From positions 62,001 to 126,000 of the forward strand of contig JAJTUQ010000003.1 of NCBI GenBank assembly GCA_021399445.1: 64,000 bases of DNA, written 5' to 3'. Under the pieces are notes generated by a model that ran no database searches, was not told the DNA's origin, and saw only the letters and a list, made by a program, of their open reading frames with translations. Both the position numbers and the translations under genes were made by a program. This DNA is from Xylogone sp. PMI_703. Its lineage: Eukaryota > Ascomycota > Leotiomycetes. Shown in pieces: positions 1 through 64,000 of the stretch (the stretch's first letter is position 1; every line of letters begins with the position of its first letter).

Positions 1-2957
1 AAGGGAAGCGGAAGAAAAGCGGTGAGCAGTGAAAAAATAATAAATATATATGACTGAGAAAGTGAAGTGGACAGAGATTTGTTCCCTCATTCTGTAGCAT
101 CTTTTTATGCGTTGAACTGGATGATCATGTTAAAGCTAGAAACAACACTAGGAGTAATGATTTCTAACGCGCAGCTCTATTGGTGGATTAAGATGTTATC
201 ACTAACCCTACTACACTACATTCAGGGAACCCCTCCTCGACATGCAATAACCATGTTTCTTATTTCTTCATCTATACCAGGTACAGAACAATCTTCCCAA
301 ACTCACTCAGCACCAAACCAGATCAATAACATCACCCAGAATATTAGCCACAATATCCACCAGCAATACAGTTCACGTTAAAAACATCTCCGCCCAGACC
401 GGCGGAAAAGGTTATGTCTTCTTTTCAAAGATAGGATTCCTGCAGAGGAGCATGCCTTTTCCTCCCTACAATGCCTTTCTCGGTTGAGACAATGCGTATT
501 CCCTCACACTGCCAATCAGCGAGCTCGTTTTGAAGTCTGGCGGGGTAAACTGTGGATATGAGCTAACATACAATTTAGTGGCAAAATCACGAATCTCAAG
601 ATCACACTAGCCGGCAAAGGATGCCACCATCACCGACAACAAGGAGTCTGTTATCCACAATAAGAATTCGCGGGCAGGGCTGGTTTGGGGTTTTGGGTTA
701 ATCAAAACCTGGATATTTTAGAGTGTTACAGAAACGGGGACCAGCCTGGCGCTTGATGTTTTTGGGTTGTGATTGTCGGCCACTTTACTAGTATTTGCCG
801 GCCAGTGTGTTGGCCTTGAGTTACTTTTGAAGAGTGTTTTGATAGTTCCCTGGCATCGGATTTGATACGCCCTTTTTTTATGTCTATTATATTATGCTCC
901 TAAAAATCCCCATTTTTGCAAAATACCCATGTATTATTTTTCCCAGAATTTAATTTTATAATAGTAAAGCGCTTTCAAGTCTTAGAGGGGATACCATAGA
1001 AATAAGAATCTGGCCTCACGGGGTAAAATCATAGGTAAAGATTCCTAGATTACATACACAGTGCTCCGAGCAACGTTCTATGTAAGATCGTAAAGCGGAT
1101 TGTTTTTTCTGAATATTTAAAAGCATTATAATCTCAGTTAAACATTATGAAAAAAGGTATGGTTATTATAGCTATTATAGTTATTATGACTTTTTTTATG
1201 TTAAATATAGAATAAAATTTCTGTATATAATGAAATTTTTTTATTCAATAGAAGTAACTCGCGTGTAAAGTCATCTACGTTTTCTTTGGAAAGGGAAGGA
1301 TTACAATTCACTCTCCCAGCCCCTGCCTGTTTTAGAAAAGGCTCGAGGTCTAGACTTTGTTTTCAGAATCAATAACGGTAACACGGGCCTGAGGCCGAGC
1401 TCGTTCGATAACCAGACTTTTCCAATTCTACTAAGCCCGCTCATCCGCGAGCGCTTATCTCGCTCCGCTATCTTCGTGTAAAAGGCACGATCGACAAAGT
1501 GTAAGGGGTCTACTAGCACGTAAAGGTTTCGAAACTAGTTAGTGCATGTTTTAATTTGTTTGAAAAATCCCCGTAGCTGCATGGGAGAAAGAGCTAAGAA
1601 AGAGCTAATTTTGCCATGGAGGGGAAAGAAGAACATCGATCCAACCAGAAGCAAGTAGATGCACGGAGTGGCCGTGACTCTTCGTTTTCCAAAGCATCCC
1701 CAGATTTTTGATGTAAAACGGAGACTTCGCAATTTTTTTTCAGTCATCATGGATTAATGCGGAGATGCTCTGGAATGGATTGTCGCAAAAGGACACCAGA
1801 AATGGGATATTCGGAGTGCCTAGTCAACAACACTTCCCGTGGTGTAAAGTTCTTGTCAAATCTAGGTCTTGTTCATCATCTGGGCAGTTCCACGATTTAA
1901 TTTCTCGCATGGCATCGACCTATGATGCTATACCAACTAGGCGTAGTGCAGGTGGTAAGCACATGACCGTGGCGTTCGGTGGCCCCAAGAAATTCCAATT
2001 GAACGAGGAGGTCCCAGCGACACGTCCCCGGTTCCAGGGCTCAGACAACATTATCCTTTGCCTCACTACCTTCCTAGGTTTTGCATCATCTGCGATAAGT
2101 AAACCTCCCCCTGTCGTGGAAATTTACCCATGTCGACGCCAGTTCAATGGTGATGTAAGGTTGAGAGCTCCTTCCCCTCCCCTTATCTCTTCTCAGATTC
2201 TTTCAATCTATGACTGTATTCAACTCTCGACTCCGAATTATACAGAACCGTATCGGCGTCCGATGCACCGTAAAGTCACACTGTACAGCTCCTGCGCATT
2301 TCATGAATAAGCATGAGCCCGGGCGTGATGTGTTGGGATGCTCATCGAAAGATCTTTACGGGAATGAGCCATCTATCAGTCTTGATCTTCGGAACCAAGC
2401 CAAGTGACCTGACGGGGCATGTTTCTGCATAATTTATTTCTTCGCCTTTCGAAGGGATTTTCTCTATTTTCGTCTTCAACCCCTTTCATTCACACATAAT
2501 TCCATACTGTGGGCAGTCCTCATGATCACCTTAGCTGAGGTGCTCTCTGTAGGACCTGCTCAATAGATACTGGCGTGTGAAAATTTTAACAATCACCTTG
2601 CAAGTTTAATGCCCGAGAGTCAGCCATGGCGTTAAAGTACCGAAACACGGCAATCTGGAGAATTTGGCGCGGTTTTTAAGAGTGTGGCTTACACTTGCAT
2701 GCCGGTGGCCAAACGGCTACGACTTGATCTAACTTCCCATCTCTCCAACCAGCTGGCAAAAGGATGTCACAGCATGCTTGCTATTGAAGCCTAGGTTGAG
2801 CGGATGGGGAAAACCGCGATTCCCCAAACCTTCTCTCCGCAAAGAACATGGCCTGTTACTTCGCGGGCTATATACTAACGCAAGGTCGAGGCTGATTAGT
2901 TTGGTGGGGCTAGCTAGGGCCCTGTGCCTGAAGATGGCCTCGACCCCTTTAACCCAC

Positions 2958-3011
2958 CCAGTCGCCCCAGTCGCCCCAACCGCTCCAACCGCTCCAACCG
3001 CTCCAACCGAG
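2958..3011. repeat. 9-bp minisatellite, six units
   Basis: Six tandem 9-mers: two of CCAGTCGCC, three of CCAACCGCT and a last unit CCAACCGAG. Read in one frame it would encode a Pro-Val/Thr-Ala repeat, but no gene around it is convincing. Confidence 0.8.
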
Positions 3012-4935
3012 TGAGATACTGTTCCCCGTCAATGTCCACAAACAGGCGTAAGTGATGCTTTTGGATTCCTTCCCCTTGGTATGTTGACTGCAGAGTCAGC
3101 GAGTGTGCTGGATGCTATCATGGACCCCGTAAAATGCTTTCGCCAGCACCATAAGAGAGTTCCGTGAGCACTCGTCCATCTTCACCCTCATCACCTTTTA
3201 TTCTAGCTTTTATGCAACTTCGATTCAGTCTTTTAAGCTTTTAGGCTTGCCTTAGCTGCTCTCTCTCAAGGCTGCTTGGCTTGTCTTCGATCATCTCTGA
3301 TCCTCTGGCGGTTCGTTCTGGGCATGATCATTTTTGTCGCCGTTATCTGTCACACCCTGGCAATTGTTCTAGCATACGCCGTTTACTCATCCCACCCAGA
3401 TCCATATTTAAAGGCATATGCAGTTCATGAAAGGATCCAGGTTACCATTTTTTTCATTCATGAATTTACCATCTCAGCTTTGTATATTTGGGAAACGGCC
3501 AAGCTTAGGGGAAGTTGTATATATATATATATCACGTTCTCCGGGCCATCCAAACACTGGCCTACCCTTTGGCCTTTTACGTACCCAACAGAGCTTGTCC
3601 ATTCTGTCGCCCTAGCTTACAGGCCGAAATAGCCAGAGTGTCCTTGCCCCATGAGGTCAAATTTGACCCCTCTGCATCGCACCAACATGTGAAAAGCGCT
3701 AGAGTAACGATTGCGCTAGCGTCAGGAGGTTACATTTGACCCCTCCTGATGACAGAGGTTCAAACTACCGAGTCACAAGCACCAGTGCTAATAGTTTAAG
3801 TTAAATGGCTGTTAAGTAGTTTTTCTAATATAGTACATGAGCTCACTCACTTAAGCAAAGCATAGTGCTTATATTCTCACTCCAACCTAGCATGAGTGGG
3901 CACCAATTCGATGTCCGGCTTAACCCGAAGTAGATTACGCCAGTCCCGCCCAAAAGTTCGAAAGCGGACCAGCACCAGCCCCATGGGCGTCTATATGTCA
4001 AGATCAGCGGACACATGTTACGAAGAGTCATGATCTGAACTGGTTCTGATAAATGAATCGCAATTATACGCTAACTCGAAGAGTAACAAATCATGGCGGC
4101 CAGGATTATCTTGTGCCAATGCCCGTTAGGAGCCACGAGCGACGCTATGTTCATTTTCGGGGCTCCTTGTTTCAACCTGCGGCAACGGAGCATGCCTAAT
4201 CGACTATCATGACCTTTCATCTTGGTTAAGCCTAATCTTTACCGTGCTGATACCGTCAGCCAAAGGGGTACCGGTTCCTCTTGGGCAGGCGCTACTGCAT
4301 TTGTTGCTGGCAGGGTCTGAGATATCTCCTGGTCGCTCCTGATGTGTGGCTCCGAAGCCATCTGATGACTGGATATTAAAAACCCCTTTTCCTTAATCTA
4401 GTCCTCCGCAGCACCCAGATAGATCGTCCCTGAAGGCGACAATACATTTGATTTGAAACTTCCAGATCCCTGAGCCAGAATGCACACAGTCTTAAAATCC
4501 GCGGAGCCAACTGTCATCTTTGCTGCATCTCCAAGTCTGGACAACCTTAGTGTAGTACATACCAGACAGCGGTCCTAGTCACCCTTCCCTATCCTTCTAT
4601 TCTACCCTTCCTCGCCGAGACTAGGAAGCAGCCCAAGCAAAGCAAACAGACTACGGGCACAGGGCTGACTGTCTTCCCGAGCCAACTCTCTTTTTTGTCG
4701 GGCTATTGTACTGCTGCTTCTGCTGGCTATTGACCTCCGCTACAGCAACTAGCTCTTACTATACACCGTACCGCTTTCCTATCCGGACACAGGATGACGA
4801 GACGGGGCCTTGTACACTCTCTTTTCACGTAACAAAAGTCATCACTGTCCCTGCCCGCCCGTGGTCATCTCTTCACTCACACCAGACCTCGTCGTGTCTT
4901 ATAATTTACGAGCTCAGTCATATCTCTGCCAGGCT

Positions 4936-4981
4936 TATTCGTCTATCTTCTACTCTTTCTACTCTTTCTCTTTCTTCTTCT
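4936..4981 (+). promoter_or_regulatory. Pyrimidine-rich leader before the Pro/Gln-rich gene
   Basis: A long run of CT repeats (TCTACTCTTT and similar) precedes the ATG at 5048 by about 70-110 bases. CT-rich tracts just upstream of the start are common in filamentous-fungal promoters. This supports 5048 as the true start over an upstream in-frame start at 4706. Confidence 0.45.
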
Positions 4982-5047
4982 GCATATAACTTGCACTTTT
5001 ATATTCCGCCTCTGACCTTTCTCACTCTCTTATCTCTTCCTCTCACG

Positions 5048-6139
5048 ATGTTCACTGTTAAACAGCCAGCAGCATATCAGCCTTGCAATCCCTCTCATGC
5101 GTACTCTCCTCTCTTTTCTCCGGGACAGCCACGGTCAGTTCCTTCCTTGCCTCCCTTATCGAGCACTGAGAAGTCACCGTTGGCTTCTCCTTTCTTACCG
5201 GCAAGTAAACCATCCGTTCAATTAATATCGAGCACCCATCGTAGCCTTCCTCCACCAGCAGCCACAACGTCGCCCCAACTACCAACGCAACAGCAAATAC
5301 CACCGTTATCTCCGCCGCCTTTAGCACAGCCGGCTCCTTTATCTCAGTCGTTAGGCCAGCTGCCAGCTCCTCCACAGCAGTGGCAAGGAGCAGAGGAGTC
5401 CATGGCGAATTGGCTACTGGCAAAAGCTGAAGAAGATAGGAGAAGGCAAGAGGAAGAGAAAACTCGACAGCAAGTCCTTCGTCTAGAGCAACGAAAGATT
5501 GAGCAGGACATGCTTCGAACATCGTTGAACGGAGGCATTCCACCGAACATGTTGCCGATGGTTTTTGCAATAATGAGAGGAGGTAGCCTTCCTCATGCAA
5601 GCTTGGAATGGGTCCAGCACCGCATGGATCACGTTCAGCAACAGCAACAGGAGATTCAACCACAGCAACAGTTGTTGCCCAGTCAGAGCTATTCATCACC
5701 AGAACAGGAACAGCAGAGAGATTTACGAACCAATTCCCAGCTTTATCGTGTACAACAACAACACCAGTTGCCAATGACTCTACCTTCGATACCTGTTGGG
5801 CCTAGTCAAGAGACAGATTTCGTTTCGGGCTATCCAATGTCACCAGGAACAAGGTCAAAGCGAACATCATTATCTCAGGGCTCGATTCCTGGTCCGCTTC
5901 AGACAGCTCAGCTGCCGGGGTTGAATACAGGGGAGATCCGTAACCAACCACTTCCAGATCCTACCATGCAGATGGTGCCAGCTCAGCTAGGTCATCCTCT
6001 ACGGCAAACACAAATTGTCCAACAACAGCAAGAAACACAATCTTCGTCTTCGATATATTTTCACCACTGGCGACCACCTACCCCACAAGCTGGCACAAGG
6101 AGGAATCAGCCAGCAAACGAGTGTTCAAGCAAGCATTAA
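5048..6139 (+). CDS. Conserved-looking Pro/Gln-rich fungal protein of unknown function
   Basis: This 363-residue single-exon protein begins MFTVKQPAAYQP. Residues 1-115 are rich in Pro, Ser and Gln. A charged helical stretch at about 120-165 contains AKAEEDRRRQEEEKTRQQ and reads like a short coiled coil. It is followed by a Gly/Met-rich segment (GGIPPNMLPMVFAIMRGG). The rest is Gln-rich, ending with an aromatic motif IYFHHWRPP about 25 residues before the stop. The frame is open upstream to 4706, but the CT-rich leader points to 5048. From memory, the charged segment and the C-terminal YFHHW motif recur in unannotated fungal proteins; I know no function. Such composition fits a nuclear or regulatory protein, but that is inference. 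A longer C-terminus after an unseen intron is possible. Confidence 0.65.
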   Translation: MFTVKQPAAYQPCNPSHAYSPLFSPGQPRSVPSLPPLSSTEKSPLASPFLPASKPSVQLISSTHRSLPPPAATTSPQLPTQQQIPPLSPPPLAQPAPLSQSLGQLPAPPQQWQGAEESMANWLLAKAEEDRRRQEEEKTRQQVLRLEQRKIEQDMLRTSLNGGIPPNMLPMVFAIMRGGSLPHASLEWVQHRMDHVQQQQQEIQPQQQLLPSQSYSSPEQEQQRDLRTNSQLYRVQQQHQLPMTLPSIPVGPSQETDFVSGYPMSPGTRSKRTSLSQGSIPGPLQTAQLPGLNTGEIRNQPLPDPTMQMVPAQLGHPLRQTQIVQQQQETQSSSSIYFHHWRPPTPQAGTRRNQPANECSSKH

Positions 6140-7594
6140 CTAATCTGTTCTTGTATCAACTAAACTCAGGTTAATCAGCTATCGAAATACTACAACCACT
6201 TCTCCAAAAACGTATGTGCCTTGAACAACAATCACAGGTGGGATAGGATTTTTCCATCAGCGCGTATAGTTTCAATCATGGTTATTGATCTTCTGTTTTC
6301 AGGACTTAAAGATCAAAGCTATCAGGCATTAGAAATAACACTTTCTAGTATAAAAATGTATGGGAAAATTTCTACCTCAGTGATTTCTGTTAGAACCAAT
6401 ACATCCACCCCTTTGGGACAACCGATCCAGAAACCAGATTTATCAAGGTTATACAAAGTCCTGTTTGTGCATATTATATTATTCAAGGCAATCTTGTGTT
6501 TTTTGAACCAATCTTTAACATCATCATAATCTTGAGCTACAACTCGAATACGATTAGTTCAATGACCGATAATATTAATAGATCTCCCGTTAGGCATATC
6601 TCTTCTTAGTCTTGGTGTGGAAGAAACTTCTATGATCTCGAACGATGTCCAATTTGGAAGCGTCTCTTTCGCTCGCCAGCTCTGCCTCCATTCACTCGCC
6701 TACCTCCTTTAATATGAGTTCTCTTGTTATAGTAAGATCAGCTAAAAGCTGTTAACTAGTAATTATAATCATTATCCACAGATTGTAAATATAACACTTT
6801 GAACTTACTTGTCTCTAGGGCGGAGGCATGGAAAAGTGTAGGTTTAAACTTAACTGACTACGGCTATCTGTCCCCTAGTCATTGGGATGTTACGGATGGG
6901 TCACGATCTATGGCAACTCGGCTCTATACGCTGGTCGTGCCACTAGGTACGTCTTGGAGCTGGGACGGTGGGCCTATGAGGGACTATAAAATTAGAGATG
7001 TAAGCGCGGGGGAGTTCGTGTGGTGCTGCTGCATTGAGCCTCTGAACAGCTGTTTCAATATGTACAGTAGTTGTAGCCAGAAATACAATAAATAATTGAC
7101 CCCTAATTACTAGGGAGAGAGGCTAGGGTGTTAATAAGAATATTTCAAGATATATACATAATTAATGCTCCATTCGAACTGGATTGGAGCCGGTAAATCT
7201 GTTTGACTTTTACTCTCACTTTAGAGTTACAGCGGACTGGACTCCCTTGCAAGAGGTGCCCTGCCTGGCTTTCCAGGTTTGCCCACTGGCGTTGACTGTC
7301 CGTCTTAGGTTCCTGCTTGGTCACAACAACATCACTTGAGACAACTGGACTGTAATCATTTCAATACAAACCGTGGGTCGAGGATATGATAAGTTGGAGG
7401 TTGTGTTGTTATGGGTATATTTGCGTACTCGTACCGCAATCGTTCTGACATTTGCGCTTTCAAAGCTGTGTCTGTTGTAGAATGCGCTGACAGAAATAGT
7501 TTCAATTATCGGATAGACTGGAGCGAGGTCCGTGACCGACCTCCCCAGGGATGCAAGTTATCTATCCAATTCAGTGTAGAAACGCCATTCGAAG
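6140..7594. other. Intergenic, no recognisable gene
   Basis: This is the convergent gap between the Pro/Gln-rich gene and the 3' end of the helicase/AAA gene. Short frames at 6221-6529 and 6799-7095 have no recognisable motifs. I see no RNA gene. Confidence 0.5.
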
Positions 7595-10500
7595 TCAAAT
7601 TCCAAGCTCTGCGTTGGTCAAGAAATGTGAACCTCCCCCACAACGATAGCCTTCCCCCTCCTTAAACCATCTAAATCCCGCAGGGCAAATCCCCATATCT
7701 CTAATCTTCTTCTGGATCGCCCTTTCCTGCGCTTTCTTCCTCTCCGCCTCTTCTTTGGCCTTCCTTAATTCCTCCTCTGCCTCTCTTTTTGCTCGTAGAA
7801 CAGCCTCAATCCGTTGTTTCTCTTTCTGCAGCTCTTCTTCGATTTCTTGGCGCCGTTTTTTGTCTGCGATTCGCTTCTCTTCTGTCAATTTTTGAATTTC
7901 TTCGAGTATGGCTTCTTCGGCTTCTTCTTGGGCTTGGTATTTGTGCTGCTGGGCTCCAATGAAGGCCTGTTCGGCTTCTGCTAAAGCTTTCTCATCGGCA
8001 ACGCTCTTTTGTAGTTGTTGCCACACCTTGTCAGGCACTCCAGGGTCGCGTTGCGGTGGTGAACCTGCCGTATCTTCGGGATTTTGCTCCCCTGCAGCTA
8101 CATCCTCGATCTCAAGGATTGGGGCTGCGGTTTTTGTCTTCGATACGGTCGCTGATTTGTTTTGTGGAGCCTTTGGCGGATCCTGTGTCAAAGTAGGGCA
8201 TGGGCAAGGTTGAGGCTTATGGCCAGGGTTTAGAGAGTCTTTCCTGCTTTCGTTTCTGGCTTTGTGAGACTGAAGCATCTTATCCAGATTTCGTATAATA
8301 TCAGCAGCGTTCACTGCTAGATCGGAGGACTTCGAGCTTGCAAATGCTTCTGAGCAGATAGATTTGGCAATATTCTTTACGTCTCTGCCATTTCCCCAGG
8401 ATTGAAGTTTGGAGAGTTCTGTGAATATGTCTAGCATTCGCTGATATTCATTATGTGGTGCGCAGTGAATCAACGGCGTGATATCTATCTCCTCCGTTTT
8501 GATCTCTCGTTCTAAAAGTTCAAGGCATTTCTCTGGAGCCATGTTCTGGAAAACCACTTCTTCAGGGAAACGGCTGGAGAGACCAGGATTGAGACGCAAG
8601 AGCTCATCCATGTCTTCGGTGTAACCGGCAAGGATGACAACTATCTTTTCTATAAATTTCGGTTTTGTTAGACTATCAACGAGCTCGTTGACAGCTTCTC
8701 TGCCAAATCCACCGTCGCAAAAGCGGTACGCTTCATCCACGAAGAGAACTCTTCCTAAAGCTTCTGTTAGCTTTAGCTGAGTCTTCGGTCCAGTGTGGCC
8801 AACATATTGACCGATAAGATCGGACGCAGAGCATTCAACGTAATCGTTGGAACCCAGAATACCCATTTGGTAGTATAGTTGACTAATCTTACGTGCCACT
8901 GTCGTTTTTCCAGTTCCTAATCGAAAGTGGAATTAGCAAGCTACCTGCCTGTTAAGTCAGAGTTATTTCGTTACCTGAAGGCCCTTTGAAAAGGAAATTG
9001 AACGGAATCTGACGTCGGGGGTCTTTGTTGTGAGCCTTCATATTCTTGGCGATTCGCTGATACTTCTCAAGCTGGTCGATGAGTTTTTCACAACCAACAA
9101 TATCAGCGAATAAGTCTCTGCAGCTCACTTCGGACCCAGTGGTGCGGTCATATTCTTCATCGAAGTCTTGAGGAAGAAGCATAATCTCTGGATCAGAGCT
9201 GTCTGCTAAGGTAGCTGAAGTTCGCTTTTGTTCTAGCTCCTTGGCGCGTGATAGGATGTTCTCTACAGCCCCCGCATTGCCGAAATTGGGTCTATCTCGT
9301 TCACGGGCGAGAACCTCGATAGCAACTCCTTTGGCCTCGTCCGTTGCTTTCAAACCCTGTTGTTTGAGCTTAAGATCAAGAACGCGCATCAGATCCGAAT
9401 CGTTGAAGTCGTCAAAGTAGAACGCATCACTAAGTCGAAAACGCCTTGCAAGACCAGGATTTGAGTGATTCATCATGTCCTCCATCTGTTCTTTGTATCC
9501 CAACAGGAGAACACACAAATCTTCACCTGGGGTGCTTTGCACGTTGGCCACGATGGTGTCAATGACGGCAGTCTTATAAGGGTCCGGATTACCACCGCCA
9601 ACTCTGCCACCGGCATCAAGACCGTAGGCTTCGTCAATCACCAGCACTTTTCCGGTAGCAGCCTTCAAGATATTTTTCGTATTTTCTTCCGACTGTCCGA
9701 GGGCTCCTCCTACAAAATCAGAAGGATTCTTGATGACTACTGCACTCATGTTAGAATCAAAAAGACGGGTAATGATTACGGGGTACATATCTTCTCTTTT
9801 TGACAGCAGGCCTAGATCGGCCAATATTGAGCCATATAGCTTAGCAACAGTAGTCTTCCCTGTGCCAGGGGAACCAAGGAATACTCGATGAAGCGTACAA
9901 GCAAGCGGCTCAAGTTCTCTGAGTTCTCTTTGATAGTTACGTTGGATCATACCGACGAGGGCTTCCACGGAGTCCTTAACTCTCCCTAGTCCTATTAAGA
10001 ACTGCAGTTCTTTCCATGCACCACTTTCTTTTATCGCACCGCTTGGTTCGGGGCCGATGAGATCTTCTTTCGTGAATAGTAGATCATCCGGGCTATTTCC
10101 CGAGACTCTCTCGTTCCTCAACCGTGAAGCTTGGCGCTCTGTGACTAAGGCCCAGACATTCTCCAAGTCGCGCGCATTTCCATATCCCTCCGTCCCGCGT
10201 TTCCTTCCGAGACGCTTAACCACAATCCTTGCATATAATCCGTGTCTGCCGTCCTCGAGATGAGCTCGACCACCGTATTTTCGCTTGATCATGGAGTCAA
10301 ACATGATCAGTAGTTCTTGGTCTGAGTAGTCGGCAAAATTTAGTCTGTGAGGCATACGACTGTCGAATCCAGGGTTGTGTTCGAAGAACTTCTCCATTTC
10401 CTTGGTATAACCGGCAAAAATAAAACCAATGGTACCTCTTCGGTTTTCGATTTCCGCCAGGATAAAATCTAGGACATTTTTGCCTCCGAAGTTATTACCT

Positions 10501-13500
10501 GATGCAAGCTGATAGGCTTCATCAATGAAAACGACGCCACCCCCGGCTTTTATAAGACCTTCAATTATCTTCTTGGCGCCAGGTAAGCCCTCGTTTGCTA
10601 GCCCGGAACCTGTGATCTCGGCAAACTCCTTTCCAGGCAAAGCGCCGACGGAAGCCAGGAAGCGTGCATATATACGGGCTACTGTGGTTTTGCCTACAGA
10701 GAGTTAGAAGGAATATTGAAGGGTCTGCAGGGCAGTACCTGTGCCGGGATTCCCCAACATTACCATCCCCATCCTCTCCGTTTTCATGTCCACCCCTTGT
10801 CTTTCAACAGCCTCGATCTTTGCCTTAATTCTGAGAAATTTCTCTTTTACTGCATCTAGGCCGGTGAGCTTCATGAGATCATCAATAGCTGCATTAGATG
10901 CTCCTTCAACCCTCTTCTGCCTCTCCCATTCTAACTCGGAAGGACTTTTCTCGAGCGAAGTAGATTCTTGTGTGGCTGGGATTTTCTGGTTCTGTTGATC
11001 CGGGTGCTCAGATAGTTTAATCTTATCATCATTGGTTGGAGAATTCGGAATAGTAGCATCTCGTGCGTCTTCTGCGGCTTGTGCGGGTTGCATGGCTTGA
11101 GTAGTCTTGAGAGAGGCGTGTTGCAGAGCCTGTTCCGCTTGACGTTGTGCAGCTACCAAGTCCTGCTTTTTCTGTTCGAGATGCTGTGCCCTTTCCTTTG
11201 CCGTTTTCTTATCAGCAGCTTCGTCTCTGATCTTCCGTATTTGCATTTCAAGATCGTCGATCTCCATGTCATGCTTCACCTGAGCTTTCAATCTTCCGTC
11301 CTGAAGTTCTATCTCAGCTTCCAAGATTTTGTTGTCTCGTTCATCCTCAATCTCGCAGATTTTGCACCTCCATGGTTGAGACTGGTGACACTTGCGCTTC
11401 TGCACATGCCCATTCGAACATTTGATCTCGATGATTTTCTCACAGTCCATTTGGGAGTGATCGGAACGGTAGTGGCATCTTCGCGGGCATTTGTGTTTAC
11501 CACATCTTAAAAACGACCCGCTTCGCAGCACCAGTTAGCAAGAAGTCTTGATGCAACTCGGATACCTACCATGGTTCTTTACATCCACCATCAGGACATT
11601 CCTTGTCAAAGTCGTCCGGAGAACGTAGGATAGTAAGTCGTGTTGGATGCTGCTCGCACTTGACTGGGAGCCCATCATAGATATGCTTTTTAGCTTTGAG
11701 CATATCTATAAATCGATTCCACAACTCTCCACCCTTTTTGGAGGTCGTGAATGTCTCTGCATTACCGATAAGAATGAGGCCATCTCGGGCTCGCGAAAGA
11801 AGCACGTTGAGCCGTTCTGGAGAAGACATAAAGCCGATATCGCCATGATCGTTGCTTCTTGTTAGCGAGACTATAACAATCTCGCTCTCATCGCCCTGGA
11901 AATTGTCTGTAGCTCGTCAGCGCATTCGATCATCCGGATAAATAATTGACAATGTGATTATATGGATTAAATTTTATTCTGTCCTAAGACTTGTTGACTC
12001 ACCTATTGTAGATATACTAACCTTCGGTTTGTTGACCTGAGCAGTTGCCGCGGGCATCAAGCCAGCACGGACCAAGTCATGCGAGTCGAGATCGCTCAAA
12101 ACTGGATCATTATCTTTGCTTAGCTCTTCTCTCAGAAGATGAAGCTGGCCGAGGTAGGGGGTCAGGATGACAATCTTCTCCGTCGGTATCCTGAGGTCTT
12201 GTTGGCTAAGATAACGCAGACATTTCATTGCCATATGAACCTCAAATATATTCCTCTTTGTTAATGGAGTGGTACCATCTTTCCAGTCTCGTACGTTCTG
12301 CATTTCCTCTTCTCTATGGGGATGATTTAGGAAAATAACGTTGTCCTGGAGCCCTTTAATATTTTGTCTATTCTCCGTATTCTTGGCATCGACGAGGTTT
12401 GGATAAGTAAGTTGTCTCACATATTCAGCCAACTCAGGTCGCATGCGGTGTTGCTGATGTAGAGTGTGATGAGGGTATCCTTGTATCACGAGCCTTTCAA
12501 AGAGTGATCGATTCAAATCGTAGCCATCACCTTTCTCCACACTGAGGGCATAATTAGCCTTCGGTCGAAGCTGCTTGTGATCGCCTATTAGAACAAGCTG
12601 CTTCGTATGTGGGCCTAATGCTGTCAAAATGTGGCTTTCTAGAATTTCACCTGCTTCTTCCACGAGGACAGTTCCGGGACGAACTGAGTTTAGGCTTTGG
12701 ATATATTTTGCTGCGGCCGTGGTAGTGCAAGCAATGATACGCTTGGATCGGAGTACTGTGAGCTCTCTTTCCATGTATATAGACGCAATCTGCTCGATGT
12801 AGTCGTTGTACTTAGCACCCCATTGTTGAACTGCATCCAATATTTCCTTAAGGATCTCGGCTTTCCATGCCTCATACAGTTTTAATCGATCTGATGCCTT
12901 GATGTTCCATACTTCCGAATACTTGGCCATTTCCCCTCTGAAGGGTGTTGCATCTTTTCCGCGAATCCAGCGATCCAACAGGTAGAAATTATCCATGGCT
13001 TTGCCTTTCTTCCCTACCTTTTTCGTTCCATCATTCCCTGAGGGTACTTGAAAAGCTAGATGGAAAGGCGGGCCATCCGTCAAAAATTCCAAATGTTCAA
13101 GAATATCTTGTTTCGGGGGAGCCGCCTGCTCTAGGGTTGAGAAAGCACTTTCCAAACTTTTCGCTTCATCCTGGGCCTCTAATTTGGTCAAGTCAAGCAT
13201 GTTATATTGTTCTGGAGCAAGCTTTACTAGTGATGTAGCATCTTTCATCGAAAGGTCTCGAACAGATGGAGCCGCCTTCGACCCAAGACGAACGATATCA
13301 CTCCTTGGAGTGCCCATGCTTATGATATCGTCAAGAAATTGATCCAAAGCATGGTTCTTATATGATAAGATAAGAATCTGTTCGTCGGAGTGGCAATAAA
13401 ATGCTTTCGTAAGTAATGCACCAATAAATGATTTTCCTGTCCCTGCTAACTATTAGGGAGGATTCATCGAGTATTAGGAGTGGCCTACCTGGCGGCCCTT

Positions 13501-14950
13501 GAATTAGGCATAATCTTCTTTGAATTCCCGAGAGAAAGCATTCGGCTTGGGATTTGTCCAATCTAGTGGATTGGGGGAGTTTGAGAGCGTCCTGGATATC
13601 ATCAGAAGGATTGTGAAGCAATTTCTTTGCTAATTCTTCAATATCGGATGAAAATTTGCATTCTGGGGGCTTTAGCCTGGAACCCGCATGCCAACAAAGA
13701 ATTTCGTCCTCAAAGGGCAGTTCCCTGATCTCCTTCAGCTGCTTCAAGATAGGGGCGTAAGAGAACAAAGCAGTACTCAACTGCACCAATTTGATGTTCT
13801 TCGCCTTCCTTATCCGGCGCAATGCTCTTTCTGTGTTGGCTGCTGGTATTTGCAAACAAATCACAGGCGGCTGCTGTGCGAGAAGATCTTCCTCGCGAAC
13901 CAATGCACCTAGCGTGGTAACTTCCTCATCTGCAATTAGACAGGCTAGTGATCCATGCTTCAGATATTTTGGATTGTCCTTGAGGAACTGTTGCCGAACC
14001 ATTATGCTCTTCTTCGGCATCTGCGGGAGATCATTAGTGCACCGCAGCTGTAGAGCCCATGGACTTCGGCCATCGCAATGGACACCACTCATGGAGAGAT
14101 TCTCTACTGAAAATGCTTTTCGCCGTCCCCCCTGGATGTTCTGAACTATCTGTATTTCCTCCCTCATCTCGCGAACCACGTCTTCGCGGAGTAATCGGAA
14201 CTGGCCATCAATATGAGAAGCAAGCCCGTTAGGCTCTAACGCAAGCTTTTTCGTCTCGTGGGATCGTGGCAGGTAGGGATCTTTCGTAGTAAGCTCGTCC
14301 GCTGTTGGGATGATCTCAATTTTGCTAATTTCTCTAAAATCATTATCGTGACGCCCACCCGGTCCGTTCTGCCAATTTACATGTTCCGTATTCAAATTGT
14401 CAATTATATGTGTAATTCTTTGAGTCTGCAGACGAATCTCTCGTTGTGTAGAATTCAAAAGCCTGTTTTGGATCAAACTGTCCTGTGCTAATGGTACGAA
14501 TGTGATGGCCTTTTCTCTTGGTAGAGACACAAGTTGCAGTAGGATCCAGCAAAATGCTATTTCTCCATCTCCAACAAGCTCACCAGCTTTGAAAGCCGTT
14601 ACCAATGCATTCAGTAGGAGTTCTCCCTCTACAAACTGCAGTATCAGTTGCTGTAAGACTGCCCCACCACATAACGTCTTGAGCTCTGGCGCCGCAAGGT
14701 AACGAAGAACCTTAGTGACTGCTCCTTGGAGAAAAGAAATTTTGTCATCTGAACTGAGGGCTGTCTGGAACGCAGCACGCCCGTGTTTGCTCCCGTGTAT
14801 TCGTTGTATACAGGTTGTCTTGTTATCTTGGGCGCAAATCGCCTCAAGAAACAACTTGGCATTCTTGCTGTCAATAAGCTTCTCGCCGCTGAGCACACTT
14901 ATAAAGAGAGTCCGAAGCTGTATACTTCGAGGTGTTCTGTGGCTTGACAT
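7595..14950 (-). CDS. ZNFX1-like SF1 helicase / NFX1 zinc finger / triple CbxX AAA+ protein
   Basis: I join six exons: 14950-13489, 13442-12003, 11906-11570, 11520-10739, 10693-8975 and 8916-7595. The five introns are 46, 96, 49, 45 and 58 nt, with GT-AG ends; the total is 2353 codons plus TGA, in frame throughout. Residues 1-480 are a helical region I do not recognise. The SF1 (UPF1-like) helicase has GPPGTGKS at 485-492, VEEAGE near 746, GDHKQL near 772, HQQHRMRPE near 813, DNFQGDESE near 969 and LNVLLSRAR near 998. An NFX1-type Cys/His cluster follows (CGKHKCPRRCHY, about 1080-1130), then a coiled coil (1136-1225). Three CbxX/CfqX AAA+ modules have Walker A at 1335, 1612 and 1910 and Walker B VVFIDEAYQ, VLVIDEAYG and VLFVDEAYR. 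A charged coiled coil (about 2210-2320) and a Cys-containing tail end it. Relatives of the helicase half (animal ZNFX1, fission-yeast Hrr1) act in RNA silencing; the AAA half is functionally obscure. Argonaute lies just upstream on the same strand. Confidence 0.9.
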
Positions 14951-15939
14951 ATTGATGATGGTAGGGATTAGTGAAGCTGAACTGTGTAAGCATACCAAAG
15001 GTGAGAAATGAGATCACCTTTTATTCTAAGACAAGTGAATGATAGCGGGATGAGATGGTGGTGTGACTAGCCCCGCAGTGGGAGGCCTCAGGGCGGGTTC
15101 ATTGGTGCTAATGGCCTTCCAACAAAATGCTGTTATTTATCGTAGAATTCTTTATCTTAATAAGTACAAGTGCAAAATCAGACAAATCATAACCCTTCTA
15201 TAGTTGGCTATGCGCATGCCTGCAGTTTCACGATTAGCCAGCGAGTTTCAACCTAGAGTTGGATGATGTTGAGGTTTAGCAATGGGCGCAGGGAAACGCA
15301 GGGATGATATAGAGCCACTGAATTGCTTGGAATCTATGGCTACAATAGGTGCTATATATACAGTAGACTTACGGCTGTACAATAGATACGGCCATATAGG
15401 TCCGTAGAATACTGATAGTTACCTACAATAAGCCTTAGATACAAGCCCTAATAACCTGTATATGGCAGAGACGTATCCTCCGAATATTGCACCAGATAAG
15501 TCTTCGAGAATAATAATGGGAATCCCAAAGAAGGATCTATACTAATAATACATTTTTCAGTCACTAAATGAAACGGTCTTTACATTGGCAAGAATTACCC
15601 TGTCTACTCACAGCTAGTCTTCCATGAATATGTTTTCGATATATCGTAAGTCACTATTGACCATCAAGCTGATTCTTATCGAGCTTCTCCGGTGTCTTTT
15701 TGATGTGAGCTGGGCCTGCAAGGAGTTTATAGTATCAACACTCATCAATACTCATCGACAGAGAAGAATATAATCTATTCCACATATAGATAGCTATCAT
15801 TGCCTTAATGATGGAAAATAGCCCAGGGCTAAGGGATAAATGTCAACGCCGGCCTACCGCTATCATCATGAAAAGTCCCCTTCTAGTACATTACCTCCTT
15901 GGACGCAGGAGACGAGATATCTACTAAAAGAACGACTGC
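14951..15939. other. Intergenic between Argonaute and the helicase gene
   Basis: About 990 bases hold the 3' end of Argonaute and the promoter of the helicase/AAA gene, both on the minus strand. I see no additional gene and no clear TATA box or terminator. Confidence 0.6.
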
Positions 15940-18900
15940 TTAAATGTAAAACATGGTATTTTTCACATTAGGATGTATTGTGACCCTGCTGGCATCTGGC
16001 GCTTGAGACGGTGCTGTACCCACCGAGCTCACATCAGGACTAGAAAGTGGTGAAGGATCAAATAATCCGCTTAGATAACATCGCGCTCTTGCACAGACCA
16101 GATTAGCGTAGTATGCGGGCGGACAGAGACTCACAGCCTTAGTTGCCCTCCCGAAGAGGTAACAGAGGTTGTGTGTTAGATCCTCGAGAGCATCCGCGGC
16201 GGTGGGAAATTGCGGCTGGAGGGTGAGGTTGCGGAAAATCTCGTCATAGACAACATAATAGTGGGCTGGTCGAGCAGTGCCTTGGATCGCGGTATGCGCT
16301 TGGAGAAAGAAATCCCAGTTGCGCGCTTCTGTGACGCCACGGTCGACAATCGTGCCGTTGGGCAGATTCCCGCCGCGATCCACGTCTTCCACCTTCGTAG
16401 GATAAAAGCGCGTGTTATGGCGCTTTCCGACGATGATAATCGTCATGCGTGGCTTGTCAGCCTTCGTCAACGCCGCTGGATATACCTCTTTGCAGGCCTC
16501 GCGGAGAGCCGGGAGCTCCTGCTCGAGGACAATGTTGTATTGACCTTCAGACACCCCGTCTCGGTACACGAGAATGTTTTCGGGCAACGTCTTGTTCTTC
16601 TGTTGCCAAAGGAGAAGTCGCGACTTGAAGATCACATCAAGGTCAGCGACCATTTCCTGGCGAGGGGGTTGTATTCGAATATCGGCCGGCCATTGCCCAA
16701 GCCATTCATCAACGGAGGCAACGATCCCGGCAACACTTGGGGCATTCGATGAGGAACCGGGAGCCGGATGGGTCACGTCGATTCCAACGACCATGGTAGT
16801 CTTATGCCGAAGAAATCCTAGCTTCGATGGGTCAAGAGAATGATTTCTGCCACCTAACTTCAAATTAAACTTCAGACAGACGTTGGCCATATACTGTGGG
16901 TTCCCCCTGGCGAATTTTGAATCCAAAACACACACGTTGAGAATGCCTTCTTTGACATCGCAGATGAATTTGACGTGGTTATAGACTGCAGTCATCTCTC
17001 GCTCGGGGATTATCACTAGAACGAGCTTTGGTTTTCTCGGATTGACTACGAACCTGTGAATCCAGTGGCCAATTTGAGATTCCAGGTCTTGGGGGTTGGA
17101 TGCGATGTGAACTCCCGGCATGTAATTGTTGACAGAAACCCCAAGTTCTCTGAGTTTAGTTTGGAGCTCATCCAGCTTCCCAAGGAAATCTTGATCAGAT
17201 TGCCAAATATTGCGAGCGCCTTGCAGAGAAATTCGCAGATAGGTCCATCCAGGCAAGTCAGATTTGGTGACGAACTTCGACGTACGCATGTCCCAGCCTC
17301 CAAACCTAGGAGTTATCATCTGAGTTCCGGAATATTTGATTGTTGGAACACTTAATACTCGACCCGGGACAGTTATTAATTTGGGCGTTACGGTAATATC
17401 GAAGGCATCCTGCATGAACATCAGCTTCTGTTTAGCCAAGAGAGGATTTACACATACCAATGTCGGGTTCGTTGGCTCAAATCCTAGCAGGCCACCGCCG
17501 GAAGCAACAATTGAATGAGCATTTTGAAATGGCCGTCGTACAGCAAAACGAATCATCTGTTGTGTTTGTGCAGCGCTCAGCTTCGTACGCGCGGGCTGCC
17601 CAGGTGTGACCACGCAGACCTCAGCCGGTAAATACGATGGATTGTCTTTTGTAGAAACGTTAATGACAGGAAGTGAAGGGTCCTGGATGGTGATGTTATA
17701 TGCTAAGAAAGCTCAGTCTTGCAGTCGAACTTGGGTGGAGATTGAAAACTTACTCTGCTTGAAGAAATCAAAAACACTGATGTAGCTCCCCTGAGACGGG
17801 GGAGCTGGCCCAGCCATAGGGGGCTTCTTACCCTTCTTCTTCTTTCCCCCTGCTTGAGGCGCGGGTTGAGTTGGAGAAGCACTCTGGGAATTATGTAGAA
17901 AAAACTTCACTTCCCCTGCGCCAGCTCCGAATTGTGGCACAATTGGCGGATGAGATAGATTGCGGCCATCATCTTTGGTAGCGAAACCTTGTACTATCTT
18001 CATTCTATGGATGCGCTGGCCCTGCTTATTCCTTCGCACAATGTGCGTCGCATCAATGGAGAGCTTCTTCACAAATTTCAATAAATTGACCTTGTTGGGG
18101 CCATTTTGCGACATGAAGGCTTGCATGAGCCTATCGAGCGGCCCATCCTCGAAGAAGGCCATATTTTTGACTTGCACGTTGACGAGGATTCGAGCCGTCG
18201 CAGCCCGAACACTCATGAAAAAGCCTCGGATCACCTGCAATCCGCCTCCCAGATTCCCTCTATCCTGGGTTCCCGGGTTCAGGTGGAAATGCCGACTAGT
18301 AGCAACCGTCGCTATCATTGAAGCCGCTTTTGGATGATGTCCCACTACGATATTCAAGGCTTGAATAATTTCCTCTTTGGAACCAAACATCAACCCAGCT
18401 TGTGATGATGTCAAATGATTGATCAGCTCGGCCACAGTAAGAGAGCCGGTGAATTGAAGTCGAAGTCGATTCTGCGTGGCATTTGGGGCAGGATCATCCT
18501 CATCTTCTGCGCGGTAGGTGACGAGGTACTCGTCTTCCAGTTCGAGCTCACTCCGAGAAATCAAGTTTGACTTGAAATCAGTAGCGATTTCGTATCCACG
18601 GGGCAGCAAATGTTCTTCCAAGAGAAGCTGTACAATCCTCTTCGCTTTCTTCCCTACCGGGGCTTTCCCTCTGTTGTCCGATGCGATACTAATGCCGTAG
18701 CGATACAACTCCAAATCATCTTTAGAAGCGAGCTTGAAATAGTTCGCCCATACCAGAATTTCCCTTCCTGTCACCCCATATCCTGGCCTGGGTGGGTTTG
18801 TAATCTGGCCGGGCTTCTTTTTCTTCACGTCAATCGCGGTATTATTTTCGATTTGGGTGACGTGCTGATCCGGGCTGGGAAGCCGCCCATCGCCTTGTCT

Positions 18901-19142
18901 GTGATAAGAAGCGGATATTAGTCGTCTGAGATGCTCGGATATCAAGGAAGACCGAGGCGTGAGACTTGCCTGTAGACCTCAACCTCAGGCGGGGGTCTGC
19001 CACCCCTGCCCCACCCACCGCGAAAAGCTCCACGACCCCCTGGGCCTCCTGGACCTCCTGCTCCACGTCCCCGAGGGTGAAAAGGTAGTGATTGATCTCC
19101 ACGGCCTCGACCGCGACCCGGATAAGATGAAGATCCAGACAT
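15940..19142 (-). CDS. Argonaute (QDE-2/AGO type)
   Basis: Three exons, 19142-18970, 18898-17754 and 17702-15940, give 1026 residues plus stop. Intron 1 (71 nt) is GC-AG, with CAG|GCAAGT at the donor; intron 2 (51 nt) is GT-AG. The N-terminus is Arg-Gly rich (residues 1-50), as in many eukaryotic Argonautes. ArgoL1 is seen as GGGLQVIRGFFMSVR. PAZ covers about 320-475 and ends NPSYLPAEVC; it carries a basic/proline insert near 390-425 (GGKKKKGKKPP). PIWI has GIDVTHP (Asp near 743), RQEMVADLD (Glu finger), YRDGVSEGQ and RPAHYYVVYDE (His near 919). The DEDH tetrad is therefore intact and slicing should be possible. The protein should load small RNAs for quelling-type post-transcriptional silencing. 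The hydrophobic C-terminus TMFYI resembles the conserved MYFI/MYFA Argonaute ending. A helicase with ZNFX1-like architecture follows about 1 kb downstream. Confidence 0.95.
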
Positions 19143-20366
19143 TTTGTGAGACTTGTAGGTAAAGTTTATCAGGTGAGAAAGGCGGCTGTGTTAAACCCGC
19201 TCGCATTTTATGTCGTACAATAATTAGGCACGACACTAGATTTAGCTAAACGAAACTGGTCAGAACATGGGGTTTGTATTTTATTCCAGATTCTTTGAGA
19301 GTTCGTGGTGAATTTCAGAGGCTGGAAAGATCATCACAGAGAAAGAAGGGCTGTCTCCCTACTAACCTAAAATATTTACTTGCAGATTGTTGCCCTTTTG
19401 GAGCATGCTAGCAGGAGTAATCCATTATTTAGACCAACACGCGGCGCTGAGGTTAACATTCGGTCCAGCTGGCATGTGAATTCCGACAAGGATCTGACTT
19501 TCAGACATAAAGTAGAGTTCACTCATGAACCCGCCGTAAATGACGCAGGCCCACATTCAACACCAGTCTGCTCAAGATTAGAGCTTATTGGACAGTTGAA
19601 TGTCATCTATAATTTGCTAAGTTATCGTGAGAGAGAACCGCCCACGTCATCCTCTGCGATTCTAACCGAGTCTTGAGCCTATCAAGTACGGTTATATTCG
19701 AGTATTCTAAGTTGACCAATGACAAACTACCAAGGGTCAGAACGTCCGGCCAGCGATCCAGCTTTAGAGGAATAATCCTTTTCTTACTTAAGTTACTTGA
19801 AATTGTCTGTTCAATCACCGATGTTAGCTAACCTGCAACCTCGATAGTTCTCCTCTACATCAGCAAACTCCCTCAAGGTCTCTCTCCTAATTGTATCCTT
19901 GTGGTCAGAGAAGAGCATCTTAAGAGGCCCAAATCCGAAACCCTTCCTAGATGTTGAGACGTGATGGGTGATACTTCCATGTGATTCCCAGTCGACCGCG
20001 TAGGTGGACGTCTTCGATCCTTGTAATGTCGGCAGATCAGTGCATTCCGCCTCATCTTCGTCTCTCACCCCATAATGATGTAGTCACCAGGGAGGACTTC
20101 CCCATCATCTACCTATTGTTAGCTAAGGTTGACGGTTCGAATGAGGGGTCGAATGAAGGACCCCCTACGTGTTACAGGCCCGCCGCTTCTTCTAATCACT
20201 TATCGAACCGCCACTCTGTCACTTCGTTACTTTACTACCGCATAATCGCGTCGATTCCAGCACCGAGCTTTCATAACGGGAGGCCCGCACTTTGCACATT
20301 CTACACACCCATCCTTTATATCACCAGACATTTATATTCTCTCTGTGCTGAAAACTATCTCATATC
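19143..20366. other. Divergent intergenic region with a possible gene fragment
   Basis: This holds the 5' regions of Argonaute (-) and of the Zn2Cys6 regulator (+). On the minus strand, 20080-19811 is open and reads like real protein (THHVSTSRKGFGFGPLK, then FADVEENYRGCRLAN), but it has no ATG in frame and I recognise no family. It may be an exon of a lost gene or chance. Confidence 0.35.
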
Positions 20367-22543
20367 ATGTCTGAGAGTGCTGTTCCTCCCAGGCTACGAC
20401 CGAAGTCTCGAAGTATGTTTGATAGTTCCTAAAACAATCAGAGCCAGAAGCTAATTGGTGCGTTGTAGCTGGATGTCCTCGTTGTAAGCAACGTGTAAGT
20501 AGTTCTCTCTCATTTCGTCTAGGTTTAACTAGTTGGCTGCATTATATCTAATATGCCGCCAGCGCATTAATGTGACGAAAAGCTTCCATTTTGCACACCC
20601 TGCTTGAAGAAGGGGTTGGATTGTCCAGGCTACCTACGTCCAATCAGGTGGTCTAATAAGCGCGATCTAGCTGTCTCGAAGACCCGAAGAGCAAGTCAGA
20701 GAACAAGCCAAGTCTCTCTAGAGAAGAGCCCGAAGATATCTATACGGGCGGTCAATCGATCAGAATCAATGCTGGAAGGCAGGTCGGTATCTCCTGTGCA
20801 ATGGCCTGTGCCAGACAGCTGTAGTATGGCATTATCGGAGAATGATAGTCACGTCGGAAGTTCTATAGCGCAGGATTCACCTCCATATGTCTCTACCTTA
20901 GATCTAGATTTTTGGCAACTGAATATACCATCAGAGCTATCGGTTTCAAGATCTCAAGGTTGGGTATCGAAATCACAAGTTCATGATAGCACGTCCACCG
21001 GGTTTGCCTCGGATAATACTGCGGACATGCACTTCGATGCCCTTGGGTTAGGGCAGTTATGGAATATAGACAATACTTCATTCGATTTGTGTTAGATAAA
21101 GACTAGTTAGAAGCGTCAACACCACCTCTACTGGTAAACATGCCCGACGATCAGGATATCACACTCTCGAACCACTACTTCTCTTCAGTCTGTTGCATCA
21201 ATTCCTGTTTCGATTCTCTTCGCAATCCTTTTCGCTCGTTAATTGAAGAGACTATGCTTTCATGCCCGTTAGTCTTCCATTGTGTGATGGCAATGTCGGC
21301 CGCTCATTTATTTCGGAGGAAGAAAGAGATGCTCCATGTGGTACTCAAACATCGAAACGAAGCGATATCATGTTTGTTGCGGGAAGTATCTCTAAAGGAT
21401 ATTAAATTAGAGGTTGTATTGGGTAGCATCCTGTTAGGGATGACGTCGGCGTGGCATGATCCCTCCTCACTCGGCATTACGCATCTGCACAGCGCTCGCA
21501 AGGACTTTAAGAAATGGATAGCTGGTTTGCAGGTCGTTGAATCAGCACGGTCCGTTATATTTTGTAGGAGAAACAAGAGTTTTCTAGTGGGAATTATTGC
21601 CTACTGGGAAGCATTAATATCGTTTCTTATAGATCAAGAACCAGATGTCCTATCATATCTTTCAGGGTTCTGCCAGAATAATGGCAGTGAAATAATCTAT
21701 CCAAATCCGTGGACAGGAATTTCCACACCTATTTTTGTCTATATAGCTCAGGTCGGGGCTCTGTCTCGTCAGTGTCGTCTTCTGCGTAACCTCTCTATTT
21801 ACACCAGCTCAAACAAAATACACAATGAAATCCACAGCAAACAGTTCGAAGAGGCAGTTGAACTCGAGCGCAATATTCTCCAATATACTCCCCCTAAAGA
21901 AGACCACATCGAGGATCATTGTGATGAACTCACACCGCTACACTATCTACGGAGCCTGTCCCAAATTTATCGGTTTGTTGCTCTACTCCAGTTATACATC
22001 ACATTTCCGGACCTCTTAATAAAGGGCACTTCTACAACGGAGAGTTCCGCATTTACTAAATCCACAGAAGAAGTTGGACCATCATATTGTCACTCCATCG
22101 TTGTATTGGCCGTCAGCATCTTGAATATCATCTCGTCCATCCAGGATACAGCTAGGATCAATGTACTCTTTACTTTGCCACTACTTATCGCAGGCAGTGC
22201 TCTCCAGAACTGCCCTCCAGTTACAACTTATGACAAGGGTAGTCGCTCTAAGGATGGATCTGACTCACTATCTTCGGTCAAGGAAGAAATACTGTTGATA
22301 TACAGCGAAATTTCCATGATATCCCACTGGCGCTCATTCGTTCGACGACGCATGAAGTAACTATATGATTATGTCGGTCTAGACCCAATAATGCGTGCAA
22401 CGAAAATTCTTGACGCAGTCTGGATGAAAGCTGACATAGTATTGGTTGATCAACCTTCAGGGGATCACTCTGTGTCGACATTCAAGTTGGTTCAATGGAT
22501 GGATATCATGGCAGAAGAGCACCTCGAGTCAATCTTTGGCTAA
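20367..22543 (+). pseudogene. Zn2Cys6 transcription factor with Fungal_trans_2-like body, decayed
   Basis: Exon 1 (20367-20412, MSESAVPPRLRPKSR) and exon 2 (20469-20494, TGCPRCKQR) are joined by a 56-nt intron. A 68-nt intron (20495-20562) leads to exon 3, which should read RRIKCDEKLPFC. One base is missing at the Lys codon (20569-20570), so the zinc cluster shifts frame; the remaining Cys pairs (CTPC, DCPGY) are clear in the other frame. The body follows in two frames, 20584-21095 and 21107 onward (HYFSSVCCINSCFDS, the usual start of this regulator family's main domain). I find no good intron joining them. A TAA at 22358-22360 stops the frame, yet the same frame continues for 60 codons with family-like sequence (LYDYVGLDP; EEHLESIFG) to the expected stop at 22541-22543. 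With at least two lesions it is very probably a pseudogene. Confidence 0.8.
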
Positions 22544-23136
22544 CCTATATTCCGTTAAATAAATCTCTGTTTAGACTTTATAATTGTTATCGGGATTATG
22601 ACAATGAAGATGTCAAAGATAAAAAGGATAGTGCAACTAATCTAAAATGTCGTCTATGTAGAAGTAATTTAGTAAAAGACAACAATATGTATGTCATATT
22701 CAATATTTATTCCCGATGAAATGTTTTTCATATAAAAACACGTGCATGGGTACGATTATGTGTTATACAAGCCTCTATTTACAGTTCTGTTAGTCAGTAT
22801 CAAACGTATGAAATGATATTGATTATCAAAAATGCTGATCAATACGTTTCACGCTCTCAAATAACCACACAGCATCTAGAGCGGTAAGTGGTTCTCGGTA
22901 TTAAATACCGGATTCGGTAATAAGTGCGATGTAGATATTGCGGAGTACAGTTATACTTCAGTATATAGGTGTTTATTTCTCTTCCGGTCTTAGATATATT
23001 TAAGATGTTATTATTCGTCATCATTACTGTTGTAGTAGAGAGCTAGGTTTCTAAATACTATTCTTCCCTTCTATCGACAACGTTATAACCATACAATCGC
23101 ATAATAACGCAAGTAAGCTATTAACTTTCGCTTACA
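22544..23136. other. Intergenic, A+T-rich, no gene seen
   Basis: This separates the regulator pseudogene from the amine oxidase on the same strand. I see no coding signal; it presumably holds the oxidase promoter. Confidence 0.5.
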
Positions 23137-24689
23137 ATGTCACGAACAAATGAGGGATATCTGTGGACCCCTACATATACGGTGGAGGGACTTCACACAG
23201 ATGCAGTTATCCCTAGCAGTATCAATTCCTTACGCTCCGAATATGATGCCGTAGTTATTGGCTCTGGGTTTGCAGGGTTGATTGCTGCAAGGGACCTCGC
23301 GAAGCAACGTCAAGCGTTCAAAATCCTCCTCCTTGAAGCCCGTGATCGAATTGGCGGCCGCACTTGGACTGCTAAAGCTTTGGGCGAAGAGTTTGAGATG
23401 GGAGGGGCATGGGTCCATTGGAATCAACCCTTCCTATATACGGAATTATGTCGATACAATTTATCATAACCTCAAATCGTCTGCAGGCACTATTTCACCT
23501 CAGAAGCAATACTATAAGGCATTTGACAAACCAGTGGAAGAACTCTCAGTACAAGATGTAGAAGCCATAATAGATAGCGTTGTGGCACAATTTTTCATCA
23601 TCGATGAGCACAATAGTCGTGAGCTCATACCGTATCCCCATGACCCTTTTCGTGAGCCGGCACTATGGAGAAAATACGATCATCTCACGGTACGGCAGCG
23701 CCTAGACCTGCTTGAAGACATACCGCAGTGGAACAGAGACATCTTTGAAACACATGTCAACTCATTTGGAAGTGCACCTGGTATGGATATTGGATTTGTG
23801 GAAGCTCTGAGATGGTTTGCGCTTGGCGGCCATAGTCTTGCACAAGTATTTGAGCTGGCGGGGACCTATAAGATCGGAAAAGGAGGTATGACTGCATTGG
23901 CTCGTTCAATGCTGGCAGACGCCAACACGGACGTTATCTTTAGATCCATTGTGGATGAGATTCGTGAAGATGATTCTGGAGTGTCGGTGGTAATGAGAGA
24001 TGGAAAAGTTATCAAAGCAAAAGCAGTTGTGTGTACAATTCCACTGTAGGTTGCTCTGTTTCTAAACTGCATTGTTGTTATCATCGGCTGCCTTTGCTTA
24101 TACTCTGTCTTTTAGGAACTGTCTCTCGGATATTACGTTCAACCCACCTCTTCCAGCTCTACACCAAGAAGCAATTCGGCAAGGACACATCAATAACGGT
24201 GCAAAGATTCATTTCAAGCTGAGTGCCACGGAGCCTGGCTGGTTTGCCACCTGTGATAAACCTGAGTCATCTCCGTTGGTCTTTGCATTCTCGGATCATA
24301 ACGGGATGCAAGGTTCTGGTGGAACATGGTGCATTGGGTTCGGATACAATGGTCAATTGAAAGACAAAAAGAACCACCGTCATATCGTTGACCATTTCAC
24401 CAATGATATCAGACCTGGTGCTGATATACAGGCCTACCTGACTCATGATTGGATGAATGACCCTTTTTCCAAAGGTACATGGAGCTGCTGGGGCCCAAGT
24501 CATATAAGCAGATATCTACAAGAATTACAAAAGCCTCATGGTCGAGTCTTTTTTGCCAATGCGGATTGGGCTAATGGCTGGAGAGGATTTGTCGATGGAG
24601 CGATTGAAAGGGGACTTGTGGTTGCAAGGCAGGTAACAGAAGTTCTCCTCAATGCGAATCAATCTCACGCATTCGAAGCAAAACTATGA
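23137..24689 (+). pseudogene. Flavin amine oxidase (MAO-N-like), one frameshift
   Basis: The start MSRTNEGYLWTPTY is followed by the FAD-binding motif VVIGSGFAGLIAARDL and the EARDRIGGR signature, then GGAWVHWNQP. At about 23461-23465 the frame breaks: RYNL must continue as HNLKSSAGT in another frame, which fits loss of two bases or gain of one. The body runs on (GKGGMTALARSML; AVVCTIPL). A 70-nt intron (24046-24115) then leads to NCLSDITFNPPLP. The C-terminal flavin-site sequence FANADWANGWRGFVDGAI is present. The last three residues are AKL, a type-1 peroxisomal targeting signal, as in peroxisomal MAO-N of Aspergillus niger (ARL). The expected reaction is oxidative deamination of amines with hydrogen peroxide release. 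A sequencing error is the alternative explanation for the break. Confidence 0.8.
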
Positions 24690-25451
24690 GTTAAAAGCAA
24701 AATATTTGAAATATAACGGAACTCACTTCTCCCTTCCCGGTGACCTATTATAATCAGGTGAAGTTTGGCGGATATGGGATTTCGTGTACGGTATTCATTA
24801 TGAGCAGCTTCTACTGCGGATACGAGACGGCTGTTTTTATCACCATTTCTGGTGGTGGCATCGGAAGATGTCATAATGTGTACTCCTTTCGGTAAGGTTC
24901 TTTGCCCACTAGAACAGTTAGACGCAATCAAGCTGCAATAAATCGCGACAATGTACAAAGGAACATATTATATAACTCAAGCAGTTGATACAATTTCAGT
25001 TTAGTCAAATGCATATCATGAATCAATCCATTAGATAGAGTTGAATGCTCTCAGTAATGGTGTAGTTCTCGAGCCTACGTCGTGTACTCCGCCCCAGGAA
25101 CCAAGCGGGAGAGACTACCTCCTAAGGCAGCAAGGTAATCTATCAAAAGTTCAAATATTATCAAAGGCGTGAGGGCTGAGAAACTGGAAGCAGTAATCAA
25201 GTTCAGCTCCCATTTAACTCAATATTATTAGATCACATAGCTCAGAATCATGGCAAGACAGGTACGATCTACACGCTATGCGATATTACACTATCTCAAC
25301 TGATAATATGAAACGGGGATATGTGGAAGAGGGATTGGATGGCATAGAGCGGAATGACGATTATGAAGTTTTATTGCTATATAGGTCTGGTATTTAGGAA
25401 GTTAGTCATAAGTGTATTCCCGAGTTGAATCACCCATTCTCCATGCGTAGA
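24690..25451. other. Intergenic, no gene seen
   Basis: No open frame with recognisable motifs and no RNA gene. The short minus-strand frame at 24665-24958 overlaps the oxidase end and looks like chance. Confidence 0.5.
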
Positions 25452-25991
25452 TTAAAATTCAATAGTGATATTCCAATCCGTATCTCTTTCCCCAGCCTGT
25501 TCAGCGCGACAGGACACATACCTGCGATAGTAATCCATGGTCGCACTGTCCAGAGGGCGAGGCATAGGCCATGGAAACCTGTTTCCGGATCTCAAAGGCT
25601 CACCCTCTGCAATCTTTCTGTCCGGCTCATATAAGTGAGGGTACTTTACAAACAAACTTGCATCAAGCCTATAGTCATCGCCTCTCTACGCAATGTTGAG
25701 ACGTCGACATAACGCCCATGCATACTCCTTCGTATGCAGGAGGGCATGTAGATTTGGTGCTGGCAATTTAACCTCCCGTTTAAACTGTGGGCCATTATCA
25801 ACGTTGATCATATGCGGGTTATGTATTATGTCCTGTGTGATCTCGTGGATGCTCAGATTGACCATCAAGGATCGTGCTCCGGCCACCAGATCCGTCAGGT
25901 CAGCCTGGACGACGTAGGCAAGTCCGATGTCGCCACAGACTTCATCCAGCTCCGGATCGGACGAATGGTATTGAATTAATTTGTTCCTCAA
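25452..25991 (-). pseudogene. Unrecognised protein remnant with one in-frame stop
   Basis: Two segments in the same frame, 25991-25689 and 25685-25452, are separated only by a TAG at 25686-25688. Together they give about 180 residues of ordinary protein-like composition (ELDEVCGDIGLAYVVQADL; RYVSCRAEQAGERDTDWN). A single C-to-T change in CAG would explain the stop. The 5' end is missing or lies in an unseen exon. I do not recognise the family and propose no function. Confidence 0.45.
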
Positions 25992-26809
25992 GAAAGGGAA
26001 TATACATCAGTCAATGACTGTGGGATGGGTGACTGCGATTTGCAGTGTTGTCGGACGCAAGTACAGCGAGATCGCAGACAGAGTATCTAGATTCGGTGTA
26101 ATACGTTAAGCAGTCATTTTTGTTAGAGTATCGTTTCTGTTGGTGTATCGTATCTAAGACTTTATGTCAGGCTAGGCTATCTTGATGAAAGAAGAGACGA
26201 TTGTGTAAATGAACTGTATGAGTCTATAAGTTCGTTACCTTAACGATTAATTACGTCGAAAGCTTTTACTAGTGTACTAACCTTGTTAAATCTATTTGAT
26301 GCTTGTTTATCAGACCATTTGTCATTATGTATCTTTCATATACATTGACGTGTTAACAATATCAAGAGAGAGCTATACTTTTTAGTTATTATTATATAGT
26401 TGATATTATAATTATATTCTTCTTTAATAATACTATCAGAAGTTAAACTGAAATAACTAAGCTTAAGTTAAGTTATTATTAACAAATATTATTATCAATA
26501 ATAATCGTTATTACTTTTTTGTTATTCTGTCTTCTTATTAATAACTATAACGAATAAACAACCGAATCATACGACAAGACTTCTTGGTCTTCTCATAATA
26601 AGAACAAAGAATTATCTCTAGCCTAAATTTGTTAATAAAATTTCTTAAATAAACCTTTTCCTAAAACTTCTTTGATCTTTTCTTCTTAACTTTAACTTTA
26701 ACCTTAAAGACAAATCTTTTTAAGAACATAATAATAAAAAAGAAAGAAGGAACTAGTTTTCCCGAAATAAATTCTAGTTAAATTATAAGCCTTAGGACAA
26801 CGTTAATTT

Positions 26810-27359
26810 AAGAAGGGGATAATGTCATAACTTAAGGTTAATAACCAAGTTTATCAGTAAAATTATATTAACGCAAGCCGGCATAAACTTTATAACAATA
26901 AAACAAAAGACAACAATAAAAACATTGATAAAAGCAATCATAATTAGTCATGCTTTACTGAAATAAATAAACTGATTAAATAAGACTAATAAAAAAGCAT
27001 TAGTAAAATTTTACTATCAGAATCTTGTTATTAGATTCTAGCTAACAGAAATCTCCTAGACAACTAAATCACATAATAAACCTTAAGACCTTAAGGATCC
27101 AAGGGTTTATAAAGAAGACCTTAGGACTCTCAAGGTCTAAAGGTTCAACAAGACAACATACTCATTATATAAATAAATAGTTTTACAGTAAATAAAAGCT
27201 TTGTACTTAACTTAATTAATTTACAGTATACTTACATTTTATAATAAAGTTCTATAATCTAAGTTTCATTTACTCTCTTAACTTCTCAAGCCTATTATCT
27301 GAGTAATAACTAAATCCTAATGTAAGAACATTATAAAGTAATAACACGAGGTTATAACA
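26810..27359 (+). mobile_element. Polypurine tract and 3' LTR of a truncated Gypsy-type element
   Basis: A purine run AAGAAGGGGATAA (26810-26822) directly precedes TGTCATAAC. About 537 bases later the sequence ends GTTATAACA at 27359. The two ends are inverted with one mismatch, as expected for LTR termini TG...CA. The frame entering the LTR reads EGDNVIT, resembling the C-terminal end of fungal Gypsy pol proteins from memory. I find no partner LTR in the window, so the element is truncated. Confidence 0.45.
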
Positions 27360-29655
27360 AACATAAAGAATAATTATAGTCAAGAAAATAATAAAGAAAA
27401 TACAAAAAGAAAAAGTTAAACATTAAGTTAAAAATACATTAAATATATAAAACAACTTAAACCTTAAAAGTATATATAACTTACTACTGAATTTTGAAGT
27501 CTTTATATAAAGAGAAAGAAAAGAAAACAATAAAGAAAACTAAGAAAATCCTTATAACCTTATTAATACAGACAATAATATCTGTATACTAAAACTCTTA
27601 TATAATAATATATTTTTAGGTTAATTTCAGTAAAACCATTTCTTAAGCTATAAAATAAAATAAAAAAAATCGAATTATTAAACCCAAAAATACTAAAAAA
27701 ATAACTAACTAAAGAAAACAAACTAACTAACGAATAACCAAAAAGTAAAACGTTCTAAAACATAAAACCTTTAACATTTATATTACAATAATTAATAAAA
27801 CAAGAACAAAGAAAGTTATAAAAATATTTAATTAATATAAAATAATTAAATATAAAAGTATTTTTACAGAAAATCGATAAAAACCAAGAGATTATTAATA
27901 TATATATATTCTTACAAAATGACAAAGACTTTACTTAATACACAGAATTACAACAAATAAAAATGACAAACCTTATACAAAAAAGAGTTTTCCGAAAAGT
28001 AAAGATTAAAAATATTCTTAAAGATATATAAATCTTTAATATAAAGTTCATCGATAAGATTAAACATAAAGAAACAAAGAAACAAAGAAAGTATACTTAA
28101 AGTCAAGACTTATAATTCAAATATATAAAAATAAAGAAAAAAGTTCAATATTAATATAATCTCTAATAATATAATATACTAATTAATATCTTATCTTATA
28201 TATAATAATTATTTATAAAAATAAAGTCAAAGTATTCTTGTATAATATTATACAAGCTTATATATAATATTTAACATTCTTAAGACAACTTTTTTATATA
28301 TAAAAATCTTACGAACTAATTATATAATTAAGTTTAACAAAAGATAAAATACTATAAATAATCTGACCATTATACAGAGTTCTTGAAGCCAGAAATCATT
28401 AGTATAACATATATTATAATTATCATATTATTCAACTTAATATAAAACCTTTACATATAACCTATGCTTATTATATAACAATAAACCATAAAAAATTATA
28501 AGACTACAAACAAACGATATACTATTCATGGAAAATACTCAGTTTACCTAAAAAGAGCAAAAAGAGCTCAAAAAGACAAAATTTATAACAAAGAACAAAG
28601 AAATATTAATCTAAGAAACCTTAATCAAGTTCAACAATAATATAATATAACTATAAGATAACGGATTAAAACTTACTTAAGCTTATCAACATATTAATAT
28701 ATAACTTATAAATAAAAAACTAATATATTATATATAAAACAAAAAGAATATAAATTATATTATATTATTAACTGAAAACTATTTATGACTTGTTAGTAAT
28801 AATTTAAACCAAAAAACTAATAATAAAAAATATTAAGAACTTAAATTAGTACTTAAAATAACAAATAAAGAACTTTAAACGAAAATTATAGTATATTGAA
28901 CTAAATAAGAAAACCTTATAATTATTTATTTTTTTTAATACTTTTTTCATAAATAATAAAGACATAAACTTTTAAATAAATTATATATTAATTTTGGCCA
29001 ATATAAATAATAACAATAATATTATATATTAGTTTTTTATAAAATGTAAAAAAATTATATATAACATATTAACTTCTAAACTTTATACAATAATAAACAG
29101 GTTTAATATAAAGACATTAATAAAAATAATTATTGACAAGATTATAAAAAATAATATATTATTAATTTTATACATTAACTTAAAATTTTTATTTAATTAT
29201 TTTATTAAATTAAACATTACTTAAAAAAAAAGTTTATGATTAATGTTATATATCTCTAGAAGATATACAAAAGATATAATATTATAGAAGTTAAATAAAT
29301 AAAAGAGAACATAAATCTAGTAAATGTTATAATAAAAAGAAAATCATTAAATACCTTGAAATAATTAATTAAGATTAACAGAATATAGTTAAATATATTA
29401 AAATAAATAAAAAAGAATAATAGAATTATAGAAAGTAATATAAAAGTTAATATTAAAGATAATACAGAAATTAATATTAGAGAGATAAAATCTTAGGTCA
29501 TAAGAAAGACTAAGCTTTAATAAATAATTAATATATAATCTAAGTTCTTGATTTTTATTATGTTTTTGAATAATTTAGTTATTTTCAGAATTAACCTAAT
29601 GTTAATAATTATATGATTATATACAAAAGTTACTTTTTCAGTAATATGTATATTA
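27360..29655. other. A+T-rich stretch without assignable content
   Basis: Heavily mutated, purine-skewed on the plus strand, with frequent stops in all frames. It could be an older retroelement that the chromovirus entered at TATTA, but I cannot place any domain. Confidence 0.5.
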
Positions 29656-30036
29656 TGTTATGGATTATGTAACCTGGAACATGTGAACTAGCCTATGTGG
29701 GCCTGAGGTTCAGTATTCGAGGGTAATACATAGAGAACCCAGAGACGAAGGTTACATGGGATCCTGAGGATTTAGGGATTTAACAGATCTAGGACTATAG
29801 ATCAGGGGATCCTGGGGATCTAAGGATTTAATAGTATTTTATATAGTATATAAACTTAGATAGTTCTTAAGATAAAAGTTTTGTGTTTAACTTATAATAT
29901 AGATTATTATCCATATAATTGTAATTATGATTATATACTAAATTACACTAATCTCTGAGTTTTTATTAATTTCTTTATGACTTAATATATATCTGTATAT
30001 TCTATAGGACTTAGGTAGAAGCTTAGGTTTGTAATA
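29656..30036 (+). repeat. 5' LTR of the chromovirus
   Basis: 381 bp, TGTTA...TAATA. It differs from the 3' copy only by transitions in the parts I compared (for example GTTATGG against GTTACAG). Confidence 0.92.
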
Positions 30037-30099
30037 CTTTGAGTATTATTTTAGAGAGATTAAGATTAAGTGTTTCAAGATATTATGACAAGTTAGTAA

Positions 30100-33000
30100 G
30101 TAAGCCTTATGTCAGGAGTGAAGTAAATAGTACCAGGCTTTATACTAGGACTTATGTTAGTGTTAAACTTATTTTTATCGGATAATAATAATGATGAAGA
30201 ATGAGAATTTTTACTAATTATTTTATTACTTAAATTATTTAAAGTAATAATATTAACTAAGTTTAATGAAGATAGATCTAAGTATAAAGGCTTTAAGATA
30301 TAAGTTTGTCTGTTCTTAAAGTTTAACGAATTTATGTTCAGGATAAGATAAGATTATGTATTCTGGGTTATTTTGTACTTAGAAAGAGAAGTTTTTAAAC
30401 TTTTATTATTATATATAAAGAACTTTTATAATATTATCGGAAAGAAAAAAGACAGATAGTAGGAAACAACAAATTTACTTAGAAGTTTGGATAACTTCTG
30501 GAATAAGATAGATTAGTTGTTTGATAACTTTAACGAGAAATAAGAAACTTTTAGATAGTTAGACAAATTAAAGTAATCAGGATTAGTGTAAAATTATAAT
30601 TTAAAGTTTAATATGTTAATCTTTTAAGTAAGATAAAATAATGAGGTCTTAATGTACTGTTATAAGGAGAGTTTTAAAAATACAGTAATGGACGAAATAA
30701 TGTGGCTGAGGTTAACCTTAGAAAGTTTGCAGGAACTTATGAAAAAAGTTGTTGAGATAAATGATTATTAGTAGAAGAGACGTTAGATAAAAAGGGGAAG
30801 AGTAACTGGTTAAAACATTAAAAAGTGAGACTTCGAAGAAAAAAACAAAAAATCTAAGAAAAACTCTGATATTATAGATTAGGAGGTAAATGTAATCTTC
30901 AAAAAAGATCCCAAGAAAGGAGGAAAGTATAATTTAATACTAAAATAATGGAAAAAATATAGAAAAAAGAATTTGTGTTTTAAATATTATTTACTAGGAT
31001 ATATGGTTCATGAGTATAACAAGGATAGTAAACTCAAAGGTAAGTAAGTTAATAATGCAGAAGAAATGAAGCAAAGGCTTGAGTATAAAGAAAAGGGTAA
31101 GAAAGTAGTATTCGCGGAAGTTAATATGGTTACTCCGGAAGATATAGAAATTATAGAACAGGAGTTTGTATAAGTCAGAGTAAAGTCCAAAATAAAAGAT
31201 AAATAATATATAGTATGATTAGTATTATCTAGCTTGGAGATTTGGCCAGAAGATAACAAAGACTTATTAATATGTTAAATTCTGTATAAATATTCTGTTT
31301 ATAAAACGGAAGAAAAGGCTTTTGTTGAGAATGACTTGGGTGAATAGAAGGGCAACGATTCGGAGATGTATGATAATGCTCCGACAGAAAGGACTAAACT
31401 TTAACTTATTAATATATTAAACTTCAAGGAAATATTCTTTAGAGTATGGATTGAAGAAGATTTAGTTATAGACTATAAAGAAATTCTAGTTTTAGAACTT
31501 ATCAAGAAAGTATTTGGATAAGAGTAAATGTCAAAAGTATTAGCAAAAGTATTAAGAGATATCGTCTGGGATATACTAGAAAAAATAAAGGATTAGTTCG
31601 AAATATTAGGAAAACTTAATTCCGAGGAAGCCCAGAAAGAATCAGCAGAACCAAGTCTCAGTTTAACTAGGAAAAGTAAGAAACCGGAATCAGTGTTAAT
31701 GACTAAAGAATCATATAGGCTGTAGAAGATTAATGAGTATATTAGAACTCCGGAAGTGAGTAAGAGGGTGATATTCAGAAACATCAGAAAGAAATTAGAC
31801 AGTTAGTACTAAATATAGTCTATAGTAAAACAATAACAAGAATAGATAAAGTTATATTCAGCTAAGAACAAGATTATAGACTTTGGAATAATCATAAAGG
31901 TCATGTTTAAATCTTATTATTACTTGAGTCTGAACCTGTTATAATTAGGAGTAATGTACATTATTATATTATTAGCCATGGAAATACTGATATAGAAGAA
32001 CTTTCCGGATATCTGGACAGTATAAATAAAGACAGAGCTTGAGATTATATAGACTAAAGTTATACTTGATGAAGAGGAATATTATCATGAATAATGTATG
32101 TTGTGTTAAGGTTATAGGATAAGAAGATAATATAAATTTAATGAGATAATTAACTTATAGCATAAAGATAATGATAAAGAAGAATATGTTAAGATTAATA
32201 TAATTTTCGGAAGTTCTTTTTTAATGATACTTATTAAATTAAAAAAGTAAAGTTTAACGATGATATTTGATAATAGTAATACGATTAATTTTATTATGTC
32301 TGGGGTAATCTTCAGATTGGGACTGAATACTAGGGTTAAGAAGGGGAAAGGTTATTTTATCAAAATGGTAGACAGATTGAGTATTTCTTCTTGAGTAGAA
32401 TTGGAGACTGAGTTGTTAATGATGGAGATATCAGGAGAAACGATGGAAATTATGTTTGATGTGTTATACTTAGGGAGATATGAAATAATCATAAGAATGT
32501 TATGGTTCAAAAAATATAACTCATAGATAGACTAGGAAGTGGGCTAAATAGTAAGGTTCGGTAAGGGAAGGGATTTATGACTAGCTGACTTGTTAGTATA
32601 AGTTAATAATGTTGAAATAATATTAATATTACTGGCGGAATATTAGGGATACTAGAAATTGTTCGAAGAATTACTAGATATAGAAGTGTTATTATTAAGG
32701 AAACCCTGGGATTATCATATATGATTAAAGGAAGGAGTTAACTTATTATACTGTTGATTGTATGCGATGAATAAAGAGTAATGATAGGTTTTGTGAGAAG
32801 AACTGGATTGGTTGTTAGTAAAGGGACATATTAGACTTTCTGAAGTATCTTGCAGGGCATTAGTAATGTATGTACTAAAGAAAGGACCAAAGAAATGGCG
32901 AATGGTCATGGATTACCGAGGATTAAACGATATTATTATTAAGGATTAATATTTGATATTGTTTATATTGGATCTTTAAGAAAGATTAGTAGATACTAAG

Positions 33001-35580
33001 TATTTTATGAAGTTAGACTTTTGGACAAAATTTTATTTAATTAAAATTATGAAAAATGACGAATAAAAAACGGTATTTGGAATATGTTATAGACTGTTCG
33101 AATATTTAGTTTTATTAATGGGATTTACTAATTTATCTGTGATATTCTAAAGAATAGTAAATTATATACTTGTGTTATATTTGGATATGTTTGTTATAGT
33201 ATACATCAATGATTTACTAATATATTTTAAGATATTAGAAGAATATTGAGAGTATGTAAAAAAGGTTTTATGAATTTTGTTAAATAATGATATGTGATAT
33301 TAATCATGGAAGTGTTTGTTTTATCAGACAGAAGTCAAATTCTTAAGATATATAATGTTAGGAGAAGGATTTTGAATAGACTTACAAAAAGTGGTTAATA
33401 TTAAAGGATGGCTTAAATCAAAAAATGTCAGGGATATTTAGGTATTCAAAGGAATATATAACTTTTACAGGAAGTATATCTATAAATTCTCGGACATTGT
33501 AATATTATTAAATAACTTAACCAAGAAAGACTAAGAATTTAAGTTTAGAAGTAAAGAATAAAAAGTGTGGCAGAAACTCAAGGACTAATTTGATGAAGGA
33601 ATAATTTTGGCGATATTTTAAGTAGGATTATTAATGAGAATTGAAGTAGATATATCGAACGAGGTATTAAGAATAGTTTTAAGTTAGTTGTATTTTAATG
33701 TAAAATAAAGAGTAATAGTTTTTTATTCAAGAAAGTTTATTCTGGCAAAGAGAAATTATAACATTTATGATAAAGAATTATTAGTTATCGTAGATGTATT
33801 TAAAACTTAAAGGATATATTTTTTAGGATTAGAAGTAGAAGTATTTATGAATTATTATAATCTAAAATATTTTATTAGTATTAAGATCTTAAATGTTAGA
33901 TAAGTTAGATGGTCAGAAGAATTTATATAGTATAACTTCAAAATAAAGTATATCAAAGGAATTGAAAATGTTAAAGTAGATATGTTTAGTAAAAGACTGG
34001 ATTATATGGAAAAGGTAGAACTAGAGGTTAAGACTATCTTTAAAGAAGAAGAAGACGGAATTTTGGTATATAATTATTTAGCCTAGAAAACTGAAGATTA
34101 GGAGTTTGACGTAGAATGGACAAGAAAGATAATTAAGGTTATCAAACATAAAGTCAAGGAAGTTAAAACATTATTCTAGGAACTAAATCAAAACAATAAA
34201 TGGGAAGAATTTATCGAAGAGTTAGGAATGTGGTTTTGTAACAAAAGAATTTATATATTATAATTTTTAGTCAAGAAGTTTGTTAAATATATGTATAACT
34301 TATTATTGTATAGGCATTAAGGAATTAACAAGATATATGAATTTTTTAGTCTGGAATTCTATATACTTAAGTTATGAAAGATGATATGGGAAGTTATTAA
34401 AGTATGTGATATATGTTATAGAACAAAACTAATATAAAGAATTGTGTACAGATTATTATAACTGTTAGAAGTACTGGAAGGATTATGGGAGTTAATAGTA
34501 ATGGATTTTATAGTAGACTTATTATTGTTATTGGGCGTGGATAACGAGGTCTACGACGGAGTATTAGTAGTCATGGACAGGCTAACTAAATATGAAGTCT
34601 TTATACCATAGAAAGGTACTTATACAGTAGAATAGTTAATGGATGTACTTATGAACAGAGTGTTTGTAATATTTAGGTTTCTAAAAGAAATTATTTCTGA
34701 CAGAGATAAGTTATTTGTTTTAAAGTTTTGGTAAGTACTTATTATTATGATAAAGACTAAAACTAAGATAGTCACTAAAGGATAGGCTTAAACTGATGGA
34801 GGTACTGAAAGACTGATTTAGATGTTTAAGTAATATTTTAGGGTATATGTTAATTATTTATAAGATAATTAAGTTAAGTTGTTATTAATAATATAATATG
34901 TATACAATGGAATAAAGTATAATAATATACAAATATTATTGTATTATATAAACTTTAGAAAAGAAATGAATATAATATATTTGTAGAAAAAGATATTTAA
35001 TATAATAATAATAGTAGAAGAAAGAGTTAAGTTCATTAAAGAAATATAGGTAGTCATATAACAGAACTTAAAGGAAGTTAAAGAAAAAATGAGAAAATAT
35101 TATGATAAATAATATAGAATAGAACTTATGTTTAAGAAAAAGGATAAAGTATACTTTTTATGAAAATTTATCAAAACTAAAAGATTAAATAAATTATTAG
35201 ACTTTAAGAAAATAAGATTACTGAAAATTAACAAAACATTAGGATAAGTAATATATAAACTAAAATTACTTAAAAATACTAAAATATATTTAATATTTTA
35301 CGTTATTATACTAAAATTAGTATTACCAGAAACGTTAGTAATTATGTACTTAGAAGCAGAAAATCTTAACCCAGAAAAGGAATACAAAGTAGAAAGTATA
35401 GAAGGACAAAGGATCTTCAGAAAAAAGGTTTAGTATTTGATCAAATAGAAAGAATACCCAAAATCAGAAAATACCTAAGAATTAGCGGAAGAACTCAGGA
35501 ATGCTCAACAGAAGGTTCGGGAGTTTGAGGTCAGACACATCAAGCTAGATTGTCTAACATTAGGTCGCCAGAGTAAATCT
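30100..35580 (+). pseudogene. gag-pol remnant of the chromovirus
   Basis: The gag zinc knuckle lies at 30976-31017, with its spacing intact but three ligands changed to Tyr. A protease-like segment lies near 32260-32310 (NTINFI followed by RLGLN). Reverse transcriptase is seen at about 32890-33240: MVMDYRGLND, MKLDFW, VYINDLLIYF (the YxDD motif reads YIND). RNase H follows at about 33640-33990 (FYSRKF, YDKELL) and integrase at about 34240-34900 (VMDFIVDLL, VVMDRLTKY, ISDRDKLF). A C-terminal chromodomain lies at about 35380-35480 (VESIEGQRIFRKKV, stop, YLIK, EYPKSENT, stop, ELAEELR), where the stops sit at expected Gln and Trp positions. Many TAA/TAG codons make it non-functional. Confidence 0.85.
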
Positions 35581-36082
35581 GGTTAGAAGTCCTAAGGAGG
35601 TCGTCAATCTGGGAACTCAAGAAGATAGGGTTGTCCGAAGAAGTTATGATTATATGGTCAGAAGCTTCTTGTTCGGCGTACTCTTTCTCCTTTGTAGTAT
35701 TTAACTTATCCAAGGACTTTAGGCTATGACGGATTATCTTTTGGGTATGTTTCTGTAAGAACTTTTGTTGCTTCTCGAGACGAGCCAGACGAGTCATGTT
35801 CTCGGCCAAAATCTGTGTGGTTCTTTTCTTTTCTGTCTTTAGCTGATTGTGCTTGTGACTATACGACTCCCAAGAAGAAATCGGGATGTTCTCGTCGTTG
35901 TACGTCAAACCTCGGGTGGTATACTTGTTGTAACGAGTTGACTTCTTTATTATCTTGTAGGTTAACTTGTTTTTTTCATAAAAGGAATAAAGTATTATCT
36001 TAAAACTTAAGTTATTTATATAGTTTTTTAAGTTTTTTTTTTCTTGGACTTTTTGTGTTTTTTTCTTTTTAGGTATAGTCAT
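35540..36082 (-). CDS. Antisense open frame inside the chromovirus, unknown protein
   Basis: An ATG at 36082 opens 180 codons running against pol and ending at 35540, where it overlaps the last codons of pol tail-to-tail. The protein starts very basic (MTIPKKKKTQ). It has a predicted helical middle rich in Gln, Lys and Leu (LARLEKQQKFLQKHTQK) and an acidic tail. It keeps many CAA and CAG codons and one Trp, unlike pol beside it, and its central 400 bases look richer in G+C than the rest of the element. I recognise no family. It may be an accessory gene of this element lineage or a spared chance frame. Confidence 0.4.
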   Translation of the reverse strand: MTIPKKKKTQKVQEKKNLKNYINNLSFKIILYSFYEKNKLTYKIIKKSTRYNKYTTRGLTYNDENIPISSWESYSHKHNQLKTEKKRTTQILAENMTRLARLEKQQKFLQKHTQKIIRHSLKSLDKLNTTKEKEYAEQEASDHIIITSSDNPIFLSSQIDDLLRTSNQIYSGDLMLDNLA

Positions 36083-36202
36083 AGGATCGGAATGTGAATG
36101 TTTTGGTGGTATGATGAGAAAGAAAAGAAGTTTACTAGATAACGAAGATGTTTATTATTTAGTTAAAGGTTTCAAGACAAAGTTAAGCCAGGAAAGGAAT
36201 AG

Positions 36203-36583
36203 TGTTACAGATTGTGTAACCTGGAACACATGAACTAGTTTGTGTGGGCCTGAGGCTTGGTATTCGAGGGTAATACATAGAGAACCCAGAGACGAAGGTT
36301 ACGTGGGATTCTGAGGATCTGGGGATCTAACAGATCTAGGACTATAGATCAGGAGATCCTAGGGATTTAAGGATTTAACAGTATTTTATATAGTATATAA
36401 ACTCAGATAGTTTTTAGGATAGGAGTTTTGTGTTTAACTTATAATATAGATTATTACTTATATAATTATAGTTATAATTATATACTAAATTGTACTGATC
36501 CTCGAGTTCTTATTAACCTTTTTATGATTTAGTATATACTTGTATACTTTATAGGACCTAGGTAGAGGCTTAGGTTCGTAACA
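36203..36583 (+). repeat. 3' LTR of the chromovirus
   Basis: 381 bp, TGTTA...TAACA, followed by the target duplication TATTA. It keeps the canonical CA end that the 5' copy has lost. Confidence 0.92.
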
Positions 36584-37076
36584 TATTAATCTTAAATAAA
36601 TAACTATAACGAAAGTAAAAAGAAGTATATATATTCTTTCCTTTATTATTACTTTAATATATTATTTAATTATTAATCACTATATTAATATGTACATATA
36701 ATATATAATATATTATCGGTGGTAAGATATAGTTATATAAAGAAATAATAACTTATTTTTATTTTTTATTTTATAATATAAACAAAGATATAATAATTTA
36801 TATTTATTTTTTACTTTTTAAGCCAAAAATTCTAGCTTTAACCTATAAGTTAACCTAGCTTTTCTTTGTATAATAACTAGAGGAAAATATTTAATTTATA
36901 ATTATCAAAATAATTATTTTTGTTCTTTTATACTTTAAGTTCTTAGACTACTTTAATATAAAAGATTTTGAGTATTATATAAATATATAAACTATAAATA
37001 TAATAATGATAAGTTAATTTTTCACTTCTGTATAACATGAGGTTATCTTAAATTTTTAGTTATAATTAAAACTACA

Positions 37077-38142
37077 TTATCTGTTTACGATAGTCCTTCC
37101 GTTAAGATATAAAACCTGACTACTCATGAAACTATTATCTTTGCTTGTTAAGAAGACATAACAAGTGATAATCTCGTTCGGTTGACTTGGTCGTCTTATT
37201 AGATTCGATGATCTAAACTTACTGAGTGACTCTTCGTCTATAGAACTAACAGCCAGTGGAGTCCAGACAGCACTTGGGACAACTGCATTCACGCGGATTC
37301 CTTTTCCTGCTTGTTGATTTGAGAGTGCCCGAGTAAATGCTACAATTGCACCTTCGGAGGAAATATAGTCCAGTGCTGGCCCAGTGCCCACATACGCATC
37401 CACCGAGGCGGTGTTGATAATTGTGTCACTGGATTTCAAATGTGGCAGCGCGTATTTGGCTAGAAAGAAGTAGGCATGGATATTGATGTTAAAGGTGTTC
37501 ATCCATTAGTCCCTGAGACGACAAAAATTAACAACAGGGCCCTAATACTAACATCAACCAGTACTTACTCGTTAATATCAACAATGTCTTTCTTAGTTAT
37601 TTGATAACCAGCATTATTTACCAAAATATTCAATCCGCCGAGTGCATCCACAGACTTTTGCACAAGATCCTTACAGTTATTTGCATGTGTCAAGTCCGTT
37701 TGAAAAAGATGTATGTGACCTCCATTCTTCTCAACCTGGGACTTTGTGTGTTGTGCGTCGTCCTCCTCGGCTGGTAAGTAAGCAATAGCAATGCTGGCAC
37801 CTTCCATAGCAAACAAGATTGCAATGGCTCGTCCGATACCAGAATCTCCTCCTGTAATGAGAGCCTTCTTACCAGCAAGCTTTCCAGCTGGTTTATAGAG
37901 CTCGTATCCCTCGTCCTCGGTGGGGAGATGGGTCTTGGTGGGCTTCGGATCCATATGCTTTTCTAGACCAGGATGCTCTTGTTGTTGGGTTGTGGCTGAT
38001 AATCTTCGAATATAATAAAATCAGCTACTCGCAAGGAAAAGAGGGTTCGGGGATTACTCTTACCTGTAGCAAACTGGGACTGGGACTGGGACTCTGACCC
38101 GCGTTGTGTAACATTTTGCACCGTCTCCTTAATGGATTCCAT
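37077..38142 (-). pseudogene. Short-chain dehydrogenase/reductase with in-frame stop and lost catalytic Lys
   Basis: Exons 38142-38064, 37995-37569 and 37512-37077 are joined by 68- and 56-nt GT-AG introns, giving 313 codons. The Ser/Gln N-terminus (ESQSQSQ) and the MDPKPTKTHLP linker match the fungal and bacterial SDR group with an N-terminal extension. The NAD(P) motif is ALITGGDSGIGRAIA, then NNAGYQ. The second codon wholly within exon 3 is TAA (37508-37506), just before WMNTFNINIHAYFF; family members have Gln-Trp here, so CAA-to-TAA is likely. The active-site Tyr is kept in LDYISSEGA, but the YxxxK Lys is Glu. Both lesions predict an inactive product. It lies at the edge of the RIP block and is divergent from the opsin-related gene. 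Confidence 0.8.
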
Positions 38143-39071
38143 ATTGAATGTGATCTTATATTGCTTGTGGGAGTGGTGGGATAATTTAGGGGGTTGAATA
38201 AGTTTAAAATTTGGTTGTGGTTAAGACATTGACATTTATGCCAATGCTACAAGCGGAGAAAGTGGAAACAAGTAACAGTGTGGCAGAAAATCCACTAAAC
38301 GTCAGCCAATTTACGATTTCATTATAATCTGCCCGAAGTATTGGTGTATGACGTGTTATATTCGCACCAACTAGCTCAACCAGAAGGATATGCATGTGAT
38401 TTCTGTTAGTGCTGGGAGTGGTTGCGGGGCTGCAAAGCCTCTTTGAGATGAGCCGGTGTGAACTTGGTTCATCCATCCTTACAGTTTGCGGAAGCGGGAT
38501 GAACAATCCCTAAATGATATACATGCAAATGAACTTATTTATACATCTCTCAATTTCGTTTGCATAAAATTCAAGGAGTCAGTTCCTTGCTCGAGCTTTT
38601 ACTAATTACATATAATGATATTATGGATATTATTTGCCTTGAGATTAGACTGTTAACTTCCATCTCTGCACTCTATGAAGTCTTTTTTCGCTATATCGCA
38701 ATGTTATACATACCTTGCTATGTCAACAAACTCACAATGCATTAATGTAACTATCAGTAGTAACGCCACCTTACCATGGCTCTAACGCACGTATCAACGC
38801 CAAGCAATGACGGAATCTTTCCATTACCTTCGTGATTGATGTTGGATTACGGTAATGGTGGGCTGATCTAGATTCTTGAGCTGGTTGCTGATAATGTCTG
38901 AAATCTGATGCTGGATATCATACCTGTGACAGTTGGCCACAGCTCGAGGTATAAGTAACAAGGGGAAGCAAGGTGAATTTGATACCCTTTTATAAGGCTT
39001 TATCTTATCCATCACGCGGATTATTGCGGTATCACAAAAAGTAGTATTGTTTGTCTTGATACCCGTTCAAT
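38143..39071. other. Divergent promoter region between SDR and opsin-related gene
   Basis: About 930 bases separate the two starts. No gene is recognised; the small minus-strand frames at 38204-38506 and 38824-39015 have no motifs. Confidence 0.5.
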
Positions 39072-39995
39072 ATGCGATCCATACTAGCACGCACAAACGA
39101 TGCCCTCAGAATCAATCCCCCTACTGCGGACAACAACCTCACTGTAGGAGGCTCAGACTGGCTCTGGGCTGTAACAGCAGTCTACATTTTTATCCTCCTC
39201 GCTGTTGTCGGCACTCAGTTTTTTGCTCGCAATGGTGAACGTATCTTCCACTACCTCTTCATCGTTTCACTTCTCGTCGGCTCTGTCACATACTTTGCAC
39301 AAGCCTCGGATATTACCGGCATCCCTGTCCGACAAGTCAACCAGATTTCTCGTCATCCTGGGACCCGACAAATCTTTTTTGCTCGTTATATCAACTGGTT
39401 TGTCGGATGGGTGCCTCTTATTATTGCTATTGGTCTTTTCTCTGGTGTTTCATGGGCCACCATCGTTTATAATATTGCTCTGATGTGGATTTGGGTTGCC
39501 TCATGGCTGTCGGGGGCTTACGTGGAAACTACCTATAAATGGGGATTCTTCGCCTTCGGTCTCTTTGCTGAGCTCCTCCTCTGCGCTTCACTCTTACACA
39601 CTGGCTCAGTCACTGCTCGTCGCCTCAGTGTCAGAACCCATTACTTTGTCATCGCTGGCTGGCTCGTCTTCCTCTGGTTGCTTTATCCAATCGCTTATGG
39701 TCTATCTGACGGCGGCAATAGAATCAGCACAACCTCAGGCTTTATTTTTTTCGGTATCCTCGATATCCTCACCGTCCCAGTTATTGCTGTGGCTACTTTG
39801 ATTCTTGCTCGCACTTGGGATTACCGGAACTTGAACCTCTATTTCACCCAATACGGCCGTGTAGCAGAAAGTGGTGGTGACCTGCCAGAACGCGAGAAGG
39901 CCGCTCCCGCCGCCGCACATACCACTGCTGGCGTTAGTGAGCCTGCTTCCGCCACTGCTGCCTCAGCTACTGCTCCAGCTCCCGAGACCGCCTAA
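39072..39995 (+). CDS. Opsin-related seven-helix membrane protein (HSP30/YRO2-type)
   Basis: Single exon, 307 residues. Seven hydrophobic helices follow a short N-terminal tail (LTVGGSDWLWAV starts helix 1). Helix 3 contains ARYINWFVGWVPL, the counterpart of the ARY(I/A)DW motif of microbial rhodopsins, with Asn where pumps have Asp. Helix 7 reads FGILDILTVPVIAVA; the retinal-binding Lys expected after the LD.L pattern is Thr, so it should not form the chromophore Schiff base. This is typical of the fungal opsin-related proteins (yeast Hsp30/Yro2), plasma-membrane proteins linked to stress and organic-acid tolerance. The C-terminus is an Ala/Pro/Thr-rich cytoplasmic tail. No break is seen, unlike most of its neighbours. 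Confidence 0.88.
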   Translation: MRSILARTNDALRINPPTADNNLTVGGSDWLWAVTAVYIFILLAVVGTQFFARNGERIFHYLFIVSLLVGSVTYFAQASDITGIPVRQVNQISRHPGTRQIFFARYINWFVGWVPLIIAIGLFSGVSWATIVYNIALMWIWVASWLSGAYVETTYKWGFFAFGLFAELLLCASLLHTGSVTARRLSVRTHYFVIAGWLVFLWLLYPIAYGLSDGGNRISTTSGFIFFGILDILTVPVIAVATLILARTWDYRNLNLYFTQYGRVAESGGDLPEREKAAPAAAHTTAGVSEPASATAASATAPAPETA

Positions 39996-41034
39996 GGGCC
40001 TGTTTGGCAATCCATATGGAACCATATTCCCCACTCCATATTGCTCATGTGATTGGCCACACAAGTCATCTTTCTGGACATTAGCTGTCTTTGCTTGAGG
40101 AAATCGGATTATAGTTAGGTTGACACGAAACATGAGGCTTGAAGATTAGATCTGGAATCATATGGCTGTCAATCGTGGCTTAACTACTGGTCTGGCCTTG
40201 GCTGTCATGACATTCATCTTCATGTTCATTTTCACGTTCACTTCGATTTGGTTTTGAGAGTTTGGTTAAAAATACTCATTGAATATTACATGTCCTTGTT
40301 ACAGAGCTGAAAACTTAAGTGTCAATTTAGTGAGAATGAAATCAGGTGTTAAAACAACTGATGTATACACTTTTAATGTGTCGAGGCAACGCCAAAGTAA
40401 CTTTCCCTTATCCCTTACTACTTTAAGCGAGAATCATCGACAAAGGATGGCTAAGTTCAAATAAAGGGCCAATGGCTTTAGACTCATCCACCATTATAAC
40501 CTCTCTTGCTTGTTGCTGGTCGTGACCCTGGAAAAGCTTGATGTCCTTGATCAGATTGCAGCTACGTCAGCGTTCTCATCGACCAGTTTGAGAGGAAAGA
40601 TTAAAGAGAAACATGGCCAATCAATCCGCATAGATGATTTGTGTGAGGGCTCTACTGGGTTTATTCAACCTATGAGAGCTTTTGTTATACAAGAAGAGTA
40701 CGCTAAGGAGACAGAACTATGATCAGGAAATACAGTTGCCATACAATTCAGTGGGATTTGAACTGTGTCGTTGAGATTGAGTTTTATTTTTCTAGTCACA
40801 TGCAGGGTAAATATTAGGGTGCCATAGATGAGCAAAAATGAGAACAGCCTTTTTTCGGACTAATATAGCTGGCCAAAGTCAGCGCTTTGATAATGTCAAG
40901 GCCCCTAGACTTTCCAACTACCTACATTGATACCTCGCTATCTAGCTGCATTTTCCAATTTCATTGCAACACCCCAATGCATCGCATAATCCACTATTTT
41001 TCAACTGCATTGTATGAAGCATCATTTCCCAACT
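39996..41034. other. Intergenic, no gene seen
   Basis: Downstream of the opsin-related gene. Short frames (40279-40464, 40510-40722) show no motifs. I looked for TTAA-flanked inverted ends of the adjacent piggyBac remnant and found none that were convincing. Confidence 0.45.
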
Positions 41035-42554
41035 TTATAAGCTTTTTATAATATTCGAAATGGGTCGTGATCCTTGAATCCACCATACTGTGCTTTGATA
41101 TGAGCTAACAATTGACGAGAACTGTATGGGATATGAACTCAAATAAAGCATGCCGTCCACCTCGTCGAATACGTCGTTCTCCAGAGTAAGAGGCTCGTAA
41201 TTGGTCACCTCGATCAACTGCATTCCTGTTGTGGTTGTACAGGTCGACAACTATAGGAATTGGTAGCCCCTTTGTCGGCAGGTCTCTAAAGACTTTAAGT
41301 GCTGTGCTAGCTGAAGTAGATGTAGCTGATGGTCTCTTTCGAGTCCTGACAATAGTTCCATCAGCTAATTTGTGTGTAGAACTGAGCATGAGGACCCAGG
41401 CATTGTCCTTCCATGCCATCATATTAACTTTTCGGTTCACTGTAGGAGTTTCTTCAGTTGTTCCTCACGGAATGGAATCTGACTTTTTATCATACTTCTT
41501 AATCTGAATTACCTCGTTCCAAATGCCTAAGGTTGTACGAGCGGTGCCTGTACAGCCAATTCTGAAGGCTTCGAGGTAGGTTGCTAGTTTCACACTCATA
41601 AACAGGTTATCTAGGTAAAGGATATGTCGATATTCGTGATCAGGATCTGGAGGTCGCTGCACCTTTTGTACTAAATATGGTACTACGGTAGCAGTAGGAG
41701 AAAGATCCTTTGGAAGGCTGTAGCTAGGAGTGAAGTGAGGGCCTTTCCTTGTTTCCTTGGTGCTTTTCCCTTTTTAGGGCGTTTTCCCACACCTTTGGAA
41801 TGCCATAGCCAGCTTAAAAAGTAGCCTTTCTCAGCAATAACCCATATTTTGTAGCCAATAGGAGTTGGTTTATTAAGAATTGTAAGCGTATCAAAAGATC
41901 GACTCTGAAAGCGTTTCATGCATTCATCTATAGCAAGATCTTGACCAGAGATCCAGAGTTGTCGGCAAATTGCTTTAATATGTGTATTCAAAGGGTTAAC
42001 CTAGAAGCCGAGTAAGTCACTTTGTGTACAGATTAGTAACAAATATACTTGTACCTTCTGAAACATTGTTGGGTGCTTTGATTCAGGCGAAATATAGAAC
42101 TAACAACAAATTGCCTCAAACCTGTGTTTGCTCATACGCGATATAATAGCAAAATGGAGGCCACTGTGTTTTCAGGGTCTGTATTCCAGTACTTCCTAAG
42201 GTCCTTTAACTCAGTCAAACTATATATTAAGATTCCAAAATATAAGTAGAGTTCATTGACTGTCAGCGGTATTCATTCCATGCTCTATTTCTGTGTTTTG
42301 CCTTCCTTGAGTGCCCTCTGGTAGTTCTCATTAGTGCTTTGCACCATATTTTGAACTACAGGATATGGAAAAAACAGCATGAATGTAGCTAAAACGTCGT
42401 TCGGTTTGGTATTTGGTGGCAAGTTACTTTGGTAGTCAAATTCAGGGCACAGCAAAGGAGTAAAGGTTTCATCCACTTCACAAATAGGCGGAAAGTTGGA
42501 TCTCAAAGTCCCAGGATCAGTAGAATCCGCTACAACATTTGAAGTATCTGTCAT
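41035..42554 (-). pseudogene. piggyBac-type (DDE_Tnp_1_7) transposase, fragmented
   Basis: The N-terminal piece begins at 42554 (MTDTSNVVADS) and contains LPPNTKPNDVLATFMLFF. After frame breaks and stops, 41991-41683 reads LAIDECMKRFQSRSFDTL and GYKIWVIAEKGYFLSWLW. Then 41662-41465 contains HILYLDNLFMSVKLA, and 41440-41105 contains VVDLYNHNRNAVDRGDQLR. The three expected catalytic Asp (AIDE, YLDN, VDRGD) are therefore still visible, but in separate frames. Fungal piggyBac transposases are about 500-600 residues; here at least three frame changes and several stops disable it. Confidence 0.82.
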
Positions 42555-42866
42555 AGTAAATTTATATTGAATCTGCACGTCATGAAGTAGTTTTTACTCT
42601 TAGATCGTGAATTATTTACTTTTGGTGTTCCTCCTGTTACGGTATGTCTTAAACCTGAGATAACCACATGGCTATAGGTAATTGATTGCTGGCTATAACC
42701 GTCAAGGTCTATAAGTATGAGGATATTTGCCCACTGTAGCACAGTCGATTTAGTAGTTCAATTCAAGTTGTTATTTATGAGCCTAAAGATCGGTGGTAGT
42801 AATCTGTAAATTGCAACAGTGGCTATTTTTGGCCTCTGGGCGTTAAGGGCATAGACGGCACCACAG

Positions 42867-43106
42867 TTAAATTAAGAGACTTGATAATAAGGGATGAGCC
42901 GAAGGATCAGTCCGGGCTTCCAGAATTCTCGTAGTCTCGATAATCGATTGCGGCGTTGCATCTTCAATGAAAGCATCAACTGCTGGCAAGGAGAGCATAG
43001 TGAATTGATATGCTATCCTATTTTCAATCGACACAAAGCCCAATCGGTCACCAGCTCCGTCCAAGCATAACAGGCTTTCTCCATCGCTCCTTGAATGGAT
43101 TTTCAT
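42867..43106 (-). other. Short unrecognised open frame
   Basis: This 79-codon frame starting MKIHSRSDGESLL has protein-like composition (GAGDRLGFVSIENRIAYQF). No family is recognised and no splice partner is found. It may be an exon or fragment of a lost gene. Confidence 0.2.
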
Positions 43107-43924
43107 TTTACCCGCCGTTGACCTCGACCTGGCAGCGCATAATTACTCTCCAAATCCCCAGAGAAACTTTTGTTCTTTGAAGATAAGGACCCGTGCAGAC
43201 AACTGTGGAAGATCGGTTGCACCCCGTTACTCCTTAAGGTACAAATCGGAGTCGATTGACAGAGCTGCCGCTTTCCGCGGCTGGGAGCACTAGCTTATGT
43301 TATGTATGTATGTACAGCACACCCTTGATGGATAACAGTCGTTTTGCCCCGGACAGTCGTCACGAATCGCGGGACGATACCTGCTCGGTTGAGGACGGAT
43401 CCCACGGATGGAGGGTGGGACGAGTAATGGAGAGAACCGACAGTGACAGATCGGGTACGTAATTGTCGATAGCGGTGCCCGAATCGCAATTGCGTAGGAC
43501 AATGGCTCTTGATAGAGAGAAATTGAGGTCTACTAGTTGGGACAAAGGGGGGACAGGACTATCACCATCTAGCAAAGGGCGGGGTCTGGTCTTTTGTACT
43601 CCTTTGGAGGTCGTAAGGACAGCTCTCGCGGCGCACCCGCGCGATATAGCTACACATACAGGATCCTGAAACACAGACATGCTACTTCGGACTATCTAAC
43701 TCTTTGTGGGGCGATATAGGCCCTAAATAACGGCTGCTGTTCGCCATGCATTGAGCAGCTACCTTGCTCACTGAGCCATACCTGGAGAAGAGGGGCATGG
43801 CACTCGATGAGAGGGGGGCTCGGCGCCAACAACGCTGCTCGAATATCTTCACACATGGTACCACATGCCTTGAGCTGAGGAAGCTGAGATATTGGTGCCA
43901 TGCCACCGGCGGCCCGCACCCTCG
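43107..43924. other. No recognisable gene
   Basis: Ordinary composition with several overlapping short frames on both strands, none with recognisable motifs. This looks like rearranged or decayed sequence between transposon fragments. Confidence 0.4.
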
Positions 43925-44818
43925 TCATGCATCTGAGTCAGATAAGGAGTGTTGAAGGGTGAAGCTCGACTGGCACGCCAAGGTGGATTGGAAGAAAGGG
44001 CTCGCTATACATCTCGGTCGGTTGAGCCACACCGTAGGGTAAGGACTAGCGTTCCGGCGGGGCCTGAAGCTTCTGTGGTAGAGACCATGGCACGTGTATG
44101 GCTCGCCCTGGAAGGGAGCGAGGCGCCTGGGCTCTGGGCTTTTTTGGTCTGTGCGGCACCTCAACGTCGATTCCTCACGTCTCAACCTTCCCATTTCATC
44201 CACTTTCGATTCATGAGCTGAGAATCCAGCTCCTTCCGTATAGGGACTCGGTGATTGAGGATGACCGGGAGTGCCATCAATGCCAACATCCACTGACTTA
44301 CCAAAAAAGGCAAAGTACACAGGTCGACGCACAAAGAACGATGTGATCTCCTCGCCCTGTTCCGCACTCGCGCTGGCATATGCGTGATGAACAGAAATTT
44401 GCTGCCATATTCTTGAGCATTCTTGTCTGGAAACCCACATCGATTTCCCGACGCATCAGGATTTTCGGAAACGAGAGCTGGACTCGAAGACGCTGACGGA
44501 GCTGGGACAGCCGTCGCGAATGGTGTTACATATTACCCTCAAAAGCAGCATCTTCATATTGGTAGCGGCCAGGTTTTCGAGCCTTCACCAGGGTGCGCAA
44601 TCTTTCTATCCGGCGACTGCTGCATCAAGTCGTGGATCTGGCTAGACTCAAACCCTAAACGGTTAGCCAAAGTAGCAAAATCAAACAAGACCTCTTCGTC
44701 TGCTCGTCCCACCTCTGGCTTTGCGAGCAGGTCTTTCTTCTTCTTCCTCCGATCCGTCGGCATCTCTCGGTAATGTCGCATTGCGCGGAGCCATAATTGC
44801 TGATATAATAAATCAAAA
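43925..44818 (-). pseudogene. Fragments resembling a fungal DUF3723 protein
   Basis: One piece (about 44818-44554) reads QQLWLRAMRHYREMPTD, then DFATLANRLGFESSQIHDL and QQSPDRKIA, which from memory resembles DUF3723 proteins. A second frame, 44440-43925 (171 codons), contains TSFFVRRPVYFAFFGK, also reminiscent of that family but not certain. The pieces lie in different frames and are broken. DUF3723 genes are known as frequent cargo of giant Starship elements in ascomycetes. The assignment rests on remembered motifs only. Confidence 0.35.
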
Positions 44819-45150
44819 TGATGGGTCTGTAAATTCCACCACTATTGAGGATGTGCGCTTGAGAGTGGATTCCTTTGTTAGCCACCCTACAAACGATATC
44901 TCTGCTTTGGGGTTTACTGTCTAGTTGTCTGCAAGTATCTGTTGGGTAGTTGCTTTCTGATCTTTGATATTAACAGAGTCGTTGGGAATGCCAGGGACGA
45001 TGACTCCATAAGTTGGTACCATGAGTTCTGCATGCTCTCCAAGACCCCGAACCCATCCTGTGTTCCCTTTAGGTTTCGAAGCTTCTGCTGTAGAGCTGGT
45101 AAAGATCTGTATTTCACCGCTCTTAAGTTGATGTGCTGCCACTTTTGCAC
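44795..45150 (-). pseudogene. Fragment of Tad-like LINE ORF1
   Basis: Reading on the minus strand, QLKSGEIQIFTSSTAEASK is followed by EHAELMVPTYGVIVPGIPND. After one stop, ISFVGWLTKESTLKRTSSIV and VVEFTDP follow. This pattern is characteristic of the first protein of fungal Tad1-type non-LTR retrotransposons. Both ends are missing; the 3' side runs straight into the DUF3723-like fragment. Confidence 0.6.
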
Positions 45151-45525
45151 TTGTTTTGTAGTGGGATTGTCATGAATTAATCTCTCTACCTGTGCTCTTA
45201 TTTTAGTAGCAGGTAGTATCTAGAGACGCTAGGCAAGAATGACGGGACATCGGTCGTATGCAGATTGGGACTTTAGTCCCTCTGAGACAGAAGTGCCAAT
45301 TTCCGTAGTGGCCTTCTAATTTCTGATAGTGTCCAAAATTTCTGGACCAGGGGCAAAGCAGCCCGGTTCTTCTTGGTTATCCGATTGTCACAGCTTGAGT
45401 AAATTAGAAATCGAAGCAAGCAAACGCAATTAAAGGTTCTATTGCTCTCTATAGAGATACATATCTTGTGACTCTAATAATAACCTGAGACAGGGGAGCT
45501 TTAGGTGATCAAAGAACTTATTAAT
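45151..45525. other. Intergenic gap, no gene seen
   Basis: Separates the LINE fragment from the 3' end of the MFS pseudogene. No motif is seen on either strand. Confidence 0.5.
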
Positions 45526-47012
45526 TTATATATTAGTCATATTGTGCACGTTTGCTTTAGCAGTCCACTTCCTGCACTGCTTTCCCCAGAAGTAAAATGG
45601 AATAGCAAACAGGCACCACAGGACGATCAGACACATATTCAACATGGTAGGGGCAATATAGCCATCCTTGATGATCCAGGGAGTGATAAACTTGCTGAAT
45701 CCATAACCCCAAGCATTCTTATTGACAGTAATGGCAACAAAGACAGAGTCAGCTACCGGTTTGTAACTATCCACGGCATAAGTGCTAGAAATAGCAGGTA
45801 AGGCGGTGACCTGGATGCCTGCACATGTGTAGCCGACGATTACGATAGCCTATGGTATTCTCAGCAGAGCGCTCACACTTCATATTTGACAGAAAGAAAG
45901 AGAGGGTCATACCCGCCAGTCCCATGAATACTGGTAGCCGAAAGCGACAATGAAATTTCCCAGTATAGCAATGAGCACATATGGGATCATTGCAGGAAGA
46001 CGCATTTCTGGCTCTCGCACTCCCTTATTCTTAATCGTTGAGCGCATCGAGATCCAGTCTGAAAGAGGACCATTGGTCAAAAGGCCAATGAATGCACCGA
46101 CAAGAACGGCAAAATTAGTAAAACCAATAGATTGGCTTGACCAATTATAAGGAGGTGCAGCAAATGCCTGACTCTGGGTCAGATTGAGGGTTAGGAAGCC
46201 AGATGCAGACCAAGACACCACAAACGAGGCAAATTCTACAATAGGATAGAGGTGGAGCTTCCAAGGGATAAAAAAGGTCAGTGCTAATGTTCTGACTGGG
46301 TTCTCAGAAACACTCCAGAGATATAATTGGTGCCGTGATGGATAGCCATGACGCAGAAATTCGTCAACAGGCTCGGAACTAAGATTGGTCGCTGTGCTGT
46401 TCTCAATCTTTGCGCCCGAAGTTTCTACCTCCTTGACTCCGTTACCACTTAAGGGCGCCGGAAGCGCCCCAGCATGCCCGCCGAGTTCATCTGAATGCAC
46501 TCGGTGCCATTTGGTTTCTGGAAAGAAGAAGACCAACAGTACGATAAGGGTTGCAAAGAGGGCCACATTAAGCCACCAGAAGTTCTGCCACCCGACGTGC
46601 AGCGCCATTGCGCCCGAGACGATGGGTCCAATCTATCCATTAAAAGGTTAGAAAGAGCTAGAGATCCTCTAGGAGCCTTACCATCAATGAGCCAAAGTAA
46701 AAGGTAAAGTATAGAGTATTGTAGGCACCTCTATCGTGCAAGAATTGGGTATCTGCAATTATCTGAGGTTGGAGCGTCTGATCCGCCATCAGAGTTGAGC
46801 ATCCTCTTCATTATATCACGTAGCGTATCTCAGCTGGTCCCGCTCCACCATCGATTCCAATTCTACATTGATTAGTCGAAGAACGGACCAGCGGCCACAC
46901 TTCTATACCCAGAGTCACCCATGTAGACGTACCAGTGGATCGTTTGGATCATTTGATGGCTGAGGGACCAGTACTCTGCTGGAAGTAGCGGAGGATTTTA
47001 CGAAGTGGTGGG
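45526..47012 (-). pseudogene. MFS transporter (drug:H+ antiporter/HOL1-type), main part, split by hAT
   Basis: An open three-exon reading (46789-46682, 46632-45913, 45849-45526; introns of 49 and 63 nt, GT-AG) gives 383 residues. They start within the conserved LQPQIIADTQFLHDRGAYN segment and include IGPIVSGAMALHVGWQNFWW plus the C-terminal helices. Family members are about 500-560 residues, so helices 1-4 are lacking. Just upstream is a remnant, RIGIDGGAGPAE (ends 46829), followed by a 51-nt intron whose donor is AT instead of GT. Further up, 47004-46933 encodes FVKSS and VLVPQPSNDPNDPL, the usual N-terminal motif of this family. The hAT element interrupts that exon at 47012; the first codons lie at 58371-58348. 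The gene is dead through insertion, internal deletion and donor loss. Confidence 0.8.
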
Positions 47013-47037
47013 CAGGGTGGTCATCCACTCCACGTAA

Positions 47038-47061
47038 TCCACGCGTTGATCAACGCGTGGA
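47038..47061. repeat. 24-bp perfect palindrome in the hAT left subterminal region
   Basis: The half-site TCCACGCGTTGA is followed by its exact reverse complement, with no spacer. It starts 25 bases inside the left end and has no counterpart at the right end. Subterminal repeats bind hAT transposases; a hairpin or dimer site is an inference. Confidence 0.75.
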
Positions 47062-47354
47062 CGTCAATTCAACTCAATCCACTCCACTGCGCATTCATTC
47101 GTAATCAATCCATTCCACACTACCTAGCCTGTGGATTGAGTTGATTGACTTCGTGGATTAGGTAAGGATTATTTCAGTGAGGAGTTAAGGGTATGGCGAA
47201 ATGTGCTTTACAGTACCACGCCGAGGGTAACACACAGGGGTAGCACGTTTGACCCACGCTAGCGAAATCGCCGATACAAGCTATTATATCTCCTCTCCTG
47301 CCTTGTCTTCTGTGTTACTGCAATTACTATTATTTCCTTATCCTTATCATAAAA

Positions 47355-47789
47355 ATGAATGACTTTTCAGATTTTAATATCCTTGTTGTTGTCGAGAATT
47401 AAAGCGTTAAGTTAATGTTAATTCCGGAGATAAAGACAACGCTAGTTTCAGAGACAGAAGCAACGTCAACTTTAGAGATAAAAACAACGTCAGACAAAAC
47501 TGTACAGGATAAAGAGGCTAAAGAGTACGTTTTTCGTCATTTCCGAGGTTAGACTTACTTGGAACGAAATAGAGATACATTATCATAGATCTGACAATAT
47601 GGATACAATATTTAACATAATGAAGAGCAGAAATGGGTTTGTCAGACTTGTATCCACAAACAGGATTCTTGGCTAAAGTATGTTACTATTGTTAGTACTC
47701 AGAATGCCATGAATTATCTATAACAAGTTTATAGGATTATAGATCTTACGGGTAATATAGTCTTGTTTGTTCAACAAAAAGAAGAATAT
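47355..47789 (+). pseudogene. hAT transposase, 5' part
   Basis: An ATG at 47355 opens a frame that reads, with several stops, VFRHFRG and then KWVCQTC, a Cys pair consistent with an N-terminal BED-type zinc finger. Later it reads NIVLFVQQKEEY. The frame is cut at 47789 by the left LTR of the nested Gypsy element and resumes after 56101. Confidence 0.6.
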
Positions 47790-48023
47790 TGTTAGGGGAT
47801 GGGCATCCTGGGGTGGTCGACAGCGAATCACAGGCAAGACGAAGGGTGTACGCAGGTATCTCTCATGCATTCCACAAACTAAATCTTGTCCCTTACATCG
47901 TTAAGCTTAAGCTTTACTTTATACTGTACAATAGTCACGTAAATATCTTAAGCAAGGTCTCTTCGCTGGGGCTGCATTCCCCCCTGGTAGGCATAACACC
48001 CCCTTTACACCTAGCCCTTAACA
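47790..48023 (-). repeat. LTR (3' copy) of the nested Gypsy element
   Basis: 234 bp. It retains more C and G than its partner: GGGGATGGGCATCC here against AGGGATAGGCATCC at 55863. A 102-codon open frame starting inside it is not a gene. Confidence 0.9.
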
Positions 48024-48039
48024 TTTATCCCCCCTCCTT

Positions 48040-51000
48040 AAGACTCTTGTCCTCAAGAGCCAGACGTAAGAGCTTTATATTCAGTTCTTTTGTATAATAT
48101 ATGGTTTTATGGCGTAACACTACAAGAGTAATACATATAAGTCTCAGTTGATGGCCTTTGTCTCCCTTTCTCTGATAGGATTCCAGCCACAATATTCCTT
48201 TATGTCTTCTAGTTGTCCTACAAGGACCAGGCCACTAATGCGTTAGTAGTGTACGGCTTAACTATTACCCTTTGTTCCTGTGCATAAGGGTGAGCTTCCT
48301 TCATGCACACCAAGACAATAAATTTCCTGATTTGGACAGTGACCCTATGGTACAATGTACATTTTATTATTATTCTAGATCAATAAATTAAAGAATTCAA
48401 TAATTACTTTTCGTGATCTGGCTAACCTTAGTGATTCACTGATTATATACACTAGATCATTAACTATTTAACTTATCTATAAATACTTTTGATTCTTTCT
48501 CTTCTTTCCCTTTTCTACTTCATCCTTAACATTTCTATCTATAACAAAAGTAAGTATTTTCCTTTTTCTTTATAATCTCTCTCTTACCTTTCTATAATAT
48601 TAAATATTATATCTGTTCCTTTTCGAGTTATTTCTCTTACTTCTTCTTCAAATTATCAATAATCTGATAAGTTTTCACCTTTCATTTCCCCTTCAAACTA
48701 TTATTAAACCTTCTTGACTTTCTTTGTCCAGTTTAACTTTAATCTTAAGATCTTTCATTTTGTAAATGTCTCTTCTTTCTTAGCTTTAGTTTTACATTAA
48801 TATATCAATAATATAATAATTATCCTTTTTACTTTAAGAAATCTTAAATTAGTTATTATTCTTTTTTCATATTCATGTTATCTTAAATATACCAAACATT
48901 TAGCTAAAACTCCTGGCCTGATTTACAAAAAGGTTATCAAATCTATTAAGTATGAAGTCTATACTATAAAACACAAAAATTGTCCTTGTATCCTTAAAAA
49001 GTTTTACATATATACAAATACATTAATAACCCTCTCTGATTACATTACTCGTCATCTTCGTCTTTAGCTTAAGTTAAATGTGAAATAAACTTTTTTTACT
49101 AAACATATAAAGTTATCTATTAAATACTATGTCTAACGTAATATCTAAATATAAATTTTAAAGAATATCACAGTTATTAAACACTCCCTGGATAAGCTTA
49201 TTCGTTTCATTAGAACTTTCATCAATATATATTATATAATTATAAGTTTGTCTGTCTTATGTACTCTTTTCTCTTAATTAACATTTATAAAACCGAATAA
49301 ACAATGATAATCTTTAGTTATTCTCCGAGGATAATAATAATAAGAATGATTAAGTTTTTACTTTTAAACATTATTATACCAAGATTATACTAACTCTTCA
49401 CAATAGATCCTCTTCCTTTTCTACTCTAGATTCTTTGATTATTATTGTAAGTACAACTTCTACTAGTCCTACGAATACTCCTGCTAATACAGTAAAAAGC
49501 CCTGTCGTCTCCAGTATACCCTTTGTTATGTTTACGTCTAATACTTCCTCTCCTCTCCTGGGAGGTAATAACAACTTTGATCTTTTTATTAATGACTTAA
49601 GTAGTTCATAAAATAATATTAATGATAATAATTCTCTCTTTGCTCTAGTTATCCCTTTTCACAAATGTCGCCATAAACAGTAATCTATAAGTCTTTCTCG
49701 GAAAGTCCTTATTAAGTTCTTATAAATTATTTGTTAGGTTTTTCATTAGGGTCTTTTTACTGAAGTTTCACTAAATCTTCATTAAGTTTTTTACTAAGTT
49801 TTATTATAGTTTTATACTAAGTCTTTTTGTTATAAGTTTTTGTAAACTTTATCTAAATAAATCTTATATATTTTTGTCTTTTTTTCGTTAATATTCTTGT
49901 AACTTATATAAATTTATTCTTTTTTTTTTTTAATATCTTTTTATACTCTTGTTTATACTTTTTAAGTTCTTCTTACATATAACATAAATGACTTACCGGT
50001 TCTTAGATGTCTTCTTCTGACAGATATTTTTTCTATTTTACTAAATAAAATCTCCCTTTCTTTGTATCTTCATGAGTTAATATAAATTTTACTTCATATT
50101 CTTCGTCTTTATCAATAATCTTCTTTTTCGGAAACTTTAGTGTAATATTAAGTTATATATAATATAGTTCTAAGAGTAACATATAGAATACTGAGTATAT
50201 TCTTATGTTTAAGAATATTTTCACTTTATATATTAATTTATTATTTATTATTTTAGTAATTTCTAATAGTCTTAAATATTTATCTGACAATTTCTTGTTT
50301 AATCTTTGTTATCACAAGTTTTTCATAAATATTATAATTTATTAACTTACTTTAAATATTATAGGTTTTCGTTTTTTGTTATAATACTTTTTCTGTATTT
50401 TGGTAATATTATGTTATTACTTTATTATTACCTTCTTTTCTTCTTTTAGTATTTTTATTCTTTTGTGTACAATTATTACTTTCTTCTTTAGGACGTCATC
50501 CTTGATGTTAAACTAGATTTGTGGGTCAAACTCATAAAGAGCTTTGAACAGGGTTAATTGTATTAAGTTATAAATATTATTATTATATATAAACTTTATA
50601 AGTATTAACTTCGAGACTCAGTCATCTTACTTATATAAGCAGAATACCTAGAGATAATGTTCTAAAGTCTAATTCTGTACCTTTGTTTATCTGTCAGTTT
50701 ACAGGTAAAACACTATCAAGAGCCATCTTTATATTTGTAAGTAAAAGTACATAAAGACCCAGAATTTGCTAACAAACTATAGTCCCCTATCAGAGACTAT
50801 GTTTTTTAACATTCTGAAGTCTTTAATAATATATTAAATGAATAAGTCCGTTAACTAAAGGACTATAATTGTTTTTTAACATAATATATATCATACTATC
50901 TTTGAATACTTATCGACAACAATATAATATATATTATAAACATTATTATTTTACTTACTAAGAGATAAGTTTATAATAAAATTTATAATAATTTCTTTCT

Positions 51001-54000
51001 ATAATATTATAAGTTATAAAAAAAATACTAATATCCTATACAGTATATAACACCTCACCTTCGTTCTCTGGCATATAACACAGGTATAAATCCAAGACTT
51101 TATATCTTTGTTAATATTTGTCCAGAAATACTTCTTTTAGATTAACTATAATATCTTATTAAATCTTAAATATTCTATTATCAAGGTATTATAACATATA
51201 GTCATTATTTCTGTCCTAATAACCTTATTATCAAAAACATAAATCTTTCCTTTATATCTAAGAAAGTTAATCTGATTCATTCTCCAAAACTACTCTTTAC
51301 TTTCGACTTATCACTACTCTTGACTTATTATTTCTTTAACTATTTGTTTGTCTAAGCCTTAGTTTTCAGTCTTGTCCGAAATCTCTGCTTCATTATTCGT
51401 AATCTTTATGTTAAGTCTTTTGAAGTTCTTCTTCTCACCCTTTCTTACAATATTTCAGTCCTCAAAGATTAACTTACCCTGAGACTTATTTCACTTATAA
51501 CATCTCGAATCTTTCTCGATAACTTTAATAATATTCTTCTTTCTTCAGATAAACTTTTATTGTTAGCTTTACACAAAAATGTCTTTTTGCTAAAGTTCAC
51601 AAATTAAGTCAACTATTAAGTCTATTAATACATTATATACTATTTCAAGTACTCTGACTAAACAAATCTACATTCATGAGACAAGGCATTTACAACTATT
51701 AATCTCAACGACAGGCTTAAACTTTCCCTAAGCTATATCACACCCAGCTATAGCCTCAGTACCTTGTACAACCTAATCCGCACTTACTTACATATATACT
51801 AACCCTGGTTTATACTCAAATCTGGAGTATTTACTTCCTTAATATTTCACTACTTCTTCGTTGTCACAACTTTGTATAACAGCAGAAGTAAAGTCTTCTT
51901 GAGCTTCTCTACTTGTCAGCCTCTTCTCGGCTTCATCATTACCTCACTAAATCAACTTTAACTCATGACCTCTTTAAATCTAGTCCTCACAGTCCTTCTC
52001 TCGAGCTTCTCTGCTCGTCGGCCCTTCTTGGCTATTACAATCACTTCTTTAAGTTAACCTTAATATATAACATCTTTACATCTAGTCACTATTCGACTAT
52101 TCACTCTTATTATTCTGAGTGTTACTCCTTGGACCCAGATTCAATGCCCTTATGTCGTCCTCAAGTCTTAATATCTCTTCGATCTTAACACATAAAACTT
52201 TCTTTAGTTTCTTTCTTAAGTTCAGTATTAAATCCTTAATCACTTTATTCACTTCTAGCTTATAGTCCAAGCACCTTGACAGCGCATCAGCAAGATTACT
52301 CCTTCCTGACCAATGTTCAATCTTAAAGTCATATTCAGCCAACTTCTGAATCCATCATATTTACTTTTTATTAGGTTTCTCTTTATCCATAAAGTACTTT
52401 AAGTTATCATGATCAATTTTGATCATAACTATCACAGAAATATAAACTAAATAATATTTCTATTACTTTAGTACAATTACAATAACTAACATCTCCTGGT
52501 TAAACGTTTTATATACTTATTATACAAAGTCTAACTTCTTCGAATAAAACATAATAAAGTACTATCAGGATTACTCTTCTTCTTCGACTAACTAAAATAA
52601 TACTCCTCCTATAATATAATTAGACATATCAGTCTCCAGTATAACTAGTCACTTTAATATATAATATGTTAATATAAACATTATCATAAATACTTTCTTA
52701 AACTCTTCGAACACACTCCTTACCTTCTTATCGAATTTAAGTAATTCTATCTTCTTTCCCTTCTCTATACTTTTCAGGAGATTAATTAAAAGTATAGTAA
52801 TCTTTGAATAATTCTGAATAAATTTTCAGTAAAAGTTTACAAATCCTAAAAACACCTAAATGTCTTTATACAACATTAAGGTTAACCAGTCCATAATTAT
52901 AACTACATAATTCTTCTTCATTAATATATTATCTAAAGAAATAACATATCCTAAAAATTTAATTTACTAGATATAAAACTCACACTTAACCAGATTAGTA
53001 TACAGATTATACTACTATAATCATTCGAGGACTTATTATATATATTATGTATATACTTCTTTATCTTCTGATAAGATCAAGATATCGTCGAAATAAATAA
53101 CATATATCTTATTTACTAAGTCCACCAATGCCTTATTGATATATTACTAGAATATCACTGACATATTACACAAGCCAAAGGACATTATACAATACTTATA
53201 GTAATTATACCTAGTCCGGAAAACTGTTTTCTACTTGTCACCCAGGTAAATACAAATACAATAATATATATTTTTCAAGTCAAACTTTATATAGATTTTA
53301 ACTTTTCTTAATATATCTAATGTCTCGGAGATCAGAGATAATAATATCTTATTCTTGATAATAATCTTATTTAACCCCTGATAATCAACATAAAGTCACA
53401 GTTTCCTGTCTTTCTTCGGGACAAATATCATTAATACTCTCACTAAACTAAAAGATCACTTGATCCATCCTTTCTTTAATATATTATAAAAATATTCCCT
53501 TAAAACCTCCATTTCTTTTTTAACCAATAAATATACTAACTTCTACAATAACATCTTACTTTTTCTGAGTTTAATCATATGTTATAATCTGTCAAAGCTT
53601 AATACCTTGTTTACCTTCTCTTTGTTGAACATATCTACAAACTCTTAATAATCAGGAGATATATAATCTATTTAATATCCTAATACTTTTATACACTTTA
53701 TATAAATAATTCTTGTTTACTTCTGTTATCTTTTCCCTGTTACTTCGATAATATCTTGACTAAATAATATTACCTTGTTTTCTTTATCTTCAGTGAATTA
53801 AAAAAAAGCTCCATATAAAGAAATATCCTTTTTTTTCTTTAGTATTCAAGTAAACTTAAGTACTAAATATATTATATACTCCTCCGTCTCTGGGTAATAT
53901 TATTATATTCCTTTGTACTATCTAATCAACAAATCTACACTGATAAGTCATAAATATCTTAACACAAAATTATATTTATCTATTATAACATTGATAAACT

Positions 54001-55862
54001 AATACTTTAACAGCCTGATTTCTCTCTTGTTGTCTGTTGTTTTCATGGAGAAAATATATACTTTATACATATAAATCTTTATGTTATTAATTGAACAAAA
54101 ACTTAAAAACTCTGTGTTATCATCTTCCCACTTACATTCTTATACAAAAAACAACAAAATAATATTCTCTTATATTCTACTGTTAATCAACGTTATATCT
54201 ATTCTTTACTTCCTTTCCTTATCTTAGATCTGGATCAGTATTTTTATACATAAACACTTTGACTTATTCATTTTAACAAAGAGAATCTACCTTGCCTTCT
54301 CCTTGTTATCTTCGAATATGACCAACATAAACTAAACACTCAAGACTTATCATAAGATTTTGTACCTCTTTATAGTCTAGTCCAGAAAAGTTAAAACAAT
54401 TAGACTTTCTGAATATTACTATTTCTTTAACCTATAGATGTCATTACCTTTATTCTTTTATTGTCTTAGTTTAAGTATAATATTAAATAATACCCTGTTT
54501 GTCCACAGAAATAACACTAAACATCTGGTCTAATCATTATATTATTACTATTCTTACTTTAGCAATCCTTTATATAATAGCTTAGTTTTTTATATTTATA
54601 ACAAATAATAACTCCTCATAATCTAAGTAATATAAAGTTTACTATTATCACTAATGTTATCTTATTCTAGTCGAATTTTGACTTGTAAGGGATCTTGACT
54701 ACTTACTTAAAAAAATTACTTTGTTGTCTCTTCTTATATTCTTAACTTTCCTAATTATATACTAACGTCAAACTACTTTTGCCTTAAGACAACTTATTTC
54801 TTCAGTTTCTGTCATTAAGCTTAATTCGTTCTATTACTGTTATTAACTCGTCATATGTAATCAGAAGTTAGTTATATTCTATAACCTTTTTTTTTAACTT
54901 TAGGGTCAGTTTTACGAGAAGGATCTCTATCTTAACCTCGTTGCCCAGGTCTAAAAGCTAAGCCTTGATAATGTCTAAGTATTTTACAAAAGAGTATACA
55001 GACTAAGTCTTCTTCATCTATACCTCATTATATTATACTTAAAGCTTAATCTTCTTGTTGCCTTCGTCCCTTAAAAACATTAACAGAAGTTTTTTGAATA
55101 TTTCTTATGACCATGTCTCCTTACCTCTAATATCCTTTGTCCATTACCATCTTGTCCTTAACTCACCACGAAATAATAATATTATATAAAATATCTTGTC
55201 CTTATCATTATCCTTGTAAAACTCTAGAAATGTTTCGAACTTAAAGTCATAAACATACAAAAAGTCATTAAACTATTTAATCATCTTTCCCTTATATAAT
55301 TTAAGCTTTGAGGAGTATATATATTTTATGTTCTTGACAATAGTCATAATAATTCATTACTGATTTATACCTTGTACATTGTTATATTACTAAGATTCCG
55401 CCTCTAATAACCTACTTGAGGTTTTATCATTCACTTCCTGTATTACTAAAAATATCTTATTATACTAATGTAATCTTTCCCTCTTTTGCGTCAATTCCTT
55501 AATCTGTCTGTCTAATTCCTCAATTTCATGCTACTCCTTATCTCTCTACTCATTATATCTCTTCAGCTTTTCCGTTTCTTGTCGTAATACTTCTATGATA
55601 TACTTTCTTATGTCTAACATATCTTGTACCTCTGTCACATCACTAAGATTAGCCTCTGAGAGTACTCTACTAATAATTATTATTATGGTTTCTTGTATCA
55701 TTATCACTGACGTTGTTCTATGAATATCCGTCTCTCCTGCTATATATACAGCACTGACTCACTATCTCCTCGAAGGTTCGATGTTGTTGGTCATGTTTCC
55801 TGAGTAACTAATCACCATTGTCTTACTGTAATAAGCTGTCCCCGAAAGAAGAAGATTTAGAA
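48040..55862 (-). pseudogene. gag-pol remnant of the nested Gypsy element
   Basis: A+T-rich, minus-strand coding remnant. Reverse transcriptase and RNase H are identifiable (positions given under the element). gag would lie at about 54700-55800 and integrase below 52000, but I could not place their motifs reliably. The one longer open piece, 52342-52097, is the RNase H end plus linker. Confidence 0.7.
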
Positions 55863-56096
55863 TGTTAAGGGATAGGCATCCCAGGGTAGTCAACAACGAA
55901 TCACAGATAAGACGAAGGGTATATGCAGGTATCTCTCATACATTCCACAAACTAAATCTTGTCCTTTACATCGTTAAACTTAAGCTCTACTTTATACTAT
56001 ACAATAGTTATATAAATGTCCTAGACAAGATCCCTTTACTAGAGCTGCATTCCCCCCTGGTGGGCGTAACACCCCCTTTACACCTGGCCCTTAACA
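55863..56096 (-). repeat. LTR (5' copy) of the nested Gypsy element
   Basis: 234 bp, matching the left copy end to end. The differences I compared are transitions, mostly towards A and T, so this copy is more RIP-affected. Confidence 0.9.
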
Positions 56097-56101
56097 AATA
56101 T

Positions 56102-58132
56102 AATAATAATAAGAAACATTTATGTTTGATTATTAAAGTCTTTAAACTTGATTTCATAAAACTAAGAGAATAAGTAATCATAAACAATTTTATTTAATGT
56201 TTTAATTAAGACTATTTTCAGTAACTTCTTGTTAAATAAATCATAAATAATAATTTAGTTTTCAGAAAAATAAAGAATTCTTGTCTTTAAGTTATTTTTG
56301 ATTACTTAAACTTATCTGTTAATATTTACAAAGTTAACATTATTTATAATACTTTTCGGAAATAGGTTATTGTTAAATATGAGGAAAATAAAGAAAAGGT
56401 TATTAAAGTTTTAAAGATGTCTTTAAGACTTTTATACATTTTTTTCGATAGCTAGAGATCAAAAAATTATTATACATTATACGGGATTGTTTGTTTTTTC
56501 AGAAATAAGAACAACAAACTTTATAAAATCGTTCTTGGTATTCTTAAGATAATTATTCATTATTCTGGTATAAATATCGTTAAGTAGGTTTTTAACATTA
56601 TTGACTTTTTCGAGATCAGTGGTAAAATTAGTTATTTTATCCTGGATAATATAAATAATAATGATATTGTCATAAAAAATATTAGAGTTATACTTGGCTT
56701 TAACGGAGCTGTGAGACAAGGTTGTTGCTTTAGTCATATTCTTAATCTTGCTGTAAAAGTAATTTTCTTCGGAAAGAATATAGAGGCTTTTGAACAACAA
56801 CTTTCTGGCACAAAAGTTTTGTCAGAGACTAAGCATAAGCTCTAGCGGAAAAGGGGGCCTGTTGACAAGCTTTATAATCTCGTTATTATTGTTAATCGAT
56901 CAGATATACTTACTTATCTTTTCCAAGAATTTCAGCAGGCCGATATAGACTTTTCCAGTGACTTTAAAGTTAAATCCAAGAAATCCTTTAATATTGTTGT
57001 CGATAATGATACCCAATGACTGTCCTAGTTTTACATAATCTGCTATATTTTTAAACTTCGTATTTATCTTGAACAGATGATTCTAAAACATAAGCAGAAT
57101 TAGGAAAAGGAAAACAGATTAAAAAGATCAGGGAAACTTAAGAAGTTAGCCATTATATCGATAATTTGTCTGCTAGAGAATTAATTAACAGATAAGGACT
57201 AGGAAGTGTTTGAAATCTTTACTGAGTTTTTCACTTATTTCGAAAATATAATTAAGACACTAGAAGGCGATAGAATTACTCATAAGAGAAAGAGAGGATA
57301 AGTAGATTCGTATAATAATCTTTAGGACATTATTATTGACTATGAATATTTTCTTGGGAAACTCGAAAAATACAAAAAGATAATAAAAATGTTTCTAGAG
57401 TTAGAACACTTCAGGATTAATATCAATTTAGGTTAGGAGAAGCTCGAGAAATATTATGCTACACTTGATAAGACTTTAATCTATTATATAATGCTTGTCC
57501 TACATCCTGCATATTGATGAGGCTACTTTGAGACAACCTGGGCAGGAAATCTTGAGTAAGTTACTAAGGCAAAGGACATGGTCCTAGAAGTATAAGATGC
57601 AGAATATAAAGGTCTTGAGGTTGTTCGGAGTCCCGAAACTGATGAGTCTGTTGCAAAGCGCTAAAAACAATTCTATAACGTCTTTGAAGAATATTATGAG
57701 CAGTCACGATATGCCCCTGAGGTCTCTATAGCAGGATCGATCAAGATTAATCAGGACAAATATAAAGTATGGTGTTCAACTTGGGAGGCAGCCGATACAG
57801 CGGTTAAAAATCTAATTATGTACTAGTACGATAAACGACTTCAGTATTCTCGGTTGTCTCGAATGGCTCTCGATTTCCTCATGATTCAGCCAATGTCGGC
57901 TGAATGCGAGAAGTTCTTCTCTGTAGCAGGACTTATAGTAATTGTACTTCGAAATCGGCTCGAGGCAGACATAGTTAGAACTTGTCAAGTCCTTCGCTCA
58001 TGGTTACGGGCTGGGATTATCAACGAATTAGACCCTTTGTTTGTCTCGGTGGCAGAGGAGGGGTTGGAGAATCTTAGTGACAAAGAGGCTGCTATTAGGC
58101 TGTCTGCGTGGCTCAACGACGTAAAAGGCTGA
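56102..58132 (+). pseudogene. hAT transposase, 3' part with dimerisation domain
   Basis: After the nested element the coding remnant continues with many stops. The last 92 codons, 57854-58132, are open and read MALDFLMIQPMSAECEKFF and LRNRLEADIVRTCQVLRSWL, the hAT C-terminal dimerisation region (Dimer_Tnp_hAT). Upstream, from about 57500, the same frame reads HPAYR-like and DAEYKGLEVVRSPETDE segments separated by stops. Stops at expected Gln and Trp positions indicate RIP. Confidence 0.78.
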
Positions 58133-58347
58133 AGAAGCGGCCTGGGAATAGTCTGTATGTAATAATAATGCTTAAGGGCTCAGGGGCTCACTCATGAACG
58201 CCCAGGATATGTCAACTCGTCAACTCAACGTCAATCAACTTCACGCAGATACCTAATGGATCAACTCCACGAGAAGCTGGCTGACTAAGACGTCAATCCA
58301 CCCAATATAGCCTCATCGTGGAGTTGATTGAGTGGATGACCACCCTG

Positions 58348-58371
58348 GTGGTGGGTTCCGAAATCTGCCAT
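58348..58371 (-). pseudogene. First codons of the MFS transporter, beyond the hAT insertion
   Basis: On the minus strand an ATG at 58371 reads MADFGTHH and enters the hAT target duplication. Joining it to 47004 with one copy of the 8-bp duplication continues in frame as FVKSS, matching the family's N-terminus. The preceding sequence reads PGTEI in frame, as in relatives, so the true start could be upstream in another exon. Confidence 0.7.
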
Positions 58372-59762
58372 AATCTCCGTTCCAGGATAGATTTTGGTAC
58401 CCAGCTCTCGCTCTAGCCTAGGGCGGTATCAGAAAACTGATTAACCAAACCTCGTGGGAGTACGGCTAGTACATACTGGTGTAGAGTCTAGAGCGTGCAC
58501 AAAGGTGTTAGAAATATGATAATAGTAGTAATCACATCAGTGAAAGCTCTGTTGTCTTTGAGACAGTCCAGTCCATACCGATTCATCATAGTTCATCTCC
58601 ATGACGAACTTTGGTGCCACATTCACTCAATTGACTGCGTGCTATCCTACTTGGAATCCAGTGCAGTTGTGAAAAAAAACAAGAAAAAAGTGGTAATGCA
58701 ATTGCTGTTCAGACTTCGACTGTTCAGACTTCGTTCAGATGGGGAGTATTTCATCAGTTCGTTTTGGTTGATGCGCCGGAATAAAAGTCCAACGTCGATG
58801 GAGGACACAACCCTGCTGCACACTGTGTAAAGAGGCACTTGCCGCATGTGTAGCTTCACCCCTCCCCACACTACCGGGTCATCCGACCCGTCAGCTCACA
58901 AAGTCAAGCTACTTAACAAGGAACGCAACGCGGGGTTGCTTGACTGTCGAATATGGACTCGAGATCTTTCCCTTGCAGTCCGAAGTGATGGTGTCTCCTT
59001 GACGCCCATCCACCGGCATCGGAAACGGGTGCAGTCTTCTTCATGGCTGTTGCTGGACACGGAGCGGTGGCGCAGAACGGTGGATCCATCACAAGATCGG
59101 CAGGGAAGAACGGTACTTTTGGATCATCCAAAATGGGAAGCCGGCAATGCAGCTCTCCTGCAAGAACTGGTGGTAACTCTCTATGAAAGCCATACTCGTT
59201 TTCCTGCTCACCAAGTTTGCGGGGCTTTAGCGAGTGGCTGCCAGCTTATTATCATTTAAGCTTAAGCTTCCCGCCCCAGGAACAGCGCCCTTACAAAGCG
59301 GGAATATGATGGGGGACACATTGAGGCTATTTACCCGGAGCAGATGCGCCTTCCAATGCGTCTCAGTCTGCTGCCCTAGGAAGAGCACATCGGTATATCT
59401 CCTCGGCAGTTTCGCTGCTTTGAATATTGGTGCCCTTCATCTCATCTGCGTCGTCTGGACAGCTAGCCTATGCACCGCTCCGCACACCCCAAAGCGCAAC
59501 TGGGTTCGGTCTCGATCGCCGGCTTTCAATGGGTAATTGTATCAGAGCTGGGCCTAGCTAATAGTGGATCAAGACTTCTTAGAGAAGAAAGGTGTATATA
59601 AAAATGTAGCTCGTAGTACCTGTTCGCCATTTTATTCTTGGGAACCTCCTAGCCAGACAGCGGGGAGGGCCACAAAAGCACACAAACGGAAAGTACTCTT
59701 CTGATAAAAAGTATCCTTCCTCAAGCGTTTCTTAGAGCAACTTCAACACCAGCAATTACCTC
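58372..59762. other. Intergenic, no recognisable gene
   Basis: The first part should be the native 5' region of the MFS gene (-); the last part is the promoter of the tannase gene. A frame at 58846-59259 (+) has no recognisable motif. A small inverted repeat CGGGTC-ATCC-GACCCG lies near 58877. Confidence 0.45.
59595..59603 (+). promoter_or_regulatory. Possible TATA box of the tannase gene
   Basis: TATATAAAA lies about 160 bases before the ATG at 59763. The sequence is TATA-like; the distance allows a normal leader. Confidence 0.35.
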
Positions 59763-61331
59763 ATGATGTTCGGAACAAGATCGATACTGTTTGCTGGTGG
59801 TTTGTTCCACCTCCTTGCTCCATCAAATGCCGAACAGTGCTCGGACACCAATCACTGCTCGTCCTCGTTCTTGACTCCTGGCATCTCCATTCCTAGCCTT
59901 GCTCAACTTCTCGACGTGGACGCCAACTCGGTGATGAATGTTACAGTTCTTGGAGCGTCAGGCAAAATCAGTTACTGCAATGTCACCGTTACTTATACCC
60001 ACCCGGGCTATGGAGATGACATCCATGTCACTGTCTACCTGCCCATGGACAACTGGAATGGGCGTTTTCAAGGAGTTGGCGGCGGTGGCTGGGCAGCCAG
60101 CTCGGGAACAGCTTCCCTACTCAGTCCTATTGCCAACAACTACTCGGCCGGAAATACAGATGCAGGACATGACTCAAATGGTGGATCTACTGCCTCCTGG
60201 TGGAGAAATGCCCAGGGAAATCTAAACATCCCATTGCTGATTGATTTTGCATCCGTAGCCCTGAACGACTTGGCCGTCGTGGGAAAACAACTCTCCAACA
60301 AGTTCTATGGCTATGGGCCTCATCATTCGTACTGGAATGGCTGCTCCACTGGTGGCCGTCAGGGCTTGATGATGGCTCAGCGCTACCCCACAGCATATGA
60401 CGGGATCTATGCTGCTTGCCCCGCTATTCACTGGCAAACATTCCAAGTGGCCCAGTACTGGGGCTAATTCCTTATGAATCAGCTCAATCACTACCCTCCA
60501 CAATGCGTTTTCAATACTATCACAGCCGCAGCGGTGACGGCTTGCGACGGGCTCGACGGTGTCATTGACGGAGTTATCTCAGCCGTTTCCTCATGCAAAT
60601 TCGACCCTGCAACGATGGTTGGCAAGCCAGCCAACTGTAGCGGGAGTGAAGTTGTTATCACCAGTAATGATGCTGAGATCGTTAAGAAGACGTGGCAAGG
60701 CCCTCGCGCCTCGGATGGATCTTTCGTCTGGTGGGGGATCAATCCAGGGGCTTCATTCTCAGGGTTGACTGGCACATCTTGTACAAGTGTGACAAACTGC
60801 ACTGGTCTTCCATTCGCTATCACTCCAGATTGGATTCTGCGATGGGTGTTGGTGAATCCAAGCTTCGATCTCACCACAATATCTTTGGACACGTTTGTTG
60901 AAATATTCAACACTGCCCAAGTCCTTTATGATGACTTAATTGGCACTGATAATCCTGATCTCTTAGCGTTCAAGAAGGCTGGCGGGAAGATGATTACATG
61001 GCATGGTTTAGCCGACCAGTTAATATACCCTAGTGGCACAGAGGATTATTACCAGAAAGTTGAAGCCTTAGATCCCCAAGTTCGTGATTTTTACCGATTC
61101 TTCTATGCTCCTGGGGTTCAACATTGCGGTGGTGGTGCCGGTGAAACTCCTAGTAACCCATTTGATGCAGTAGTCAACTGGGTTGAGAAGGGAACTGCTC
61201 CTGACACATTGGCTGCGGTTTCAACAGATGGTAAGAGAACCCGTAACCTTTGTCCGTATCCTCTGGTCTCGGTCTACAAAGGGGGGGATAATACAAAGGC
61301 AAGCTCGTTCGCTTGCGAAGCGCATTTCTAG
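59763..61331 (+). pseudogene. Tannase/feruloyl esterase family protein with one in-frame stop
   Basis: The whole 1569-base stretch is one frame (522 codons before the final stop) interrupted only by TAA at 60465-60467. A signal peptide (hydrophobic SILFAGGLFHLLAPSNAE) indicates secretion. Nucleophile motif: WNGCSTGGRQG. Acid: WHGLADQLIYPSG. Histidine: GVQHCGGGAG. The CS-D-HC arrangement, with two Cys next to the catalytic Ser and His, defines the family, which hydrolyses ester bonds of gallates or feruloyl groups in plant material. The stop lies in QVAQYWG-stop-FLMNQL, where relatives have Gln before F(V/L)MNQL, so CAA-to-TAA is the simplest cause. Either the gene is recently dead or it relies on readthrough. 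No introns are needed. Confidence 0.85.
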
Positions 61332-62272
61332 TTTCTTGCTGTCATTGTTTGATCTTCTGATATCTTACTTTTATCTCGCCATTATACTATACTAGTACCG
61401 CGATGGAGAAAAAAACTACATATCGCGCTTAGGCTTCAAATTGATTTACAGCTGTGCAGAGTGTCAAACTTACGAGTAGGAGTGGTGTAAATCTAGTAAT
61501 AAACCATGCACTGAACTTGGCTTTTGGTCAAAAGATAGAAGACACACCAAGCAGATAGTTAAGCCAAGCTGTCATCAGCTATCTAATATTGGAGCATACT
61601 CATAAATATCTATAGAATGCGGGACAAGTGGCTCTCACAAGACAGAATGATAAGCCATCGTTTCTATCAAGCATAATGAATCTCTTCATTCACTTCCATG
61701 ATAGACAGTGGGTGTCGCATTCAATCATTTGACTTTTAGAATTGACTCAAAATGTCGATTATTATATTGGCTGCTGTCGGCAGTTATATTATGTGACAAT
61801 ATGCTATATTCTACCAGCCTTTCATATACCCAACGTAATTGCACTGAAGGCTGTTCGGCACGTAGTATCGGCACTTCATTACAAACATCTGAATCACCAA
61901 AACTTGTAATAACAGCTAATTCTAAAATACCTTAGTTCAATCCCGAACATTTGGATTAATACACTTGGCGTTCGAGATGGTGGTGACCGGGTAATCGGGG
62001 CACGGAATCTTAAGCTATCGAACGCCTCTTTCTGCAAGGGCTTCTCTTTCCCCCTCTTTTTGGAAGACAAGCTACACGCATGGCATCCACGATTTAAAGA
62101 GAATCTTCGCGGGGATGCATGTGGGGAAGGAGAGTATAAACCAGCATAACTATCCCATCTTGATCGAAGCAGTTTTCAGTTATAGAGATAGAAGACACTA
62201 CCAATTAGCCAAATAAGATCAGACTCACTGCCTTATTTTTCAAAAATGCATTGACGGTGTTCTATTATCATC
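61332..62272. other. Intergenic, no gene seen
   Basis: No convincing frame or RNA gene. The last 100 bases are presumably the promoter and leader of the secreted-protein gene. Confidence 0.5.
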
Positions 62273-62530
62273 ATGAAATTACCGCTACCTCTTTTGCCTC
62301 TAGTTCTTCCTTTGTTCATGCTGCAGTCTGTCTCAGCTACCTGCAATGCAGACAACTGTCTACGCGCCATTAGAAATCCCACTCGCTCTGTTGAAGCTCC
62401 GTTATTTTGTTCTTCATATACTACGGCTATCGTGACAGCTACCACATCTCTACCATCATTCGCTACGCAATGTGGGTCTGGCCCAACACAATTCTTACGC
62501 TTGAGTTCAGCTTGTTCGTGTTTTCAGCCG
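62273..62530 (+). CDS. Small secreted Cys-rich protein, first exon only
   Basis: An ATG at 62273 opens a signal peptide (PLPLLPLVLPLFMLQSVSA). CNADNCLRAIRNPTR follows, and later ATQCGSGPTQFLRLSSACSC, giving six Cys in the mature part. The C-x4-C-LRA start and the SSACSC motif are common to the N-terminal domain of many secreted fungal proteins. After 86 codons a perfect donor GTAAGT (62531) follows CAGCCG, so more exons are expected. I could not find a coding continuation downstream, so the gene may be truncated. The open frame without splicing would end at 62560. Function is unknown. Confidence 0.55.
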
Positions 62531-64000
62531 GTAAGTTACAACTTCTTCCGTTGTATATAATAAGATAGCTAGGATTAGAACTGTTTTGAGATATAATATG
62601 ATGGTGCCTGACTAACTTAACGATGGAGGCACCAATATGCTCGTGAGAATACGGTTGTCACTCCATTCACACACCCCCAGGACAAACATGAGATAGTCAA
62701 GCGAGTGAATCAATATATAGGTATTGTTATTATCATGGAAGGAACTCCTCAGGAGGCAGTCAGTTGATACTCTAAAGGGATGTAGTACTAAGGTAAAAGC
62801 GCCTTTAATATTAATTTACAATCTATAACTTGAACTCAGCTGTAACAGCCTTTAGCCTGTTATATATTCTATCATGTGGATTTCCTCTAGTACTTCGTCC
62901 TTATCATCAGATCGTTATACAACGTTAGGCTGTAGTACAATTTACGCGAGAAGCCTGAAAGCCTGGCCTTTTCGACTTTATAGCTGAATATCTTGATAAC
63001 CAGGTGTTATATATGCATATTATTAGCATCGTCAGATAGGCTGTCCAATTCTCTATAACATGATACTGGAAGTTTTCTACCAGCTTGTAGTGTCATGGAG
63101 ATAGCAGCCCTTGAAGTTAAGATGTTCTGAAAAAAACCAAGGCGTTCTACTAAGGCACAGACCGTTAGGGTACTAAGATATAAATTAAGAAAAGGTCAAA
63201 TAATATACATTTAGACATATAAGTAAGATATAGATAAACGGTGAGATATAAGCGATTTGAAGGCTTTTCGTGTACTATTTAATCATAATTACAGGTCGAT
63301 TAAACGTAAGATAGAAAGCTTAAGAGGGGTTATAAGACAGAAAGGGAGGCCAGCACCCAGGGCATGGACAGGGCCGGGGACTAACTACCAGAGGAAATCT
63401 ACATGATGAGAAAGGGTTTATTGATAAAGATCTAGGTGTGTAAAGAAACACATTAGGTAGCGGCTGCCCGATTCAGACTATTCTTCCCATCCCTTGTTTA
63501 GAACACTTCTATATTGCTTGTAATTCAACCGTACCCCACACTTTATGTTCCATAGCTATGTTTATCCAAATTAACTGAAGTTATAGCATGCGACGAATAT
63601 AAATTGAACAAATGCCGAAGCATCTCCCGGAAGTTAAAAAAGATAATCCATATCTACACGTTTGCCCTTCTCCTTCGGTTGTGTAGCATGAATCTGACCT
63701 CAGGTATGCTGTGATTGGTACTACACGTAAAAGGCTAAATTGAGTTATTACTCGGAATACTTTGACAATTGTTCGAGATTAAGAGTTATGAGAATAAGGT
63801 AACGGCAGAAAAAATCGGTAAACATTTTTCCTTCTATAAGACCAATGAGTATTTGGTATATTTGACTCGAGCACCCGCGTGCTTAGACCTCCCTAAGAAA
63901 CAAAAAAAATCTGCTAAGCACCTAAACCAACTTACTACAAGCATTCCCAGACTATTCTAGAAGATCCTAGCACTATGTTTTGCTTTGTCACTCTTGTCAC
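62531..64000. other. No recognisable gene to the end of the window
   Basis: Moderately A+T-rich. Short frames such as 63769-63960 have no motifs. I found no continuation of the secreted protein, no transposon ends and no RNA gene. Confidence 0.45.

Follow-up and report, generated by a model that had tools for sequence, protein, structure and literature searches.

An Argonaute gene and a ZNFX1-like helicase/CbbX fusion gene linked in Xylogone and other ascomycetes: a candidate two-gene RNA-silencing module

An Argonaute gene of Xylogone sp. PMI_703, a member of the Leotiomycetes, was found to lie directly upstream of a gene for a giant ZNFX1-like helicase fused to three CbbX-type AAA+ modules. 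The linkage of the two genes is well supported, since both were found on the same contig in eight of the 14 other species in which both proteins are among the matches listed. The pair is probably a two-gene module, conserved though patchy in its distribution, that belongs to a specialised branch of RNA silencing, and we infer from it a joint function of the Argonaute and the helicase.

The gene pair and its proteins

The window, which is the whole stretch of 64,000 nucleotides analysed, corresponds to C19:62001-126000, where C19 is a contig of 8,055,043 bases in an assembly of 50.1 Mb and 25 contigs. The features of the pair, in window coordinates, are as follows.

15940..19142, minus strand: Argonaute gene, exons 19142-18970, 18898-17754, 17702-17458 and 17409-15940, 1010 aa (spliced model, Pfam and public protein)
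16102..16104, minus strand: codon of the fourth catalytic-tetrad residue, Asn, giving DEDN (Argonaute alignment)
14951..15939: intergenic stretch of 989 bp, with the Argonaute gene upstream and both genes in the same direction (gene models)
7595..14950, minus strand: gene for the ZNFX1-like helicase fused to three CbbX-type AAA+ modules, exons 14950-13489, 13442-12003, 11906-11570, 11520-10739, 10693-8975 and 8916-7595, 2353 aa
11570..14950, minus strand: ZNFX1-like part, exons 1-3, with the N-terminal region and the SF1 helicase core (AAA_11, AAA_12; aa about 240-1060) (alignment with 9q9z and Pfam)
11358..11581, minus strand: single NFX1-type Cys/His finger region, aa about 1076-1134, with the intron 11521-11569 inside it (aligned with the ZNFX1 finger region)
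7595..10905, minus strand: three CbbX/SpoVK-type AAA+ modules, followed by a tail that is charged as judged by eye, with the terminal conserved motif MGxC..G..W....GYRC.GG.H

The spliced models of both genes are open from start to stop and hold no internal stop. The helicase gene consists of six exons and five GT-AG introns, four of 45-58 bp and one of 96 bp, and the Argonaute gene of four exons and three introns, one of which is GC-AG. The helicase model matches the public Xylogone sp. PMI_703 protein with 100% identity over 2353 aa, and the Argonaute model is 99% identical to its public counterpart, a 995-aa model. The first-pass annotation had described an intact Argonaute and a giant helicase in tandem on one strand, about 1 kb apart, and this description was confirmed by the two open minus-strand genes and the gap between them. 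Three of the five helicase introns (13443-13488, 10694-10738 and 8917-8974) interrupt P-loop codons, namely those of the helicase and of the first and third AAA modules.

The same annotation had called almost every other gene in the window broken, which proved too strong among the window genes checked. Two amine-oxidase pieces are separated by an apparent GT-AG intron (by eye), and a Fungal_trans_2 gene has an open frame of 417 aa; the stop in the tannase/feruloyl esterase gene (59736-61331) is real, and lies in frame at 60465-60467. RIP-like dinucleotide bias occurs only in AT-rich blocks, which lie at about 26-38 kb and 48-58 kb of the window. These blocks fit a transposon-rich setting, without showing that transposons are the target of the pair. 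Over much of their length the blocks (26000-38000 and 48000-58000) also have a strong GC skew. A telomere-proximal position of the pair, which lies about 70-81 kb from the start of C19, was considered but not borne out, as a single TTAGGG was found in the first 2 kb of the contig.

Searches of solved structures revealed that the best sequence match of the helicase is a ZNFX1 chain (9q9z, E 2e-81), followed by CbbX (E 1e-34) and UPF1 (E 3e-30). The alignment with 9q9z covers aa 241-547 and, as a separate stretch, aa 657-1134, where it runs through the NFX1-type finger region. Homology to ZNFX1 thus extends beyond the generic SF1 core, as it covers the N-terminal region, the core and the finger region with ZNFX1 ranked over UPF1; at the control UPF1 locus of the same genome, UPF1 was the first solved match. 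Pfam zf-NF-X1 was not found among the 25 of 37 families listed, and one aligned Cys/His region is present. Most of the finger Cys/His positions are conserved in an alignment of 120 relatives (the best 120 of 1606), in which the Walker and helicase motifs examined and the terminal tail motif are also kept.

The Pfam families of the helicase comprise AAA_11, AAA_12, three AAA and three AAA_lid_6 stretches, with the AAA and lid families above the Pfam cut-offs, so that each of the three modules is of CbbX/SpoVK type with a CbbX-type lid. Three stretches matched each of the NCBIfam equivalogs SpoVK and CbbX, at scores under the respective cut-offs (418.9 vs 422.95 bits and 344.2 vs 459.25 bits); judged by sequence, the modules are relatives of CbbX/SpoVK and not the equivalog. 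The family counts 1606 proteins at E 0.001 or better, many of whose 120 listed members we take to be basidiomycetes, and the fused architecture itself, as read from these relatives, is a widespread fungal type and not new. The earlier description of a ZNFX1-like helicase fused to AAA+ modules is therefore sound as to the ZNFX1 homology and the three AAA modules, with the correction that the protein belongs to the widespread CbbX-fused fungal type, not to plain ZNFX1 or Hrr1. No study of the fused architecture was found in the openly accessible literature searched. One full-length fungal-type helicase/CbbX protein is recorded under the insect Bemisia tabaci (P0027), perhaps through contamination or transfer.

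The Argonaute carries the complete eukaryotic domain set of ArgoN, ArgoL1, PAZ, ArgoL2 and Piwi (Pfam), and its closest solved chain is Neurospora QDE-2 (2yhb). Among the 120 Argonautes aligned (the best 120 of 281, that of the window included), 114 have the tetrad DEDD, one DEDH, one DEDQ, and three are gapped; DEDN is found in the window protein alone. Published accounts differ on the residues allowed at the fourth position, which, in the available text of each paper, are given as D/H/K (PMC6299218), H/D (PMC12477606) or D/H/N (PMC11968273). Given the DEDN tetrad and this disagreement about N, slicing by the window Argonaute is possible and unproven, and its activity may be weak. What had been termed an intact slicer-type Argonaute is thus intact in its open gene and complete domains, whereas the slicer label is weakened by DEDN, set against DEDD in 114 of 120. 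An Argonaute model of Pochonia chlamydosporia (P0160, 1505 aa) has a C-terminal nucleoside-phosphorylase domain (aa 1031-1305), which represents either a real fusion or two merged gene models.

Linkage in other species and the history of the pair

Linkage was assessed by comparing contig sizes by eye between 120 helicases (of 1606 matches) and 120 Argonautes (of 281 matches), and two proteins were assigned to the same contig when the contig size was identical to the base. Fourteen species besides Xylogone have comparable records in both listings; Fonsecaea multimorphosa was left out of the count because its two records are apparently from different strains, and most of the 1606 family matches are not testable for Argonaute linkage. 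The eight linked species are Nemania abortiva, Nemania sp. FL0031, Xylaria sp. FL0933, Xylaria longipes, Monosporascus CRB-8-3, an assembly labelled Lasiodiplodia mahajangana, Talaromyces proteolyticus and Macrophomina phaseolina. The two genes are on different contigs in the other six (Monosporascus mg162, Xylaria venustula, Geoglossum simile, Onygenales PD_40, Xylographa opegraphella and X. soralifera). Consecutive locus tags demonstrate adjacency in three species: Xylaria longipes (CHU98_g4418/g4419), Monosporascus CRB-8-3 (DL769_002400/002401) and 'Lasiodiplodia mahajangana' (O1611_g1297/g1296). The remaining five share a contig, of 88 kb to 1.6 Mb, which need not mean adjacency and is weak evidence on the largest contigs, because C19 of Xylogone itself holds two further helicases megabases away from the window Argonaute, a second CbbX-fused one at about 4.5 Mb and a plain ZNFX1-like one.

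Lack of conserved adjacency in any relative had been named beforehand as evidence against the idea, and the shared contigs and the three pairs of consecutive tags did not bear it out. Chance adjacency, confined to the Xylogone genome, is extremely improbable. Under uniform placement, the probability that at least one of three Argonautes lies no more than 1 kb from any of six ZNFX1-class genes is about 0.004, which is not negligible after a choice among many windows, but the explanation is contradicted by the same-contig linkage in eight other species and the consecutive tags in three of them. The linked species belong to the Sordariomycetes (Xylaria, Nemania, Monosporascus), the Eurotiomycetes (Talaromyces) and the Dothideomycetes (Macrophomina), which together with the Leotiomycetes of Xylogone makes four ascomycete classes. 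The sequence from 'Lasiodiplodia mahajangana' is up to 90% identical to those of Nemania and clusters with them, in conflict with its label, and the assembly is therefore probably mislabelled. No published report of an Argonaute/ZNFX1-CbbX gene pair was found in the titles and abstract openings listed by searches of the openly accessible literature.

Phylogenetic analysis placed the window-type helicases in one clade of 23 rows (100% SH-aLRT), and the Argonautes around that of the window in one clade of 26 rows (100% SH-aLRT), which includes species without known linkage. Macrophomina, although linked, is outside both clades. Linkage was found in seven of nine species within the helicase clade (66% identity or more), and in one of the five testable species outside it. 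The two unlinked species within the clade are Monosporascus mg162, whose helicase is on a 13-kb contig, and Xylaria venustula, whose listed Argonaute groups with a second Ustulina paralogue. For 13 of the 23 helicases of the clade, no Argonaute of the same species is among the matches listed; the gene may be absent, poorly modelled or hidden by the clustering at 90%. Across nine linked species, the pairwise identities of the helicases are correlated with those of the Argonautes (r 0.87, with none of 5000 permutations of this full set as high); without Macrophomina r is 0.60. Shared species history alone could be the source of part of this correlated divergence.

The helicase tree conflicts with taxonomy. 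A single clade of Zopfia and Periconia, both Dothideomycetes, was rejected (p-AU 5.6e-6), and a single clade of the rows counted as Xylariales was rejected more weakly (p 0.016, AU test), in tests whose groups were picked after the first tree had been viewed and which drew a long-branch warning from the program. Horizontal transfer would be a fair reading of these conflicts, with hidden paralogy or contamination as the alternatives. The conflict over Zopfia and Periconia also suggests that a segment may pass from one lineage to another with both genes as passive passengers, and this bears on a somewhat unlikely explanation, in which the genes are frozen or hitch-hiking neighbours that, once side by side, stayed together through inheritance or transfer while having no function in common. 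Such passive carriage is consistent with the single linked species among the five outside the helicase clade, but it is opposed by the linkage of Macrophomina, which holds at about 57% helicase identity, and by the retention of both genes across four classes.

Patchy distribution and gene-tree conflict are also what would be expected of cargo of a mobile element, such as a Starship. The pair would then travel within a selfish element able to manipulate silencing in its host, and might work for that element, an explanation that is highly unlikely. DUF3723 is a common Starship cargo domain, and a weak DUF3723-like fragment (43925-44455) as well as the RIP-marked AT-rich blocks were found in the window. 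The DUF3723 match is nevertheless under the Pfam cut-off, and none of the 15 matches to the captain family DUF3435 found in the genome, a count that is a lower bound, is on C19, so that a Starship with a captain nearby was rejected.

Silencing loci elsewhere in the Xylogone genome

Four Argonaute-like loci were found in the genome, three of which have an uninterrupted Piwi frame, together with three RdRP loci and two paired RNase III (Dicer-type) loci. Six ZNFX1-class helicase loci were counted, five of them (window, C1, C21, C12 and C19:1.67 Mb) by best solved match and the sixth (C19:4.57 Mb) by 52% identity to the window protein, while other AAA_12 loci were set aside on lower scores alone.

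A second Argonaute, at C1:8268155-8281742, is convergent with a ZNFX1-like helicase gene (public model of 1356 aa) 6.5 kb away; the interval contains a glycosidase piece and a transcription-factor-like piece. The window and C1 Argonautes are 56% identical, and that of the window is in a separate paralogue clade. This second neighbourhood of a ZNFX1-class gene and an Argonaute in the same genome, which uses different paralogues, argues against hitch-hiking as the source of the window pair. Identity to the C1 helicase does not exceed 54% for any other helicase listed, so conservation of the C1 neighbourhood was not found, and in Melanomma, Geoglossum umbratile and Seirophora villosa, three species noticed in both listings, the helicase and the Argonaute are on different contigs.

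The third Argonaute (C20:2004313-2013141) is beside, and divergent from, a Dicer with two RNase III domains and a Dicer-dimer domain, the domain-bearing frames being about 2.2 kb apart. The fourth locus (C1:1311939-1313018) is divergent, and consists of pieces about 23-33% identical to the window Argonaute, in several short frames and without RIP-like bias; it is equally possible that it is a broken gene or a divergent, intron-rich one. No ZNFX1-class, RdRP or RNase III match was found within 100 kb of it. A second linked copy at this locus (C1:1.31 Mb) was considered and rejected, as no helicase piece matched there, and a CbbX-type AAA protein about 51 kb off lacks a helicase part.

Under uniform placement, two Argonautes fall within 7 kb of a ZNFX1-class gene with P about 1.8e-5 (of three Argonautes) or 3.3e-5 (of four), and three Argonautes near a ZNFX1-class, Dicer or RdRP gene were obtained in none of 2 million draws, with three or four Argonautes; these probabilities are guides only, because the gene classes and the distance were chosen after the data had been seen. 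The first-pass suggestion that linkage points to a shared function is partly supported, by the linkage in eight of 14 species and by the second Argonaute/ZNFX1-class neighbourhood, and is tempered by the six of 14 species in which the genes are on different contigs.

A putative mechanism and its relation to known systems

If the pair is a silencing module, as we favour, a siRNA-loaded Argonaute would mark target transcripts, and the ZNFX1-like helicase would engage the marked transcripts and hold them in an open state in which an RNA-dependent RNA polymerase can copy them, thereby amplifying silencing. CbbX is a remodeller of Rubisco. By analogy, the AAA+ trio might thread or remodel a protein partner, either the Argonaute or a protein on the target RNA, by which the complex would be released or recycled. 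Mycoviruses or transposons would be the most likely targets, at a guess from the patchy distribution of the pair and the roles of its relatives.

Those relatives have been linked to silencing in several systems. The available part of one paper implicates both the Argonaute WAGO-4 and ZNFX-1 in RNAi inheritance, ties ZNFX1-type helicases to immunity in mammals and inherited silencing in worms, and describes Hrr1, termed a ZNFX-1 orthologue, as working with an RdRP (PMC9276528). Neurospora SAD-3 was proposed, in the portion of the text available, to clear template structure for the RdRP SAD-1 (PMC10411587). Mucor RnhA, according to the accessible text, is essential for RNAi epimutation and has a minor role in exogenously triggered RNAi (PMC5384783), the latter suggesting that a member of this helicase class can be dispensable for core silencing.

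Compared with ZNFX1, its best solved relative by sequence, and C. elegans ZNFX-1, the window helicase has the same SF1 core and N-terminal region and an aligned, putative NFX1-type finger region, but it has one finger region, no RZ finger among the Pfam matches listed, and three CbbX-type AAA+ modules with a conserved tail motif fused on. Hrr1 of fission yeast, SAD-3 and RnhA are fungal helicases of the same class with genetic roles in RNAi, as far as the available texts describe them (PMC5384783, PMC10411587), whereas their lengths of 999, 1160 and 1231 aa leave no room for an AAA+ fusion; Xylogone has five other ZNFX1-class loci, besides the window gene, to set beside them. Other fungal helicases with the CbbX fusion, which bear the annotation 'P-loop NTPase', 'NFX1-type zinc finger-containing protein 1' or 'CbxX/CfxQ family', are about 2300 aa long with the same domain list and occur in ascomycetes and basidiomycetes among the 120 listed, but Argonaute linkage is testable in few of them. 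QDE-2-type fungal Argonautes share the domain order of the window Argonaute, which differs from them in its separate paralogue clade and in the Asn of its tetrad.

Prokaryotic Argonaute operons also link an Argonaute gene to a helper gene, according to the part of the source available (PMC6299218), whereas the Xylogone pair is eukaryotic and consists of separate genes, 989 bp apart, so that the likeness is one of analogy only. A bolder proposal builds on it, in which the pair would be a horizontally moving RNA-silencing island of fungi. The Argonaute and its dedicated ZNFX1-CbbX motor helicase would form a self-contained defence branch, combining marking with AAA+-driven remodelling, that passes from one ascomycete class to another much as Argonaute operons spread among prokaryotes, and the AAA+ trio would be a new kind of silencing-complex remodeller. 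We regard this proposal as doubtful.

For the more modest reading of a conserved two-gene module, the retention of the pair across ascomycete classes provides a genetic handle on the cooperation of a ZNFX1-type helicase with an Argonaute. The linkage suggests a function for a large family of fungal proteins, and puts the question of whether the AAA+ trio acts on Argonaute complexes.
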